Shown here one piece after another: positions 1 to 64,000 of a DNA stretch of 64,000 nt. Numbering within the stretch: the stretch's first letter is position 1; the number at the start of each line of letters is the position of its first letter. The stretch is from Planctomycetota bacterium (lineage in GTDB: Bacteria > Planctomycetota > Planctomycetia > Gemmatales > Gemmataceae). The notes under the pieces were generated by a model that was given only the letters and a program-made list of their open reading frames with translations, had not been told where the DNA came from and did not search any database. The stretch lies in NCBI GenBank assembly GCA_016191165.1, contig JACPPF010000039.1, positions 1 through 64,000 on the forward strand, given 5' to 3'. A program made the position numbers and the translations under genes.

Positions 1-123
1 TCCGCCGAGGCAATGATCAAGGTGTCGTCAATCCATCTCATGCTCAATCGCTTACGGCCGGACCCGAACGCCAAGATAGCCAAATTCACCTATGCGCGGA
101 ATCCGATGAAAAAAGCGGCGTAA
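1..123 (+). pseudogene. C-terminal end of a DDE transposase (window-edge fragment)
   Basis: An open frame runs from the window edge to a TAA and gives 40 residues with the core AMIKVSSIHLMLNRL. This resembles the last helix of IS5/IS4-type DDE transposases, which often end in a similar AMIxxxxIxLMLxRL helix. The rest of the gene lies outside the window, so it cannot be said whether the element is intact. No clear terminal inverted repeat was recognised downstream; the next structure is an unrelated palindrome. Confidence 0.55.
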
Positions 124-166
124 CTTCCCGGATAGACTCTGAGAACAGGTTTGGCCCACACGTAGC

Positions 167-237
167 GTGCGTCAAACGCGGCGCGGACGCACCAGGTACT
201 TGCCACCCCTGGTGCGTCCGCGCTGCGCTTGACGCAC
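167..237. repeat. Palindromic repeat, family P9
   Basis: The left arm near 167-195 and the right arm 208-237 are inverted copies built on GCGGACGCACCAGG. They form a long imperfect hairpin between the transposase tail and lpxB. It is not followed by a T-run on either strand, so it does not look like a simple terminator. This is the only copy of this family seen in the window. Confidence 0.7.
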
Positions 238-294
238 CCCACGGTTGATGGTGCGACGGTGTCAAACTGGGGCACGCCACCCTATTTGCCGTCG

Positions 295-1443
295 TCAACC
301 CGCGCGCAACTGCCGCCTTTCCACCACCTCCAAAATTCGCCCGGCCGCCCGAGCGCATGCGCCCGGCATGGCGACCCGTTCCCGCAGCGCCAGCAACTCA
401 CGGCACACGCCTGCGTAGGCCGATTCGTCGTCCAGCCAGTTCAAAAGCGCGCCCGCGACGCCCTCGGCCGGGCAACCCAGGGTTACGAATTCCGGGTAAA
501 TCATCCGGTCCGCGAGCAGGTTGACCAGGGTAATGAACTTCACCTTGACCAACGGGTACAAGATTCCCGCCGCCAATTTGGGCAGGCGAAAGACGATGGC
601 CGTCGGCTTGGCTCGATAAAGAAGCTCCAGCGACACCGACCCCGAGACGCTGATGCACGCCTTGCTCAATTCAATGATCTCCGGCGTCTTCTGCACCTGA
701 ACCTCGATCGGCAGGCCGGCAAATTGTTGGCGCATTGCCTCCACCAGAGTCAAATGTTGTTCCTTGTAGCACGCGACCAGAAAACGCGTTTGCGGATGTT
801 TGCGATGGATGATCTGGGCAGCTCGCAACTGGCTCAGGAAATTCAACTCGACTTCGTGGGTGCGCGAACCGGGCAGCAGGCCGATGATCGTGCCGCCTCG
901 CCTGGACTGCGCTTCCATGAATGTCGAATCGAGACGCTGTCGAGGCAGTTCATCGAAAAAGGGATGGCCGACATATTCGGCGGCGACGCCGCGCTCGCGA
1001 AACCAGGTTTCTTCGAATGGCAGCGAGCACAGCACGTGATCGACATGGCGGCGCACCTTGCTGACGCGCCAGCCTGCCCAGGCCCAGAGTTGCGGTGGTA
1101 CGAAATAGAAGACCGGGATGCGGTGAAAGTGAGCCCGTCGGGCAATCCACCAGTTGAAGCCCGGATAGTCGATCAACACCACCGCGTCGGGTCGTTGATG
1201 GCGAAAGTAACGGTCGGCTTGCGATACCAGGCTCAGCAGCCGTGGCAGACTCGAAATCACCTGCGTGAAGCCCATGACCGCGTGATTGCAAAGATTGAAA
1301 AGATGCCGACAACCCGCCTCGGCCATGCGATCGCCGCCGAAGCCGACGCTCTCGATGCCGCCACGTCGCTGGCCCAGCGCGCGGATGAGATTGGCGCCAT
1401 GAACGTCGCCGCTCGGTTCGCCAACGCTGTAGAAAATGCGCAT
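295..1443 (-). CDS. lpxB: Lipid-A-disaccharide synthase LpxB
   Basis: The 382-residue protein condenses UDP-2,3-diacylglucosamine with lipid X to give the lipid A disaccharide at the inner membrane. It has the family's N-terminal loop as GEPSGD (residues 8-13; many homologues have GEASGD), IDYPGFN (91-97) and the signature PPQLWAW (116-122). Length is normal for the family. The ORF track begins at a TTG one codon earlier. I prefer the ATG at 1443, preceded by AAGGACG. Other lipid A genes (two lpxD, lpxI) lie 11-14 kb away rather than next to it, so the pathway is dispersed here. Confidence 0.95.
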   Translation of the reverse strand: MRIFYSVGEPSGDVHGANLIRALGQRRGGIESVGFGGDRMAEAGCRHLFNLCNHAVMGFTQVISSLPRLLSLVSQADRYFRHQRPDAVVLIDYPGFNWWIARRAHFHRIPVFYFVPPQLWAWAGWRVSKVRRHVDHVLCSLPFEETWFRERGVAAEYVGHPFFDELPRQRLDSTFMEAQSRRGGTIIGLLPGSRTHEVELNFLSQLRAAQIIHRKHPQTRFLVACYKEQHLTLVEAMRQQFAGLPIEVQVQKTPEIIELSKACISVSGSVSLELLYRAKPTAIVFRLPKLAAGILYPLVKVKFITLVNLLADRMIYPEFVTLGCPAEGVAGALLNWLDDESAYAGVCRELLALRERVAMPGACARAAGRILEVVERRQLRAG

Positions 1444-1667
1444 CAATAACGTCCTTGTCGATTCCAGCGCGCGGCTACCTCGCCGTCATGCGTGAGGCGT
1501 TTATCATCGCCAAGTCTTGGAAATGAAGCAAGGGGAACTTGGGTCGAATCAGGGCGGACCAGGCGACTTGTACGGCAATCAGAAATGAGGCGGTACACGG
1601 ACCCGCGGCACAAGCAAGGGCTTCCTGTGCACCCCTCACTTGCGCTGCGGGCTGGTCTGAAAACGCA

Positions 1668-2027
1668 TCAGGAATCCACGGTCGGGGGCATGGATGTGGA
1701 GAGCCCCGGCATCTGCGATTGCTCGGCAACCCGGCGGTAGCCAAGAGCGCGCAGCACCTCCAGGACTTCGCTCCACGTGGGGAAAGGCCGGCGGTTGTCG
1801 CGTTTGTACTGATCCATCGCCTTCATGAATTCGATTTCATCGTTGGTGTAATCGCGTTCGCAGGTCGTCGGATCGATCTGCCGGCGTCGTTCGCCTCGTT
1901 CGTCGCGGCGATCTTTGCCGCCGCGTCGTTCGACGGCAACTGGGATTTGCTTCTTGCGGCGTTCATTGCCGCGGCGGTCGGCGACGCACAGATCGGCGGG
2001 GAATTCGGGCGTGGTGGCTTCACTCAT
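1668..2027 (-). CDS. Conserved Arg-rich hypothetical protein
   Basis: I chose the ATG at 2027 (MSEATTPEF) because GAGG lies just upstream, giving 119 residues. The first half is strongly basic and has repeated DRRG/ERR steps ([26 protein letters not shown]). The second half is a compact helical segment ending in a short [16 protein letters not shown] helix. There is no signal peptide or membrane segment. The basic region suggests nucleic-acid or acidic-partner binding, but that is inference and I do not recognise a named family. A promoter-like sequence lies about 75 bp upstream. Confidence 0.65.
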
Positions 2028-2102
2028 GGGAAAAACCTCAGCGGAGGGTTGGCGCCGGCAGGCGGCCCGGCCTGATTGGGGATACGTAATGACCCCTTTA
2101 CG

Positions 2103-2130
2103 AATATAACTCATTATTCGGATTTGACAA
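2103..2130 (-). promoter_or_regulatory. Candidate sigma70-type promoter for the Arg-rich protein
   Basis: On the minus strand TTGTCA (2130-2125) and TATATT (2108-2103) are separated by 16 bp in an AT-rich patch. The -10 box ends about 75 bp before the chosen start codon at 2027. This is a motif match only. Confidence 0.5.
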
Positions 2131-2217
2131 CTAATCGCGTCGATTCTTTTCGGAAAGCGGCGCGGGTTGCATACGATCTGACGGGTTAGATGGATTGTGC
2201 GGATTGCAACGATTGGC

Positions 2218-2709
2218 CTATTCTTCAAGCTTGGCCGACAGGACTTTGGCCGCCATTTCCTCGCGGTAGGATTTCAATCGCTTCGCCACCGCCGGATCGC
2301 CGAGCGCGATGATGGCCGCCGCGAAGAGGCCGGCGTTGGCGGCGCCGGCGCTGCCGATCGCCAGCGTGCCGACCGGGATGCCCGCGGGCATCTGCACCAT
2401 GGACAGCAACGAATCAAGGCCTTGCAAGGCCTTCGATTGAATCGGTACGCCGAGCACCGGCAACGTCGTCTTCGCCGCGGCCACGCCCGCCAGGTGCGCC
2501 GCGCCGCCTGCACCGGCAATGATTACCTTCATGCCCCGCCCTTCAGCGCCTTCGCAATAGTCAAGCACCACGTCCGGCGTGCGATGAGCGGACATGACCT
2601 TGGCCTCATACGAAACATCGAGCTTGCGCAGCATCTCGGCTGCGAGCTTCATCGTCTCCCAGTCCGATTGACTTCCCATGATGATGCCGACGAGCGGGGT
2701 AACTGCCAT
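2218..2709 (-). CDS. purE: N5-carboxyaminoimidazole ribonucleotide mutase PurE
   Basis: This is a cytosolic enzyme of de novo purine synthesis that converts N5-CAIR to CAIR. The 163-residue product has the substrate-binding GSQSDW (12-17), SAHRTP (40-45) and the glycine-rich GAGGAAHL loop, as in class I PurE. The ORF track extends upstream through palindrome P1, so I used the ATG at 2709, where family homology starts. No purK lies beside it. The leader region 2741-2800 is a P1 hairpin. Confidence 0.95.
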
Positions 2710-2740
2710 TTTTGGAATCTCACCATGTTGTAGGGCCCCA

Positions 2741-2800
2741 CCGAGCTTGAAGTGTAAGCGAAGGACAAGCTCACTACTTCGCTTACGCTTCAGGCTCGGA
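2741..2800. repeat. Palindromic repeat, family P1
   Basis: The left arm 2741-2763 and right arm 2777-2800 are inverted copies of the core GAGCCTGAAGCGTAAGCGAAG, with a few mismatches in the left arm. The same core recurs at 11113-11175 and 12295-12347. It lies just upstream of purE. Confidence 0.85.
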
Positions 2801-2825
2801 CTCTCAACCTTTGGCATTATACGAC

Positions 2826-2854
2826 TTGCCGAGGGCCGACCAGTCGACTATACT
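2826..2854 (+). promoter_or_regulatory. Candidate promoter of a short transcript
   Basis: TTGCCG (2826-2831) and TATACT (2849-2854) are spaced by 17 bp on the plus strand. A good intrinsic terminator follows at 3023-3051 with no large gene between them. Together they suggest a transcript of roughly 190 nt. Confidence 0.45.
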
Positions 2855-2899
2855 ATTGGAACGGAATTTTTCAGGGCCCTACGTTTCTCAGGCGAAGTA

Positions 2900-2989
2900 A
2901 TGGCGACGATCGCGACGATCCTTGGCGTTCCCGCACGGCGAGTCAATCTTGCCGCCGCCATCGCTATTGCCGCTGCCAAGACGGGATGA
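2900..2989 (+). CDS. Possible 29-residue small protein
   Basis: This short ATG-TGA frame encodes an Ala/Ile-rich peptide (MATIATILGVPARR...). It sits between a near-consensus promoter and an intrinsic terminator on the same strand. There is no convincing ribosome-binding site. The interval could equally be a non-coding RNA or simply intergenic. No family is recognised. Confidence 0.25.
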   Translation: MATIATILGVPARRVNLAAAIAIAAAKTG

Positions 2990-3022
2990 CCCTGGGGATT
3001 GTCGATTTTGCACAAGAAGTAG

Positions 3023-3051
3023 ACCCCAGGTTGTGTGACCTGGGGTTTTTT
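3023..3051 (+). terminator. Rho-independent terminator
   Basis: The stem ACCCCAGGT / ACCTGGGGT (3023-3045) is followed directly by a T-run. It is oriented for plus-strand transcription and so would end the proposed short transcript that starts near 2860. Confidence 0.75.
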
Positions 3052-3062
3052 GTTTTTACCAA

Positions 3063-3136
3063 GCCCAGGGGTGAGTGCAGCAAACCTCTGGAATGAACTC
3101 TCGATCCCACGGGGTTCGCTGCGCTCACCCCTGGGC
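3063..3136. repeat. Palindromic repeat, family P8
   Basis: The arms GCCCAGGGGTGAGTGCAGC (3063-3081) and GCTGCGCTCACCCCTGGGC (3118-3136) form an inverted pair just before the aminotransferase start. Related shorter hairpins lie at 4517-4546, just after the same gene, and at 54399-54427. The aminotransferase is therefore bracketed by two P8 elements. Confidence 0.8.
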
Positions 3137-3150
3137 GTCAGGTGGATATG

Positions 3151-4506
3151 ATGGGCACCCTCCGATTTTCCAAACGTTCCGCTCAGACCGGCGAACAACC
3201 GATTAGCTACTACATGCAGCAGGGCGTCGAGAATCCCCGGCTCATCAGCCTGGCGGCGGGCCTCGTCGATCCCGAGTCGCTCCCGGCCGACGAGGTGCGC
3301 GAAGTCGTGGCGGAGCTTCTTGCCAATCCAGCCACGGCCCAGACCGCCCTGCAATACGGCACCACGCAGGGCTACGCGCCGTTGCGCGCGAAAATCCATC
3401 GGCATCTTCTCGCGCAGGATGGCCTCAAACCCTCGGAGGTCGGCTACAACTCGGACGACATCGTCGTCACCACCGGCTCGCAGCAGTTGCTCTACACGCT
3501 CGGCGAAGCGTTGCTCGATCCCGGCGATATCGTCATCACCGAGGCGCCGTCCTACTTCGTCTATCACGGCGTCCTCAACAGCCTCGGCATTCGCACGTTG
3601 AGCGTGCCGATGGATCACGAGGGCATGTGTACCGATGCGCTCGAAGTCGTGCTGGCTAGGTTAGAAGAGGCCGGCGAATTGCCGCGCGTCAAGCTGATCT
3701 ACACCATCGATTACTATCAAAACCCGACGGGTCTGACGTTATCGCTTCACCGGCGCCGACAGATGCTGGAGCTGGCCCGGCGCTACAGCAAGGCAGGGCG
3801 TATTTTGATCCTGGAGGATGCCGCCTATCGCGAACTGCGATTCTCGGGCGACGATTTGCCGAGCATCAAGAGCTTCGATCGCGCGAACGAGCACGTCATC
3901 CTGGCGATGACATTTTCCAAGCCGTTGTCGCCGGGCCTTAAGACGGGATACGCGGTCCTGCCTCGCGACCTGGTCGGCCCGCTCTTGCGCTTCAAGGGCA
4001 ATCACGATTTTGGTTCGAGCAACTTCAATCAACACATCCTCGATCGACTCATGGAGACTGGCGCCTATGACCGCCATGCCGAGCGCTTGCGCGGGGTCTA
4101 TCGCGCCAAGCGCGACACGCTTCTTGCCGCGCTGGCGGAGGAGTTTCCGGAGGCCCGGTCGTCGATGCGCTGGACGCGCCCGGACGGCGGGTTATACGTC
4201 TGGTTGAGTTGCCCGCCGGAGGTGGCAACCGGGCCGGGCAGCCGATTCATGGAAGCCGCCATGCGTGAGGGCGTGCTGTATGTGCCGGGGGTTTTCTGTT
4301 ATGTGAAGGAGGGCGCTCCCTCACCCCCGACCCCTCTCCCGGGGGGAGAGGGGGGAAATGCCCCGAATTGCGAGGCGAGATTATGCTTCGGCGTCGCCTC
4401 CCACGATGACTTGCGTGAGGCGGTCCGCCGGCTTGGCGCCGCGGCGCGCGAGACCTTGCGCGGGGAGAAAATCGCGATGCGAGGCTTTGCTGGGTGCAAG
4501 GTGTAG
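3151..4506 (+). CDS. PLP-dependent aminotransferase, class I fold (MocR/LysN-like)
   Basis: The 451-residue protein resembles 2-aminoadipate/aromatic aminotransferases and the catalytic half of MocR regulators. It shows the AAGLVDPESLP entry loop, YYQNPTG, and the PLP Schiff-base lysine in FSKPLSPGLK (K257). There is no N-terminal HTH, so it is an enzyme rather than a regulator. I chose the ATG at 3151 with AGGTGG five bases upstream; the ORF track's GTG overlaps that site. Oddity: about residues 389-402 read PSPPTPLPGGEGG and come from a common palindromic repeat (4318-4353) lodged in a C-terminal loop. The substrate cannot be told from sequence. Confidence 0.85.
   Translation: MGTLRFSKRSAQTGEQPISYYMQQGVENPRLISLAAGLVDPESLPADEVREVVAELLANPATAQTALQYGTTQGYAPLRAKIHRHLLAQDGLKPSEVGYNSDDIVVTTGSQQLLYTLGEALLDPGDIVITEAPSYFVYHGVLNSLGIRTLSVPMDHEGMCTDALEVVLARLEEAGELPRVKLIYTIDYYQNPTGLTLSLHRRRQMLELARRYSKAGRILILEDAAYRELRFSGDDLPSIKSFDRANEHVILAMTFSKPLSPGLKTGYAVLPRDLVGPLLRFKGNHDFGSSNFNQHILDRLMETGAYDRHAERLRGVYRAKRDTLLAALAEEFPEARSSMRWTRPDGGLYVWLSCPPEVATGPGSRFMEAAMREGVLYVPGVFCYVKEGAPSPPTPLPGGEGGNAPNCEARLCFGVASHDDLREAVRRLGAAARETLRGEKIAMRGFAGCKV
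4318..4353. repeat. Palindromic repeat P5 inside a coding sequence
   Basis: The sequence ACCCCTCTCCCGGGGGGAGAGGGG is the same element type as the pair of arms at 34164-34257. Here it is in frame inside the aminotransferase, between the GVLYVPG strand and the RLCFGVAS strand, and adds a Pro/Gly-rich loop. Confidence 0.85.
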
Positions 4507-4516
4507 AACGTCCAAA

Positions 4517-4546
4517 CCCCAGGGATGAAGGCAGCTATCCCTGGGG
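4517..4546. repeat. Hairpin, family P8, after the aminotransferase
   Basis: CCCCAGGGAT and ATCCCTGGGG pair around a short loop, ten bases after the stop codon. No T-run follows immediately, so termination is possible but not clear. Confidence 0.7.
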
Positions 4547-4580
4547 ACTTCGTGGTAGTGTACATTTTTTCATTTTGTCC

Positions 4581-4608
4581 TTGGCAAACGAGTTCGTTCC
4601 CATAAAAT
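4581..4608 (+). promoter_or_regulatory. Candidate promoter of the methyltransferase gene
   Basis: TTGGCA (4581-4586) and TAAAAT (4603-4608) are 16 bp apart in an AT-rich interval, 50 bp before the methyltransferase ATG. Confidence 0.45.
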
Positions 4609-4643
4609 CCCTGAACATCGGCGTTCGACGTCCCGACCGGAAT

Positions 4644-4659
4644 TAAGAATTAACTCTTA
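4644..4659. promoter_or_regulatory. Near-perfect palindrome at the methyltransferase start
   Basis: TAAGAATTAACTCTTA matches its own reverse complement at 14 of 16 positions and ends on the A of the ATG. It also takes the place of a Shine-Dalgarno sequence. A protein bound here could block translation or transcription of the methyltransferase. Such control is common in restriction-modification systems, but no regulator gene is seen nearby. Confidence 0.35.
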
Positions 4660-5612
4660 TGCATGCCAACCCGCTCGTGTTTGATTACGATTTCCAGCGG
4701 TGTGGTGAATCCTGGATTGTCCAGGCGGATTGTCTCGAATGGCTCCGCCGAGTGCCGGAAAATTCCATCCACGCAGTGGTGACAGACCCGCCGTATGGCG
4801 TCAAGGAATACGACGCCGATCAACTGGAGAAACGGGCGGCAGGGCGAGGCGGTGTTTGGCGCATCCCGCCCGCCTTCGATGGACATACGCGCTCGCCCCT
4901 CCCGCGTTTCACCGCCCTGGACGAAAACGAACGCGAGCGAGTCTTTCGTTTCTTCGTCGATTGGGGCAAACTCGTTCAACATGCGCTTCGGCCCGGCGGT
5001 CACGTTTTTATCGCGACCAATGCCTTCATCGCTCAACTTCTCTATGCCGCCCTGGTCGAGGCCGGCCTGGAGTTTCGTGGCCAGATAATCCGCTTGGTGC
5101 AAACGCTGCGCGGTGGGGATCGACCGAAAAATGCCGAGGAGGAATTTCCGGGCGTATCGTCGATGCCGAAAGGTTGTTATGAACCCTGGGGTCTTTTCCG
5201 TAAGCCGTTGCCTGCCAAGATCACGGTGAGCGAATGCCTGCGCCGTTGGCAGACCGGCGGGTTACGACGGACCGCTGACGACAAGCCGTTTCCGGATGTG
5301 ATTCCCAGCGAGCGCACTCCACGCCGGGAACGGGATATCGCGGAACATCCAAGCCTTAAGCCACAATCTTTCTTGCGCCGCATTGTTCACGCCGCTCTGC
5401 CGTTGGGTGAAGGCATTGTCTTGGACCCGTTCATGGGTTCAGGTTCGACCATCGCCGCCGCGGAGGCCTTGGGGCAATGTGCCATTGGCGTGGAAAAGCA
5501 CGTTGAGTTTTATCAGTTGGCGAAAACAGCGATACCCCGCCTTCGCAGCCTGGAGATCCCCACGGTCGATTCCCAGGTCGAAGCGAATACCAAGCAGAGC
5601 ACATTATTCTGA
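4659..5612 (+). CDS. DNA methyltransferase (beta-class, N4-cytosine or N6-adenine)
   Basis: The 317-residue protein has the catalytic DPPY motif IV at residues 43-46 and the AdoMet-binding FMGSGST motif I near 258-264. Catalytic motif before AdoMet motif is the order of beta-class amino-methyltransferases. A target-recognition region lies between them. It converges on and overlaps by 9 bp the gene for a putative PD-(D/E)XK nuclease on the other strand, so the pair looks like a Type II restriction-modification system. The product should protect the host site. The target base and recognition sequence cannot be read from sequence. Confidence 0.88.
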   Translation: MHANPLVFDYDFQRCGESWIVQADCLEWLRRVPENSIHAVVTDPPYGVKEYDADQLEKRAAGRGGVWRIPPAFDGHTRSPLPRFTALDENERERVFRFFVDWGKLVQHALRPGGHVFIATNAFIAQLLYAALVEAGLEFRGQIIRLVQTLRGGDRPKNAEEEFPGVSSMPKGCYEPWGLFRKPLPAKITVSECLRRWQTGGLRRTADDKPFPDVIPSERTPRRERDIAEHPSLKPQSFLRRIVHAALPLGEGIVLDPFMGSGSTIAAAEALGQCAIGVEKHVEFYQLAKTAIPRLRSLEIPTVDSQVEANTKQSTLF

Positions 5613-6239
5613 CGCTCGATAGATCCAGTTGAATTCCAGCTTCTCGAACCCGCTTCGTTTGACGCTTGCCGTGATCGTTCGCCGACTTGAGCCGGATCGG
5701 CCCGAGAATTGCCAATCGTCTTTTCCGATCTGTGCACCGAGTACCTTGACGAACCGAAAAGGTTTTGGATCAATGCTCTGGGCCCCATCCCGCGAACTGT
5801 TGGCGTCGAATACGAACACCATCAGCCAGACATCTTCCGGGTTGTGGCCTTGCCAGCCACGCTTGCGCCGGCTTGCCTTGATTTCAATTCCTTGCGGGGC
5901 ATGCAAGATGGAATCCCCAGGATACAAGCCCTTGGGCAGCAGATCCGGATGGCCGTTGTGATACCGATTGCGAATCAACAAATCGCTGTACTTCGGGATG
6001 GCCGCCGCCATGAATTCGCCGACCATACTGCTGAAATTCGCTGGCATCAGAAAAGATTCAAGCCGCTCGATCTGCCGAGTGTTCAATTGACCGTTGACGA
6101 AGCCAAGGAAATCGACGAATTCTTCCATCGCCCTCCGAATGTGTTCCTGTTTCAAGCCATAGGGAATGATGGCCTTCGCGTTGAACTGGTCCGCTTGCAC
6201 TGGTATCGGACTGCACGCCGCGGTTTCCTTGCTTGGCAT
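5604..6239 (-). CDS. Putative Type II restriction endonuclease (PD-(D/E)XK type)
   Basis: The 211-residue protein has HPD (97-99), then about 20 residues later E119-I-K121 in GIEIKAS. This is the spacing and chemistry of a PD-(D/E)XK nuclease core. A strand rich in hydrophobic residues (VWLMVFVFD) follows, as expected for the fold. The start is firm: AAGGAG lies six bases before the ATG. The gene is convergent with, and overlaps, the methyltransferase. I do not recognise a named restriction enzyme family; the assignment rests on the motif and the neighbour. Alternatives are an orphan nuclease or an unrelated conserved protein. Confidence 0.65.
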   Translation of the reverse strand: MPSKETAACSPIPVQADQFNAKAIIPYGLKQEHIRRAMEEFVDFLGFVNGQLNTRQIERLESFLMPANFSSMVGEFMAAAIPKYSDLLIRNRYHNGHPDLLPKGLYPGDSILHAPQGIEIKASRRKRGWQGHNPEDVWLMVFVFDANSSRDGAQSIDPKPFRFVKVLGAQIGKDDWQFSGRSGSSRRTITASVKRSGFEKLEFNWIYRASE

Positions 6240-6341
6240 CGGATTCTCCTTGTTTGAAATCCACTCCCAGTCTACGTTCCTGGTTTGAAAAACACTATAT
6301 CAACGACTCTTGCCCACCAGTTCCTCCCGGACTACCTACTC

Positions 6342-7355
6342 ATGCAAAAATCCCAAATCCACTCCACCATCGACTGGGACAAGCCCGGCAAACAGCACGG
6401 GCACCTCTACATCCCCTACTCCTACAACCTCGCCGGCTGGGCCAACCTCATGGTGCCCGTCACCATGCTCAAGAACGGCGCCGGGCCCACCGCCCTCGTG
6501 CTCGCGGGCAATCATGGCGATGAATACCCCGGTCAGGTCGCCATCCTGCGCCTGGCTCGCGAGTTGACGCCGGACAACATTCGCGGGCGCGTCATCCTCA
6601 TCCCGTGCCTCACCATTCCCGCGTCCAAGGCGATGACGCGGCTGTCGCCTCTGGACGGGAAGAACTTCAATCGCGTCTTCCCCGGCAACGCCAGCGGCAC
6701 GGTTTCGGAGATGCTCGCGCATTTTCTGACGACCGTGCTGTTTCCACTGGCGGACATCGTGATCGACATTCACACGGGCGGGCGCAGCATGGACTTCGTG
6801 CCGTGCGCGACCATGCACCTCGTGGATGATCTCGCGCAGCGGCGAAAAATGATCGAGGGGACCGAGGCCTGGAACTCGGACATCGCGTTCATGTATGCCG
6901 ATGTCGCGGGGACGGGATTGCTGCCCGTCGAGGCCGAGCGACAGGGCAAGATCGTCATCACGACCGAGATGGGCGGTGGTGAAATCGTCACCCCGGCCGT
7001 GCATCGACTGACGCAGAACGGACTGCGCAATGTGCTGGTTCACTTCGGCGTCCTTCGCGGCGACAAGGCGCCGCGCCCCAAGCCGGTGCGCTGGGTGCAA
7101 GCCCTCGACCGCGAGGACTATCGCTTCGCGCCGGAGTCGGGCATTTACGAGAATCTCATCGAATGCGGCAGCGGCGTCGCAACCGGGCAGACGGTCGGTC
7201 TGATTCATTTTCTTGAACGTCCCGACCGCGAACCGGTCGCGGTCACCGCGAATGCAGCGGGCATCGTCATCGCCACCCGTGGCCCATCGCTGGTCACCCA
7301 GGGCGACTGCGTGGCGTGCATCGCCCATGACGTGCCGGCCGAGGTTCTGGGATAA
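6342..7355 (+). CDS. Zinc deacylase of the aspartoacylase/succinylglutamate desuccinylase family (DoeB-like)
   Basis: The 337-residue enzyme has the zinc site expected for this M14-like family: H58 and E61 in GNHGDE and H144 in DIHTGG. An EMGGGE segment lies further on and a beta-rich C-terminal domain follows. Its length and the GTV/SEM region resemble N-alpha-acetyl-diaminobutyrate deacetylases (DoeB), but no ectoine genes are adjacent, so the substrate is open. The ORF track starts at an upstream TTG. I prefer the ATG at 6342 because homology begins there. The ribosome-binding site is weak. Confidence 0.8.
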   Translation: MQKSQIHSTIDWDKPGKQHGHLYIPYSYNLAGWANLMVPVTMLKNGAGPTALVLAGNHGDEYPGQVAILRLARELTPDNIRGRVILIPCLTIPASKAMTRLSPLDGKNFNRVFPGNASGTVSEMLAHFLTTVLFPLADIVIDIHTGGRSMDFVPCATMHLVDDLAQRRKMIEGTEAWNSDIAFMYADVAGTGLLPVEAERQGKIVITTEMGGGEIVTPAVHRLTQNGLRNVLVHFGVLRGDKAPRPKPVRWVQALDREDYRFAPESGIYENLIECGSGVATGQTVGLIHFLERPDREPVAVTANAAGIVIATRGPSLVTQGDCVACIAHDVPAEVLG

Positions 7356-7700
7356 GGTTAGCAACCGTGGGAAGAATACCTTCGCGAATTCGTATTTCGC
7401 AAACGAGCCGCGACCGTTGGGGAGCGGTGATGGCGGCTGATGCTCCGCTCCCTCACGGTCGCGGCTCGTAACGCAAGATCGGGAAGTTATTCTTCCCAGC
7501 GTTGCTTGGCCGCGAACTTGCGGGGGAGCGCGGACCAACAAGGAAACGGGCGGACGGCGCCGCGGTTCTTTGCTGGACTTTCACGAGAGACCTGCCTAGG
7601 CTATGTTGGCTGGCCCTTGTTTCAAGCAACACCAGGAGTGCGCCACGTTTGTTGGCGCGCACCCAACGCGTTTGGGCCCCGACTTACTGGGGCATGGACC
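7356..7700. other. Intergenic region with palindrome and lone arm
   Basis: The 345 bases between the deacylase and Tex hold a P3 palindrome (7403-7469) and near 7510-7535 a lone arm resembling P3 (CCGCGAACTTGCGGGGGAGCGCGGA). No credible gene is seen. The Tex ORF stays open upstream through the region but without conserved sequence. Confidence 0.6.
7403..7469. repeat. Palindromic repeat, family P3
   Basis: The arms ACGAGCCGCGACCGTTGGGG (7403 on) and CCTCACGGTCGCGGCTCGT (ending 7469) are inverted. Other members lie at 31184-31279, 39633-39722 and 46969-47029. They share GCCGCGACC...GGGAGCG but differ in the loop. Confidence 0.85.
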
Positions 7701-10700
7701 ATGATTTACGAAGCGACCTCGTTCGAGTGTTCCCGCATTGCCCAGGATTTGCAAATCCGAAAATTGCAAGTGGAAGCGGTAGTGCAACTCTTCAATGAGG
7801 GAAACACCGTCCCCTTCATCACGCGCTATCGCAAAGAACGCACCGGCGGACTTGATGAGGACGCAATTCGCCAGATCCTGGCGAGGCTCAATTTCCTCAA
7901 GACCAGCAACGAAAGAAAGCAGACCATCCTGCGCAGCATTGAGAATCAGGGACGCCTGACGAACGAGTTGCGCCGTGAAATCTTGCACGCGCCAACCGTG
8001 CGCCGGCTCGAAGATTTGTATTTGCCATTCAAACCGAAGAAAAAAGGCCTCGCCCTGGCCGCCCGCGAAAAGGGGCTCGAACCGCTCGCCCTGGCAATCT
8101 GGCACAGCGACCCGGCCATCGCGAATCTTGACGAATTGCTGCCTGCGCTGGTCGATCCCGCCAAACAGCTCAACACGGTCGAGGACGTGAAAACGGGCGT
8201 GCAGCACATTCTCGCGGAGATGATCACCGAGACGGCCGAGGTGCGCGCTCCCGTGCGCCGGTTGCTTTGGAAAGCGAGCGTCCTGACGGCAACCAAGCAT
8301 GAAAGGGTTCCGGAAGGACAGGGGAACGAGTACAAACCGTACTTCCAGTTCAAGGAATCCACGCAGGACATTCGCCCGCACCGCATCCTGGCGCTGAATC
8401 GCGGCGAGAAAGATGGCGCGCTGAAGATCAGGCTGGAGTGGCCGATGGACGTGGTCACGAAAGAGGCGTTGAGCGCGCTGGCGGAGCATTTGCTGAAGGT
8501 GGCGGGGCAACCGCCGCAGCCGACGGCGCCGCCGCAGCCGAGTCCGCCGCCATCGCCGGAACCAGCGCCCCCCGTGCCGCAGGAGCCGCCGCAACCTGAG
8601 ACGATTCCGCCCGCTGTGCCGGTTCCTGGCGAGCCGCCAGCCCCTGACGCGCCAGCGCCGCCGACGCCGCCTGAATCGCCGCAAGAAATGCCGCCGTCCG
8701 CTCCGCAGTTCGATTTGCCTGACGGGACCCCGGTGGAGATTACCCCTGCGGTTCCGCCGATGGAATCGCCTGCTCATGAGACGCCGTCGATTCCGTCAAC
8801 GCCGATGGAGCTGCCGAGCGCATCGCCCCCATTTGGCATGCCGCCGCCGCCGCACGCGTCGCCGCTGGTTGATTCGCTCGCCGCGGGGCTCAGGCCCGAG
8901 TTGACAGGTGAATGCCTGGTCGAGGGGCACGAGTTTCGCTCGCCCCACGTGGCTTTTTTGAAGGTGTGCCTGGACGACGCCCTCAATCGTTTGATGTTGC
9001 CGTCCCTGGAGCGCGAGATTCGCGGCGAGTTGACTGATGAGGCCGAACTTCACGCGGTGAAGGTGCTGGCACATAACATCCGCAGCCTGTTGATGCAGCC
9101 GCCGCTGATTGGCAAGCGCGTCCTGGCCATCAATCCTGGATTCCGCACCGGCTGCAAACTGGCAGCCCTGAATGAGCAGGGGAACCTGCTCGATCACCTT
9201 TCGATCTATCCATTTGGCGGCGCGCCCGGCGAGAAGAAGCCTCGCCGAGAACGGAAGAAGCCCGATAAGGCTGCTCCGGCGCCGGCGCCAGCGCCCGTTG
9301 AGGGCGCTGCCACGGACGCGGCGGCAACCCCACCCGTTCCGAGTGCAGACGCGCCTGGCCCCGAGTCTCCTGCTCCGACCTCGGAGGTCCCGGCGCCGGC
9401 GCCAAACGTGGACGTATCAAGCGACGTTCTTCCTCCGGCTCCCGCTGTCGACGTTCCAGCGGCGGAAGCGCCTCCGGCACCGGTTGCCGACGCGCCTCCC
9501 ACGCCTGAACCGGTCCCAGTTGTTGACAAGGTCGCCGAGGCGAAGGCGCAGATTATCGAGTTTGTCAAGAAGCACAATCTGCAAGTAGCCGCGATCGGCA
9601 ATGGCGCCGCCTGTCGCGAAATTGAAGTGATGCTCGCGGAGGCGATCGCATCGGACCTGGCTGACCTTTCGTTTGTCGTGATCTCCGAGGCCGGGGCCAG
9701 CGCATATGCGGTCAGCCCGATCGCCAAGGAGGAATTCCCGAATCTTGAGGCCGGGGTCCGTGTTGCCGTCACGATAGGCCGTCGCCTGCAAGACCCGCTT
9801 GGCGAACTCGTGAAGATCGAGCCGCCAAGTCTGGGCGTCGGTCTCTATCAACACGACATGGGCCGCAAGGAACTCAAGGAAGCGCTCGAAGGCGTGGTCG
9901 AGTCGTGCGTCAACCAGGTCGGCGTCGATGTCAACACCGCCGGCGTCCCGTTGCTTCGTTGTGTCGCCGGGTTGAACCCGATGGCGGCGCGTGAGATCGT
10001 GGAGCATCGCCAAAGTCAGGGTCCGTTCACGAGCCGGGAGCAGTTGTTATCGCTTCCAACCGTGGGGCCGCTACGTCATGCTCAGGCCGTTGGGTTCATC
10101 AAGGTCCCCGGAGCGCCGAATCCGCTCGATCGAACCTGGATACATCCCGAGAGCTATCCGCTCGCCGAGCGCGTCCTCACGGAGCTGGGATACACGCCGA
10201 GCGTGCTGGACGACAAGGCCGCCCATGCGGAGTTCCGCAACAAGCTCAACGAGATTCACCTGGAAGAGTTTGCCAAACATCTGGACGTGAGCGTGCCAAC
10301 GCTGGATGATTTGTTCTTCGCGCTGGCCCGGCCTGGCCGCGACCCGCGCGATGAAATGCCGGCGCCAATCTTCAAGAAGGGGATTCTGAAGCTCGAAGAA
10401 ATGCAGCCGGGAATGGAGCTAAAAGGTACGGTCCTGAACGTCGTCGATTTCGGGGCGTTCGTGGACGTGGGTTTGAAGGACAGCGGGCTGGTTCACATCA
10501 GTCAGATGGCGAACAAGTATATCAAAAGCCCCTACGACGTGGTGGCGGTCAACGACATCGTCACGGTCTGGGTGCTAAAAGTGGATCAGGCGGCCAATCA
10601 CGTGTCGTTGACGATGATCAAGCCCGGCAGCGATCGGCAGCCCGCCGAGCGAGGGCAGCGTCCGCCGCGGCGCGAGGTGGAACGGCAACCGCCGGACCGC

Positions 10701-11084
10701 GATCAGCGTCCCGCGCCGCGTGGCCGGGGTGGGCCGTCGCGGGACGCTTCAGGTCCGCAGCGCCAGGGCGGTCCGCCACAGCGAGGGCGGCGTGGTCCGC
10801 CGCGGCAGGGGCAGGGCGCCGCATCGCGCGAACCGCGCGAGGTGATTCCGCCGCCGCCCCCCGAACCGCGCAAGCCGAAACGTGACGTGCCAAAACCCAA
10901 ACTCACGCAAGAGGCGATGGCGGGCAAGGCCCCACTGCGAACCCTCGGCGAGTTGGCTGCGTTCTTCGCCGCCAAGGAAGAAAAGGAAAATGCCCCGGCG
11001 CCGGTGGAAACGAAAGAGGCGAATCTGGTGGAGCCGACCCCACTGGAGCCGCAAAATCCGCCTGGTGAGTCCCCGGCCAGTTGA
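7701..11084 (+). CDS. tex: Tex-family transcription/RNA-binding protein with Pro-rich insertions
   Basis: The 1127-residue cytosolic protein follows Tex/Spt6-like architecture. In order: the N-terminal helical domain (FITRYRKERTGGLDE), the YqgF-like domain (VLAINPGFRTGCKLA), the HhH helices (VDVNTAGVPLLRCVAGLNP) and an S1 domain near residues 902-973 (GTVLNVVDFGAFVDVG). Typical Tex is about 770 residues. The excess is a Pro-rich insert at about 267-393, an Ala/Pro insert at about 508-610 that splits the YqgF domain, and a charged RG-rich tail after 973. I chose the ATG at 7701 because the conserved MIYEATSFECSRIA begins there. Confidence 0.9.
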   Translation: MIYEATSFECSRIAQDLQIRKLQVEAVVQLFNEGNTVPFITRYRKERTGGLDEDAIRQILARLNFLKTSNERKQTILRSIENQGRLTNELRREILHAPTVRRLEDLYLPFKPKKKGLALAAREKGLEPLALAIWHSDPAIANLDELLPALVDPAKQLNTVEDVKTGVQHILAEMITETAEVRAPVRRLLWKASVLTATKHERVPEGQGNEYKPYFQFKESTQDIRPHRILALNRGEKDGALKIRLEWPMDVVTKEALSALAEHLLKVAGQPPQPTAPPQPSPPPSPEPAPPVPQEPPQPETIPPAVPVPGEPPAPDAPAPPTPPESPQEMPPSAPQFDLPDGTPVEITPAVPPMESPAHETPSIPSTPMELPSASPPFGMPPPPHASPLVDSLAAGLRPELTGECLVEGHEFRSPHVAFLKVCLDDALNRLMLPSLEREIRGELTDEAELHAVKVLAHNIRSLLMQPPLIGKRVLAINPGFRTGCKLAALNEQGNLLDHLSIYPFGGAPGEKKPRRERKKPDKAAPAPAPAPVEGAATDAAATPPVPSADAPGPESPAPTSEVPAPAPNVDVSSDVLPPAPAVDVPAAEAPPAPVADAPPTPEPVPVVDKVAEAKAQIIEFVKKHNLQVAAIGNGAACREIEVMLAEAIASDLADLSFVVISEAGASAYAVSPIAKEEFPNLEAGVRVAVTIGRRLQDPLGELVKIEPPSLGVGLYQHDMGRKELKEALEGVVESCVNQVGVDVNTAGVPLLRCVAGLNPMAAREIVEHRQSQGPFTSREQLLSLPTVGPLRHAQAVGFIKVPGAPNPLDRTWIHPESYPLAERVLTELGYTPSVLDDKAAHAEFRNKLNEIHLEEFAKHLDVSVPTLDDLFFALARPGRDPRDEMPAPIFKKGILKLEEMQPGMELKGTVLNVVDFGAFVDVGLKDSGLVHISQMANKYIKSPYDVVAVNDIVTVWVLKVDQAANHVSLTMIKPGSDRQPAERGQRPPRREVERQPPDRDQRPAPRGRGGPSRDASGPQRQGGPPQRGRRGPPRQGQGAASREPREVIPPPPPEPRKPKRDVPKPKLTQEAMAGKAPLRTLGELAAFFAAKEEKENAPAPVETKEANLVEPTPLEPQNPPGESPAS

Positions 11085-11112
11085 GATATAAAAAGTCGGT
11101 CCAAAAAAATCC

Positions 11113-11175
11113 CCGAGCCTGAAGCGTAAGCGAAGGAATACATAAGAAACAGCTTCGCTTCCGCTTCAGGCTCGG
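11113..11175. repeat. Palindromic repeat, family P1
   Basis: The arms CCGAGCCTGAAGCGTAAGCG (11113 on) and CGCTTCCGCTTCAGGCTCGG (ending 11175) flank an AT-rich loop. It lies between the convergent ends of tex and the secreted CLFC protein and could act as a bidirectional terminator. Confidence 0.9.
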
Positions 11176-11182
11176 ACCGTTT

Positions 11183-11764
11183 TTACTTCACGATCTTGCT
11201 GACATCGGCCACCACCCTGGCGATGCCGGCGTCATTGAGCTGGCCCTTGCCAAAGGCGTGGTTGGAGAGCACGCGCTGGGTGAAACCGTCTTTCTCCTCG
11301 ACCGTCTTGTAAAGGAAAACCGTCACCTCGGCGTCCTTGGCAATGGCGTATCCCTTCGGCCCCGTCGGGTTATCGATCGACAACACCAGCTTGATCAACT
11401 TTTGTTGGGAGGCGATTTTTTCGAGCCTTTTGTCCAGCCCTTCGCTGTTGCTGCAGAAGACGGCAAAGCTTCCCATGTTGGCCTTGGCATGTTTGATCGT
11501 CGCCAGGTCGAGTTGCTTGAGCAACTTGGCGACCGCGGGCGTGGCTTCCCGCGCGAACACAACCGCGACCGGGTTGCCGCTGTTCAGGCAGAACAGGCAC
11601 GCCTTCTTGCCCGCGTGCTCGCCAGTCACGTTGAGCGGATGAAACGGACCGGGCACCTCGGCGCCGACCTGCGGGCCGGATTTGACGGACTTGCCCGTCT
11701 GCGCGCTGGCGAGAAACAGAACACAACCCAGAACCGCCAGCGAAAAGAGACTATGACGCAACAT
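11183..11764 (-). CDS. Secreted CLFC-motif protein, possibly thioredoxin-like
   Basis: I used the ATG at 11764 with GGAGG upstream, giving 193 residues and a clear signal peptide (SLAVLGCVLFLASAQ). The mature part has CLFC inside GKKACLFCLNSGNP, then VAVVFAREATP and a helix-strand alternation like a thioredoxin or peroxiredoxin fold. It therefore probably acts outside the cytoplasm in a thiol or peroxide process, but this is inference from one CxxC motif. The ORF track's longer N-terminus is not supported. Confidence 0.7.
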   Translation of the reverse strand: MLRHSLFSLAVLGCVLFLASAQTGKSVKSGPQVGAEVPGPFHPLNVTGEHAGKKACLFCLNSGNPVAVVFAREATPAVAKLLKQLDLATIKHAKANMGSFAVFCSNSEGLDKRLEKIASQQKLIKLVLSIDNPTGPKGYAIAKDAEVTVFLYKTVEEKDGFTQRVLSNHAFGKGQLNDAGIARVVADVSKIVK

Positions 11765-12043
11765 GAAAATTCCTCCGAGAAAAGAAACCGGTACAAGAGT
11801 CTGCCTGCCGTAACTATCAATTATCATCATAGAATAAGAATTAGTTATGACAATTCCCCGCCGTGGATTCAAGGTGGGGCGGGGGTGCAGGCCGGACAGC
11901 ACTCGCAGGCAGTCAGGCCGGAAGACCTGATCTGCGTCATGCGGATGGCGCTCGCGCGTCGCTGCATTCGTACAATAGCCTTCGTTCCACTTGTTGCGAC
12001 GCCGAGAACCTGGCGTTTATTCATTCTTCACAAGGAGTGCCCC

Positions 12044-12310
12044 ATGGCTGGGAAGACCACCTGTCCCGTGACCCGTCAACAATTCCTGAAAAACGCCAAG
12101 CCGGTCGAGGTGATCATGGATGGGCAGAAAATGCTCGCCGCGGTCAAAGAATTCTCGACCGGTTCGCTCGGCTGGAACATCAGCAACAAGATGACCATCC
12201 AGGTCGGCGATACTCCCGTCACCGTGCAGGTTGGGCTGAATCTGACCATCATCGGCTCGAAAGACCTTCCCAAGGACGCGGCAACCCCGAGTAACGAGCC
12301 TGAAGCGTAA
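12044..12310 (+). CDS. Small conserved hypothetical protein, 88 residues
   Basis: An AAGGAG site just upstream fixes the ATG at 12044. The product is soluble, begins MAGKTTCPVTRQQF and has a beta-rich second half (KMTIQVGDTPVTVQVGLNLTI). No known family is recognised. The last four codons and the stop (EPEA*) lie within palindrome P1 (GAGCCTGAAGCGTAA), so the repeat supplies the end of the gene. The reading frame listed in the ORF track (11258-12310) is an artefact upstream of this start. Confidence 0.75.
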   Translation: MAGKTTCPVTRQQFLKNAKPVEVIMDGQKMLAAVKEFSTGSLGWNISNKMTIQVGDTPVTVQVGLNLTIIGSKDLPKDAATPSNEPEA

Positions 12311-12347
12311 GCGGGACCGCACGCCTTCGCTCGCGCTTCAGGCTTGG
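12295..12347. repeat. Palindromic repeat, family P1, overlapping a gene end
   Basis: The left arm CGAGCCTGAAGCGTAAGCG (12295-12313) contains the stop codon of the 88-residue protein. The right arm ends at 12347. Confidence 0.85.
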
Positions 12348-12459
12348 ACGGCCAAAATTCGATTCCGCGGAGAATCCAAATAGGCCTTGCTCGGATTACC
12401 CGCGTTGCTTATGATCGTCCACTCAATCATGCCCCTTTCACGGAAGAAAGGATCCAGCC

Positions 12460-13524
12460 GTGGCAGTCACCGTTCGGCAACTGGCGGAGTTGGTGCAAGG
12501 CAAGGTCGTCGGAGACGGCAGCCTTTTGATTCACGCGGCGCGCACGCTGCACGAGGCGCAGCCTGGCGAGATCACGTTTCTTGACCAGACCAAAAACGCC
12601 GCGAAGCTGGCCGGGAGTCACGCCAGCGCGGCGGTGGTTCCCAGGCAAACCGTCTCGGTGGCCAAGGTTCTGATCGAGGTCGAAGATCCCCTTTTCGCGT
12701 TCATCGCCATTGTCAAGCATTTTCAGGGAGCGGCGCCGTTCAAGCCCAGCGGAATCGATCCGCGTGCGGCCCTGGACCCGAGCGTGATCGTCGGGGCCGA
12801 GCCTTCGATTGCGCCATTTGTCACGGTCGGCGCCGGATCGCGGCTTGGCAATCGCTGTCGGCTGGAGGCCGGCGCGTCCATTGGGCGAAACTGCCTGCTT
12901 GGCGACGACGTTTTCATACACTCCAACGCGGTCCTCTATGACGACACGGTCCTGGGCGATCGGGTCACCATTCACGCCAATGCCACCCTCGGTGCGGATG
13001 GGTTCGGCTATCGCCTTCAGCAGGGCCGGCACGTCAAGGTGCCGCAGCTTGGCAATGTCGTCGTCGGCAATGACGTCGAAATCGGCGCGGGTGCGACCAT
13101 CGATCGCGGCACCTTCGGCCCGACCCGCATCGGCGATGGCACGAAGATCGACAATCTCGTTCAGATCGCTCACAACTGCGCGATCGGCAAACACAATGCC
13201 ATCGCGGCCCAGGTCGGCATCGCTGGTTCATGCACCACGGGGGATTACGTGTTCATGGGCGGTCAGGCGGGAGTGCGCGATCATCTCCACATCGGCGACC
13301 GCGCGATGCTGGCCGCCAAATCGGGGATCGCCAATGACGTCCCCGCGGGCCGACGCATGTTCCTCTCCCCCGCCCACGACGAACGCGACGCCGCTCGCAT
13401 TTCCATCTGCATCGGCAAGCTGCCCGAAATGCGCCGCGACCTTTTGCGCATTCTCAAGGAACTGGATCTGATGGACGAAGCCGGAAAGGACGCGCCGCGC
13501 AAGCCCCAGGCGCCGGCAGCGTGA
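12460..13524 (+). CDS. lpxD: UDP-3-O-acylglucosamine N-acyltransferase LpxD, copy 1
   Basis: The 354-residue protein adds the second acyl chain to the lipid A precursor. It has the N-terminal uridine-binding domain ([16 protein letters not shown]), a left-handed beta helix of hexapeptide repeats, the GADGFGY turn, IDRGTFG and the QIAHNC segment that holds the catalytic histidine. It starts at GTG 12460 behind AAGGAT. A second, clearly related copy begins 107 bp downstream. A short C-terminal helix ([15 protein letters not shown]) is typical. Confidence 0.95.
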
Positions 13525-13540
13525 CGCGCCGATTACGGTG

Positions 13541-13596
13541 AGTCAGGCCTTCCAGCCTGCCATTTCGCGAAACATGCCAGCCTGGAAAGCCTGTTC
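13541..13596. repeat. Palindromic repeat, family P2
   Basis: The arms TCAGGCCTTCCAGCCTGCCA and its imperfect inverse TGCCAGCCTGGAAAGCCTG sit between the two lpxD genes. Other members lie at 15590-15803 (split), 27435-27483 and 43591-43639. Confidence 0.85.
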
Positions 13597-13630
13597 CACG
13601 CTCGATTTTCAAGGATGAAAGGACCGACTC

Positions 13631-14677
13631 GTGACTGTCACCGTTCAGCAACTGGCCGACCTGGTGCAGGGGAACCTCTTTGGCGACCGCGATGTCGCGA
13701 TCCATTCCGCCTGCGGCCTGGAAGAAGCGCAAGTCGGCGATATCACGCTGCTGGCCGATCCCCAAAACGTCTCGCGACTGCAAGAGAGCAAGGCGGTGGC
13801 GGCGGTCGTGCCCGTCCTGCTGCCAACGTGTGGCAAGGCGCTGATCCAGGTGGCCGACCCGCTGTTCGCCTTTGCGGCCATCGTGCAGCATCTCCGTGGC
13901 ATCAAGCCCCCACCGCCCGAGGGCATCGACGCCCGCGCCGTGATCGCGCCCAGCGCCCAGGTCGGCGAACGCGCGTCGATTCAGCCCTTTGTCCTGATCG
14001 GGGAAAACACCGTCATCGGCAAGCGCTGCCGACTAGCTCCGGGCGTCCGCATCGGCGCCAACTGCCGACTGGGGGATGACGTTGTGATTCACGCCAACGC
14101 CGTCATTCAAGCTGACACCTTGATCGGCGATCGCGTCATCGTCCACGCCAACACGGTTATCGGCGCGGATGGCTTTGGGTATCGGTTCACGCGCGGCCAA
14201 CAGCGCAAGATTCCCCAGTTGGGCACCGTCGTCCTCGGCGACGATGTTGAAATCGGGGCCGGCACGAAAATCGATCGCGGCACGTTTGGCCCAACCACGA
14301 TCGCCGCCGGCACCAAGATCGGCAGCCTCGTGCAGATCGCCCACAACTGCCAGATCGGCGAGCATAACCTTCTTGCCGCCCAGGTCGGCATCGCCGGTTC
14401 GTGTGCTACGGGCGAAAACGCCGTCATGGGCGGGCAGGCCGGGGTCAAGGATCACATTCAGATCGGCGCCGGCGCCGTTCTTGAACCGGGCAGCGGCGTC
14501 ATCGAAAACATTCCCGCGCGGAGTCGAGTGTCCCTTTACCCGTCACGCGACCACGCCGACGCGGACGAGATTGTAGCCGGCCTGAAGGAGTTGCCCCAGA
14601 TGCGGCGAAACCTGCGGCGCGCGCTCAAGCGCCTCAAGGGTGAATTCGCAATTCCCGCGGAGGCGTGTGAAGCATGA
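13631..14677 (+). CDS. lpxD: UDP-3-O-acylglucosamine N-acyltransferase LpxD, copy 2
   Basis: The 348-residue paralogue of the preceding gene shares its whole architecture: N-terminal domain (VQQLADLVQGNLFGD), hexapeptide helix, GADGFGY, IDRGTFG and QIAHNC with the catalytic histidine. It starts at GTG 13631 with GAAAGGA upstream. Both copies keep the key residues, so both may be active, perhaps with different acyl-chain or hydroxyacyl preference. Its stop overlaps the lpxI start (ATGA), which implies translational coupling. Confidence 0.95.
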   Translation: MTVTVQQLADLVQGNLFGDRDVAIHSACGLEEAQVGDITLLADPQNVSRLQESKAVAAVVPVLLPTCGKALIQVADPLFAFAAIVQHLRGIKPPPPEGIDARAVIAPSAQVGERASIQPFVLIGENTVIGKRCRLAPGVRIGANCRLGDDVVIHANAVIQADTLIGDRVIVHANTVIGADGFGYRFTRGQQRKIPQLGTVVLGDDVEIGAGTKIDRGTFGPTTIAAGTKIGSLVQIAHNCQIGEHNLLAAQVGIAGSCATGENAVMGGQAGVKDHIQIGAGAVLEPGSGVIENIPARSRVSLYPSRDHADADEIVAGLKELPQMRRNLRRALKRLKGEFAIPAEACEA

Positions 14678-15516
14678 GCGCCGCGCCAGCGCCCGTCGGC
14701 CTGCTGGCCGGCTGGGGCCGCTTCCCGATCCTGTTCGCGCAAAAGGCCCGGCAACTCGGCCTGCCGGTCGTCTGCGTGGCTCTCCGCGGTGAGGCCGACC
14801 CCGTGCTCGAAACGCTGGTCCACCGATGCCACTGGCAGGGCGTGACACGACTGGGCGGCATCATCCGCTCCTTCAAGCGCGAGGGCGTCAAACAAATCGT
14901 CATGGCGGGGAAGGTTCACAAGGTTCGCTGGCAAACCCCTTACTTCTGGTGGCGCAACTTTCCCGACTGGCGCACCATCAAGTTCGTCTGGCTCAGCAGC
15001 CGGCGCGACAACCGCGATGACACCGTCTTGTTGCAGGTGATCGCCGAATTCGAGCGCGACGGCATGACCTTCGCCTCGGCCCTTGATTTTTGTCCGGAGT
15101 TGCTCGTGAAACCAGGATTGTTGACCCGCCGCGGCCTGTCCACCAGTGAAGAAGCCGACATCGCATTTGGCTGGGAGCTGGCCAAGGAAATGGGCCGACT
15201 CGACATCGGCCAGAGCGTCGCTGTCCGCGCCAAGGCCGTGCTCGCCGTCGAGGCGATCGAAGGAACCGACCGCGCCATCCTCCGCGCCGGCGAACTTTGC
15301 ACCCGCGGCGGCATTGTCGTCGTCAAGGTCGCCAAGCCCCAGCAAGACATGCGCTTCGACGTCCCCACCATCGGCTGCAACACCATCGAATCGATGAAGC
15401 AAGCCGGCGCGCGCGTTCTCGCGATCGAGGCCGACAGGACCATCGTTATCGATCAAGAAGAAACCGTCGCCCTGGCCGATCGTTACGGCATCACCATCGT
15501 CGCTCGCGCGGCGTGA
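14674..15516 (+). CDS. lpxI: UDP-2,3-diacylglucosamine pyrophosphatase LpxI
   Basis: The 280-residue protein (former DUF1009) makes lipid X, replacing LpxH. Recognised features are GLLAGWGRFPILFAQKAR at the N-terminus, RRDNRDDTVL in the middle, and the C-terminal catalytic segment with RFDVPTIGCNTI. It overlaps lpxD copy 2 by four bases. With lpxB at 0.3-1.4 kb the window encodes three successive steps from acylation to the disaccharide. Confidence 0.93.
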   Translation: MSAAPAPVGLLAGWGRFPILFAQKARQLGLPVVCVALRGEADPVLETLVHRCHWQGVTRLGGIIRSFKREGVKQIVMAGKVHKVRWQTPYFWWRNFPDWRTIKFVWLSSRRDNRDDTVLLQVIAEFERDGMTFASALDFCPELLVKPGLLTRRGLSTSEEADIAFGWELAKEMGRLDIGQSVAVRAKAVLAVEAIEGTDRAILRAGELCTRGGIVVVKVAKPQQDMRFDVPTIGCNTIESMKQAGARVLAIEADRTIVIDQEETVALADRYGITIVARAA

Positions 15517-15589
15517 AGCGATTCTCGCGAAACCGCAAGCGAACCATTCCCGCCCTCCTTGACATCCGGCTGCGCTTCCCGCTACACTT

Positions 15590-15803
15590 CGTAGGTCAGG
15601 CTTTCCAGCCTGACCGCCCTTGCAAAATGGGTTTGATTCAGGCGATAGTGACAGCGAGCCGCCGGGCTTGTCCCGGCGGTGCATCCCGCTCCGGCTTGGT
15701 TCACCGCCGGGACAAGCCCGGCGGCTCGCTGCTTGTTTGTTGCCCGAGATTTGATGGAATTGAACCAGCCCGCAAAATGTCAGGCTGGAAAGCCTGACCT
15801 ACG
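15590..15803. repeat. Palindrome P2 split by an inner palindrome
   Basis: The P2 arms GTAGGTCAGGCTTTCCAGCC (from about 15590) and GTCAGGCTGGAAAGCCTGAC (15779-15798, then CTACGA to 15803) are perfect inverse partners but lie about 165 bp apart. Between them sits a second complete palindrome (15653-15730). The right arm ends right before the serA ribosome-binding site. Confidence 0.85.
15653..15730. repeat. Palindrome nested within P2
   Basis: The arms AGCGAGCCGCCGGGCTTGTC and GACAAGCCCGGCGGCTCGCT (ending 15730) are exact inverses. The element occupies the loop of the surrounding P2 repeat, as if it had inserted there. Confidence 0.88.
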
Positions 15804-15814
15804 AGGGAGCTTTC

Positions 15815-17434
15815 ATGCCGCGTATTTTCATCAGCGACAAACTCGAATCGGGTGGCATTGACCTGCTCCAGGCCTCGGGCCTGGAAATCGACAATCGCCC
15901 CGGGCTCAAGGACGCAGCCCTGCTCGACGCCCTGCAGGCCGCCGATGGCATGATCGTCCGCTCGGGAACCCGCGTGACGGCGCAGCTCCTCGAGAATCCC
16001 GGCAAGCTCCGCGCCATCGTTCGCGCCGGCGTTGGTGTGGACAACATCGACGTCGCCGCCGCCACGCGCAAGGGCATCGTCGTCATGAACACGCCCGGCG
16101 GCAATACCATCAGCACCGCCGAGCAGACGATCACCCTGCTCTGCGCCCTGGCACGCCACACTGCCGCTGCCGACGCCAGCCTGCATCAAGGCAAATGGGA
16201 ACGCACGAAATTCGTCGGCACGCAGTTGGCGGGCAAAACGCTGGGCGTCATCGGCCTGGGCCGCATCGGCCGCGAGGTCGCACGCCGCGCCGCCGGGCTT
16301 GACATGAAGGTCGTCGGGTTCGATCCGTTCTTTTCCGCCGACTTCGCGGGCAAGCTCGGCATCGAGACAGCGCCGGACCTGCCGACGTTGCTGGGCCGGG
16401 TCGATTTCCTCACCGTGCACACGCCGCTCTCCCCAGAGACGACCAACCTGATCGACGCCACGCAAATAGCTCTGATGAAGAAAGGCGCACGCATCCTCAA
16501 CTGCGCCCGCGGCGGCATCGTCAACGAGGACGCCCTCGTCGCGGCGTTGCAATCGGGCCATCTCGCCGGCGCCGCCCTGGATGTGTTCGTGCAGGAACCG
16601 CCGCCCGCGGATCATCCGCTTTTGAAGCTGCCGAACGTCGTCGTCACGCCGCACCTGGGCGCATCCACGACCGAGGCGCAGGAGACCGTCGCCCTGGAGG
16701 CGGCCCAGTTGCTGATCGACTATTTGACGAAAGGCGCGGTGCAGTTTGCCGTCAACATGGCCGCCGTCGATCGCGCCGAGCTTCAGGAGATCAGGCTCTA
16801 CGTCGATCTGGCGCGCCGGCTGGGCCTCTTGCAAGCGCAGATGGCGCTGGGCCCAATCCAGCGCGCCCAGCTCATCTACCGCGGCGAAGTCGCGCGCCGC
16901 AGCACCAAGCTCATCACCGGCGCCTTCGCCGCCGGCCTGCTCGAAACCCGGCTCGCGCAAAACGTCAACATCGTCAACGCCGAGTTAATAGCGCGCGAAC
17001 GAGGCATCGAAATCGTCGAGCAAAGCGTCTCCAAAAAGGGCGACTTCAGTACCCTCATCCAGACCGATGTGACCACCGACAAGAAAACCTACACTGCCTC
17101 CGGCACTCTCTTCGGCAACCAGTTCCTGCGCCTCGTCCAGCTTGGCCCCTATCACCTCGACGCCTACATGGACGGCATCATGCTCCTCTTCACCCATCGC
17201 GATGTGCCGGGCCTGATCGGTTTCATCGGCACCATCTTTGGCAAACACGGCGTGAACATCGCGCAAATGACAGTGGGACGCCAACTCCCCGGCGGCGAAG
17301 CAATCGCGGTGTTGAACCTCGACAACGACCCGCCGGAAGCCGCGTTGCAGGAGGTGCGCGCGCATCCCAAGATCACCAGCCTGAGCGTGGTGAAGCTGCC
17401 GCCCGCGGGCGAGATGCCGGTGTGGTTTGGGTGA
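15815..17434 (+). CDS. serA: D-3-phosphoglycerate dehydrogenase with ACT domain
   Basis: The 539-residue enzyme starts serine synthesis by oxidising 3-phosphoglycerate with NAD. It has the Rossmann GLGRIG motif, NCARGGIVNE with the catalytic Arg, the Glu in DVFVQEPP, the catalytic His in VVTPHLGAST, an intervening domain, and a C-terminal ACT domain (HRDVPGLIGFIGTIFGKHGVNIAQM) that normally gives serine feedback control. The length matches type 1 enzymes. GAGGGAG lies before the ATG, immediately after the P2 repeat. Confidence 0.97.
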   Translation: MPRIFISDKLESGGIDLLQASGLEIDNRPGLKDAALLDALQAADGMIVRSGTRVTAQLLENPGKLRAIVRAGVGVDNIDVAAATRKGIVVMNTPGGNTISTAEQTITLLCALARHTAAADASLHQGKWERTKFVGTQLAGKTLGVIGLGRIGREVARRAAGLDMKVVGFDPFFSADFAGKLGIETAPDLPTLLGRVDFLTVHTPLSPETTNLIDATQIALMKKGARILNCARGGIVNEDALVAALQSGHLAGAALDVFVQEPPPADHPLLKLPNVVVTPHLGASTTEAQETVALEAAQLLIDYLTKGAVQFAVNMAAVDRAELQEIRLYVDLARRLGLLQAQMALGPIQRAQLIYRGEVARRSTKLITGAFAAGLLETRLAQNVNIVNAELIARERGIEIVEQSVSKKGDFSTLIQTDVTTDKKTYTASGTLFGNQFLRLVQLGPYHLDAYMDGIMLLFTHRDVPGLIGFIGTIFGKHGVNIAQMTVGRQLPGGEAIAVLNLDNDPPEAALQEVRAHPKITSLSVVKLPPAGEMPVWFG

Positions 17435-17462
17435 CGTGGCGCTGGCGCTGGTTCCGCGTCTA

Positions 17463-17909
17463 TCACACGGAGGAAGGTTCCAAGATGGTGACGGAAAAGC
17501 CCCTGAAATCCTGGGTATTAAAGGTAAGAATCCGCGCGATCCCATGGGTCTGCATGGCTGCGATGAGTCGGGCATCGTGAGATTTGAGACCGTGTATACT
17601 ATTCGCCAGGACCAGGGCGAGCCAATGGTCAACCAAATCGGCACGGTCGGGGAGAAGCGTAAATCGTCGTTGGAAGTAATACACCCATTGGCTCGCCTGT
17701 CGCGGGCTCATGCCCAGCCCGTTTTGACCAGCCGGAGGGGGACCGGATTTCCGCGTGGCCACCGCCCAAAATTCGTAAAGGTTTTGCGGAACAATCACAA
17801 GGCGTTCCTTTCGCGCCAACAAGGTATGAACGGACTGCCGACTGATAGCACAATTGGGGTCGGTCGAGTCCGTCATGCGCCCAAGGACGTTGGTGTCCAG
17901 CAGAATCAT
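17463..17909 (-). CDS. PIN-domain ribonuclease toxin (VapC-like)
   Basis: The 148-residue protein begins MILLDTNVLGRM, the first acidic residue of a PIN active site. Further conserved acids follow (NLYEFWAVA, SHDARLIAAM, TFNTQDF). It probably cleaves RNA when not bound by its antitoxin. Its ATG overlaps the stop of the upstream 74-residue gene as ATGA, the usual toxin-antitoxin arrangement. Confidence 0.85.
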   Translation of the reverse strand: MILLDTNVLGRMTDSTDPNCAISRQSVHTLLARKERLVIVPQNLYEFWAVATRKSGPPPAGQNGLGMSPRQASQWVYYFQRRFTLLPDRADLVDHWLALVLANSIHGLKSHDARLIAAMQTHGIARILTFNTQDFRGFSVTILEPSSV

Positions 17910-18130
17910 TTCCCCTCCGTGGGCATGTAAATCGACTCCCGCGAATAATCCGCACCGCCCGCCTGCGCCACATAAGGCTCCATTTCAGCGAAGAGGTCCG
18001 CGATGGACGGCGGCAAGGTACCGTCCGCCGGCTCTTCGATAAACACGATCACCTCGCGTATATTCCCTTCCATCCGAGCCACCCTTGCCGCGATCTCGCT
18101 TTTGGAGCCCGTGAGAACGTGTGCCTTCAT
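17906..18130 (-). CDS. Putative antitoxin of the PIN toxin
   Basis: This 74-residue gene lies directly upstream of and overlaps the PIN toxin. The N-terminus (MKAHVLTGSKSEIAARVARMEG) is helix-forming and the C-terminus acidic and likely disordered, as in antitoxins that wrap the toxin. No DNA-binding family was identified with confidence, so the call rests mainly on gene order and size. Confidence 0.65.
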   Translation of the reverse strand: MKAHVLTGSKSEIAARVARMEGNIREVIVFIEEPADGTLPPSIADLFAEMEPYVAQAGGADYSRESIYMPTEGK

Positions 18131-18184
18131 TTCGCACCTCCCTTTCCGCGCGCCACCGGTAAAGTGGCGGATATTTCAACACAG

Positions 18185-18550
18185 TCATTTTAGGGGCCTG
18201 GCATGCAAGCGCTTCAGGTTCCGTGTCACCGGATCCACGACAACGCCCGTGTTTTCGAGGGCCACGACGCCAAGAATCGGTTCGGTGTTCAGCGGTCCGA
18301 AGATTACCTGAGTGACGGTCTCATCTCCGAAAAACGCAACGCGAGCGAAACCATATTCGTACTCGATTGGCTGTCCGTTCGCGAGTTCGTAGACTCTTTT
18401 TCCCTCGGGTTTAATGCCAGCCGCCAGCAACTTGTCGCTGGGCGCCATGCAATCAATCGAGCCTGTGTCCACCAGGAACTCGGCCTCGAAAGCGGTCGGC
18501 GATGTACCCGCGAGGTTGGAGATTCGTGCGGTAACGTGTGTGATTCCCAT
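18185..18550 (-). CDS. Retropepsin-like aspartyl protease family protein
   Basis: The 121-residue protein has the catalytic signature FLVDTGS (D28) followed by a DCMAP segment and a second-half ILGVVALE motif, as in single-domain clan AA proteases that act as dimers. No signal peptide or membrane anchor is seen from the chosen ATG at 18550, which has GGAG upstream. The substrate is unknown. Confidence 0.75.
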   Translation of the reverse strand: MGITHVTARISNLAGTSPTAFEAEFLVDTGSIDCMAPSDKLLAAGIKPEGKRVYELANGQPIEYEYGFARVAFFGDETVTQVIFGPLNTEPILGVVALENTGVVVDPVTRNLKRLHARPLK

Positions 18551-18631
18551 GCTCCACTCCGAAAAAATGCGGCAAGGATACACGAGAATTATACGTGTGC
18601 CACCGGCAAAAAGGATGCTCATTTGCACGCG

Positions 18632-19309
18632 TCATTCCCTACCCTCCTCGCGACACGGCCTCACGTCGTCTGGGATCGAGTCGGGCTTGAGGGATTGCCA
18701 GGTCACGTCGAAGACGCCGCGATAGCCGAATAGCGGGCCCCAGAAACGATTGGTGACGTTAACTTCGATGCGGAATTTCCCGAGTGCGTCGTCGTACCAT
18801 TCGGTCACATCCGCGACTCCCGAGAAAAATTGCGGAAACCGGAAGGCGATGGGACCTTCGTAAAAGCGCTGCTCGCCGGAACGCAGCCGCAGGCCGCCTC
18901 GTTCGTCCACCGTGAGGTCGATGTCCACGGCCAGGTGTTGGTGCGTGCCGAGGTAATCGACAATCTTGCCGCGCCTCGGACTGTGGATCATGTAGGCGTC
19001 AAACCGGCGCGGCCGTGCGGTTTGAAAGCTGCGAATCCATGTCACAGTCTCGCGGCCAAACCGATCCTGATAGGCGTAGTTCCGGATCGTGAACGGAACG
19101 TTCGTACCGGTTTCCGGAAACAGGACGCGTCGCCAGGTTCCCAGGTAGAGGAAGGGCAGCGTGTAAAACCGCCCGTGCCAGATTTCCGCCATGACGCCGG
19201 TTCCAACCGAGGCGATTCCGTCCGCGCTGCTGAAGCCGAAGCGTTTCTGGATTTGCGGATGAAGCCGATTGAAGGCCGGCCCGAGGATTTTTTGATAGAT
19301 GGATTTCAT
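18632..19309 (-). CDS. DUF4166 domain protein
   Basis: The 225-residue protein opens SIYQKILGPAFNRLHPQIQKRFGFSS, the characteristic DUF4166 start, and continues with the WHGRFYTLPFL and FPETGTNVPF segments. The biochemical role is unknown. It follows a DoxX-like gene on the same strand; such genes are frequently neighbours or fused, so the two probably work together. Confidence 0.8.
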   Translation of the reverse strand: MKSIYQKILGPAFNRLHPQIQKRFGFSSADGIASVGTGVMAEIWHGRFYTLPFLYLGTWRRVLFPETGTNVPFTIRNYAYQDRFGRETVTWIRSFQTARPRRFDAYMIHSPRRGKIVDYLGTHQHLAVDIDLTVDERGGLRLRSGEQRFYEGPIAFRFPQFFSGVADVTEWYDDALGKFRIEVNVTNRFWGPLFGYRGVFDVTWQSLKPDSIPDDVRPCREEGRE

Positions 19310-19330
19310 AATGCCTCACATGGAAAAGAA

Positions 19331-19440
19331 TTTCTCGCAAAGTCGCCAAGGACGCGAAGGGCGATCGCGTCAAGGATCATGGATTCGACGTACACTTCTT
19401 TTCCGTGACCTCCTTTGCGTCCTCTGCGCCTTTGCGAGAA
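19331..19440. repeat. Palindromic repeat, family P6
   Basis: The arms TTTCTCGCAAAGTCGCCAAG and TGCGCCTTTGCGAGAA are inverse partners. The right arm lies inside the DoxX-like coding sequence and encodes part of its C-terminal tail. Confidence 0.82.
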
Positions 19441-20345
19441 ACACCCCGCTTAGCCGGCGTGCGCCGGCATCGGTTCGGCGAAGGTAAGTCGCGACTGGCG
19501 TTCCAGCCGATGAGGGCGAGCGTCGCCATCAGGACGTTCAGGCTGACCGGATTGAATGCAGCCGACAAGAAACGTGGCGAGTTGAGAGCCACATCCGCCG
19601 TTGCCAGGCCCACCAGCAGAAGGGTCAGCACAAAATGCCAGCGTTGACGAAAACAGCACAGCATGGCGATGCCGAAGAAAACTTCGCTCCACCCGAGCGC
19701 TTGCAGCGCCAGCGAGGCCAGCCTGTCTGAGATGCCTGCCTCCTGAATCAAGGCAAGCTCATCGACATGCGCGGCGAGCAACTTGGGAACGATGCCTTGA
19801 TAGAGCCAAACGCAAGCCAGGCCGGCCCGGGCGATTGCGTGGGTCAGGCTGCGTTGCAGAGAGAGCGCGGGGTCGATGCCTTTCTCGATCCAGAGCCGCA
19901 AGCGATCGAAACTCCACGCGGTCGCCCAGCCCAGCAGCGGTCGGAAGACGAGCGCATCGAACGCACGTCCCAGGACGCCGAAGCGAACGCGGTAGTCATA
20001 GTAGGTGATGAAAAGAACGCCGTCGTCGGTGGGAACGTAGCGCCAGTAGCCGGCGCCCTGGCGAATGAGCGAGTGCGCGTCGTCCGAGTAGAACTTGAGT
20101 GCGGACGTTTGTTCACCGGTATCGGCGTCATGCCGGCCGACCGTTTCGCCGGTGCCTCGCACGGCAAGCCCGAACCCGATCCGCGTGGCATAAAGGAATC
20201 GCTGCGGTTCGTCCTCGTCGGGGCGGGGTAGATACTCGATGTCGGTGAAGCGCAGATCCCAGCGAGCATGCAGGTCCGGCGTCTGCGTCCGGCGCACGAG
20301 TTCCGCTATCGTGCCGCGGATGCGAATTTCAACGTAGATGCCCAT
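19377..20345 (-). CDS. DoxX-like membrane protein with repeat-derived tail
   Basis: The 322-residue protein has an N-terminal soluble half (about 1-130) and a C-terminal half with about four membrane helices (ARAGLACVWLYQGIVPKLL, LGWSEVFFGIAMLC, FVLTLLLVGLATADVAL, NVLMATLALIGW), like the DoxX-like family. Its last 21 residues (SRKGAEDAKEVTEKK...) are encoded by the P6 palindrome, so the native end was probably earlier. It is upstream of the DUF4166 gene on the same strand. Confidence 0.75.
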   Translation of the reverse strand: MGIYVEIRIRGTIAELVRRTQTPDLHARWDLRFTDIEYLPRPDEDEPQRFLYATRIGFGLAVRGTGETVGRHDADTGEQTSALKFYSDDAHSLIRQGAGYWRYVPTDDGVLFITYYDYRVRFGVLGRAFDALVFRPLLGWATAWSFDRLRLWIEKGIDPALSLQRSLTHAIARAGLACVWLYQGIVPKLLAAHVDELALIQEAGISDRLASLALQALGWSEVFFGIAMLCCFRQRWHFVLTLLLVGLATADVALNSPRFLSAAFNPVSLNVLMATLALIGWNASRDLPSPNRCRRTPAKRGVSRKGAEDAKEVTEKKCTSNP

Positions 20346-20486
20346 GCTTCCTCCAGATCAGTCCGGGGGCGTGGATGGGTAACCGCGAGAGGACACCGGT
20401 GTTAACAGGATAGGAGGGGCATGGCTGGGAGCGCAAACGAACAACGCACGGAAGCCCACATTCAAAGCAACAAGGTGCACACAACA

Positions 20487-21530
20487 TCAGCGGTCATGCG
20501 CGGGTATCTTGAACTGGTAAAGGTTCCCCCTGGCGTCGGCAGCCATCAAGAAGGTATTGCATGGTGAGAATTCGATGATGTCCCACCTCGCGGGGTGTAT
20601 GCCGGCAAACTGTTTCGCCTGCCCAGCTTTGAAGTCCCAAGCAACCAACCGTTGTTGCCATCTAAAAGCCACGAAACGCCCGTCTTTACTGACGCCATTG
20701 ATCCCAACGAGGCTATAAAGCAGTCGTCGCGACGGCTCAATCTTTTTCTTGGCAATATTCCCGAAAAAAAGGATTTGTGATTCCTCTTTCGAAATCGCAA
20801 CGAATCGGTTTCCGTCCGGAAGAAACGCCAACCCCGAATCCGCGTTTGCGTCCAGCTGAAACGCAAATAACACTTGCTCGGTTTGCAGATCGACGATCCG
20901 AATGAGGCCATTGCCGAAGAGAAGAGCGACACGCGTGTGATCCTGGGAAAAGGCCATCACGTTGAAAGGCTGTTTCCACACGCGGACGAGTTCCTTAGTG
21001 GATTTGATCGTTCTAATCTTCAGATAATAATGTGTCTCGTTAAAAGGCGCTGGCCGTGCGCCATAAAGAACAACCGTTTCGGATTTCACGTTGAAACCGA
21101 CGGGAATCTCTTCCGTCTTGGCGCCGCAAATGGTCTTTTTCATGCCGGAGGCAAGGTCGCATTCCACCACGCGCCATTGCGCAACGGGCAAACGGTCTAC
21201 CACGCGTTTCGGCAATTCGATAGGGAGCCGCAAGGCTTTTGGAGCGCGAACCGTGACGATGATTGACTTGCCCGATGGGGAAAAGGCCGCAAAGCCCGGA
21301 CGTTCGGAAAACGAAAACGTGCGTAACGTTTTCTTCGTTTGCAAATCCCAAACGTACACCTTCCGATTCGTGCCGACGGTCAAAAAACGTTTGCCGGGCG
21401 CTTCGAAGGAAATATCCAAAACGCAGCCGCCATCGTACACGTCCTTGGCGAATAGGTCTTGAGCGCCGACCATTGACGCCGTGGCCGTGAATAGACACAC
21501 CAAAGCGACCCAACCAAGAACAAATCGCAT
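20487..21530 (-). CDS. Secreted WD40/beta-propeller-like protein
   Basis: The 347-residue protein has a signal peptide (WVALVCLFTATASMVGAQ) and degenerate repeats with WD-type features (VYVWDLQTKKTLRTF, FAAFSPSGKSI, IRIVDLQTEQVLFAF, LAFLPDGNRFVAIS). These suggest a seven-blade or smaller propeller used for protein binding in the periplasm or outside. No enzymatic motif is visible. It lies upstream, in the reading direction, of nothing obviously related. Confidence 0.7.
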   Translation of the reverse strand: MRFVLGWVALVCLFTATASMVGAQDLFAKDVYDGGCVLDISFEAPGKRFLTVGTNRKVYVWDLQTKKTLRTFSFSERPGFAAFSPSGKSIIVTVRAPKALRLPIELPKRVVDRLPVAQWRVVECDLASGMKKTICGAKTEEIPVGFNVKSETVVLYGARPAPFNETHYYLKIRTIKSTKELVRVWKQPFNVMAFSQDHTRVALLFGNGLIRIVDLQTEQVLFAFQLDANADSGLAFLPDGNRFVAISKEESQILFFGNIAKKKIEPSRRLLYSLVGINGVSKDGRFVAFRWQQRLVAWDFKAGQAKQFAGIHPARWDIIEFSPCNTFLMAADARGNLYQFKIPAHDR

Positions 21531-21584
21531 GTCAGGACCCTCAAAAGCCGGTTGCCTTGAATCAGCCTTTACGGCCCATTTTTT

Positions 21585-24398
21585 TCAAATGCCGACGATG
21601 ACCTTGCCTTCGGTGTCGTAACTGACTGTCCAGGGGAAATTGTTGCCGTTCCCGATCACCAGATCAAAAGTTCCCTGGCGTTGCCCAAAGTACTCAAGGA
21701 TATCAAAAGCGTCGCCTGGCAACGGTAAAAAACCACCAGACAATGCAACGCTCAACGTGCCTGCCAGGGTGACGTTTCCAGTCACGGTGAGGGTATCGTA
21801 CTCGCCGCTTTGAGTACCCGCGAGGGAAACCACCAATGTCCCCGTCGATCCTTGAGTGTAGTTCCCCGCGATCAAGAGGGCACCCATCTCCCCGGCCCCC
21901 CCCGTAGGGGCCAAGGATGCCTGGTTTTCGACGTTGCCAACAATAGCCCCTCGGCCCTGAATCAAGCCATAATTCGTTACCGCAGCGATCAAGGTCCCGT
22001 CAAGGCCACAGCAACTAACGCCCAGCGTCAGCGTTCCGCCCCCAATGGTCAATGACGAAGCGGACATCGTCCCGGCGATGAAGGTATCGCCGAAGGTTTG
22101 AATCACAGTTTTCTTGAAGTCGAGATTGCCACCCAAACCGGCCGTGGTAGTGCCGCCGTTGAAAAAGTAATCTTCCTCCATTTGAAAATCACCGACTCCC
22201 GCGTCCAGCGTTCCCCCCAAATTGAAAATCGGAATCCAAATGACGTTTTGCCCACCGCTGATTTTTCGGAACACTCCCGCGTTTTCGATTTCAAGTCGCG
22301 GAGTGGGTGCACCGAGAGGTGAAATGTCCAAGATTTGCTGCGCTGTCAAAACGTTGAAATCTCCTTGACCCCACATGCCATTTGTTTTAATTTTGGCGTC
22401 GTTAGCGAGGCGAATCGGGACAGGGGCCGTCCAGTTGACGGTTCCATAATTGACCACCGTTGCATTATTTACGTCCAAGGCTCCCGTGATATTCATGGTG
22501 CCTCCCGCTGCCACGTTAATCGAGGCGCCATTACTCACAAAGCCGCTTTCCCATTCGCAGTTTGCTACGTTGAGCACGCCAGGCCCGGCAATAGTTCCGC
22601 TGCCCATTGTGAAATTGGCAATGTAAATCTCCGCGTTGGCGTTTAGCGAGATGCGGCCGCCTCCGCCGCCATCGCTATAAATCACGCGGCCGCTGCCTGT
22701 GATCGTGGAATTTGCAGCAAACGAATAAATCGGGGCCGGAAGAACCCCGTTATTATCTAGCGCTAGAATCGCTTGCGAATCGACAAATAACACACCCCCT
22801 GGTGCGACCGTCACGGAACGCGCCAATCTCAATTGGCCTTCGAGCACGGTCACGTTTCCCTGCTGGTCCATCACGATATCTACAACAGCTTGACCGGACA
22901 CCACGCCGAGGTCGCCTGAATTGACCAATGTGGCGGGTTGTTGGGGGTCGTTCAGTCCGTCACGGATCCTAGCCTGATCCTTCAATTGAATCCATCCGGT
23001 ATTGTTAAGATTGGTGCGTACGATGGTAAGCGTTCGTCCAAATTGGATTGCCATCCCGCCACGATTCTCGATAGCGCGGTCATCCGAACGGACGGAGCCG
23101 TCAATCGTTACCATTGCGTCAACGTCGAAAACCGTGGTTCCATTACCCTCCATTTGTCCTGCGGTCCAGACAAGACTGTGGAGTATTCGCAGTTCTCCAA
23201 ATCCCGCAATGGTTCCCCCTGCTCGCAGTTCGATACGCTTAGCAAAAGCCACCTGATTGACCGGCACTTCCAGACGCGCATCTCCGCCGTTTCCGACCAC
23301 AAACCGCCCCGCTTGGTTGGCTCCTGGCTGTTGGATTTTTTCCGCTACGAATAAGCCGTTGTCTAACACAACTTCTGCATTCGGTGCGATTTCCAAATCA
23401 ACGTTAAACCAACCGCCACCACGCAATTCAATCGAACCGGCGTTAATAAAGGCGGCGCCCGTCAAATTCAGACCGGGCTCAATAGCCACCGGCATCCCCG
23501 CCATCCCGCCGACCGAGTTGATCGTCCCATAGTTGTTGATGGTCGAAAGCCCATCCTGGTAGGTGTCGCGCCAGGTTCCGTAGCTGACGGAGATATTGAA
23601 CTCGCCAAGCGCGCCGACGTTGATCGTACTGGCTTCATTGCCGACGTCGCCCTGGGTCCAATTGGCGATGCCGTCGATGTTGACGGTCCAGCCCTGAATG
23701 TTGTTGTTAAAGCCGGAGATGTTGAGGGTGGCGGTGTCGGCAATGTTGAGGGTGCCGGGATAGGAATTGCTGGAGAGGTTGCCGCCCTGCCAGTTCATCG
23801 TGCCGGTGATGGTGAGCGCGCCGGGGCCTTGCAGGTCGCCGCCGGTCATGGTGAGGTTTTCGATGGTTGCCGTGCCTTCGACAGTGACGCTGCCCATGCC
23901 GAAGGAAACGAGGCCCGCGCCGGTGATGGCCGCGCCGTCGCCCAGGATGGAATTGCCGTTCATCAGCGTCAGCTGGCTACCGGTGTCCAGGTTGATGTCG
24001 CCGCGGACGTCCATGCCGCCCGACGGCCAAAGGGAGGCGTTCGCATTCGCGGTCAACGTCCCGGCCACCTTCATCTGGCCGGAGATATTGGCGTTCTGAT
24101 CGATTGTCAAGGAATTGTTGACGACCAAGTTGACCGAGGTCATCATCGAAATGGAGCGCGCAGCCCCCGCCTGGTTGACAAGAATATCGGCGCTGGCTTG
24201 ATTGATGCTCACATCATCGGCAATCGTCGGCAAGACGTTTTGGTCCCAGTTGCCCGGCGTGTCCCAGAGATTGTCCCCGGCCGTTCCGGTCCAGTTAAAA
24301 AATGCAGGCGTGGTGCGATCTTCGAGGGTCTCAACGAAAAGAGGTCGGCGTTTAACGAACGGTGAACGCTGCCCCCCCCATTGTGTACATAAGTTCAC
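21585..24398 (-). CDS. Large extracellular beta-helix-type protein with planctomycete LEDRTTPA leader
   Basis: The 937-residue protein starts with a basic segment and RPLFVETLEDRTTPA, the planctomycete extracellular N-terminal motif. It continues as many short Asn/Gly-rich repeats (for example LNISGFNNNIQG, GTLTANANASLW) typical of autotransporter-like beta helices. Aromatic and charged residues are scarce. It is probably displayed on or released from the cell surface. The start is unusual: GTG 24398 is in frame only because of a run of eight G after codon 6. With seven G a better ATG would be in frame. There is no clear ribosome-binding site. Confidence 0.78.
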   Translation of the reverse strand: MNLCTQWGGQRSPFVKRRPLFVETLEDRTTPAFFNWTGTAGDNLWDTPGNWDQNVLPTIADDVSINQASADILVNQAGAARSISMMTSVNLVVNNSLTIDQNANISGQMKVAGTLTANANASLWPSGGMDVRGDINLDTGSQLTLMNGNSILGDGAAITGAGLVSFGMGSVTVEGTATIENLTMTGGDLQGPGALTITGTMNWQGGNLSSNSYPGTLNIADTATLNISGFNNNIQGWTVNIDGIANWTQGDVGNEASTINVGALGEFNISVSYGTWRDTYQDGLSTINNYGTINSVGGMAGMPVAIEPGLNLTGAAFINAGSIELRGGGWFNVDLEIAPNAEVVLDNGLFVAEKIQQPGANQAGRFVVGNGGDARLEVPVNQVAFAKRIELRAGGTIAGFGELRILHSLVWTAGQMEGNGTTVFDVDAMVTIDGSVRSDDRAIENRGGMAIQFGRTLTIVRTNLNNTGWIQLKDQARIRDGLNDPQQPATLVNSGDLGVVSGQAVVDIVMDQQGNVTVLEGQLRLARSVTVAPGGVLFVDSQAILALDNNGVLPAPIYSFAANSTITGSGRVIYSDGGGGGRISLNANAEIYIANFTMGSGTIAGPGVLNVANCEWESGFVSNGASINVAAGGTMNITGALDVNNATVVNYGTVNWTAPVPIRLANDAKIKTNGMWGQGDFNVLTAQQILDISPLGAPTPRLEIENAGVFRKISGGQNVIWIPIFNLGGTLDAGVGDFQMEEDYFFNGGTTTAGLGGNLDFKKTVIQTFGDTFIAGTMSASSLTIGGGTLTLGVSCCGLDGTLIAAVTNYGLIQGRGAIVGNVENQASLAPTGGAGEMGALLIAGNYTQGSTGTLVVSLAGTQSGEYDTLTVTGNVTLAGTLSVALSGGFLPLPGDAFDILEYFGQRQGTFDLVIGNGNNFPWTVSYDTEGKVIVGI
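24372..24379 (-). other. G8 homopolymer near the start of the extracellular protein gene
   Basis: Eight consecutive G on the coding strand follow codon 6 (TGG GGG GGG). Length 8 puts GTG 24398 in frame. Length 7 would put the downstream ATG codons (24391 and 24382) in frame. This is a candidate slippage site. Confidence 0.5.
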
Positions 24399-24858
24399 TC
24401 AGCCAGGTTTTCCAGTTGAACAGGGTGCGATTCCTTCGGCTCCCGGAATTGTGAAGGGAACGTAACTTATTTCGCAAATAATAACAGACCGGCTTTTCGG
24501 GCGTCAAGCAAAAACCCCCAGGTTTTTTCGCGCGGTATGGACTAGAACGGCCCTTGCGTGGATTGACAAGGCTGAAACAGCGGAATCAATTTGGTGCGCG
24601 ATTTTTCATGAACGGGCGCTTCACTTTACCCCCTACTGTGCAACAGCGGGATAGCCCACGCCAAGCGGCCAACGACTTTGAAACCTACCTGCGCAAGTCG
24701 CACCGAAGTTGGCGTTCCTGTCAAAGGTCGGTCCGTTCGCCAACCGGTTGGAAAAAGTTTCACGAAAACAAGTATTTTTGTCTAGCGTTGCGGCCGGCGG
24801 AAGGATAACATCAGGTTATTGGGGAAAAACCCTTTCCGCCTTAACAGGAGCCCCGAAC
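24399..24858. other. Divergent intergenic region, no gene seen
   Basis: These 460 bases separate the divergent extracellular-protein and secretin-N-like genes and presumably hold both promoters. The only plus-strand frame (24554-24808) lacks a ribosome-binding site and any recognisable sequence. No palindrome of the common families is present. Confidence 0.5.
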
Positions 24859-26037
24859 ATGGCGCGTAAATTTTTCGCAGCTTTCGCTTTCCTGGCACTA
24901 TTTGCCTTCTCCGTCGGGGCTCAGGACGACTTGAAGGATTTCGCGGCCAAGCAGCGCATCGCCGCGCAAAAACTCAAGGTGGAGGTGCGCGACGCGCTGG
25001 ATAACGCTCGCCGGCTGCAAAAGACCGACGCGACCGAGGCACGCTTCATCCTGGAACGCATGATTCGCAGGGTGCAGGCGGCCAGCGACCTGCTCACCGA
25101 GAGCGATCGCACGCCGCTGATTCGCAGCCTGCAAGCGCAGCTGGCCCAGGTCCACGCGGCCACGCGTGCCAAACGCATCATCGACGACCAGCGCCCGCCC
25201 TACCGCGATCCAGGCCGTCCGAGAACAACCAGGCCCGCCGCCGATCCCAACGATGGCCCGATCTCGGTCGCCAAGCGCTACATCGGCCCAGGCAAGGCGG
25301 CCCAGCAGACCTATGCCGACCTGATACGGCAGCGCGAGAGGAATCTCAACGCCATCAAACTGAGCATTGAAAAAGATCCACCGATCCCGACCGGCGACGT
25401 GCCGATCGCGTTTCCGTCGTACTGGAAGGAACTGACGAAGCGGGCCAAGGACCGCGTCAGCGCCAAGTTGACCGACAAGGAGAAGAAGGTTCTCAAGACG
25501 CTCAACTCGACGATCTCCGTCGAATACGAAGGGGACAAGTTCAAGACCGTCATTGGCGCCCTGCAAGACCGCACGGGCCTGAGCATCATCATCGACGAAG
25601 GCTCCTTGAAGGACGCCAATGCCGACTATGACGATCCGGTCAACTTCAAGGTGCAAAAGGTATCGGTTCGCACCGTCCTCAAGAAAATCCTCGGCGACAA
25701 GGGTTTGACTTACATCATCAAGGAAGGCGCGATTCAGGTAATGACGCCGAAGAAGGCCAGCGAATTCCTCGTCACCCGGACCTACCAGATCGATGATCTG
25801 ATCGCGCCCGATCCGCAGGTGCAGATGATGTTTGGCCCATTCGTGGCCCAGTTTCAAATGGCCCAGAACGCCCAGCAATTGATCAACCTGATCCAGATGA
25901 CGATTGAGCCGCAATACTGGCAGCCCAACGGCCCCGGCTCCATCACCTTCTTCTTCCCGACCCGCTCGCTCGTCATCCGCGCCAGCACCGAGATGCATTA
26001 TCAACTCGGCTCGCCGGGGTTGTTCGGCAATCGCTGA
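24859..26037 (+). CDS. Secreted protein with secretin N-domain-like region
   Basis: The 392-residue protein has a signal peptide (FFAAFAFLALFAFSVGAQ), a helical region (about 20-115), a basic linker, and from about residue 215 a segment like the secretin/TonB short N-terminal domain (TISVEYEGDKFKTVIGALQ). A second fold resembling a secretin N1 domain (TRTYQIDDLI ... TRSLVIRAS) follows. No secretin beta-barrel is present and no type II secretion genes are adjacent, so it may be an adaptor or an orphan. AACAGGAG supports the ATG at 24859. Confidence 0.7.
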   Translation: MARKFFAAFAFLALFAFSVGAQDDLKDFAAKQRIAAQKLKVEVRDALDNARRLQKTDATEARFILERMIRRVQAASDLLTESDRTPLIRSLQAQLAQVHAATRAKRIIDDQRPPYRDPGRPRTTRPAADPNDGPISVAKRYIGPGKAAQQTYADLIRQRERNLNAIKLSIEKDPPIPTGDVPIAFPSYWKELTKRAKDRVSAKLTDKEKKVLKTLNSTISVEYEGDKFKTVIGALQDRTGLSIIIDEGSLKDANADYDDPVNFKVQKVSVRTVLKKILGDKGLTYIIKEGAIQVMTPKKASEFLVTRTYQIDDLIAPDPQVQMMFGPFVAQFQMAQNAQQLINLIQMTIEPQYWQPNGPGSITFFFPTRSLVIRASTEMHYQLGSPGLFGNR

Positions 26038-26060
26038 AAAAACAGTTTGCTCATACAATG

Positions 26061-26092
26061 AACCTCGGCTTCATCGCCGAGGTTTTTTTTTT
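26061..26092 (+). terminator. Rho-independent terminator after the secretin-N-like gene
   Basis: The stem AACCTCGGC / GCCGAGGTT with a six-base loop is followed by ten T, starting 24 bp after the stop codon. Confidence 0.92.
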
Positions 26093-26106
26093 CATCGCCG
26101 CCGGTA

Positions 26107-26142
26107 GTTTAGCGCTCGCGCGACGCCTTGCGAGCGCTAAGC
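26107..26142. repeat. Palindromic repeat, family P4
   Basis: GTTTAGCGCTCGCG and CGAGCGCTAAGC pair. It lies before the cupin gene and is followed by a short GCCGCAAGCGGC hairpin also found in the 43.8-kb copy. Confidence 0.8.
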
Positions 26143-26167
26143 CGCAAGCGGCAAACGAGGTCCTGGC

Positions 26168-26497
26168 ATGTCTCTCTATTTCCCCACGAAAGATGATTGC
26201 GCTCACCACGCGATCTTCCCCGGCGTCAACATCATGACTTGCTCCACGGAGAAACTGATGCTTTCCTACGTTGATTTGCAGCCGCACGCCGTGGTCGCGG
26301 AACACAGCCACCCGCACGAACAGGTCGGCATCCTTCTGGCAGGAAAGGCCCTGTTCACCATCGGCGGGGAGGAGAAACTGTTGACCAGGGGAGACATGTG
26401 GCGCATTCCCGGCAACGTGAAGCACCGCGTCGTGGCTCTCGACGAGCCCGTGAAGGCCCTCGATATCTTCACACCGATCCGCGAGGACTATCGTTAA
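26168..26497 (+). CDS. Small cupin-domain protein
   Basis: The 109-residue single cupin has the metal-binding set H-x-H-x-E in EHSHPHEQVG and the second motif in PGNVKHRVVALDEP. It is cytosolic and probably binds a small carbonyl or sugar-derived ligand. It precedes an SDR gene, from which it is separated by a P4 repeat. The specific role is unknown. Confidence 0.85.
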   Translation: MSLYFPTKDDCAHHAIFPGVNIMTCSTEKLMLSYVDLQPHAVVAEHSHPHEQVGILLAGKALFTIGGEEKLLTRGDMWRIPGNVKHRVVALDEPVKALDIFTPIREDYR

Positions 26498-26506
26498 TCC
26501 GGTCAG

Positions 26507-26544
26507 CGTTTAGCGCCCGCCCGGCGCCGTGCGGTCGTTCAACG
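26507..26544. repeat. Palindromic repeat, family P4 (degenerate)
   Basis: CGTTTAGCGCCCGCCCGGCG with a weakened right arm GTTCAACG lies between the cupin and SDR genes. Confidence 0.65.
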
Positions 26545-26559
26545 CCGAGGAAGTATTCC

Positions 26560-27369
26560 ATGAACCTCAACCTCCGCAACCAGACTGCCGTCATCGTCGG
26601 CGCCGCGCGTGGGATCGGCCATGCCATCGCTCGCGAGTTCGCGCATGAGGGCGCCGACGTCGCACTCGTCGATCGCGAAACCAGCGTCGGCGACGCCGCG
26701 ATGGACATCGCGCGCGAGTTCGGCGCCAAGGTCAGCGCCTTCGTGGGCGATGTCACGGATTTCAGCGCCATGAAGCAGGCGGCCGAGAGGTTCAAGACCG
26801 ACCGCGGGCGGATCGACCACCTGGTGTTCGCGGTGGCCATCGGCTCGGGCAAGTTCGGCTTCCCGTTCTGGAATCTGGAGCCGGGCGATTGGCCTGGCGT
26901 GCTGGCGGTGAACGTGCAAGGCGCGGTGAACGCGGTTCATGCGTTTGCACCGTATTTCATTGACGCCAGGGCCGGGTCGATGCTGCTGAGCGCTTCGGTC
27001 GCGGGGCAGATCGGTTCGCAGACCGATCCGCCTTATAGCGCGTCCAAGGCGGCCGTCATCAATTTCATGCAATGCGCCGCCAAGGACCTCGCGGCTTACA
27101 ACGTGCGCGTCAACGCCCTGTGCCCCGGCATGGTCAAGACTGAACTCAACCGCTCGATCTGGGCCGCCTGGAATGACATGCAACCCGAGAACGCGAAGCA
27201 AGCCTACGATGACTGGGCGGGCGAAAAAATCCGCAAAGTCGTGCCGCTGGGCCAATGGCAAACCCCCGAGGAGATGGCGGCGATGGCGGTGTATCTCGCG
27301 TCGCCTCATGCCAAAAGCATCACCGGGCAATGCGTCAACGTCGATGGCGGTTTCGTGATGCACTGGTGA
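26560..27369 (+). CDS. Short-chain dehydrogenase/reductase
   Basis: The 269-residue enzyme has the NAD(P)-binding GAARGIG (14-20), NVQGAVNAV, the catalytic Ser in LLSASVAGQ, and Tyr159/Lys163 in YSASK. The C-terminal GQCVNVDGGF is typical. The start is the ATG at 26560 with GAGGAAG upstream, not the ORF-track start. Substrate unknown; the cupin neighbour hints at sugar or hydroxy-acid metabolism. Confidence 0.88.
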   Translation: MNLNLRNQTAVIVGAARGIGHAIAREFAHEGADVALVDRETSVGDAAMDIAREFGAKVSAFVGDVTDFSAMKQAAERFKTDRGRIDHLVFAVAIGSGKFGFPFWNLEPGDWPGVLAVNVQGAVNAVHAFAPYFIDARAGSMLLSASVAGQIGSQTDPPYSASKAAVINFMQCAAKDLAAYNVRVNALCPGMVKTELNRSIWAAWNDMQPENAKQAYDDWAGEKIRKVVPLGQWQTPEEMAAMAVYLASPHAKSITGQCVNVDGGFVMHW

Positions 27370-27380
27370 AATCAGTTGAC

Positions 27381-27415
27381 GTTTAGCGCTCGCCTGGCGC
27401 CATGCGAACGCTAAG
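27381..27415. repeat. Palindromic repeat, family P4
   Basis: GTTTAGCGCTCGCC and GCGAACGCTAAG pair, 12 bp after the SDR stop codon. Confidence 0.78.
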
Positions 27416-27434
27416 AGTGCCTAAAACAATGAAA

Positions 27435-27483
27435 GTAGGTCAGGCTTTCTAGCCTGACGGTCAGGCTGGAAAGCCTGACCTAC
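27435..27483. repeat. Palindromic repeat, family P2
   Basis: GTAGGTCAGGCTTTCTAGCC and its inverse ending AAAGCCTGACCTAC form a nearly continuous hairpin just before the sulfatase gene, next to a P4 copy. Confidence 0.88.
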
Positions 27484-27527
27484 TTCATTTCTTTGGACGC
27501 TCTAAATGTGAACAAGGAGAATCTGAG

Positions 27528-29000
27528 ATGATTCGATGGCTTCTTATCCCATGCCTGTGCGCTCTGGTTATTCCCTCTGCGCTGCACGCCCAGGCCAAAA
27601 AAAGACAGCCCAACATCATTTTCATCATGGCGGACGACCACGCCAACGCCGCCATCGGCGCCTACAAGTCCTGGCTGGGCCCGGTCGTGAAAACGCCCAA
27701 CCTGGACAAACTCGCCCGTCAGGGCATCCGCTTCACCAACTCCATGGTGACCAACTCGATCTGCACGCCAAGTCGTGCGGCCATCCTCACCGGGCAGTAT
27801 AGCCATAAGAACGGCGTCTACACACTTGCCGATCAACTCGACAAGAATCGCCAGCACCTTGCTCATTTTCTGCGCCAACTCGGATATCAAACCGCAATGA
27901 TCGGCAAATGGCATCTCGGCATCGACCCGACCGGATTCGACTACTGGAACATCTTGCCCGGCCAGGGCGTCTACATCAATCCCAGGCTGCGCGCGATGGG
28001 CATGACGAAGAAGGGCCTGAAGGAATACAAAGGCCAATATTCCACGGACGTCATAACCGATCTGTCGTTGGAGTGGCTGAAGAAGCGCGACAAGAAAAAG
28101 CCATTCATGCTCTTCTGCCATTTCAAGGCGCCGCACCGCCCGTGGGACCCGGCGCCGCGTTTCAAGGATCTGTACAAGGGCGTGATGATTCCCGAGCCGG
28201 AGACTTTGCAGGATGACTACAAGGGCCGCGCGAAACAAGTCGGCAATATCAAGATGCGCATCGGTCAGGATTTCAGCAAACGCGACCTGCAAATGGATAT
28301 CCCCAAGGACAAGTCGGCGGAGGAGCTTCGCAAGTGGGCCTATCAGCATTACCTGAAGCGTTACCTCTCGTGCATCGCCGCCGTCGATGAGAACGTCGGC
28401 CGCCTGATGGCCTACCTCGATGCCGAAGGGCTAACCGAGGACACGATCGTCATATACACGTCCGATCAGGGTTTCTTTCTCGGCGAGCACGGCTGGTACG
28501 ACAAGCGCCTGATGTACGAACCCTGCTTGACAACACCGCTCATCATCCGCTGGCCGGGGCAAACGAAACCGGGAACTGTCAACGATGACATGATCCTCAA
28601 CATCGATCATGCGCCGACCTTTCTCGACATCGCCGGCGCGGCAGCGAAGAAGGAAATGCAGGGCAAGAGCTACAAATCGATCCTCCAGGGCAAGACGCCG
28701 CCGGGCTGGCGTCAGTCGATCTATTACCGTTACTGGATGCACCTGGATGGGTCGCACAACGTCCCCGCCCATTACGGCGTGCGAACCAGGCGGCACACCC
28801 TCATCCATTACTATGGCAAACACCTGGACATGAAGGGCGCCCGGAAAATGAACCTGATGCCGGAATGGGAACTGTTCGATCGCCAGAAAGATCCGCGGCA
28901 AATACGCAACGTTTATGCTGATCCGACGTATGCGGCCACGGTGCGCGAGTTGCGGGTGGAACTCGATCGCCTGCGACGGGAATTCGGAGACGAGCGATAA
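27528..29000 (+). CDS. Secreted sulfatase
   Basis: The 490-residue protein has a signal peptide (LLIPCLCALVIPSALHAQ), the metal-binding start NIIFIMADDH, and the C-T-P-S-R motif whose Cys79 is converted to formylglycine. Later motifs GKWHLG and YTSDQGFFLGEHGWYDKR are also present. It is expected to hydrolyse sulfate esters of polysaccharides in the periplasm. Planctomycetes carry many such enzymes. AAGGAG supports the ATG at 27528. No maturation enzyme gene is adjacent. Confidence 0.93.
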   Translation: MIRWLLIPCLCALVIPSALHAQAKKRQPNIIFIMADDHANAAIGAYKSWLGPVVKTPNLDKLARQGIRFTNSMVTNSICTPSRAAILTGQYSHKNGVYTLADQLDKNRQHLAHFLRQLGYQTAMIGKWHLGIDPTGFDYWNILPGQGVYINPRLRAMGMTKKGLKEYKGQYSTDVITDLSLEWLKKRDKKKPFMLFCHFKAPHRPWDPAPRFKDLYKGVMIPEPETLQDDYKGRAKQVGNIKMRIGQDFSKRDLQMDIPKDKSAEELRKWAYQHYLKRYLSCIAAVDENVGRLMAYLDAEGLTEDTIVIYTSDQGFFLGEHGWYDKRLMYEPCLTTPLIIRWPGQTKPGTVNDDMILNIDHAPTFLDIAGAAAKKEMQGKSYKSILQGKTPPGWRQSIYYRYWMHLDGSHNVPAHYGVRTRRHTLIHYYGKHLDMKGARKMNLMPEWELFDRQKDPRQIRNVYADPTYAATVRELRVELDRLRREFGDER

Positions 29001-29002
29001 TT

Positions 29003-29040
29003 CGTTGAGCGCCCGCGCCGCGCCATGCGGGCGCTTTACG
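29003..29040. repeat. Palindromic repeat, family P4
   Basis: CGTTGAGCGCCCGCG and its imperfect inverse GCGGGCGCTTTACG separate the sulfatase and the amidohydrolase genes. Confidence 0.72.
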
Positions 29041-29055
29041 AAAAGGGACGACCAC

Positions 29056-30288
29056 ATGGGTTCCGTCATCATCGAAGGCCGCCTTGCCGACATCGATGGC
29101 GTGCGGCACGGGCAGATCGCCATCGAGGCCGGCGTCATCACCGCGGTCGGTGAAAGACTCGGCCCGCCCAACCACGTCTTCAGCGACGGTTGCCTGATCT
29201 TCGCCGGCATGGGCGACATTCACATCCACGCCCGGGAAGACGTGACGCAAAAAGAAACGCACAAGGAGACGTTCGCCTGCGCCGCCGCCGCGGCACTGCA
29301 TGGCGGCGTCTTGCATGTTGCGGACATGCCGAATAACCCCGCCGCTCCGATCGACGACGCCACTTATGCGGTCAAGGAAACGCTGCTGCTCACGCAGGGC
29401 CTGCCGGTGACGTTCACGTTGTATGGCGGCATCGGGCCGGGGACGAAGCCGTTAGTACGAAATGTCCCCTACAAGGCCTACATGGGGCCGAGCGTGGGCG
29501 ATCTGTATTTTTCCACGCTGGAACAACTCGATGCCACGTTGTCAAACTACGTTGGGCGGGCGGTCAGTTTTCATTGCGAGGATCCGGGGTTGCTGGAAAA
29601 GCACAAGATGGCGCCGACGCACGAGGAGCGCCGACCGGCCGAATGCGAGTTAAGCGCGACGCGGTTCGCGCTGGCGATGATCGAGAAACATCGGCTCTCG
29701 GGCAAGCTGTGCCACTATTCGGTGGGCGAGGGATTGCCGCTCATTCGCGCCGCGAAGGCGCGCGGCGTCAGAGTGACCGCGGAGGTGACGCCGCACCATC
29801 TATTCTTCGATACCGCGCAGGTGACGGCTGCCAACAGGGCGTGGATGCAGATGAATCCGCCGCTGCGTTCGCCGAGCGATCGGGAGGCGATGCTCGAAGC
29901 GCTGCGCGACGGCACGGCCGACTACCTCGCGACCGATCACGCGCCGCACACGCTGGCTGAGAAGGAACGTGGGGTGTCCGGGCAACCGCACCTGGACACC
30001 TATGGGCCGTTCGTCACCTGGTTGATTGTCGAGAAGGGTTTCACGCCGGCCCGCATTGCCGCGATCTGCTCGGCGAATCCGGGGGCGTTTGTCAATGCCT
30101 ACCAAAAAGAGAGGTGGGGCCGCCTGCTGCCGGGATACGTCGGTTCGCTCACGGTGCTGAATTTGAGGAAGCCGACCACGATTCGCCGCGAGGATTTGAA
30201 AACGAAGTGCGGCTGGAGCCCGTTCGAGGGAATAACGTTTCCTGGGAGCGTGGAGGCGGTTTTCGTGCGTGGGCAAGTTTACGTTTAG
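29056..30288 (+). CDS. Dihydroorotase-like amidohydrolase
   Basis: The 410-residue protein has the metal-binding HIHAR motif (dihydroorotases have HxHxR), DMPNNP, the KAYMG segment with the lysine that may be carboxylated, HCEDPGLL, TPHHLFF and the catalytic Asp in ATDHAPHT. It probably opens or closes a cyclic amide as in pyrimidine synthesis, but related hydantoinase-like roles are possible. The start is the ATG at 29056 (AAAGGG upstream). Its stop TAG is the TTTAG of the following P4 repeat. Confidence 0.85.
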   Translation: MGSVIIEGRLADIDGVRHGQIAIEAGVITAVGERLGPPNHVFSDGCLIFAGMGDIHIHAREDVTQKETHKETFACAAAAALHGGVLHVADMPNNPAAPIDDATYAVKETLLLTQGLPVTFTLYGGIGPGTKPLVRNVPYKAYMGPSVGDLYFSTLEQLDATLSNYVGRAVSFHCEDPGLLEKHKMAPTHEERRPAECELSATRFALAMIEKHRLSGKLCHYSVGEGLPLIRAAKARGVRVTAEVTPHHLFFDTAQVTAANRAWMQMNPPLRSPSDREAMLEALRDGTADYLATDHAPHTLAEKERGVSGQPHLDTYGPFVTWLIVEKGFTPARIAAICSANPGAFVNAYQKERWGRLLPGYVGSLTVLNLRKPTTIRREDLKTKCGWSPFEGITFPGSVEAVFVRGQVYV

Positions 30289-30319
30289 CGCTCGCGCGGC
30301 GCCACGCGGGCGCTAAACG
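30281..30319. repeat. Palindromic repeat, family P4, overlapping a stop codon
   Basis: This is the best-conserved P4 copy: ACGTTTAGCGCTCGCG and CGCGGGCGCTAAACG. The first arm contains the stop codon of the amidohydrolase. Confidence 0.85.
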
Positions 30320-30330
30320 AATTCAGCCAA

Positions 30331-31170
30331 TCAAATCCACAACTTGACCCGTGCACGCAACCCCGCCGGCAACTTCGCATCCACGATGCGGCGAATTTCG
30401 TTCCCTTGATAGCGCGTACTGAAATGGCCGCACACGATCAGCTCGTTCTTGAAGCGATCGGCACGCTCGATGAAGTCGTCCAGATGCATGTGCCCGAACT
30501 TGTGAATCTTCTCACGGCGGTGCTTGGCGCGGATGAAGCTCATCTCGGTAATCAGGACCTTCGCCTCATAGACCGGCGGAAAGCCGTCCAGGCCGCCTGG
30601 GCTCGTGTCGCCCGTGTAGGCCAGAATGGGCGTGCGGATTTCGCGCGTGACCTGGGTGCCGGAGAGACGCAGGTCGCGAATCTGGTCGCCGGGCAAGCCG
30701 TGGTATTCTTCTTTTAGCTTGTTACGGCGATCCCAGATGAGGTAGCCGACCGACGGGATCGTGTGCGTGGTCTCGAAGACGCTGATAACCAATTCGCGCG
30801 ACAGGTCGATCTCCTGCCCCGGCTTGACGCCGACGAGGTTGCACGCCTGCCGGCCGCGATCGAGGCGCTGCATGAGGTTCAGGATGCGGCGCACGTCGTC
30901 GATGGCGTATTCGGGCAGGTAGATCGTGGGCGGCTCCATCTTCATCATGCGGCGGCGCGCGACGTAGATGGGCAGGGCGGCCATGTGGTCGAGGTGCATG
31001 TGCGTGAGCAGCCAGGTCCCGGTGCCCATGAAGTCCCACGGCTGGGCGCCGAGGTCGAAGCCGACTTTCAGTTCGGGAATGCGCCAGTAGCTTTGCACCG
31101 CCGCGCGCGAGTAGCCCTCGATGGTCAGGCCGCCGTGTTTGTGGCTCAGGATGGGTGCGTTGTCGAGCAT
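30331..31170 (-). CDS. Metallo-beta-lactamase-fold hydrolase, RNase Z-like
   Basis: The 279-residue protein has the metal site THMHLDHMA, later [17 protein letters not shown] and the C-terminal GHFSTRY, in the order of RNase Z/ElaC-type MBL enzymes. It lacks an evident exosite arm, so tRNA 3' processing is possible but not proven. I used the ATG at 31170; the ORF track begins one codon earlier at TTG. A P3 palindrome lies directly upstream and there is no clear ribosome-binding site. Confidence 0.8.
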
Positions 31171-31183
31171 CAAAAAACGTATT

Positions 31184-31279
31184 CTCGTTTAGCCGCGACC
31201 CGCGGGGGAGCGCGGGCCGGCCGCCTGGCGAACGCATGGAATTCCGCCCGCGCTCCTCTGCGGGTCGCGGCTAAACGAG
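31184..31279. repeat. Palindromic repeat, family P3
   Basis: CTCGTTTAGCCGCGACCCGC and GCGGGTCGCGGCTAAACGAG are exact inverse ends of a 96-bp element between the MBL and M16 genes. Confidence 0.9.
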
Positions 31280-31283
31280 GGCA

Positions 31284-34043
31284 TTATTTCTTCTTGTTGA
31301 AATCGCCCGCGCGGACGATCACCAGTCTTCCAGAAGAGAGGTGCGCCGCCAGGGCCCGGTTCACGTCCTTCACCGTGACAGCGGCAATTTTTTTCTCCAG
31401 CTCGGCCTGGTAGGCGAAGGTGCGCTTGAGGTAAAGTCCCTCGCGCAAGAGCGACGCCAGCGTCCCGTCCTTGCCGCGATCCTGGCGCAGGTTTTCGAGC
31501 GTGGACTTGATCGCGATTCTCAACTCCTCCTCGGTGACGCCCTTCTTGACGATTCGGTCCAGCTCTTCCGAAGCGGCCTTGTCCGCCTTTTCCATGACCT
31601 TGGGTTCGCACGATGCGTAAATCAAGAATCGGCTCACCTTGTCCTTGGCGCCCACGGAAAGGTACGAACTGGCGCCGTAGCTCCAGCCTTCTTTTTGGCG
31701 AAAACGATCCACCAGGCGCGACGTGAAGCTGCCGCCGAGGATTTCGTTCCCCATTTCGAGGGCGGGATAATCCGCCGCGGAATCGTCCAGGGGAAACGTG
31801 AAGGCCGCGACGAACACGGCGTTTTCCTTGTCGGGTGTGTTGATCGTCAGTCTGGTTGCCTTGACATCCTTCACCAGCACGCTGGGTATGCGCCGGTAGG
31901 GCACGGTGGGAGTCCAGTCGCTGAAGATGGTTTCAAGCTGTTTGAGCACGTCATCGGAATCGAAATCACCCACGAGGGCCAGCTCACCGACGGCGCCGCC
32001 GACTTGTTCCTGGTAGAGCTTGGCGACATCCTCGCGTTTGAGCTTGGCCAGCCGGGCGAGCGATTCCTTGTGCGTCGGGACATAATGGATGCTCGTCGGC
32101 GGATGGGGATTGAGCGTGCGCAGCAAGGCGTTGATGGCCAATCCCTGCGGATCGACCATCGTCTGCTCGATTCCCTGCTTGCGGAGTTGCTTGATTTCCG
32201 CCAGTTCCGCGGCCGGGAAGGTCGGCTCGCGCAGGATTTCCCGAATGAGACCCAGGACTTTGTCATGTTGGCCGCGCTTGGTGTCCCAGGTCACATTGAG
32301 CACGCCGAGCCCGCTGGTCAAATTCAGGGACGACTTGAGGATGTCCAGTTGCTCGACGATTTGTTGCCGACTGCGGTTCTTCGTGCCGCGGACGAGCATG
32401 GTGCCCAGGGCGGCGGCGGCGAATTCATTTCCCACGAGGGACTCCTCGTTCCCGAAGCGCAGCGTGAGTCGGCCGGACACGGTTTCGCCACGCGATTTCT
32501 TGGGGAACAGAGCGACCTTGAGGCCCGACTTGAGCTGCAAGCGGCGCACGCGTTTCTCGATGTTTTCGGGCGTGGCGTCGAACGATTCACCCTTGGCGAC
32601 GGCCTTGCCTCCCTTGAAATCCTTGACCAGGTTGGCGATATTGGGACCCTGCGGGATCGGCGTACGCGTCGCCTTGAGGGTGGGCAGGAACAACCCTGCG
32701 GTGCGATTGCTGCTTCGCAAATACTTGACGGCCACGCGATTGACATCGGCGGCCTTGAGCTTGGCGATGCGGTCGCGGTGGACGAACAGCAGGCGCCAGT
32801 CGCCGGCGCCGATCCATTCGCTCAGTTCAAGCGCCGTCGCGGTGCTCTTGGTCATGACCTGGGCGCGAAAGGACAGGTATTTGCGAACCATACGTTTGAC
32901 TTCGTCCTCGGTGATGGGCTTCTCGGCAAGCTTTTCCAGTTCGGCGATCATCAGGTCGCGGACTTCTTCGGGCCGGACGCCGTCGAGCACCTGGGCGGTC
33001 ATCTCGATCGTGCCGGGGTCGTGCCAGTTGGTCACGTTGTAATCGATGGAAGTCGCTTTTTTCTTTTCCACAAGGGTTTTGAAAAGCCGCCCTGACGGCG
33101 TGTCACCGAGCACCAGCCCGAGGATTTCACAGGCGGCGTTGTCTTCATGCGCGGTGGCGGGGATGTGATACATCAGCCCGGCAACCGCGACTTTGCCGAC
33201 CCGGCGCAAGGTGACCGAGCGCTCGCCGTCCTGGGCTGGCTCCTCGGTGTAGGTTTTTTCGATGGGCGTCGCCGGCGCCTTCAAGACGCCGAAGTATTTG
33301 CTCACATGCGCCAGGGCCTTCTTCTCGTCGAACTTGCCGCTGACGACGAGGACCACGTTGTCAACGCGGTAGTATTTCTTATAGAAGGCGTGCAGGCGCT
33401 CGGCGGGAACGCGTTCGATGTCGGCCCGATTGCCGATGGTTGATTTGCCGTAGTTGTGCCATTCAAACGCCACCGCCATCATGCGCTGATTGAGAATGGA
33501 ACGCGGGTTGTTTTCGCCGATCTCGAATTCATTTCGCACGACGCTCATCTCCTTGGCGAGATCCTCGCGGCGGATGAAGGCGGTATGCAGGCGGTCGGCT
33601 TCCATTTCCAGCGCGAAGCGGAGGTTGTCATCGCTGGCCGGAAAAGCTTCGTAGTAGTTGGTGCGGTCTACCCAGGTGGTGGCGTTGTATTCCTTCTTGG
33701 AAACGCCGCGGGATTGCATTGCCTTGTCGAGGATTTCCACGGTGGGATAGAGCTTGGCTCCCTTGAAGAGCATGTGCTCCAGAAGATGGGCCATACCCGT
33801 CTCGCCGTAGCCTTCGTGCCGGCTGCCGACCAGGACGGTCATGTTGATGGTGACGGTGGGAGATGAAGGATCGGGGAAAGAAAGGAAACGCAGGCCGTTC
33901 GGGAAACTGTATTCGGTGATACCTTCAATGGTAACGACCTTTTTGTACGCTGCTTCCTTGTCTTGCGCATAGAGGCCCGGGACGAACGCCAGCAGGGCGA
34001 ACGCAAAGGTGAAAAGACGAACAGCATTGGCGAAGCGTTTCAT
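31284..34043 (-). CDS. Secreted M16 family zinc peptidase, two-domain
   Basis: The 919-residue protein has a signal peptide (LFTFAFALLAFVPGLYAQ), the inverted zinc motif HLLEH (86-90) with the downstream Glu in RNEFEIGE, and a second M16-like half without the motif. This is the clamshell structure of pitrilysin/insulinase-type peptidases. It probably degrades peptides in the periplasm. GAGGAG lies upstream of the chosen ATG at 34043. It is transcribed away from the lipoprotein gene. Confidence 0.92.
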   Translation of the reverse strand: MKRFANAVRLFTFAFALLAFVPGLYAQDKEAAYKKVVTIEGITEYSFPNGLRFLSFPDPSSPTVTINMTVLVGSRHEGYGETGMAHLLEHMLFKGAKLYPTVEILDKAMQSRGVSKKEYNATTWVDRTNYYEAFPASDDNLRFALEMEADRLHTAFIRREDLAKEMSVVRNEFEIGENNPRSILNQRMMAVAFEWHNYGKSTIGNRADIERVPAERLHAFYKKYYRVDNVVLVVSGKFDEKKALAHVSKYFGVLKAPATPIEKTYTEEPAQDGERSVTLRRVGKVAVAGLMYHIPATAHEDNAACEILGLVLGDTPSGRLFKTLVEKKKATSIDYNVTNWHDPGTIEMTAQVLDGVRPEEVRDLMIAELEKLAEKPITEDEVKRMVRKYLSFRAQVMTKSTATALELSEWIGAGDWRLLFVHRDRIAKLKAADVNRVAVKYLRSSNRTAGLFLPTLKATRTPIPQGPNIANLVKDFKGGKAVAKGESFDATPENIEKRVRRLQLKSGLKVALFPKKSRGETVSGRLTLRFGNEESLVGNEFAAAALGTMLVRGTKNRSRQQIVEQLDILKSSLNLTSGLGVLNVTWDTKRGQHDKVLGLIREILREPTFPAAELAEIKQLRKQGIEQTMVDPQGLAINALLRTLNPHPPTSIHYVPTHKESLARLAKLKREDVAKLYQEQVGGAVGELALVGDFDSDDVLKQLETIFSDWTPTVPYRRIPSVLVKDVKATRLTINTPDKENAVFVAAFTFPLDDSAADYPALEMGNEILGGSFTSRLVDRFRQKEGWSYGASSYLSVGAKDKVSRFLIYASCEPKVMEKADKAASEELDRIVKKGVTEEELRIAIKSTLENLRQDRGKDGTLASLLREGLYLKRTFAYQAELEKKIAAVTVKDVNRALAAHLSSGRLVIVRAGDFNKKK

Positions 34044-34163
34044 TCCTTGACTCCTCTTTGCCGATATTGGAGGCGATGAATTCGTTCCGCCCATTGTAGG
34101 GCGCTATCGAAGCCGGGAAAACCTGTACATCTCGCCTTGACGGAAAAGTCGCGTGCGGGCATA

Positions 34164-34257
34164 TTCTCCCCCTCTCCTTTTGGGAGAGGGGTCAGGGGTG
34201 AGGGCGGAAGCAAAACTACCCTCACCCCCAACCCCTCTCCCAAAGGGAGAGGGGAGA
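34164..34257. repeat. Palindromic repeat, family P5
   Basis: CCCCTCTCCTTTTGGGAGAGGGG and the second arm ACCCCTCTCCCAAAGGGAGAGG form nested inversions. The right end lies next to the ribosome-binding site of the glycine-zipper lipoprotein gene. A single-arm relative sits in the aminotransferase gene at 4318-4353. Confidence 0.88.
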
Positions 34258-34274
34258 AAAAAGGGAGGCGAACC

Positions 34275-34826
34275 ATGCGAAGCAAAACGTGGATTGCCGG
34301 TGTGCTGCTCATCTCCACCGTGGGATGCAGTAGCATGAATAACACCGAAAAAGGCATGCTCGGCGGCGCCGCCGTCGGCACCGGCGCCGGCGCGCTGATC
34401 GGCCGCGGGAACCCCGTCGCCATGCTGGTGGGCGGCATCTTCGGCACCGCCATCGGCGGCATGGCCGGGTCGAACCAGGACTATCGCGAGGATCGCCGCG
34501 CCGCCACCATTGCCGCGGTCAACGCCCAGGCCGCCCGGCAAATGAGCATCAACGAAGTCGTGCAGTTGTCCCAGCGCAACACGCCGGACAGCATCATCAT
34601 CGATCAAATCCGCACCACCGGTTCGGTGTTCAACCTTTCGACGGACGACCTCACCTACCTACAAGACCAGCGCGTCAGCCCGCGCGTGATTCAGGAGATG
34701 CAAGCGCGCCGCCATGCTCGGCCCGTGGTAATCCAGGAGGGGCCCGTCATCGTCGGGCCGCCGCCCGTCATTTACGAGCCGGCGCCGGTATTCGGCGTTG
34801 GCATCGGCTACGGGCGACGCTGGTAG
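34275..34826 (+). CDS. Glycine-zipper lipoprotein
   Basis: The 183-residue protein has a lipoprotein signal with lipobox STVGC, then a glycine-zipper segment (GMLGGAAVGTGAGALIGRG, MLVGGIFGTAIGGMAG) and a Pro-rich C-terminus. It is probably an outer-membrane-associated structural protein. The segment MSINEVVQLSQRNTPDSIIIDQI looks like a small helical module common in planctomycete envelope proteins. GGGAGG lies before the ATG, and a strong terminator follows. Confidence 0.85.
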   Translation: MRSKTWIAGVLLISTVGCSSMNNTEKGMLGGAAVGTGAGALIGRGNPVAMLVGGIFGTAIGGMAGSNQDYREDRRAATIAAVNAQAARQMSINEVVQLSQRNTPDSIIIDQIRTTGSVFNLSTDDLTYLQDQRVSPRVIQEMQARRHARPVVIQEGPVIVGPPPVIYEPAPVFGVGIGYGRRW

Positions 34827-34855
34827 GATGAGCGGAGTGAAGAAGAAATCAAGGG

Positions 34856-34890
34856 CCGCAGGTCAGGCATCGCTTGACCTGCGGTTTTTT
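34856..34890 (+). terminator. Rho-independent terminator
   Basis: CCGCAGGTCA / TGACCTGCGG followed by six T ends the lipoprotein transcript, 30 bp after its stop codon. Confidence 0.9.
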
Positions 34891-35033
34891 CCTGTGTCGT
34901 GGATCGAACCCTTGTCACGGCCACCCGCTGGATTTCGCTTGGGGCCCAATGCTTTCTCGCCAGCGCTGGGGCTCGTAAACAATTCACTGATATTAGAGGA
35001 CCTGGCAGGCGCGCAAGTCTCGACGAATGCGGA

Positions 35034-36665
35034 CTACGCGGCATGGTTCGCGCACGAGGATGGGCCGGCCCATTTGGCTGGGTCCAGAGGAAAAAGGCGG
35101 ACCAAAAAGCGAAAAAAGGGTCGGTCAAGCGAACGGTCCGCTGGGCTGAAAAGGTCTAAATCATCCGGTTGGATCAGCTTGAGGAATTCGCGCTTGTCGT
35201 TTCGGATCAATGCCTCCACCGCGCCGAGCCGGCGAGAAACATTCTTGATGTAATGGTCTAACTTCGCCCTTTTCTGTTCATCTACCTGGCTGGGAATATC
35301 ACCAGGCTGGATGGAGGGGTTCGCCAGGAAATCGAGAGTTTCTGTCATGGATCGGCGCGCCCGCTCCAGTACGGCCTTCAGGTTTGCGAGTAAGCCACTC
35401 CGGTCGACATCCAGGTCGAGGAGCCAAGGTATTTGCTCGAGCCACACGCCGCGCGTTTTGAGACACGTGATTTCCGCGATTCCGAAACCCCATTCTTTTT
35501 TGCTTTCTCGTTCGTCTCGGTTTTTCTTGTCCACTTCGTCTAAAAAAGCACTCAGGTCTTCGATGGCGTTGCGCAAATCCGGTCGGAGTTGGTCTTCGAG
35601 GCTGAAATCGGAAAATGATACCCAATCACCGACTTGACGCAAATCGGCGCAGATATGCTTGGAGATGTCGATCGCCAGCCCGAATTTCGAGAGATCTTTT
35701 TTTGTCTCGTGAAGGGCGTTGGCGATTTTCTCAAACTCCTGATTTGCCTTCTCGCCTCGCGCCACCAAAGTCTTCAGAAACAAAGAGTACGCTTGATGTT
35801 GGCGTTTTGCCGCGTAGGAATAAATCCGTGTCAACAAACGGTCTCGAAAACGGTTGCACAGGTCGATGTGTTGATCAATTGCTTCAGGATTTTCAGGATC
35901 TTGCTCTCGGGCCATTTCCCCGGCCAGCGCCATCGCTTCGATTGCCGATTTCTCCAGGGAATATAGGAGCAGCCGATAGGCTCGCATGAGTCCTAGATAA
36001 CGGAAGAGCACGGCCGAAAACGAGGCTGCGGAAACGACTCCGACGACGCCGGCTGCGAAACTGTGTATGGGCCCTCTTTTCTCCAAAATGATCAGGATTA
36101 CACCGATCAAGGCGGAGACCATCAAAAACGCCCCCACTCCGATCGACCGTGGGATAAACTGCCGGGTCGGCTGAAGGGCGAACTGAAACAACCAAAGGCC
36201 CTGGGGGTCAAATTGCGGCTTGCCATTTCGGTGGGTTTGCCACAGGTTGATGAAATAGAAAAAAAGGCCCATCACAATTACCAAATGCCCGAACCACAGG
36301 GCAAGGTAATAGGTAAGGTAGGACAAGCCAAATTGGTGGCTGCTGAGGTCATACCACGAATACATGCGTACGACAAAAACAATTCCCACTCCGGTCGAGC
36401 AATAAAAGCAGAGGGCCACGATCATGGCACAATGCTGCATAATGGTTAGCCGAAGCGATCGTACGCAATCGATCAACCAAAGAAGCAATATCGACAACGC
36501 TAGACCGACGACGATGGGGACGGCTAGCAGATAACCGTCCAGCAATTTGCCGAAGGAATATCGGATCCCAACGAGCGCAAGGCCCGACATGAGCCCCCAC
36601 AACATGGCGAACGCGTAGATCGTCAATATACCTTTAATGAAGGACATTGCGTGGCCCCAAATCAT
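35034..36665 (-). CDS. Multi-pass membrane protein with long helical C-terminus
   Basis: The 543-residue protein has about six membrane helices in the first 260 residues (for example FAMLWGLMSGLALVGI, LAVPIVVGLALSILLLWLI, FAAGVVGVVSAASFSAVLF). A mostly helical, charged cytoplasmic part of about 280 residues follows. No known family is recognised. Its ATG overlaps the stop of the upstream zincin-like gene (ATGA), so the two are translationally coupled. Base composition is slightly less GC-rich than its neighbours, which may point to transfer. Confidence 0.65.
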   Translation of the reverse strand: MIWGHAMSFIKGILTIYAFAMLWGLMSGLALVGIRYSFGKLLDGYLLAVPIVVGLALSILLLWLIDCVRSLRLTIMQHCAMIVALCFYCSTGVGIVFVVRMYSWYDLSSHQFGLSYLTYYLALWFGHLVIVMGLFFYFINLWQTHRNGKPQFDPQGLWLFQFALQPTRQFIPRSIGVGAFLMVSALIGVILIILEKRGPIHSFAAGVVGVVSAASFSAVLFRYLGLMRAYRLLLYSLEKSAIEAMALAGEMAREQDPENPEAIDQHIDLCNRFRDRLLTRIYSYAAKRQHQAYSLFLKTLVARGEKANQEFEKIANALHETKKDLSKFGLAIDISKHICADLRQVGDWVSFSDFSLEDQLRPDLRNAIEDLSAFLDEVDKKNRDERESKKEWGFGIAEITCLKTRGVWLEQIPWLLDLDVDRSGLLANLKAVLERARRSMTETLDFLANPSIQPGDIPSQVDEQKRAKLDHYIKNVSRRLGAVEALIRNDKREFLKLIQPDDLDLFSPADRSLDRPFFRFLVRLFPLDPAKWAGPSSCANHAA

Positions 36666-37210
36666 CAAGCGAATGCCGCAACGGATTCGGCCAACGGCAC
36701 AACGAGATGCACCAAGATAGTGTATAGGATTATACCCGTTCCACCATAGGCAAGCGGAATCCCTAACAAGGGACCACCCCAGAAATGGGCAGAATACTCC
36801 GCGGCGATCCCTAGCAAACAACCACGCTTTCGAAAAAGCCCATTAGCCTCGTCCTGGCAGGCGTGAAACAATTCGTGTCCCTGAACATCGCCGCCCACGA
36901 ACGGGATCCAAAAACCGAGCACGCCAAATAGCCAGGTGTCAGGCGTCTTGGGATCATAACCCGCCCAGCCGATGCTGTGCATGGATTCTCGCCAGTCAGC
37001 GAAGGAATTGAAGGAAGCCCCTTCTAATCGCGCTCGATACCTGGCCCAGTCGAAATGATACCGACGTGTAAGGAAGGCCCAAATTGAGACACGGAAGCCA
37101 AAAAACCAACTTGCTGCTGTATTGAGCATGGCTTCCTTCAGCCGTGCCGAAGTTGGGCCTGAAGGAGCTGGCGCCTCGCTGCAATTGAACAACAGGGTGT
37201 AACCGGGCAT
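36665..37210 (-). CDS. Membrane protein with HELFH motif, zincin-like
   Basis: The 181-residue protein (ATG at 37210) contains GHELFHACQD, which fits the HExxH zinc site. Hydrophobic segments lie on both sides (WLFGVLGFWIPFVGG, IPLAYGGTGIILYTILVHLVV) and a later EYSAH could give the third ligand. It may be a membrane metalloprotease, or a protein with a remnant of the site. It is coupled to the downstream multi-pass protein. I do not recognise the family. Confidence 0.55.
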   Translation of the reverse strand: MPGYTLLFNCSEAPAPSGPTSARLKEAMLNTAASWFFGFRVSIWAFLTRRYHFDWARYRARLEGASFNSFADWRESMHSIGWAGYDPKTPDTWLFGVLGFWIPFVGGDVQGHELFHACQDEANGLFRKRGCLLGIAAEYSAHFWGGPLLGIPLAYGGTGIILYTILVHLVVPLAESVAAFA

Positions 37211-37472
37211 GATTCCCACCACGACAGCGGCGTCTGCGCCGCCAGGTCCAGCGCTGAACGCGAATACCCTAACCCGACATGGCGCAGATTCGCACAACCA
37301 CGAGTCCTATGTTAGGCCGGCCCCGGGGTTTGTCCAGGTGTGGCCACCGCACGCCAACGTGCGTGAAACCTTTCGGCCAAGGGGTATATTCTCACTCCCA
37401 TCCCTCAAAAAACGGTTCAGCCGGCAGTAAGGGCCGCCCCCGCATTTGCGCCGGCGGTAGTGCCCATTGGGG

Positions 37473-39614
37473 TCATCTCCCACCCGCCGGCACATACTTC
37501 TTCAACCATGCAAACACCTCGCGATGCCAGAATTCGCTATTGCGTGGCCCCAGGACCCAGTGGCCTTCGTCGGGGAAGTTGATCATGCGCGACGGCACGC
37601 CCTGACGCTGCAACGTCGTAAAGAGCTGGATGCCCTCGCTGATCGGCACGCGGAAATCCAGATCGTTGTGGATCACCAGCATCGGCGTCTTGAACTTGCC
37701 GAGGTTCTTGGCAAATTTGTGAGGCGAATGTTTTTCATAGGACGCGCGATTCTTGCCCCAGGGGGGGCCGCCGTGTTCCCATTCATCGAACCAGAGTTCC
37801 TCGGTGGTGGAGTACATGCTGTCGAAGTTCCACACGCCGCAATGGGTGATGAGGGTCTTGAACTTGGGGGTGTTGACAGCGAACCAGTTCATCATGTAGC
37901 CGCCGAACGATGCGCCGGCGGCGCCCATGCGTTTGGTGTCGATGTAGGGTTGCTCTTCGAGGTGCTTCAGGCCGGCCATGAGGTCGTCGTAGCATTTGCC
38001 GCCCCAGTCGCCGGAGATTTCATCGACGTATTGTTGGCCAAACCCCGTGGAGCCGCGCGGATTGGGGAAGGCGACGACATACCCTTGAGCGGCCCAGATC
38101 TGCGGGTTCCAGCGGAAACTCCAGCCGTCGTTCCAGGCGCCTTGGGGGCCGCCGTGCACCAGGTAGACGAGCGGCCATTTTTTAGTCGCGTCGAAGCCGG
38201 GCGGTTTCAGAATCCACATCTGCATTGGCGTGCCGCCGGCGCCCTTGACCGTCACCGATTCGGGCCTCGGCAGGTCGAGTTCGGCCCGCAGTTTGGTGTT
38301 TGCCTGACTGCAGTTGAAGACGTCGAAGTCTTTCCCGTCCTGAAGGGCGACATGAACGTCATTGGGATGGTGCGAGGCCGTCCGCGTGAACGCGAATTTC
38401 TTGCCATCGCGACTCACGGAAAGCGAACCGTTGACGTTTTGATCCACAAACGCCGTGCGTACCTTGGCGTCTTTGATAGAAGTCACGAAGTAGACGTGCT
38501 TGCCGCTGTCGTCGGCACTGAAATAGATGTGTTCGCTGTCGGGCATCCAGACGAAGTCATCGGGAGAGCCATCAAACCCGGCCGTGATGCTGCGCGGCTT
38601 GGGGCGCTTGTCGGGAGCTTGATCGAATCCATTGGCAGGCACGACCATCAACTCCCAGCGGTCGGCTTCAAAGCCCGGGCGTTTCTGGGCGCGGTAAACG
38701 AGCCACTTGCCGTCGGGCGAAAACTGGGGCGCCCCGTCGGCGGCCCGGTTGCCCGTCGTGATCGTTTCCCACTCGGTTGGGAAGCGAGGCGTGGCGACGC
38801 GGGTTGAAACCACCACGCGACAGATATCGTAATCCGTATTCCAGGCCTCGTTTTTCGCCGGGACTGCCGTGAAGTAGAGGAACTTGCCATCCGGGCTGAA
38901 GGTGAAATCGTCGCCAATCGAGAACGTGGACGACGTGGGATAGGCATCGCGGTCGCCCGGGGTCACGTCCCGCGGCGTCCCGGGCTTGCCGTTGTCGAAA
39001 GACATCACGAATAGGTGAAAACGCTTATCCTCGACGTATTCGTCCCAGTGGCGGAAGAAGAGCTTCTTGAAAACGCGCGCCTTCACGGGGTTCTTTTCGT
39101 TGTCGTCATTCCGTTTCTTGTTGAGGGCGTCGCTTTCCTGGAAAGGCTTCGTGGAATACTCGGGGAACACGGCCGACATGAACGCGATTTGCTTGCCGTC
39201 GCGCGACCACGTGCCGACGGAGGCGCCGGTGCTGATCCTGGTAAGCTGTCTGGCCTCGCCGCCATCGATGCCGATGCTCCAGAGCTGGGTCGTGCCGGAG
39301 CGATTCGATTCGAAGAGGATGGTCTTGCCATCGGGGCTCCAGCGTGGATGACGGTCGGCCTTGGCGCTGGTGGTCAGTTGCTTCGGCGTACTGCCTTTCT
39401 CGGTGGAGACAATCCAGAGGTTGGTCGTCGTCGTGTTCGCTTGCAGACTCACCTTGCCGACGGCGTAGACGACCCATTTGCCGTCGGGGCTGATCTGCGG
39501 ATTGGCAACGCGCTGGAAGCGGAACAGGTCTTCCACCTTCATCGCCCGGCGTTTTTCGCCCGCCAGCGAAACCATTGGCATCAGGAACAGCAACAATAAT
39601 GCGCTACGTTTCAT
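37473..39614 (-). CDS. Secreted S9 family prolyl oligopeptidase/dipeptidyl aminopeptidase
   Basis: The 713-residue protein has a signal peptide (LLLLFLMPMVSLAGE), an N-terminal beta propeller with TolB-like repeats (PQISPDGKWVVYAV, PRWSPDGKTILFESN) and a C-terminal alpha/beta hydrolase domain. The nucleophile is S569 in GASFGGYM, with Asp in NDLDFRVP and His in DEGHWV. It should release dipeptides or cleave after proline in the periplasm. Start at ATG 39614; the ORF track includes a few extra codons. Confidence 0.94.
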   Translation of the reverse strand: MKRSALLLLFLMPMVSLAGEKRRAMKVEDLFRFQRVANPQISPDGKWVVYAVGKVSLQANTTTTNLWIVSTEKGSTPKQLTTSAKADRHPRWSPDGKTILFESNRSGTTQLWSIGIDGGEARQLTRISTGASVGTWSRDGKQIAFMSAVFPEYSTKPFQESDALNKKRNDDNEKNPVKARVFKKLFFRHWDEYVEDKRFHLFVMSFDNGKPGTPRDVTPGDRDAYPTSSTFSIGDDFTFSPDGKFLYFTAVPAKNEAWNTDYDICRVVVSTRVATPRFPTEWETITTGNRAADGAPQFSPDGKWLVYRAQKRPGFEADRWELMVVPANGFDQAPDKRPKPRSITAGFDGSPDDFVWMPDSEHIYFSADDSGKHVYFVTSIKDAKVRTAFVDQNVNGSLSVSRDGKKFAFTRTASHHPNDVHVALQDGKDFDVFNCSQANTKLRAELDLPRPESVTVKGAGGTPMQMWILKPPGFDATKKWPLVYLVHGGPQGAWNDGWSFRWNPQIWAAQGYVVAFPNPRGSTGFGQQYVDEISGDWGGKCYDDLMAGLKHLEEQPYIDTKRMGAAGASFGGYMMNWFAVNTPKFKTLITHCGVWNFDSMYSTTEELWFDEWEHGGPPWGKNRASYEKHSPHKFAKNLGKFKTPMLVIHNDLDFRVPISEGIQLFTTLQRQGVPSRMINFPDEGHWVLGPRNSEFWHREVFAWLKKYVPAGGR

Positions 39615-39632
39615 GTGAGGGTGTTCCATTAG

Positions 39633-39722
39633 AGTTTAGCCGCGACCCTCCGGGGAGCGCGGATACCATCCCGCGCGGTCGCGCGGCGCTCAGTCCGCGC
39701 TCCCCGGAGGGTCGCGGCTAAA
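39633..39722. repeat. Palindromic repeat, family P3
   Basis: AGTTTAGCCGCGACCCTCCG and CGGAGGGTCGCGGCTAAAC are inverse ends. It lies between the divergent S9 peptidase and small membrane protein genes. Confidence 0.9.
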
Positions 39723-39777
39723 CGAATTCGGGGCGTTTGCCCTGAACACGTTATAATGACCGGGCGAGGAACCTGCC

Positions 39778-40257
39778 ATGACCGTTTTTCGACGCGTCGT
39801 TCTACTTTGGCTTCTGATGTTCTGGCAGGGCGGGTTCCTCTTCTACGGCGGCGTCGTCGTGACGATTGGCAGCGACGAACTCGGCAGCGACTTCGCGCAG
39901 GGATTGATCACGCGCCGCGTCACCGATTGGCTCAACCTCGCCGGGCTGATCGTCTTGCTCGCCTGGACGTGGGACCTGCTCGCCGAGCGCGATTTTCGCT
40001 TGCTTCTGAGATGGGGAACCTGGCTTTTCCTCCTTGGTTCGCTGGCCTGGCTGGCCTGCCTGCACCTGCGCATGGAAACGCTCATCGACACGCACCAGCG
40101 TCAACTCCTGGACGACGGCGCCTTTCGCCATCTGCACCGCTGGTACCTGCGCGTCAGCGCCGCGCAAGGGGCCGGCGCGGTCGCCTTCGTGGTTTGGACC
40201 CTGCAGAACTGGCGCGCGGCCGATCGGCGTCCTGATCCGCGCGCGGCCGGCGGATAA
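39778..40257 (+). CDS. Small four-helix membrane protein
   Basis: The 159-residue protein has four predicted membrane helices (VVLLWLLMFWQGGFLFYGGVV, LNLAGLIVLLAWTWDLL, WGTWLFLLGSLAWLACL, AQGAGAVAFVVWTL) and a long loop with RHLHRWY. It resembles small DUF4149-type membrane proteins, though the match is weak. Function unknown. The next gene on the same strand begins 59 bp later. Confidence 0.6.
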   Translation: MTVFRRVVLLWLLMFWQGGFLFYGGVVVTIGSDELGSDFAQGLITRRVTDWLNLAGLIVLLAWTWDLLAERDFRLLLRWGTWLFLLGSLAWLACLHLRMETLIDTHQRQLLDDGAFRHLHRWYLRVSAAQGAGAVAFVVWTLQNWRAADRRPDPRAAGG

Positions 40258-40316
40258 AGCGGCCCAGCCTTGCTTGGCTGCGCGGCCTGGTGTATCCTGC
40301 CTGTTGGAGGTAGAAC

Positions 40317-40967
40317 ATGCCGACCATGCGAATCCCGCAAAAACAACGGCTTATCCTCGATTGCGTTCCCTGGAATCGCTATACGCGCATCCTGCGCGAT
40401 CTTTCCGACCGCCATCTCCGCGTTACCTACGATCGGGGGTTCCTTGAAATCATGACCATCTCCCATGAGCACGACAACCTGGCCGAGTTTTTGGATATGT
40501 TGTTGATCATCCTTTTCAGGGAAATGAAACTCCCCTTCAGGCTGGGCGGCTCGACCACGTTGCGCCGGCGCCGCAAACAGAAGGGGGTCGAGCCAGACAA
40601 GTGCTACTGGATCGCCCATGCCGCGCAGGTCCGCGGGAAGAAAGCGATCGATTTGCGCCGCGACCCGCCGCCGGACCTGGCTCTCGAAGTGGACATTACC
40701 CACAGCTCGCTCGACCGCATGAGGATCTACGCCAGCCTCAAAGTGCCCGAAGTGTGGCGCTGGGACAAGGCCGGTCTTTCGTTCATGGGGCTCAACGAAA
40801 AAGGCGAGTATGCTTCCCTTCCCACCTCGCGGACGTTGCCAATCCCGGTTACGCCCGCAGATTTGATGACCTTCATCGCCATGCGCGAAGGTAGGGACGA
40901 TAGCGAGGTGATGGAACCGTTCACCCTCTGGGTTCGCTCCAGGATGGCCAACCAACCCCAGGAGTAA
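40317..40967 (+). CDS. Uma2 family (DUF820) PD-(D/E)XK protein
   Basis: The 216-residue protein has the Uma2 nuclease-like fold: RLRVTYDRGFLEIM-like first strand (VTYDRGFLEIMTIS), PDLALEVDIT with the catalytic acid, and KVPEVWRWD. Its biological role is not known, but such genes are abundant in planctomycetes and cyanobacteria and are often mobile. TTGGAGG precedes the ATG. Confidence 0.85.
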   Translation: MPTMRIPQKQRLILDCVPWNRYTRILRDLSDRHLRVTYDRGFLEIMTISHEHDNLAEFLDMLLIILFREMKLPFRLGGSTTLRRRRKQKGVEPDKCYWIAHAAQVRGKKAIDLRRDPPPDLALEVDITHSSLDRMRIYASLKVPEVWRWDKAGLSFMGLNEKGEYASLPTSRTLPIPVTPADLMTFIAMREGRDDSEVMEPFTLWVRSRMANQPQE

Positions 40968-41000
40968 TTTGTCGCCGCAGGGGCCGATAAAACAACACAA

Positions 41001-41022
41001 CCCACGGCAAGCATGCCGTGGG
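41001..41022 (-). terminator. Hairpin between convergent genes
   Basis: CCCACGGCA and TGCCGTGGG pair between the Uma2 and TolC-like genes. Read on the minus strand it is followed by a T-rich stretch, so it probably ends the TolC-like transcript. Confidence 0.55.
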
Positions 41023-41054
41023 TGTGCTGCGGGATACAATCCCAGGGGATGGCT

Positions 41055-43574
41055 TCACTTGCGCGGCGCGAATTCCAGGGCGGGCAACGGGTCGGCGATC
41101 GCCACCGGCGGCGCGGGCAGCGGCGGGGTCGCCACTTCCGGGAGGCGGTCGATCGGCTGACGAGGCAGCGGCGACGCGGCGTCCATTTCCACGTGACCGG
41201 CGCGACCGGGCAGCCGCTGTTTGAACTCGATCGGCAGCGGCAATGGCTTGGCCTCGAACCTCACGGCCGGGCCCACGTCGCCGCGCGGCAACGGCCGGGG
41301 CGTCACGGTCGGATCCTTGATCGTCGGGTGCACCGTGATCGGCGCGACCTCGATCGGCTGCTTCGGCGTTCCCGCGGGCACGACTTCGAGCGGCTGCTTC
41401 GGTGCACCCACCGGAGGCGCCCAGTTCACGTCCAGGCTCGAAGGCAGCGAGGAAGGCGTATCGGCATTCGCGTCGAAAACTCGCTGCTCCAGCATCGGGC
41501 CGACGACCCCGCCGTGCTTTGGGTCGCACAGCCGACCAGGCTGCGACAGCGAATCGGGCCGCGTTCTGAGCATCAGCGATTGGCTCCGTTCCTTTTCGTA
41601 CTCGACGGCGCGAACCTGCACACCCTGCGGCAATCCCCCTTCGCTGATGTGGACGTTGTTGTAACGCAGGATCGTGCCCTTGGCCCATTCCAGTTTCGCC
41701 AGCGCGTTGTTGTACTCGGCAATCGCGTTGTATTCCTTGACCAGGGCGGCGGCGTAGCGGCGCTGAGCGTCGAGGAAAACCAGCGGGCCTTCCTTCTCGT
41801 TGCCTCCGAAGTTGAGCGTACCGGCGGCCAACTGTTGCAGGCGAATCTTCAGACCCTTCTGGTAGTTGATGCGCTCCGAGCGATGGGCTTCAATGGTTTT
41901 GTAGCGGTGCGCCAGTTCGTTAAAGACGAAATGCAGGTAGCGCGTCGCCTTTTCTTCCTGATCTTTCACCAGCAGGTAGCTTTGCGCCAGTTCGAGCTTG
42001 GCGGCCCGGATGGCGGCAAGTTCATAGCGCCAACCCAGGGGCATCGACAGATTCAACCCCACCGTCCAATCGACAAATTGCCCGCGCGCCACCGATTCCA
42101 GTGAATTGGCGGTGCGCGTGGTACCGGTCCCGTCAACAAAACTGCCGTTGCCCGTCAACGACGTTCCGAAGCCGACCGGCTCATAGCGTGCGAACGCGCG
42201 CAGATCGGGACGAAGGTAATTCTTTTGAATCGACAGCAGGTACTGGTGATAGCGCAGGTTGTCCCGTACCATCTGCAACTCGGGCCGCAGGTTCAACGCT
42301 TCTTGCAGGCTGTGCTCCCAATTTGGCCTGAGCTCGGTCAAGGTCGGCGGCGTGATCGGCACCAGCCGCGTGCCGTCCTCCACACCCAGGCCCATGATGC
42401 CACGCAAATTGCGTTCTGCCTCGATGACCTCGGCAAGAGCCCTGATGCGCTCGGCCCGGAAATCTTCGTATTGGCCGATGATCTGGTAATAAGTCTCCGG
42501 CGCCAGTTTGCCGCCCTTGAAGCGGATGTAGCTCTCCTGCCAGGTCTTGTGCATGATGCGCAAGTTTTCTTCAAAGCTGTAGAGCTGGCCGTACTTGTTG
42601 TAGAGGTTCCAGTAGGCGTTCTCGACGTTGACAATCAGCAAATTGACGGCGCGCTCGAACTCGGCCCGCTGCTGGTCGAAGCGCAAGCGTGAGATCAGGA
42701 TGCCCTCCCCCTGCCGATCCACGAAGCTGCTGAGCTGCCCCTGGCGGTTGCTGATGGCACTCGAAGCGCCGGCGCTGGCGCCCGGATTGAGCGATTGCCC
42801 GGTAAAAGTCGGCGAACGCGACAACAGCTGATTCATGGTGACGCCGGAGTCCTTCCACAGGGGCTGCTCGAAACCGAGGATAAGCCGGCTCGTGTACTGT
42901 GGATTGAGAATGCTGAAAGCACCCGAGGGTGGGTTGTTCAGGTTCTGGTAGCCGACGAGAAACGTCGTGCTGACATATCCGCCAGTGGCCAGCGGCTTGA
43001 CCAGACCGGACAGGAAGGTTGCCGCATGCCCGTTCTGGAACGATTGCAAACCCTGCTGGAGTTCGTCGGTATTCTGCCAGCTCATGGTGCTGAACGCGAT
43101 CGGATCGAAGCGGGCGAGCTGCCCTTCCATGGCGGCCTTGGTGATGGCCGGATACATGGCGAGAACGCGGATCCGCTCGGTCTGGTTGGGAATCAGCGAG
43201 CCGCCGAATGGGGAAATGCTGGCCTGGGTGTCGTCCACGATGCCCATGCGTTGCCCGGAGGCCGCGCCGCCGCGACCGCTGACGGCGCCGTTTTCCAGCG
43301 CGATGGCGAACGTTTCTTGCAGGGTCAGGTAGCGCGGCGCCCGATCGGAGTCAATGACCGTCGCCGGCGCCTTGGTCATGGCGCTGATCGGATCCTGAAT
43401 CGCACATTCGTTTTGTTCGAGTTTTTTGAGAGGCACGCCGTTGTGTGCCTCGTCGAAGACATCCTTGGACAAGAAAGTTTGGTGCTGACAACCCGAGACG
43501 ATGGTTACAACTAGCATTGCCAGCAGACCGAGCGCCAGCCCTTTCTTGCAGGCTTGCGAACGCCGACTATCCAT
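41055..43574 (-). CDS. TolC-like outer-membrane efflux lipoprotein
   Basis: The 839-residue protein has a lipoprotein signal (lipobox IVSGC near residue 29), then a long helical region typical of the outer-membrane efflux family (LTLQETFAIALENGA, NVENAYWNLYNKYGQLYS, LAQSYLLVKDQEEKA, YNNALAKLEWAKGTIL) and a Pro-rich C-terminal tail (from about 690) not seen in classical TolC. No partner pump or fusion protein gene is adjacent. Start at ATG 43574. Confidence 0.85.
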   Translation of the reverse strand: MDSRRSQACKKGLALGLLAMLVVTIVSGCQHQTFLSKDVFDEAHNGVPLKKLEQNECAIQDPISAMTKAPATVIDSDRAPRYLTLQETFAIALENGAVSGRGGAASGQRMGIVDDTQASISPFGGSLIPNQTERIRVLAMYPAITKAAMEGQLARFDPIAFSTMSWQNTDELQQGLQSFQNGHAATFLSGLVKPLATGGYVSTTFLVGYQNLNNPPSGAFSILNPQYTSRLILGFEQPLWKDSGVTMNQLLSRSPTFTGQSLNPGASAGASSAISNRQGQLSSFVDRQGEGILISRLRFDQQRAEFERAVNLLIVNVENAYWNLYNKYGQLYSFEENLRIMHKTWQESYIRFKGGKLAPETYYQIIGQYEDFRAERIRALAEVIEAERNLRGIMGLGVEDGTRLVPITPPTLTELRPNWEHSLQEALNLRPELQMVRDNLRYHQYLLSIQKNYLRPDLRAFARYEPVGFGTSLTGNGSFVDGTGTTRTANSLESVARGQFVDWTVGLNLSMPLGWRYELAAIRAAKLELAQSYLLVKDQEEKATRYLHFVFNELAHRYKTIEAHRSERINYQKGLKIRLQQLAAGTLNFGGNEKEGPLVFLDAQRRYAAALVKEYNAIAEYNNALAKLEWAKGTILRYNNVHISEGGLPQGVQVRAVEYEKERSQSLMLRTRPDSLSQPGRLCDPKHGGVVGPMLEQRVFDANADTPSSLPSSLDVNWAPPVGAPKQPLEVVPAGTPKQPIEVAPITVHPTIKDPTVTPRPLPRGDVGPAVRFEAKPLPLPIEFKQRLPGRAGHVEMDAASPLPRQPIDRLPEVATPPLPAPPVAIADPLPALEFAPRK

Positions 43575-43590
43575 GTCACACCCCATCCTG

Positions 43591-43639
43591 TAAGCCAGGC
43601 CTTCCAGCCCGACCGTCAGGCTCGAAAGCCTGACCTACG
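43591..43639. repeat. Palindromic repeat, family P2
   Basis: TAAGCCAGGCCTTCCAGCCC and its imperfect inverse ending AAAGCCTGACCTAC lie just upstream of the TolC-like gene. Confidence 0.8.
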
Positions 43640-43774
43640 CCGAGAGGTCCAACATCCATCCCCATGGATGCGTTCCACTTTGTTTCTAGGCGCGCGTTCC
43701 TGGTGTAGTTGGATTATCGGCAGCGTCCGCATGATAAATCAGGAAAACTTTGCCGATCGTAGCGATTTTTCCGG

Positions 43775-43834
43775 CCGCCGCTTGCGGCCTAGCCGTCGCG
43801 CGGCGACTTGCGAACGCTAGGCTGCAAGCGGCGG
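43775..43834. repeat. Palindromic repeat, P4-related
   Basis: CCGCCGCTTGCGGCCTAGC and GCTAGGCTGCAAGCGGCGG form the outer stem and CGTCGCGCGGCGACTTGCG the inner part. It resembles the P4 copy at 26107-26155. Confidence 0.8.
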
Positions 43835-43848
43835 ACAGGAAAGAGAAA

Positions 43849-44205
43849 TCAATTTTTGCGAGTTTCATAAACGGGGGAATTGGCATCGTCGGCCGGTTTT
43901 TGATAGCGGGGCGAAATGGCGACATAAGGCAGACCCAGCAGGCGTTTGATGCCTGCCCATTCCCCCACGTCATTGCCTTCGATGAGATGACCAATCCACT
44001 GGAGCAAGTAACCGGCGACAAACGCGGCCGCGCTCCAGTACCATTGCTCCCAGGGCAAAACAAAGAAAAGGATGACGCTCGCCAAAACCAGCGGAATGCC
44101 GACGAAATGAATGCCGCGGTTGAAAGGATGCTGATGGCGTTCCAACCAGTTGAATAGCGCTTTTCGCAGCGGCTTGCGTTCAAAAAAACCTCGCGGTTCG
44201 CTCAT
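43849..44205 (-). CDS. Mpo1/DUF962-like membrane protein
   Basis: The 118-residue protein has H-Q-H-P-x-N-R near the N-terminus, two hydrophobic segments (IHFVGIPLVLASVILFFVL, AAAFVAGYLLQWIGHLIEGN) and the conserved GHLIEGN. These are features of the DUF962/Mpo1 family, whose yeast member is a dioxygenase of fatty-acid alpha-oxidation. GGAGAGGAG precedes the ATG at 44205. The much longer ORF-track frame is not supported upstream. Confidence 0.82.
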   Translation of the reverse strand: MSEPRGFFERKPLRKALFNWLERHQHPFNRGIHFVGIPLVLASVILFFVLPWEQWYWSAAAFVAGYLLQWIGHLIEGNDVGEWAGIKRLLGLPYVAISPRYQKPADDANSPVYETRKN

Positions 44206-44331
44206 CGCCGAACTCCTCTCCCGCCGACCCTGGCTGTCGCTACTTGAATCGTTGTATCCACGCGCTGCAAAAATGGTAACGGGCCGAGCGACCGGAGTGG
44301 ACGGTGACCCCGGGTCGGCTTTCCCGCTAAG

Positions 44332-45513
44332 ATGATCGACATGCTTGAGTATGATTTCCTGTCTCCGTCGCGGATCGTGTTTGGCTGGGGCCGGCGCCGC
44401 GAGCTTGGGGCGCTGGCTGCCACGCTGGGGCGGCGCGCCTTCGTCGTACTCGGTTCGCGAACTCTCCAGCGCAACGGGGCCTGGGATGAGCTGGCGGCGC
44501 AATTGCAAAACGCAAAGATCGCCGTGCTTTTGGCCGCGACGATTTCGCGCGAGCCGGAGGTCGCCGATGTCGATCAACTCGCGGCGCACTTGCACGAAGC
44601 AAACGTTGGGCCGGGCGATTTTCTGTTGGCCCTCGGCGGGGGCGCGGCGCTCGATCTGGCCAAGGCGGGGGCGGCGCTCGCGACCAATCGACATGGCCAG
44701 AGCGTGCGCGATTTTCTCGAAGGCGTCGGCCAGGGGCTTCAGATTACCGAGCCGCCGCTACCGATGCTCGCCATGCCCACCACCGGCGGGACGGGGACCG
44801 AAGCGACCAAAAACGCCGTGATCACCGTCGCCGATCCCCCGGTAAAAAAGAGCATTCGCTCGCCGCTCATGGTGCCGCGCGTGGTTCTCGTCGACCCGGA
44901 ACTGTCCGTGAGCGTGCCACCCGAGACGACCGCGTGGACCGGGCTGGACGCCATCACGCAACTGATCGAAAGCTACATCTGCCGATTCGCCCGGCCAATC
45001 CCGCAGGCCCTGGCTGTTCACGGCCTGCAACTGGCCATGCCAAGGATCAGCGAGGCGGTGCGCGATGGCACGTCACGACCTGCCCGGGAGGCGATGGCGC
45101 ATGCCGCACTTTTGAGCGGACTGGCACTGGCAAACTCCGGGCTCGGCCTGGCCCACGGCGTTGCTGCCGCGCTGGGTGTATTCGCCGGCGTTCCCCACGG
45201 TCTGGCGTGCGCGATGATGGTGCCGGTCGCGCTCGAGGTCAATCGCACGGTCGCAGAAAAGCCGCTCGCGGAACTGGCTCGGGCCACCTTGCAGGTCACT
45301 TCGGCCAGCGACGCCGCGGCCGCAGGCGCGTTCATCGCTCACGTTGCCGAACTCTGCGCCGAGCTGGGCGTGCCTGCTCGCTTGTCTCAGGTCGGCGTGC
45401 GGCCGGACCAGCTCGACGCCCTGGTGCGCGGATCGCGCGGCAATAGTATGAACGGTAATCCGCGCCAGCTCACCGATCCCGAGCTGCGCGAACTTCTGGA
45501 GAAATGCCTGTGA
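44332..45513 (+). CDS. Iron-containing alcohol dehydrogenase
   Basis: The 393-residue enzyme of the Fe-ADH family has the NAD-binding GGGAALDLAKAGA, TTGGTGTEATK, and the metal site with the Asp in GLDAITQLIESY and histidines in GLAHGVAAALG and GVPHGLA. Its substrate may be an alcohol or sugar alcohol. It overlaps the start of the following kinase-JAMM gene by 10 bp, so the two are an operon. The codon at 44341 is an alternative start. Confidence 0.9.
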   Translation: MIDMLEYDFLSPSRIVFGWGRRRELGALAATLGRRAFVVLGSRTLQRNGAWDELAAQLQNAKIAVLLAATISREPEVADVDQLAAHLHEANVGPGDFLLALGGGAALDLAKAGAALATNRHGQSVRDFLEGVGQGLQITEPPLPMLAMPTTGGTGTEATKNAVITVADPPVKKSIRSPLMVPRVVLVDPELSVSVPPETTAWTGLDAITQLIESYICRFARPIPQALAVHGLQLAMPRISEAVRDGTSRPAREAMAHAALLSGLALANSGLGLAHGVAAALGVFAGVPHGLACAMMVPVALEVNRTVAEKPLAELARATLQVTSASDAAAAGAFIAHVAELCAELGVPARLSQVGVRPDQLDALVRGSRGNSMNGNPRQLTDPELRELLEKCL

Positions 45514-46859
45514 TCCTCGTCGCCGGCCTGACGCCAGCCTGGCAGCAGATCCTGTGTTTTGACAGCGTCCACCCCGGCGAAGTCAACCGCGCAGCCGAGG
45601 TTCACTGGTGCGCCTCGGGCAAGGCCATCAACGCCGGGCTGGCGCTCGCCTCGCTTGGTGGTTCGGTACACCTTTTGTCGCCGGCTGGCGGCTGGTCGGG
45701 ACAGGCGATGCGAGACGAGTTGACCCAGCACAACGTCCCGACCACCTGGGTGGCCACGGCTGTCGCAACCCGCGTTTGCACGACCGTCGTCAACCGCGCG
45801 AAAGCAACCTCGACGGAGTTCGTCGAAAACGCGGCCGCGTTGACCACGCAGGAGCTGGCGGCATTCAGCGCGGAATACCGCACGCTGGTCAGCCGGGCCG
45901 ACTTCGTGATTCTGACCGGTTCGCTGCCGCGCGGAACGCCGGTGGATTTCTATCGGCGCCTGTTGCAGAGCACGCCGTGCCCGGCCCTTCTCGATGCGCG
46001 AGGAGCGGAGCTTTTGGCGGCGCTGGACTGCAAGCCGCGCGTGGTCAAGCCGAATCGGGAAGAGCTGGCCAAATCCGTGGGCCGGCCGTTGCCCGACCGG
46101 GCGAGCGTGCTGGCCGCGATGCGTGAACTCGTTGAGCGCGGCGCGCACAGCGTGATCGTCACCCACGGCGCCGCCGGCGTCTGGGTCATGCAGGGCGGCG
46201 ACACCTGGGAGTTCACTCCGCCGAAGGTGACGCCGGACAACCCGATCGGCAGCGGCGATTGCCTCGCCGCCGGGGTTGCCCTGGCGTTGACGCGCGGCGA
46301 CAAATTAGCGGACGCGGTTCGCCTTGGCATTGCTGCGGCAACCGATAACGTAGCCCAGCTTTTGCCCGCTCGCCTGGCGCTGGATCGCGTCGAGGAATTC
46401 AAATCCCGCATTCCCCCCCCGACGCTGATTCTGCCGTCGTCCAGGCATCTTCTCTTGCCGCGCCAGCTTGTCGAATCGATGGTTCAACATGCCCGCGCCG
46501 AACTTCCGAATGAATGCTGTGGCCTGCTCGCTGGTCGGCGCGACGGCGACGTGCTGCGCGTTGAGGCGTGGTATCCGCTGGTGAACGAGGCCGCCAGCCC
46601 GATCGAATATCGCTCGGAGCCACGCAGCATGTTCCAGGCGATCAAGCGAATGCGCCAGGAAAACCAGGAAATCCTGGCAATCTACCACTCCCACCCGACC
46701 AGCGCCCCGGTTCCGAGCCGGACCGATCTGGCACGTTTTTATAGCTCGGACGTGGTGCATCTCATCCTGGGCTTCGCAGGGGCCGAACCTCTCATGCGAG
46801 GTTGGTGGCTGACGGAATCGAGCTACGAGGAGGCTACGTGGCATGTCGTGGACGAGTAA
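45504..46859 (+). CDS. Fused PfkB-type sugar kinase and JAMM-domain protein
   Basis: The 451-residue protein has residues 1-305 like 1-phosphofructokinase/tagatose-6-phosphate kinases (ASGKAINAGLALASLGG, ILTGSLPRGTP, KPNREELAK, NPIGSGDCLAAGVALAL with the catalytic Asp). Residues 318-451 are a JAB/MPN metalloprotease domain with E337 in PNECCGLLAG and a complete JAMM motif, H395-x-H397-x7-S405-x2-D408. The two halves join at a run of eight C. With seven C the kinase would end immediately at TGA. Such JAMM domains usually remove ubiquitin-like or sulfur-carrier proteins, so the fusion is unexpected. Confidence 0.82.
   Translation: MPVILVAGLTPAWQQILCFDSVHPGEVNRAAEVHWCASGKAINAGLALASLGGSVHLLSPAGGWSGQAMRDELTQHNVPTTWVATAVATRVCTTVVNRAKATSTEFVENAAALTTQELAAFSAEYRTLVSRADFVILTGSLPRGTPVDFYRRLLQSTPCPALLDARGAELLAALDCKPRVVKPNREELAKSVGRPLPDRASVLAAMRELVERGAHSVIVTHGAAGVWVMQGGDTWEFTPPKVTPDNPIGSGDCLAAGVALALTRGDKLADAVRLGIAAATDNVAQLLPARLALDRVEEFKSRIPPPTLILPSSRHLLLPRQLVESMVQHARAELPNECCGLLAGRRDGDVLRVEAWYPLVNEAASPIEYRSEPRSMFQAIKRMRQENQEILAIYHSHPTSAPVPSRTDLARFYSSDVVHLILGFAGAEPLMRGWWLTESSYEEATWHVVDE
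46413..46420 (+). other. C8 homopolymer at the kinase-JAMM junction
   Basis: Eight C form codons CCC CCC CC(G) exactly between the two domains. Lengths 7 or 9 would put the JAMM domain out of frame: 7 gives a TGA five codons later, and 9 gives a later stop. Confidence 0.55.
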
Positions 46860-46968
46860 GTTCGCATTGCTCCGGGATTTTGAAGTGTGATACGATTCGG
46901 GTGCTGGAGCCATCAGGCCACTGCGCCAGCAAATTATGCTGCACGCGCTCGAGATTTGCACAATTGTT

Positions 46969-47029
46969 ACGAGCCGCGACCGTCAGGGAGCGGGGACCAG
47001 CCCAACGCTCCCTGTCGGTCGCGGCTCGT
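46969..47029. repeat. Palindromic repeat, family P3
   Basis: ACGAGCCGCGACCGTCAGGG and CCTGTCGGTCGCGGCTCGT pair in the gap before the glycosyltransferase gene. Confidence 0.87.
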
Positions 47030-47114
47030 CAATGAGGATGTGTCTTTTCGTGGCACCTGCAATATAGACCCTTGCTTACGCTGCGGGCTGGTGTTGAATT
47101 CACGGAGGAAATCG

Positions 47115-50100
47115 ATGCGGGTGGCGATCCTGTCCGGCAACGCGCCGCGCCAAAGCGCGGTCGGCAACCAGATTGCCGAGAAGTTGCGCTTCTTTCAGGA
47201 GCGCGGCGCCGAGGTCCGCCTGTTTCTCCAGGACGCGCGCCGGCTGCATTCCGACCTGCTAGCGTGTACGATCGAGGTGCCCACTCCAGTCGCCGAAGGG
47301 CCAGCCTGGAAGTACCTGGTGCACGCCGATCTCGTCCTGGTTGTCTATGCTCAGCATTTTTCCCTATTGCCTTGGCTGCCCGCCCTGGGCGGCGCGGGGC
47401 CGCGCATCGTTTTCGATTATCTCGGCGTCACGCCGACCGCGTTCGGCTGCCAGCAACACCAGGAGGTATTACGGCAAAGTGAACGGCAGCGCGATTTCGT
47501 GTGGTGCGCCAATTCCGCGCTGACAACGAGCCGCGCCAACGCCGACGAACTCCACGAGGCCACGGGGTTTCCCACCGCGCACACGGCCACGCTGCCCTTG
47601 GCCGTGGACACCGACCGATTCTACCCGGACCTGAGCGAACGGTTTCTTCAGCGAACGCTGTCCATCGCTGGCCCGATTTTGTTGTATGTTGGCCGACTGG
47701 CGGGGAACAAGCGGGTGCCGGTCCTGATCGAGGCGCTGGCGAAGCTCCAGGATGATTCGGCCCACGCGGTCATCATCGGGGATCAGGGCGACATTTACGC
47801 CGAGGAAGTGGCCCGCTGCCAGGCGCTTGCGGAGCATTCGGGCGTCAGCCAGCGCGTCCACTGGCTAGGGCAACTCGACGACACGGACCTGGCACGCGCC
47901 TATCGCAGCGCCACGTGTCTGGTCATGCCGTCATCGCATGAAGGGTTTTGCGTGCCGGTGATCGAAGCAATGGCGAGCGGGTTGCCCGTGATTACGGCGC
48001 GCAGTGAGGCGTTGCCCGAGACGGTCGGAAATGCCGGTTTGACGTTCACTCCCGACGATTCCGACGATCTGGTTTGTGCAATTCGGCGTGTCTTGATGAC
48101 CGACGGCCTGGACGCCGCTCTTGGGATCGTTCGTCCTCGGCGGGTTGCCTTCGTTTGTTTTCGGTTTGGTTCGCAAATGGTGGGCGGCGCGGAGATGTCG
48201 CTACGGAGCATGGCGAAGTCGCTCAACGGCGCCGGCCACCGGGTGGAAATATTCACGACCTGCACGACGACGGAAAGCCACTGGAAAAACGATTTGCCAG
48301 AGGGCGAATTCGCGCTTGATGGCTTGCGTGTGCATCGCTTTCCGATCGATGGGCATGACGCCTCTGCGCACGGGGAAGCGTTTCGGGCCATTCTCGACGC
48401 CGATGGCCAGGTCTGCACGGACATTGAGGAGAGCTACCTGCGTCACAGTATTCATTCCAGCGCCCTGCTGGCGGCGTTGGGCGAGCGCGCAGGGGAGTTC
48501 GATGCCATCGTCACTGGCCCGTATCTCTTCGGCCTGACGGCGGACATCGCACGGGAATTTCCTGCCAAGACCCTGATCGTCCCATGTTTTCACGACGAAG
48601 GACTCGCGAGGCTTGCCGTTTGGCCTCGACTTTACGGTAACTGTGCCGGCATCTTATTTCACAGCATCGAGGAGCAGGTATTCGCGCAAACCCGGCTTGG
48701 CGTGAATCACCCGAACACGCAGGTTGTCGGCGCCCTCCTCGGCGGTCCGTCGACCTGGTGCCGGCGGACCGAACCCGCCAACGCGTCAAGTAGCCGACCC
48801 TATGTGGTCTATTGCGGGCGATACTCCGAGCAAAAGAACCTCCCGCTTTTACTCGACTGGGCCAGGCGTTTTCAAACCGACCATCCGGGCCAGCTTGATT
48901 TCGTCTTCATGGGACAGGGGCGTCTCGCCTTGCCTCGCGAACCCTGGTTGCGCGATCTGGGCCGGGTTGACGAGGCAACGAAACGCTCGGTGCTGGCCGG
49001 CGCCCTGGCGCTCGTCCAGCTTTCGATCCAGGAATCGCTGTCGCTGGTCGCGCTGGAAGCGTGGGCCACGGGTACGCCGGTGGTCGCCCATCAGGATTGC
49101 GCCGTTCTCGCCGGGCAGATCGCGCGCTCGAGCGGCGGCGTCGTGGTCGCGGACTACGATGGTTTCGCGCAGGCGCTCGCCGCGGTTTCGCACGATCCCA
49201 CCTACGGCGAACGCGGGCGCGCCTATGTCGCCGAGCATTATGACTCGGCCGATCGATTTCGCAGCCTGCTTCTGGGTGCGATCGATGCCGTACAGCGGCC
49301 GATATGCCAACAAATGCGCGAGCGGGGCGTGCAACGGGCCGGCCTGTTTTCGCGGCCCGCCTGGCAGCAGCGGTTCGCTGAGTTTGTCGAAAACGCACTC
49401 ACCCAGCCGGCCCGGCCCATGTGCAACGAGTTAGTGGTTGAGCCGATGCGGGCTACCGTCGAAGCCGCCGCGGGTGCGCGCAGTCTGCTAATTCCCGTTC
49501 GGCTCGCACAGCGTGGGACCGTCTGTGCAATACCGGATGGCCCAGGCCGCACGGTGATCTGCTGCGAAATTCGCGCCGTGCAGGGTGCCCTGGTCGTGAA
49601 GGAAACGGAGATTCCACTCGCCTGTATCGTGACACCGACGCAAACCCAAGTGGCCGCATTGGCGCTCGAGTTGCCCGGCGATCCCGGATGTTACGATGTT
49701 CGTCTCTGGAGTGAGATGCAAGGCAAGCAACTGTGCGAACCGGCGGCGTTCTCCTTGGTGCTGACCGGTGAGGCGGTTAAGCAAACTCATTCCCCCACAG
49801 CGGTTTTTCTCGACGCGGTGCGAAAGGCGTTGCCGCAGGCGCATCGGCTGCAAAAGTTGCCGACCGATTACGTCGATGTGACCGAGGGAACGCTGGCGCC
49901 GGTGAAACGTCTGATCAAGCGGAAGCTCTTCCACAACTTCAAACACGCCTATGTGGACGTGGTGTCGCGGCAGCAAACGCAGATGAACGAGAAGCTGGTG
50001 CTGATGATCCAGCAGTTGAGCGAGTGCTGCGAAATGCTTGATCACGCGGTTGTCGGGCTCCATCAACGGCTCGATGGCCTTCAGGCGAAACTGGAAGAAA

Positions 50101-50156
50101 CGCCAAGTGATTGCGTGACGCGATGCGAGCGCAAAGAACATGCTTCAAAACCGTAG
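47115..50156 (+). CDS. Tandem GT4-type glycosyltransferase protein
   Basis: The 1013-residue protein, from an ATG with GGAGGAAA upstream, holds two glycosyltransferase-like units. The first, about 1-330, has the nucleotide-sugar signature in PSSHEGFCVPVIEAMASGLPV. The second, about 340-720, has an N-terminal SQMVGGAEMSLRSMA segment and YVVYCGRYSEQKNLPLLLDW with SIQESLSLVALEAWATGTPV. A further 290-residue beta-rich and coiled C-terminal part is not recognised. It probably builds a surface polysaccharide and forms a pair with the epimerase gene downstream. Confidence 0.85.
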   Translation: MRVAILSGNAPRQSAVGNQIAEKLRFFQERGAEVRLFLQDARRLHSDLLACTIEVPTPVAEGPAWKYLVHADLVLVVYAQHFSLLPWLPALGGAGPRIVFDYLGVTPTAFGCQQHQEVLRQSERQRDFVWCANSALTTSRANADELHEATGFPTAHTATLPLAVDTDRFYPDLSERFLQRTLSIAGPILLYVGRLAGNKRVPVLIEALAKLQDDSAHAVIIGDQGDIYAEEVARCQALAEHSGVSQRVHWLGQLDDTDLARAYRSATCLVMPSSHEGFCVPVIEAMASGLPVITARSEALPETVGNAGLTFTPDDSDDLVCAIRRVLMTDGLDAALGIVRPRRVAFVCFRFGSQMVGGAEMSLRSMAKSLNGAGHRVEIFTTCTTTESHWKNDLPEGEFALDGLRVHRFPIDGHDASAHGEAFRAILDADGQVCTDIEESYLRHSIHSSALLAALGERAGEFDAIVTGPYLFGLTADIAREFPAKTLIVPCFHDEGLARLAVWPRLYGNCAGILFHSIEEQVFAQTRLGVNHPNTQVVGALLGGPSTWCRRTEPANASSSRPYVVYCGRYSEQKNLPLLLDWARRFQTDHPGQLDFVFMGQGRLALPREPWLRDLGRVDEATKRSVLAGALALVQLSIQESLSLVALEAWATGTPVVAHQDCAVLAGQIARSSGGVVVADYDGFAQALAAVSHDPTYGERGRAYVAEHYDSADRFRSLLLGAIDAVQRPICQQMRERGVQRAGLFSRPAWQQRFAEFVENALTQPARPMCNELVVEPMRATVEAAAGARSLLIPVRLAQRGTVCAIPDGPGRTVICCEIRAVQGALVVKETEIPLACIVTPTQTQVAALALELPGDPGCYDVRLWSEMQGKQLCEPAAFSLVLTGEAVKQTHSPTAVFLDAVRKALPQAHRLQKLPTDYVDVTEGTLAPVKRLIKRKLFHNFKHAYVDVVSRQQTQMNEKLVLMIQQLSECCEMLDHAVVGLHQRLDGLQAKLEETPSDCVTRCERKEHASKP

Positions 50157-50227
50157 CGTGGACCAAAGCCCACGCCACGGCTGGATTGGAAACGGCTTCC
50201 AAACGCAAGCCCCTGGAGACTTCACGG

Positions 50228-51169
50228 ATGAAGTGCCTCGTCACCGGATCGGCAGGTTTTATCGGTTCCCACCTTTGCGAGCGCCTCGTGCGCGACGGGC
50301 ATACCGTCGTCGGCATCGATGCGTTCATTCCCTATTATCCGCGCGCGCTCAAGGAAGCCAACCTCCTCTGGTTGCGCAGTCAGCGCGGCTACAGTCATCA
50401 TGCACTGGATTTGCGTACCGATCCGCTGGACGGCGTTCTCGAGGGCGCAGACGTTGTTTTCCATCTGGCTGCGATGGCGGGGCTGGTAAAGAGCTGGACC
50501 GATTTCGACTGGTATCTAAGCTGCAATCTCACGGCCACGCAGAGGCTGCTGGAAGCGGTGCGGCAGACGCCGACGGTGCGCCGCGTCATTTACGCATCCA
50601 CGTCGTCGGTCTATGGCCGATTCAGCACGGGGGACGAGACGATGCCGACCCGGCCCATCTCGCCCTATGGCGTGACCAAGCTGGCGGCGGAAAACTTGTG
50701 CCGGTCTTACGATGAGTTCGGAGTCTCGGTCGTCGTGCTACGCTATTTCTCGGTGTATGGCCCGCGGCAAAGGCCCGACATGGGTTATCACCGCTTCATC
50801 TCGGCCCTTTTGGAGAATCAGCCGATCACGGTTTACGGCGACGGCCACCAGACGCGAGGAAACACGTATATCGATGATTGCGTCGAGGCGACCGTGGCCG
50901 CCCTGCAAGCGCCAGGTGGCGAGACGTACAACCTGGGGGGCGGCGAGACGGCATCGGTGTGGGACGTCCTGGCCCGGCTCGAGGCGATTCTGGGCCGACG
51001 CGCCATCATCCGCAGCGAGCCGGCCCGTCCGGGGGATCAGCGCTCGACTTACGCCGACACCGGAAAGCTGCAACGCCATCTGAACTGGCAGGCGAGAACA
51101 CCCTTGGACGACGGCCTGGCGAGGCAGGTCGCCTGGCAACGTCAATCCGCCCACAAACAGGCGGCGTGA
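50228..51169 (+). CDS. NAD-dependent nucleotide-sugar epimerase/dehydratase
   Basis: The 313-residue extended SDR has the Rossmann motif GSAGFIGSH (7-15), the catalytic Tyr147 and Lys151 in YGVTK, and YFSVYGPRQRPDM, as in UDP-glucose or UDP-glucuronate 4-epimerases. GGAG precedes the ATG at 50228. It lies 71 bp behind the double glycosyltransferase and is likely to supply its sugar donor. Confidence 0.9.
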   Translation: MKCLVTGSAGFIGSHLCERLVRDGHTVVGIDAFIPYYPRALKEANLLWLRSQRGYSHHALDLRTDPLDGVLEGADVVFHLAAMAGLVKSWTDFDWYLSCNLTATQRLLEAVRQTPTVRRVIYASTSSVYGRFSTGDETMPTRPISPYGVTKLAAENLCRSYDEFGVSVVVLRYFSVYGPRQRPDMGYHRFISALLENQPITVYGDGHQTRGNTYIDDCVEATVAALQAPGGETYNLGGGETASVWDVLARLEAILGRRAIIRSEPARPGDQRSTYADTGKLQRHLNWQARTPLDDGLARQVAWQRQSAHKQAA

Positions 51170-51218
51170 CGGCTACGTTCCTTCCCCCGGCCATGGGGAC
51201 AGGGGAGAAAAAACGTGG

Positions 51219-51425
51219 TCACCGTTGCATCAACATCGAGCGCCAGTGAGTGGGCTGACACTGGACGTGCCGACGGGCCGCATCGGTCGTGGAGGGATCG
51301 ACCTGACTGGGCGTTACCGCCGCGCTCGCAGCGCCCGGTCGCACCCAGACCCCCAGCGACTGGATGCCGCCGAGGGTCAGGCCGAAAATCAACAGGAAAA
51401 GCCACCAGCTCGATTTCTGAAACAT
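51219..51425 (-). CDS. Possible small membrane-anchored protein
   Basis: The 68-residue frame starts with MFQKSSWWLFLLIFGLTLGG, a clear hydrophobic helix, followed by a polar tail. AAGGA lies nine bases upstream of the ATG at 51425. It follows nif3 on the same strand with a gap of 181 bp. No family is recognised; size and a single helix give only moderate support. Confidence 0.4.
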   Translation of the reverse strand: MFQKSSWWLFLLIFGLTLGGIQSLGVWVRPGAASAAVTPSQVDPSTTDAARRHVQCQPTHWRSMLMQR

Positions 51426-51606
51426 GCCCGACATCCTTGTCGTTGTGAGTAAAACGTCTTCCTGGGCAGAGCAACCTGCAAACCCCGCGCCGCCGTTTCT
51501 TTTTGTCGCAACATGCCTTGATTGGGACTCTGGAGATGCTGGCGAGAATTGGCAACCGATCCGCGCGCCCGCGTGTTGCAAAACTGTCTGCGGCCACCGG
51601 AACGTT

Positions 51607-52710
51607 TTACATTATCAACAGCGGATCGCGTTCGCGCCGACTGGGCCACACGGTTGCGTCTGGGAATCGAGCCTGGAGCCGATCGGCGAGCGTTTCCATG
51701 CCGAGCCGTTCCGTCGCGTAATGGCCAGGCAACACCACGGCGATGCGTTTTGTCTGGGCGGCGAGGCAATCGTGGAAGCGCATTTCACCGGTGAGAAAGA
51801 CATCCGCCTGCCGCGCGGCCGCATCCGCGAAAAACTCCCCCGCCGCTCCGCAAGCAATCGTGACGCGCCGCACGCTTTGCTCCGGGGCGCCGACGATTTG
51901 CACCCACGATGCCCCTAGCGCGGTTTTTGCAAGTTGTGCAAACGCGCCTAACGACATGGCGGCTGGCAGGACCCCCAGCCGGCCCTCGCCGGCAGGTGCT
52001 CGCATCGGCCGGAGGGGATAGACATCGAACGCGGGTTCTTCATAGGAATGAGCGTGGCGCAGGGCAGCGACGACGGCGTCAACCGCGTGCTCGGCGCAGA
52101 CGACTTCCAGTCGCCATTCCGCCACTTCCTCGCGTTGACCCTTGACGCCGAGCGTTGGGTTGGTTGCCTCGGAGCCAAAGAAGGTTCCGGTTCCCGCCAG
52201 GCGAAAGCTGCATTCGCGGTACTGCCCAATGTGTCCCGCACCGGCGGTGAACATCGCGTCGCTGACCTTCTTCAGATCGTGTTCGGGCACGAAGACGGCG
52301 ATTTTGCATTGTGCTGCCGCATCGCAGTACCGCAGCGGCCCGACGTCGGTCAGGCCTATCCGCGCCGCCAGCTGATCGTTGATGCCGCCGGCGCAGTTGT
52401 CGTAGGCCGTGTGGGCGCTGTAAACGGCGACCCCGGCCCGAACCAGGTCGAGCGCCATGCGCCCTTCAGCATTGGCGGTGGTGAGTTGTTGGATCGCCCG
52501 AAAGAGAATGGGATGATGGCTGATGATGAGGTGGGCGCGCGTCTCAATCGCCTCGGCCACCGACTCGGCGGTGACCGTTAAACAAGTCATCACCCGTTGC
52601 ACCGGCGCCGCGGAATCGCCGAGCAAGAGGCCGACGTTGTCCCAGTCGGCCGCCAGCGCCAGCGGTGCGATGGACTGCAGCGCCGACATGAAATCAGCGA
52701 CGGTTGACAT
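51607..52710 (-). CDS. Nif3-like dinuclear metal-centre protein
   Basis: The 367-residue protein has the Nif3/YqfO metal sites HLIISHHPILF near the N-terminus and GHYATERLGMETLA near the C-terminus, with the CutA-like insert between (FVPEHDLKKVSDAMFTAGAGHIGQYRECSF). It may act as a GTP cyclohydrolase-like or regulatory metal enzyme; the true role in bacteria is unresolved. The start ATG at 52710 gives the expected N-terminus. Confidence 0.92.
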   Translation of the reverse strand: MSTVADFMSALQSIAPLALAADWDNVGLLLGDSAAPVQRVMTCLTVTAESVAEAIETRAHLIISHHPILFRAIQQLTTANAEGRMALDLVRAGVAVYSAHTAYDNCAGGINDQLAARIGLTDVGPLRYCDAAAQCKIAVFVPEHDLKKVSDAMFTAGAGHIGQYRECSFRLAGTGTFFGSEATNPTLGVKGQREEVAEWRLEVVCAEHAVDAVVAALRHAHSYEEPAFDVYPLRPMRAPAGEGRLGVLPAAMSLGAFAQLAKTALGASWVQIVGAPEQSVRRVTIACGAAGEFFADAAARQADVFLTGEMRFHDCLAAQTKRIAVVLPGHYATERLGMETLADRLQARFPDATVWPSRRERDPLLIM

Positions 52711-52731
52711 GCGTTGCCCTCAACCAATTTG

Positions 52732-52807
52732 AGCCGCGACCCGCACAGACGTGCGGGCAGCGGCGCCCTGGGCCCGCTTGACCTTGGACCTCACGCGGAG
52801 CGTGAGG
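52732..52807. repeat. Lone P3 arm and a short palindrome
   Basis: A P3-like single arm (GAGCCGCGACCCGCACAGAC) lies at 52732 onward without its partner. It is followed by the short palindrome CCTCACGCGGAGCGTGAGG (52789-52807). Confidence 0.6.
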
Positions 52808-52847
52808 CCTACGATGTGCCGGCGCGAAGTGAAGCGCCGCCAAATAC

Positions 52848-53237
52848 TCACTGCTCCTGGCTTGCTTCCTCAATGACATCCTCGGCAACGTAGATTGGAA
52901 CCTTGGCGGTCACGGCGATGGCGATGGCGTCGGAAGGCCGGCAATCGACCTCCACGATTTCACCATCCTTGCGGATTCGCAGCCGGGCGAAATAGGTATG
53001 TTCACGCAGTTCGTTGATGTAGATGTCTTGCAGGTCGCCGCCGAGCAAATCGATGACGTTGCAGATCAGGTCATGGGTGAGGGGCCGGGGCCATTTTTCG
53101 CCCTTGATGCGTTTTTCGATGCTGCGCGCCTCGAATAAGCCAATCACGATGGGAAAGGCGCGCTCGCCGTCCACCTCGTGGAGGAGGATGATCTGCGAGT
53201 CGTGAATCTCGTTGATGATGATCCGCCGTAATTCCAT
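52848..53237 (-). CDS. Bifunctional nuclease family (DUF151) protein
   Basis: The 129-residue protein begins MELRRIIINEIHDSQII and shows the family blocks FPIVIGLFEARSIEKR, LTHDLICNVIDLLGG, INELREHTYFARL and DCRPSDAIAIAV. Members have nuclease activity in vitro and are linked to stress responses. The ORF track continues to 53333, but conservation starts at the ATG at 53237. No ribosome-binding site is obvious there, so the longer start remains possible. Confidence 0.88.
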   Translation of the reverse strand: MELRRIIINEIHDSQIILLHEVDGERAFPIVIGLFEARSIEKRIKGEKWPRPLTHDLICNVIDLLGGDLQDIYINELREHTYFARLRIRKDGEIVEVDCRPSDAIAIAVTAKVPIYVAEDVIEEASQEQ

Positions 53238-53630
53238 CAGCACTGTCACGGCAACCTCGCATTCCCGCGCTGGGTCCGACCTTGCGGATTGTTCCAGCCT
53301 CGTAACTGGGGTATCCAGCACAATCACCCGCATCGGCTCAAGCCGGTCGTTCGCCGTTCCGAACTTCCTCGTAGGGGCTCTTTTTCCATTGTAGCGACAC
53401 CGTGGATCAAGAAGAATATGCTACCGAAGAACGCAGGCCGGTCGGCGCCCTCGGGAGGGGTTGCGTCGCCGTCATTCTCGACCTATAGTTGCAATTGTGG
53501 TGCGCCTTTGCCAAAGGCTGAAACCGGCCTAAAATAGAAACGGAAAGTCCTTCGCCCCGGCTCGTGATCCTGGCCGTCCTTGGGATTGGCGCGACAATCC
53601 GAATCGTAGCGTGAAAGACGAGGTGGTCCC
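53238..53630. other. Intergenic region between divergent genes
   Basis: This interval lies between the bifunctional nuclease and PP2C genes. It holds a promoter-like pair (53508-53535) and possibly an N-terminal extension of the nuclease. No other gene is seen. Confidence 0.5.
53508..53535 (+). promoter_or_regulatory. Candidate promoter of the PP2C gene
   Basis: TTGCCA (53508-53513) and TAAAAT (53530-53535) are 16 bp apart, 96 bp before the phosphatase start. Confidence 0.45.
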
Positions 53631-54386
53631 ATGCCCCTGAGCCTGAACATCGGGAAATGCACGCTTCTTGGCAACTATCGTGAAAACAACGAAGATTCCA
53701 TCGACGTGAAGCCGTTCCCGGACATGATCGCCTGTATCGTTGCCGACGGCATGGGTGGCCAGGCCGCGGGGGAGATCGCCAGCAAACGCGCCATCGAAGT
53801 CGTGCCGCGTGAACTGCGCAAAAACCTCGCCAACGCCGGAAATGAGGAACAACTCAAGCAGGTGGTGCGCAAGGCGGTCATGCAAGCCAACGAAGAAATC
53901 ATCACGATGGGCACGCTCGACCGCGAATTGAAGAACATGGGCACGACCATTGTCCTGGCGCTGTGGCGCAAAGGGCGCGAACTCTACATCGCCAACCTGG
54001 GTGATTCCCGCGCCTATCTCATTCGCGCCGGCACGATTGAACAGCTGACAACGGACCACTCCCTGGCGCAGGCCCTGGTTGAAAACAAGACGATCTCGGC
54101 CGAGGAAGCCAAGGTTCACCGCTGGAAGAACCACCTCTGGAAATATCTGGGCAGCAAGGAAAACGGCGAGGGGCCCGAGGTGAAGCCGATCCTGCTCGAA
54201 AAGGGCGACCGCGTCCTTCTGTGTACGGATGGATTGACCGGCCCGGTTCCGGACGAAAAACTACTGGAATTCATCGACGCGCACCCGGATGTGCAGGAAT
54301 GCGCCGACGGTCTGGGCCAACTCGCCCTCGACATGGGTTCGCGCGACAATGTGTCATGCATCCTCATCGAAGCGGTGGAAGGTTAA
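53631..54386 (+). CDS. PP2C family Ser/Thr protein phosphatase
   Basis: The 251-residue protein has the PP2C motifs with metal-binding acids: NNEDSID, ADGMGGQAAGE, NLGDSRAYLIR, LLCTDGLTGPV and GSRDNVSCILIE. It is a soluble single-domain enzyme that reverses Ser/Thr kinase signalling. GAGGTGG lies ahead of the ATG. No kinase gene is adjacent. Confidence 0.94.
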   Translation: MPLSLNIGKCTLLGNYRENNEDSIDVKPFPDMIACIVADGMGGQAAGEIASKRAIEVVPRELRKNLANAGNEEQLKQVVRKAVMQANEEIITMGTLDRELKNMGTTIVLALWRKGRELYIANLGDSRAYLIRAGTIEQLTTDHSLAQALVENKTISAEEAKVHRWKNHLWKYLGSKENGEGPEVKPILLEKGDRVLLCTDGLTGPVPDEKLLEFIDAHPDVQECADGLGQLALDMGSRDNVSCILIEAVEG

Positions 54387-54398
54387 CCGGCGCGGGAT

Positions 54399-54427
54399 CC
54401 CAGGGGTTCATTTCGTTCACCCCTGGG
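54399..54427. terminator. P8 hairpin between convergent genes
   Basis: CCCAGGGGT and ACCCCTGGG pair in the short gap between the PP2C and SDR genes and may act as a terminator in both directions. Confidence 0.55.
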
Positions 54428-54440
54428 CTTGATTCATTTT

Positions 54441-55166
54441 TCATACATACATCTGCGCCGTCGGCTTGATCACCAACTCTGGCACCGAAACGTGCTTTGG
54501 CAACAGCGCCACGAAACGTACCGCCTCGGCGACGTCGCCTGGCTGCATGATCTTCGCGCGGTGCTCCGCCGAAATCGGCTGCGGACGGAATACGAGAATC
54601 GGCGTATCCACCTCTCCGGGATAGATGTTGCACACGCGAATCCCCGAATCCTTTTCCTCCGCCGCAAATCCGATCCCCAGGGCTGCCTGCCCGAATTTCG
54701 AGGCGGCATAGGCGACGCCACCCAGGGGCGAGGCGCGCAACCCGGCCACCGAGACAATATTGATGATGACGCCGTCCTGGCGCGCGAGCATCGACGGGAA
54801 GACCGCATGGATGCAGTAGAACGCGCCGTCAAGGTTGGTGCGAATCAATCGGTCCCACGACTCGGGCGTCAACTCGCGGAACGTGCGTTCCTTGAGATTG
54901 GTGCCGGCGTTATTGACGAGAATGTCGATCGGGCCAAGCTTCTCCGTCACGGTCTTGACCAGGGCCGCCACTTGTTTTGCATTGGACACATCGGTCGCGA
55001 TCGCAAGAACGTCGCCCAGTTCTTTCGCGACCGCGTCGAGTTTTTTCTGATCGCGTCCGGCGATGGCGACACGCGCGCCCTCCTCGTGCAGCACCTTGGC
55101 GGCCGCCGCGCCGATGCCGCTGCCGCCGCCGGTGACGAGTACGATCTTGCCTTTGAGTTTCGCCAT
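54441..55166 (-). CDS. Short-chain dehydrogenase/reductase
   Basis: The 241-residue enzyme has GGGSGIG (cofactor), NNAGT, the catalytic Ser in INIVSVAGL, YAASK and NIYPGEVDTP, as in classical SDRs of the 3-oxoacyl reductase or YdfG type. It is soluble. Start at ATG 55166. It is convergent with the PP2C gene and the substrate is unknown. Confidence 0.88.
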   Translation of the reverse strand: MAKLKGKIVLVTGGGSGIGAAAAKVLHEEGARVAIAGRDQKKLDAVAKELGDVLAIATDVSNAKQVAALVKTVTEKLGPIDILVNNAGTNLKERTFRELTPESWDRLIRTNLDGAFYCIHAVFPSMLARQDGVIINIVSVAGLRASPLGGVAYAASKFGQAALGIGFAAEEKDSGIRVCNIYPGEVDTPILVFRPQPISAEHRAKIMQPGDVAEAVRFVALLPKHVSVPELVIKPTAQMYV

Positions 55167-55267
55167 TTTTGAATCCTGAGAAAACGACCGGACTGTTTTG
55201 TAGGATGAGGTACAATATATTCAGAGGGGCGCCATTGACGCGAATTTGACGAACCGGCGGGCGAGCC

Positions 55268-55504
55268 ATGAATATGCAAATTGAGGACTTGCCAAAAAAC
55301 CTCGACGCATGCCTCGACCGGGTCAAGGCGGGCGACACGGTATTCCTTTTGGACAAAGACACGCCCATCGCGGAACTCAGGCCGCTTCCCGCTCCACTTC
55401 CGACGACGCGCCCCTACGGGCGTTGTGCCGGGCATTTCGTTGTCCCGGACGATTTTGACGCCCCCTTGCCGGAGGATTTGCTTAGCGAGTTTGAATCCCC
55501 ATGA
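55268..55504 (+). CDS. Antitoxin of a Phd/YefM-like module
   Basis: The 78-residue protein has a compact N-terminal region (IEDLPKNLDACLDRVKAGDTVFLLDKDTPIAELRP) resembling Phd/YefM-type antitoxins that bind operator DNA. An acidic disordered tail (DDFDAPLPEDLLSEFE) probably binds the toxin. It overlaps the toxin gene as ATGA. Confidence 0.82.
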   Translation: MNMQIEDLPKNLDACLDRVKAGDTVFLLDKDTPIAELRPLPAPLPTTRPYGRCAGHFVVPDDFDAPLPEDLLSEFESP

Positions 55505-55884
55505 AAATCTTGCTCGACACGCATATTTTTCTATCGTACATCAGCGCCGACCGTCGTCTAGCTTTCTCGGTGCGAGATGCGATCCTTGATGGCACAAACG
55601 AGGTTTTTCTGAGCGCGGCGTCGGTTTGGGAAATCATCATCAAATCCCAGCTTGGCAAACTGCCGTTGCCTGAACCAGCGGAAACCTACATTCCGAGGGA
55701 ACGTTCCGCTCACCTCATAGCCAGCCTGCCCGTTGACGAAGACAGCGTCAAACGCCTGGCGAGGCTCCCCGCTCACCATCGTGATCCATTCGATCGCTTG
55801 CTTGTTGCACAAGCGTTAGAGCACGGCTGTAAGCTGGCCACGGTGGATCCACAAATTCGCGCCTATCCGGTGGGGCTTCTTTGA
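55501..55884 (+). CDS. PIN-domain toxin (VapC-like)
   Basis: The 127-residue protein shows MKILLDTHIFLSYI with the first active-site Asp, SAASVWEIIIKSQLGKL with Glu, and HHRDPFDRLLVAQA with further acids. This is the subfamily that pairs with Phd-like antitoxins, and it should be an RNase. It is coupled to the antitoxin gene. Confidence 0.92.
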   Translation: MKILLDTHIFLSYISADRRLAFSVRDAILDGTNEVFLSAASVWEIIIKSQLGKLPLPEPAETYIPRERSAHLIASLPVDEDSVKRLARLPAHHRDPFDRLLVAQALEHGCKLATVDPQIRAYPVGLL

Positions 55885-55922
55885 TCAGACACAGAATAAT
55901 CGCCCTGGCGGAGAGCCTCCTT

Positions 55923-56861
55923 ATGAAGATGAAACATTTCTTGATCGTTGCCTTGATTTCAGCAACGACCTGCGTTCCGTGCGCCTCGGGCCAATCGCCG
56001 TCCGAAATCGCCATCAAATCCGAATCCGGCAAACTCGTCATCACCGCGGGCACGGCGCCTCTGGCCACCTATGTGTTCCGCGATACGAAGATTCACCGGC
56101 CCTACTTCGCCCACGTTCACGCGCCGGGCGGGATTCAGGTGACGCGGAATCATCCGCCAATTTCCGGCAAGGATGCGACCGATCACGCCGAGTTTCATCC
56201 CGGCCTTTGGTTCGCGTTCGGCGACCTGAGCGGGGCGGATAGCTGGCGCCTCAAGGCACGCGTTCAGCATGACAAATTCGTTCAGGAGCCCAAGGCCGGG
56301 GCCGGTGCGGGGACCTTCGTGGTCCGAAACTCCTATTTGTCCAACAACGGCGCGAAGGTGATTTGTCGCGAAACCTGCCGATACACCTTCCTCGTAAAAC
56401 CAAACGGATACTTGCTTTTATGGGACTCGACGTTCATGGCCGATCACGACTTCGCCTTCGGTGATCAGGAAGAGATGGGTCTGGGCCTCCGCGTGGCAAC
56501 GCCGATAACCGTCAAAGCTGGTGGGCGCATCCTGGCCAGCGAGGGGCACAAAAACGAAAAGCAGGTCCGTGGCAAGACCTCGCCATGGTGCGACTACGCC
56601 GGCAAGATCGATGGCAAACCAGCAGGCGTGCTGATGATGCAGCATCCCAAGAACTTTCGCTCCGCCTGGTATCACGCGCGCGACTACGGGTTGCTGGTCG
56701 TCAATCACTTTGGCCGGCGCGACCTGACGGGCGGCGCCAAAAGCAGCGTGGTCGTGAAAAGGGGCGAGACGCTGCGGCTGCGCTTTGGCGCACTGCTACA
56801 CGCCGGCGCGAAAATTGACCTGGCGGCGTCGTACAAAGATTATCTGATGGAAACGAAATAG
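55923..56861 (+). CDS. Secreted PmoA-like (DUF6807) protein
   Basis: The 312-residue protein has a signal peptide (FLIVALISATTCVPCASGQ) and the PmoA-like core: PYFAHVHAPGGIQVTRNHPP, DHAEFHPGLWFAFGDL, WCDYAGKIDGKPAGVLMMQHP and NHFGRRDLTGG. Planctomycete genomes hold many copies, probably acting on sugars outside the cytoplasm, but no activity is proven. It is the last gene before the triplicated cassette. Confidence 0.85.
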   Translation: MKMKHFLIVALISATTCVPCASGQSPSEIAIKSESGKLVITAGTAPLATYVFRDTKIHRPYFAHVHAPGGIQVTRNHPPISGKDATDHAEFHPGLWFAFGDLSGADSWRLKARVQHDKFVQEPKAGAGAGTFVVRNSYLSNNGAKVICRETCRYTFLVKPNGYLLLWDSTFMADHDFAFGDQEEMGLGLRVATPITVKAGGRILASEGHKNEKQVRGKTSPWCDYAGKIDGKPAGVLMMQHPKNFRSAWYHARDYGLLVVNHFGRRDLTGGAKSSVVVKRGETLRLRFGALLHAGAKIDLAASYKDYLMETK

Positions 56862-57004
56862 CCGCTCGCGGCAAAGCGCTCGCATGACGCCGCGCCAACG
56901 TCACACCTCAAGCTGCGCATCACATCACCGTTGTCTCGCTGGGCCAAGGCGCTCGCCGTGACGGTCCAGGCAAACCCCCGACGCCACAATCAGGGTAATC
57001 CCGA

Positions 57005-57033
57005 TTACAATGGGCGTGCGGCACGACCATAAT
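57005..57033 (+). promoter_or_regulatory. Cassette promoter, copy 1
   Basis: TTACAA (57005-57010), 17 bp, CATAAT (57028-57033). The same arrangement, with TTGCAA, precedes cassette genes A2 and A3. The start codon is 41 bp beyond the -10 box. Confidence 0.65.
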
Positions 57034-57074
57034 TATTGCAATCATTTCCGCATTTCAATTTTCCGGAGTCAGTC

Positions 57075-57947
57075 ATGGGGACCTCCCGCTGGATTCTGCG
57101 ATTCGCTGGCACGCTGCTGCTTGCAGCGGCTGCGCTCAAGGCGTGGGGGCTAGAGCCTATGGCGCGCCTGGGCGTTCTTTCGACCGCCGAAGCGCAGCTG
57201 ACGATCATCGCCTTGGAACTTTTCCTCGGTCTGTGGCTCTGGATCGGCGCGGGGCGGGCGAATGCGCTCGGCCCCTGGCTACTCGCGGTTCTAACTTTCG
57301 CCATCTTTGCGTGCGTGACTTTCTATCTCGGCTGGGTCGGCCAATCGTCTTGCGGGTGTTTGGGGCGCTATTCGCCGAATCCCTGGTACGCGTTCGGCCT
57401 GGACGTGTGCGTGCTGGCGGGTTTGGTCATGGGCTGTCCTGACTGGAAATTGCTGCGAAATCACCCGCGCACGCTCCTGAGCAATACCAAGTTTCCCGCC
57501 CCGTGCGGACTGATCGCCGTGCTGTTGTCGGGCGCCATATCCGGTTTGGCCTGGGGCAGTTTTGGTTCGGTCGGGGCTGCGCTCGCCCATTTTCGCGGCG
57601 AACGCCTTTCGATTCATCCCCGGCTCGTCGATGCCGGCGCGGCGCCGAGCGGCGACGGCCGGGAAGTACGCATCGCGTTGACCAACTGGACCGAGCAACC
57701 GATCAACCTGATCGGCGGCACGTCCGATTGCGCTTGCACGGTCCTCGGCGATCTGCCCGTCACCATTCCCGCCGGTGAGACGGCGACGGTTGCCGTGAAC
57801 CTTCACTTTTCGGGTAGGCCGGGTTTGTTCACGCGGCAGGCGGCTTTTCTAATCGACGATCAAGGCTTCAAAGCAATCAGCTTCACCATCACGGGTCGCA
57901 TACTCGAAAGAACGGAAAACTCCGACGAGGCCGGCGGCGCGCCGTAG
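57075..57947 (+). CDS. MauE-like membrane protein with DUF1573-like domain, cassette gene A1
   Basis: The 290-residue protein has about four membrane helices in residues 5-122, with C93-G-C95 in SSCGCLG on the outside of helix 3, as in MauE-type redox membrane proteins. A further helix lies near 145-165 and an extracytoplasmic C-terminal domain at about 185-285 has SDCACTV (C219, C221), resembling DUF1573. Thiol exchange for its Cys-rich partner is inferred. CGGAG precedes the ATG. At codon 60 copy 1 reads GGGGCGGG, where copies 2 and 3 have pure G tracts. B1 follows 43 bp later. Confidence 0.75.
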   Translation: MGTSRWILRFAGTLLLAAAALKAWGLEPMARLGVLSTAEAQLTIIALELFLGLWLWIGAGRANALGPWLLAVLTFAIFACVTFYLGWVGQSSCGCLGRYSPNPWYAFGLDVCVLAGLVMGCPDWKLLRNHPRTLLSNTKFPAPCGLIAVLLSGAISGLAWGSFGSVGAALAHFRGERLSIHPRLVDAGAAPSGDGREVRIALTNWTEQPINLIGGTSDCACTVLGDLPVTIPAGETATVAVNLHFSGRPGLFTRQAAFLIDDQGFKAISFTITGRILERTENSDEAGGAP

Positions 57948-57990
57948 CGTGTTGCGGACCACGTCATTCCATTGACGAAGGGAGACTGCA

Positions 57991-58479
57991 ATGAAAGCCA
58001 AATTGGAAGAGTTCGCCTCGGTTTTCTTCAGCGCGCTGGGCATCGCGTTCGTGGCGCTGGGCATCCTGGTCGTGCCCGCGGATGCGTTTGCCGCTTACAA
58101 CGGCGAATGCGTCAATTGCAAAAACTCGCCAACTCGTCCACAATGCGCGTCGGATTGCTGTTCGACGTTCAAGGACGACCTCACGGCGAGGTGCCAATGC
58201 TGTAACGATGCCTGCGGTGATGACGCGGCGTGTCTGAAACGCTGCACCGAGGAGGCGTGCGGCAACGATCCTGAATGCCAGGCAAATCGCGCTTTCGGTG
58301 GTCCGTGTGTTGCGGCTTCCATCTGCGACACAGGTTGTGCGTTTCTGCCCATCGCGACCTGCCCCGAGCGAAAGATTTTGTGCAACGCAATCCCGTTGCC
58401 GCCGAATTCACCGACGGGCTGTACCGGGTGCGTATGCAGCGAGAATCCCGTAACAAAGGCGTGCAATTGTGTTCCATGA
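57991..58479 (+). CDS. Secreted Cys-rich protein, cassette gene B1
   Basis: The 162-residue protein has a hydrophobic leader (FFSALGIAFVALGILVVPADAFA) and a mature part with 23 cysteines. The segment from AYNGEC to about residue 92 (CASDCCSTFKDDL, CQCCNDACGDD, CLKRCTEEACG) is nearly identical in B2 and B3; the rest is unique. It is probably disulfide-bonded outside the cytoplasm, perhaps with help from A1. GAAGGGAG precedes the ATG. No known family is recognised. Confidence 0.75.
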   Translation: MKAKLEEFASVFFSALGIAFVALGILVVPADAFAAYNGECVNCKNSPTRPQCASDCCSTFKDDLTARCQCCNDACGDDAACLKRCTEEACGNDPECQANRAFGGPCVAASICDTGCAFLPIATCPERKILCNAIPLPPNSPTGCTGCVCSENPVTKACNCVP

Positions 58480-58626
58480 CCAGCGAGCGTCGCCACTTAC
58501 CCAACGCGCCGATCGCGATGGACTTTCCCCATGACTGGCGTTCATTCGGCGCGATGACACCGGGGCGCCTTTGCTGCAAAACGGTGGAGATAATCTTCGA
58601 TTCGATGTCTCAACGTTTGGTGAAAT

Positions 58627-59679
58627 ATGACAAGGTTGCGATTCCCCTTCCGATCCGGTCTTTGTGAGGTTTTCGGCATTGCCGCCGCAATGGTACTCGT
58701 AGTCACGGGCAGCCAGGCTGATGAGCAATTGCGCAAACGCTTTCTGGCGGAGGCGCCAGCGGCGTGGGAACAATATCGCGCCTTTGCTGATGACTTGGTG
58801 GGGAGCACAGAAACGCTGCGGGAAGTCAACCAACAGCCGCGATCCAGGATTCGCATCGAATACAAGGCTAACCTGAATTGCCGAATGCACCGGGTGATCG
58901 AATTGATGCCGCGGAAACGAGCGGACTCACGCGCCGATGATGAATTGGTTTCAAAAAACCCCCACTATACCATGAAATTGGGCCGAAAGCCTCCTGATGG
59001 CAGATGGGTGCTGCACCAAATTGCTTTAACCATGCCCGGCAAAGCGAATCCGATAAACAAGGACTTTTTTTTTGACACGACCGAACTACGGTGTCTGATT
59101 CAAATCAACACGGAAGCCCTGCCGGCGCTCCCGAAACAGGCGAATTTCATCCTTGTTGACGTACGTTGGAAGGATTTTGAAGGCGAGCGAATGGCAGAAA
59201 TCGAATTCACCAATCGTCACCCGCTGCCGGGAACCCCAAAGGGGTTTTTCGCGATCCAGGGTGGCAAAATCATTTTGGATCCAAACCGATATTGGTGCGT
59301 TCGAACATCTGACTTGATTTGCAAATATGGCGGGGGCTATCACGACACTGTCGTGAAACAATACATCGAATTAAGGAAGTCCACAGGGAAGTTTCCAATT
59401 CCCAAGCGCCGCCAACACTCCTTGTTTAGCAAGGACAAGCAGTTTACGGTCACCGATACCACGGAATACGACCTTCGTGAACGCTCCAATGGGCCAGAAG
59501 ACGCCGATTTCTACGCCTCCGCTTTTGGCCTACCGGAACCAACGGGAATCACGGCCCCCGCTCGGTCCCGCTGGTACCTCTGGTTCCTCGGCATCGGCGC
59601 CGTTGCGCTTGGAGCGGGCTGGTACTGGCGCCGGCGCGTGCTGCAACACCGGGCGCTGACGGCGATCCTTCCAAATTAG
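58627..59679 (+). CDS. Secreted protein with C-terminal anchor, cassette gene C1
   Basis: The 350-residue protein has a signal peptide (to about residue 32, GSQA), a beta-rich region with conserved W-x-x-Y (AWEQYRAFADDL) and NPHYTMKLGR, and a single C-terminal membrane helix (RWYLWFLGIGAVALGAGWYW) followed by RRRVLQHRAL. Its last 36 residues match C2 almost exactly, though the bodies differ strongly. A nine-T run (59065-59073) encodes FFF. The function is unknown. Confidence 0.68.
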   Translation: MTRLRFPFRSGLCEVFGIAAAMVLVVTGSQADEQLRKRFLAEAPAAWEQYRAFADDLVGSTETLREVNQQPRSRIRIEYKANLNCRMHRVIELMPRKRADSRADDELVSKNPHYTMKLGRKPPDGRWVLHQIALTMPGKANPINKDFFFDTTELRCLIQINTEALPALPKQANFILVDVRWKDFEGERMAEIEFTNRHPLPGTPKGFFAIQGGKIILDPNRYWCVRTSDLICKYGGGYHDTVVKQYIELRKSTGKFPIPKRRQHSLFSKDKQFTVTDTTEYDLRERSNGPEDADFYASAFGLPEPTGITAPARSRWYLWFLGIGAVALGAGWYWRRRVLQHRALTAILPN

Positions 59680-59720
59680 GAGAGCGGCGATCCCCGACAC
59701 CGGAATCAGGATAACCCCGA

Positions 59721-59749
59721 TTGCAATCGGCGTGCGGCACGACCATAAT
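59721..59749 (+). promoter_or_regulatory. Cassette promoter, copy 2
   Basis: TTGCAA (59721-59726), 17 bp, CATAAT (59744-59749). The surrounding 100 bp are nearly identical to the copy 1 and copy 3 leaders. Confidence 0.65.
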
Positions 59750-59790
59750 TATTGCAATCATTTCCGCATTTCAATTTTCCGGAGTCCGTC

Positions 59791-60670
59791 ATGGGGACCT
59801 CCCGCTGGATTCTGCGATTGGCTGGCACGTTGCTGCTGGCGGCGGCTGCGCTCAAGGCGTGGGGTCTGGGGCTGGAGCCTGTGGCGCGCCTGGGCGTTCT
59901 TTCGACCGCCGAAGCGCAGCTGACGATCATCGCCTTGGAACTTTTCCTCGGTCTGTGGCTCTGGATCGGCGCGGGGGGGGGCGAATGCGCTCGGCCCCTG
60001 GCTTGCGGCTGTTCTGACGTTCACCGTTTTTGCCTGTGTCACGTTCTACCTGGGCTGGGTCGGCCAATCGTCGTGCGGCTGTTTGGGCCGCTATTCGCCG
60101 AACCCCAGGTACGCGTTCGGCCTGGACGTGTGCGTGCTGGCGGGTTTGGTCATGGGCTGTCCTGACTGGAAATTGCTGCGAAATCACCCGCGCACGCTCC
60201 TGAGCAACACGAAGTTTCCCGCCCTGTGCGGACTGATCGCCGTGGTGTTGTCGGGCGCCATATCCGGCCTGGCCTGGGGCAGTTTTGGTTCGGTCGGGGC
60301 TGCGCTCGCCCATTTTCGCGGCGAACGCCTGTCGATTCATCCCCGGCTTGTCGATGTCGGCGCGGCACCAGCCGGGGACACGCGCGAAGTCCGCATCGAG
60401 TTGACCAACTGGACCGAGCAGCCGATCAACCTGATCGGCGGCACGTCCGATTGTGCCTGCACGGTGCTCGGCGACCTGCCCGTCACGATTCCGGCGGGTG
60501 AGACAGTGACGGTAGCCGTGAACCTTCGCTTCTCCGGAAGGCCCGGAATGTTCACTCGCAAGGCGGCCTTTCTCATCGACGATCAAGGCTTCAGAGCCAT
60601 CAGCTTCAGCATCACGGGTCGAACGCTCAGTGAATCGGAGAACCTCGACGTGGCCGGCGGCGCGCCGTAG
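59791..60670 (+). pseudogene. MauE-like/DUF1573-like protein, cassette gene A2, out of frame at a G9 tract
   Basis: From the ATG at 59791 the protein matches A1 through IGAG and then leaves the conserved frame at a run of nine G (59973-59981), stopping at 60165 after 124 residues. The conserved frame resumes in a +1-shifted frame and runs to 60670 with SCGCLG, the middle helices and the SDCACTV domain intact. Eight or eleven G would restore one frame. No other damage is seen, so this may be a phase-off gene, a recent mutation or a sequencing error. Confidence 0.72.
59973..59981 (+). other. G9 tract causing the A2 frameshift
   Basis: Nine consecutive G replace GGGGCGGG of A1. In the conserved frame the length must be 8 plus a multiple of 3. 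A3 at the same codon has 11 G and is in frame. Confidence 0.75.
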
Positions 60671-60686
60671 CACGCTGCGGACCGCG

Positions 60687-60694
60687 TTTTTTTT
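60687..60694 (+). other. T8 run upstream of B2
   Basis: Eight T lie between the A2 stop and the B2 ribosome-binding site. Copy 1 has GTCATTCC at the equivalent place. The run could alter spacing or act as a weak slippage site. Confidence 0.45.
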
Positions 60695-60715
60695 CATTGA
60701 CGAAGGGAGATTGTA

Positions 60716-61210
60716 ATGAGGGCCAAATTCGAAGAGTTCGCCTCGGTGTTCTTCAGCGCGCTGGGCCTCGCGTTCGTGGCGCTGGGTATCCTGGTCGTGC
60801 CGGCGGACGCGTTTGCCGCTTACAACGGCGAGTGCAGCAGTTGCCAAAAATCGTCCACCCGTTCGCAATGTGCCTCCGATTGTTGCTCCACCTTCAAGGA
60901 CGACCTCACGGCCCGTTGCCAGTGCTGCAACGACGCCTGTGGCGATGACACGGAATGTTTGAAACGCTGCGCCGAGGAGGCGTGCGGGGGTGACCTGGAA
61001 TGCGCGGTGAATTGCGTGCAGCAGAAAATGAAGAAGTGCGCGGGTGATGGCTGCGAACTCCCCGGCCTGCCCTGTTTTATACAGTGGGCGAACCTGGGGA
61101 AGTGTGACGGACTGCAAACCCTTTGTCGCAGGCCCGGCGTCATTGGGTGCGACGACTGCTTTTGCGTCAAAATAATCAACCAACAGGCGTGCGGTTGCCG
61201 CCTCAAGTAG
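60716..61210 (+). CDS. Secreted Cys-rich protein, cassette gene B2
   Basis: The 164-residue protein with 24 cysteines shares the leader and Cys framework of B1 through about residue 92 and then has its own tail (NCVQQKMKKCAGDGC...). GAAGGGAG precedes the ATG. It remains intact although A2 is out of frame, so it may be translated independently or use A1 or A3. Confidence 0.75.
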   Translation: MRAKFEEFASVFFSALGLAFVALGILVVPADAFAAYNGECSSCQKSSTRSQCASDCCSTFKDDLTARCQCCNDACGDDTECLKRCAEEACGGDLECAVNCVQQKMKKCAGDGCELPGLPCFIQWANLGKCDGLQTLCRRPGVIGCDDCFCVKIINQQACGCRLK

Positions 61211-61260
61211 AGTCTGTGTCGAAGGCCGGCGCATCGTCTTTTTCAAGAAGGGGTAATCCA

Positions 61261-62328
61261 ATGATTCGACCTCCGATTGCTGCAATCTGCTGGGTTGTGT
61301 TGGCACAGGCAGCGCCTGACTTGGTTGTGACTTGCTACGCGGGACAATCGTGGCAGGAGACCTTTCAGAGGGAAGCGCCCAAGACCTGGCAAAAGTATGC
61401 TGAGCGGGCACGACGCCTACAAGGAAAGTGGACCAGCACGACTCGTTCCATCACCCAAAAGGAGGTCATTTCGCACGAGTGGGGCGAATTCAAGCAGCGC
61501 GACGGTTGCTACCTCTTTGTGGGCCAGTCGCAAGGGGAAGGACAAAAACGCGATGTCCGCGGCGAACTCAGTGCCGTGAATCCCTACTACGCCTTCCAGT
61601 TCAGGAGATCGGCCCGCAACGATCCGTGGCTAATCACCGGTTTCGGGGCGAACTTGTGGGAGCGAGGAAGTTATTCCGACCCGCAATTTCAGGTCGAATC
61701 TTTGCTGCATCGGCCTTACAAGTTCGGTGGCGCGTTGCCGGAAGGATCGATGACTCTTCTCGATCAAGGATTCGTGATCAAAAAGGTGGTGCCCTTGCAG
61801 CGAGACGGCGAGCAGTTGGTCCAGGTCGATTTCCGCTGCTCATTTGCGGATCGAGCGTCAAGCCGGGGGTTGCACAGCGGCTCAGTGGTTCTTGATCCGC
61901 AGCGCAACTGGGTCATGCGCTCGTTCACAGCTAAAGCGAAATGGGGTGACGTCGAGATCAATTACGTTGTCGCGTTGGCATATGCCGAAACACGCGATCG
62001 ATTCCCGCTTCTGAAAAAAATAACGGCCGACCGGCGGGTGACAGGCACCAACCGACATTTCCTCCAAACCAGTGAATATGACTTGGAGGAAAAAGACGTC
62101 CCTGAGTCAGAATTTCGCGTTTCCGCTTTTGGTTTCCGCGAACCGCTCGGCGTGCCGCCGCCGGGTCTGACACGCTGGTACCTCTGGTTCCTCGGCATCG
62201 GCGCTGTCGCATTGGGCGCCGGCTGGTACTGGCGCCGCCGCGTGCTGCAACGCCGGGCGCTGACGTCGGCCAAACCCGATCCTTCCACAGTAGAAGAGCG
62301 GCGATCCCCGACGGCACAATCAGGGTAA
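61261..62328 (+). CDS. Secreted protein with C-terminal anchor, cassette gene C2
   Basis: The 355-residue protein starts at ATG 61261 with AAGGGG upstream, has a signal-like N-terminus, the W-x-K-Y segment (TWQKYAERARRL), NPYYAFQFRR and the same C-terminal anchor as C1 (RWYLWFLGIGAVALGAGWYWRRRVLQRRAL). The body shares only a few positions with C1. Its last codons run into the conserved leader of the third cassette, so gene and promoter regions abut. Confidence 0.68.
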   Translation: MIRPPIAAICWVVLAQAAPDLVVTCYAGQSWQETFQREAPKTWQKYAERARRLQGKWTSTTRSITQKEVISHEWGEFKQRDGCYLFVGQSQGEGQKRDVRGELSAVNPYYAFQFRRSARNDPWLITGFGANLWERGSYSDPQFQVESLLHRPYKFGGALPEGSMTLLDQGFVIKKVVPLQRDGEQLVQVDFRCSFADRASSRGLHSGSVVLDPQRNWVMRSFTAKAKWGDVEINYVVALAYAETRDRFPLLKKITADRRVTGTNRHFLQTSEYDLEEKDVPESEFRVSAFGFREPLGVPPPGLTRWYLWFLGIGAVALGAGWYWRRRVLQRRALTSAKPDPSTVEERRSPTAQSG

Positions 62329-62334
62329 CCCCGA

Positions 62335-62363
62335 TTGCAATGGGCGTGCGGCGCGACCATAAT
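62335..62363 (+). promoter_or_regulatory. Cassette promoter, copy 3
   Basis: TTGCAA (62335-62340), 17 bp, CATAAT (62358-62363). It begins seven bases after the C2 stop codon. Confidence 0.65.
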
Positions 62364-62404
62364 TACTACCATCATTTCCGCTTTTCAGTTTTCCGGAGTC
62401 AGTC

Positions 62405-63283
62405 ATGGGGACCTCCCGCTGGATCATGCGGTCCGTGGGCTCGCTGCTGTTGGCGGCCGCCGCGCTCAAGGCGTGGGGGCTAGAGCCTATGGCGCGCCTG
62501 GGCGTTCTTTCGACCGCCGAAGCGCAGCTGACGATCATCGCCTTGGAACTTTTCCTCGGTCTGTGGCTCTGGATCGGCGCGGGGGGGGGGGCGAAGGCGC
62601 TCGGCCCCTGGCTACTTGCGGTTCTAACTTTCACCGTCTTTGCGTGCGTGACTTTCTATCTCGGCTGGGTCGGCCAATCGTCTTGCGGATGTTTGGGCCG
62701 CTACTCGCCGAACCCCTGGTACGCGTTCGGTCTGGACGTCATCGTTCTGGCGGCGCTGCTGGTGGGCCGGCCTGACCTGACGGCGCTGCGTACAAGTCCG
62801 CGTGCTTCGCTGGCGGCGAATGCCTATCCGGGAGCGTGCGGATTGGGGAGCGTGACGCTCTTGACTCTGTTGCTTGCGCTTCTGCCCACGCTGGGCTACG
62901 GTCCCGTGGAGCAAATCATCGCCAACCTGCGCGGCCAGCGCGTCACCATTCAGCCCAGCCTGGCCCAAGTTGAACCCGGCGCCCCGGGCCAGCAGCGAGA
63001 AATCACGGTCGAGATCGCCAACTGGACCGACGCACCGATTCGCCTGATCGGCGGCGCCACGGATTGCTCCTGCACCGTACTCCATGATTTGCCGATCACC
63101 ATTGCTCCCAACGAAACCCGCAGCGTCGCGGTCCGCATCGCCCTTTCGGGCCAACCTGGAATCTTCACGCGCAAGGCGGCCTTTCTCGTGGACGATCAGG
63201 GTTTCAAGGAGATCGGCTTCACGATGACGGGCCGCATACTGAAAAATTCTCAACCTCGAGACATTGCCGGCGGAGCACGTTAG
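62405..63283 (+). CDS. MauE-like membrane protein with DUF1573-like domain, cassette gene A3
   Basis: The 292-residue protein has the same domains as A1, with SSCGCLG in the outer loop and TDCSCTV in the C-terminal domain. Its first third is nearly identical to A1 at the DNA level, whereas its last two thirds differ more. At codons 59-63 it has 11 G giving IGAGGGAKALG, in frame. CGGAG precedes the ATG. It is followed after 36 bp by B3. Confidence 0.75.
   Translation: MGTSRWIMRSVGSLLLAAAALKAWGLEPMARLGVLSTAEAQLTIIALELFLGLWLWIGAGGGAKALGPWLLAVLTFTVFACVTFYLGWVGQSSCGCLGRYSPNPWYAFGLDVIVLAALLVGRPDLTALRTSPRASLAANAYPGACGLGSVTLLTLLLALLPTLGYGPVEQIIANLRGQRVTIQPSLAQVEPGAPGQQREITVEIANWTDAPIRLIGGATDCSCTVLHDLPITIAPNETRSVAVRIALSGQPGIFTRKAAFLVDDQGFKEIGFTMTGRILKNSQPRDIAGGAR
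62581..62591 (+). other. G11 tract within A3
   Basis: Eleven consecutive G keep the reading frame. Ten or twelve would shift it and end the protein after about 120 residues, as happens in A2. Confidence 0.75.
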
Positions 63284-63319
63284 CTTCGCGACATTTCACT
63301 CTTCAACAAGGAGACAGTC

Positions 63320-63850
63320 ATGGCCAAGCTCGATGCATTGCTGGCGTGGTTTTTCACGTCGCTGGGTTACGCACTGGTGGGATTCGCGATCTTGATTGTG
63401 CCCGCGGATGCCTTTGCCGCTTACAACGGCGAATGCGTCAACTGCCAGAATTCGTCCACCCCGTCCCAATGTGCTTCCGATTGTTGCTCGACGTTCAAGG
63501 ACGACCTGGCGGCGCGGTGCCAATGCTGCAACAACGCTTGCGGCGATGACGCGGAATGTTTGAAGCGTTGTGCCGAGGAGGCGTGCGGGGGTGATGTGGA
63601 ATGTGCGGTGAATTGCCTTCAGGAAAAGGGGAAACAATGCATCACCGACAAGAAAATGGACCTGACCTGCAATGGACCCGATTGTAACACCCTCGGCGTT
63701 CCGCCGATGGGGACCGTTTGCGTGTCTGCCGACCTCGATCCCATGAAATTCAAATGCTTAACCACGAAACTTTGTGACGCATGCAAGTGCGGAGTTCGCG
63801 ATGTGATGATTGGCGAAGTCAAGGCGAAAATCTGCATCTGTTGGAAATAG
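63320..63850 (+). CDS. Secreted Cys-rich protein, cassette gene B3
   Basis: The 176-residue protein with 24 cysteines has the conserved leader and Cys framework (CASDCCSTFKDDL, CQCCNNACGDD, CLKRCAEEACG) and a third unrelated tail (DKKMDLTCNGPDCNTL...CICWK). AAGGAGA precedes the ATG. The expected C gene does not begin within the last 150 bases; an ATG at 63988 opens a frame that leaves the window. Confidence 0.75.
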   Translation: MAKLDALLAWFFTSLGYALVGFAILIVPADAFAAYNGECVNCQNSSTPSQCASDCCSTFKDDLAARCQCCNNACGDDAECLKRCAEEACGGDVECAVNCLQEKGKQCITDKKMDLTCNGPDCNTLGVPPMGTVCVSADLDPMKFKCLTTKLCDACKCGVRDVMIGEVKAKICICWK

Positions 63851-64000
63851 GCAGGCGGCCGTTCGAACTTGCCGGCGGGCCGCGCCCCGAATCCGAACCT
63901 TCGCATGGCGTGACGCCGTACGGCTCAGGGGTTCTTCTTCGTGGTATACGTGTGGCTCGTCACAAGAACGGACGAGGCGAGCCGCCATGTTCCCCCGGTC

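Follow-up and report, generated by a model that had tools for sequence, protein, structure and literature searches.

The window (the whole stretch of 64,000 nucleotides that was analyzed, C176:1-64000, from the 7.2 Mb planctomycete genome G000, whose nearest named relatives are Gemmataceae MAGs) is filled from ~56.9 kb onward by tandem A-B-C units, and the A genes of three units carry a tract of G at the same site, which in A2 puts the gene out of frame. The question raised by this locus is whether the tract is a switch and A2 has been caught in its off state, or whether A2 is instead a dying duplicate, a sequencing artifact or a gene read through by recoding. A encodes a fusion of a MauE-like membrane domain with DUF1573, B a protein of 162-176 residues and C one of ~350 residues (Table 1). 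The Pfam gathering cut-off for DUF1573 (PF07610; 26.1 bits) is passed by A1 (29.0) and by the 3' part of A2 (30.9), with A3 under it at 22.8 bits; the cut-off for MauE (PF07291; 27 bits) is missed by both A1 (22.5) and A3 (23.3), and the membrane domain is therefore called MauE-like only. B1 has no match in Pfam or NCBIfam. A sequence search of solved structures returned weak HYDIN-type Ig matches only.

Table 1. Features of the A-B-C array; positions are those of the window.
Feature	Position	Strand	Description	Basis or score
Window	1..64000		C176:1-64000, genome G000	
A1	57078..57947	+	MauE-like/DUF1573 membrane protein gene, intact, 289 aa	DUF1573 29.0 bits, MauE 22.5 bits
A1 tract	57251..57258	+	GGGGCGGG, C-interrupted, in frame	alignment
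B1	57991..58479	+	secreted-type Cys-rich protein, 162 aa	
C1	58627..59679	+	~350 aa, C-terminal membrane segment WYLWFLGIGAVALGAGWYWRRR	
A2 promoter-like site	59721..59749	+	TTGCAA-17-CATAAT, spacer without repeat	match to consensus only
A2 frame	59791..60165	+	from ATG 59791, stop 60163-60165 after 124 aa	
A2 tract	59973..59981	+	9 G, out of frame (off register)	
A2 conserved 3' part	59984..60670	+	other frame, no internal stop	DUF1573 30.9 bits
B2	60716..61210	+	Cys-rich protein, 164 aa	
C2	61261..62328	+	355 aa, C-terminal membrane segment	
A3	62405..63283	+	MauE-like/DUF1573 gene, intact, 292 aa	
A3 tract	62581..62591	+	11 G, in frame (on register)	
B3	63320..63850	+	Cys-rich protein, 176 aa	

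Alignment and coordinates bear out exactly the tract lengths given in the preliminary description (GGGGCGGG in A1, 9 G in A2 and 11 G in A3), together with the consequence drawn there for A2, which leaves its frame at 9 G and stops after 124 residues while the homologous downstream part stays open in another frame. In all three genes the tract is preceded by ctggatcggcgc and followed by cga[at/ag]gcgctcggcccctgg in the alignment. A1 and A3 are moreover identical across ~100 nt upstream of the tract, which argues that the tract site is shared through descent or gene conversion and does not represent three independent events. Runs of at least eight G give nine overlapping matches in the window compared with 3.7 expected, and 3 of 100 shuffles reach nine. 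A chance homopolymer was rejected as an explanation: G8 runs are near chance in the window, but their placement in the family is not.

The remainder of A2 had also been described as conserved, and this statement gains in force, as the 3' part is intact and under purifying selection, with a dN/dS of 0.17 relative to A1 over the post-tract part. Differences between A1 and A2 after the tract number 14, 15 and 51 at codon positions one, two and three. On the branch leading to A2 alone (outgroups A3 and C60) there are 25 synonymous and 13 non-synonymous changes, set against a ratio of synonymous to non-synonymous sites of ~1 to 2.8; A2 has therefore evolved as a coding gene through most of its history, and no further disabling change was seen in it. 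These figures weigh against the view that A2 is a decaying duplicate killed by a homopolymer indel, in an A-B-C array evolving by birth and death with gene conversion, since on the A2 branch the out-of-frame part has evolved under strong purifying selection and has no other lesion. Real decay does occur in the family, and in the same genome it is seen without any repeat, as a 2-nt insertion in the C26 gene, a frameshift in that of C46 and the loss of the 5' end in A4 and in the C136 copy; L198 and L134 are likewise broken without a repeat. Such decay nevertheless gives no prediction of the many non-triplet kinds of repeat at the 5' ends of homologues described below, and it is an unlikely account of A2. 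Copies of A truncated at the 5' end, at C176:65590-66147 and C136:20051-20884, seem to have arisen by recombination inside the array.

To place the tract within its family, 92 distinct MauE-like/DUF1573 members with a readable N-terminus were collected from relatives in Gemmatales (Planctomycetota), the sample comprising one assembly per species, mostly MAGs. A simple sequence repeat containing G or C is found near the start (in a window from -250 to +200 of the first helix) in 33 of the 92 5' ends, no G/C repeat being detected in the remaining 59, compared with 8 of 357 neighboring windows farther off in the same loci (p 2.6e-18) and 0 of 52 control 5' ends from PF07596 and EamA genes of the same genomes (p 4e-8); both p values overstate independence, as the members are paralogues and not all independent. 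The repeat unit varies by genus (G, C, AC, GGCT, GCCGA, CCCCGAG, GCTCCCC, CGATCAG, AAGCGCC, GATCCAGC, CAGTTCGT and TTCTCCGC, as well as GGCATT, which is found upstream of the start only), as does its extent, with (AC)23, (GGCT)8, (GCCGA)6, (CCCCGAG)4-5 and (GCTCCCC)6 among the arrays and octamers present too. Of the repeats located within reading frames, not one has a unit divisible by three. Several repeats abut the start codon itself, as in ATG(GGCT)8, ATG(GCTCCCC)6 and ATGA(AC)23, and others occupy promoters, between good -35 and -10 elements in TTGACA-GGGAC-G11-TAATGT (G070) and TTGACA-AAGC-G10-TAATCT (G089), and as T runs in G040/G041. The apparent acquisition of different repeats at the same place across genera points strongly to selection for switching. 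A profile search of genome contigs with an 8-row alignment recovered nine named loci; the same kind of search with A3 alone found nothing in the contigs, and a search of plasmids gave no matches.

Of the repeats within reading frames, about one third are in the on register and about two thirds in the off register (start codons being chosen by Shine-Dalgarno context and conservation, with manual curation), which is near the expectation for free-running switches. Close copies differ in length in the same manner. In three paralogues of G037 that share a start codon, the tract is G9 (on), G8 (off, 38 residues) and G10 (off, 59 residues), with zero substitutions in the ~110 nt flanking the tract; paralogues of G031 have five and four CCCCGAG units; and a member from another genus has G7, out of frame, at the very codon used by A2 and A3. 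In the G037, A1/A2/A3 and G031 sets, and in the T runs of G040/G041, tract length evolves faster than the flanks. These comparisons also bear on homopolymer sequencing error, which the preliminary description had named as the main alternative. Error retains a place as regards the exact count in A2, which could be wrong, homopolymers this long being error-prone and the source being one assembly; as an account of the family-wide pattern it fails, since the same on/off pattern appears in non-homopolymer repeats of homologues (octamer, heptamer, pentamer, tetramer and dinucleotide) and 8, 9 and 10 G occur among close paralogues in G037. An intact A2 whose nine Gs were miscounted in sequencing or assembly is very improbable, and an error of this kind would alter the state assigned to A2, not the family-wide pattern, which is independent of that count. 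Production of a full-length A2 protein by programmed recoding at the G tract, whether as transcriptional slippage or as ribosomal frameshifting, is scarcely credible here. Such recoding is established as another explanation of conserved frame transitions (PMC3711429), and the 3' part of A2 is conserved out of frame as recoding would require; however, homologues do not conserve tract lengths or repeat units, and slippage of this type could not operate on octamers, heptamers and dinucleotides or on tracts in promoter spacers.

The same placement is seen within the genome that contains the window. Pattern searches, from which all genome-wide statistics are taken, find only 38 G/C runs of at least nine in the whole 7.2 Mb, and six of these fall within, or immediately upstream of, the ~13 A-family genes: A2, A3, C115 (G11), C26 (C11), C60 (C10) and C46 (G12). 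The G11 of C115 is at a different codon than the A2/A3 site and is likewise out of frame. In C60, C26 and C94 (the last with a C8 run) the C run lies between TTGCCC and TAGAAT/TAGACT, giving spacers of 17, 19 and 15 nt, respectively. A promoter-like spacer holds only five of the 38 runs, and three of these five belong to A genes. A fourth is that of C114, with G13 in TTGACA-18-TATACT (C114:1808-1820, L068), upstream of a gene for a 231-residue DUF1573 protein followed by one for a 126-residue Cys-rich protein of secreted type; it is likely a further switch, outside the MauE-like family. A G12/C12 run also occupies the 20-nt spacer of a promoter-like site, TTGACT/TAGAGT, at C145:21397-21408 (L076), upstream of an unrelated reading frame of 357 residues. 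Separately, paralogous C11 and C10 runs stand right after ATGCG(C/T)T(A/G) at C38:7211-7221 and C38:12946-12955 (L054, L055), and may mark a second pair of switched genes. C9-C10 runs at L046, L047, L050, L053, L075 and L079 belong to a dispersed repeat that is mostly intergenic; a common intergenic repeat was rejected as the origin of the family tracts, which do not sit in it.

The preliminary description had read the tract as a contingency locus, and this reading is supported by the non-triplet repeats in homologues of many genera, by their mixed registers and by purifying selection on A2. The repeats are non-triplet and lie within the reading frame (G9 in A2, G11 in A3) or in the promoter, and on (A3) and off (A2) registers both occur with otherwise intact coding sequence. 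The G tract most probably switches translation on and off, as one case of a family-wide habit, with A2 caught off. Slipped-strand mispairing would add or remove Gs in the tract, reversibly; mutation rates at typical SSR loci exceed the basal rate by a factor of 100-10,000 (PMC11868660). A frame-keeping length such as the 11 G of A3 would permit synthesis of the full MauE-like/DUF1573 protein, and other lengths, such as the 9 G of A2, would cause truncation after the second membrane helix, which in A2 may also reduce expression of the downstream B and C genes through polarity. The promoter-like site of A2 and its homologues at 57004-57033 and 62335-62363 are matches to consensus only; those of A2 and A3 lack a repeat, so the switch in the window would be translational. 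In other family members the switch may be another kind of repeat, placed after the start codon, or one lying between -35 and -10, where its length would determine promoter spacing. The C-interrupted tract of A1 is possibly a stable on version.

As to what the switch would control, many members, of different genera, have a gene for a small secreted Cys-rich protein after A. Some have speculated that MauE assists disulfide formation in methylamine dehydrogenase, and mauE homologues adjoin RiPP-candidate genes (PMC7794033). We propose that A is a redox membrane protein that may carry out thiol-disulfide chemistry on the adjacent secreted Cys-rich B, in which case switching of A would make the display of B a bet-hedged surface or secreted trait. 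After some MauE-like genes (L108, L128, L136, L206) come Cys-rich reading frames whose N-terminal motifs, such as LSDRELAQVRGG, are reminiscent of double-glycine leaders. Just past the window, at C176:65112-65549 (L080:11113-11550), is a small DUF1573-like frame with one in-frame TGA (GLSGC*NTNC), and a TGA occurs at the same site in two other genera (L117 and L130; GLGGG*GMNCC and GVTVC*GINCC). The window's genome has SelA and tRNA-Sec, so selenocysteine is plausible at this TGA; the NCBIfam selenoprotein model OS_HP2 does not match the frame.

Phase variation through SSRs is known mostly from host-adapted pathogens, and a full-text literature search, of incomplete coverage, turned up no earlier account of it for Planctomycetota or Gemmata. 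The present loci indicate a trait under fluctuating selection in free-living planctomycetes, imposed perhaps by phage, grazers or competitors, and mark a secreted Cys-rich protein family as worth characterizing. A wider proposal, to which we give an even chance, is that Gemmatales have a phase-variable repertoire of their own, in which MauE-like/DUF1573 and Cys-rich operons have independently recruited many repeat units as promoter-spacer or reading-frame switches, each cell thereby showing a random subset of Cys-rich proteins.

Among known systems, MauE of methylamine utilization operons resembles A in its N-terminal multi-helix domain with a CGC motif and in a gene that adjoins one for a small Cys-rich protein of exported type, and differs in that A scores 22.5-23.3 against 27 bits and is fused to DUF1573. 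Homopolymers in promoter spacers are the switches of porA and opc of Neisseria meningitidis. Family members likewise have poly-G/C or poly-T between -35 and -10, with spacers of 14-19 nt that differ between paralogues; unlike porA and opc, their promoters are known by consensus only, the downstream genes are unrelated, and in A2 and A3 it is the reading frame, not the promoter, that holds the tract. In this last respect the window resembles the SSR loci of Neisseria, Haemophilus, Campylobacter and Helicobacter, in which poly-G/C or tetranucleotide tracts lie in reading frames. The organisms here belong to another phylum, the free-living Planctomycetota, and the putatively switched genes to another family, MauE-like/DUF1573; yet, as in those pathogens, genes for envelope or exported proteins carry non-triplet repeats close to their 5' ends, both registers, on and off, occur in otherwise intact frames, and length differs between close copies.
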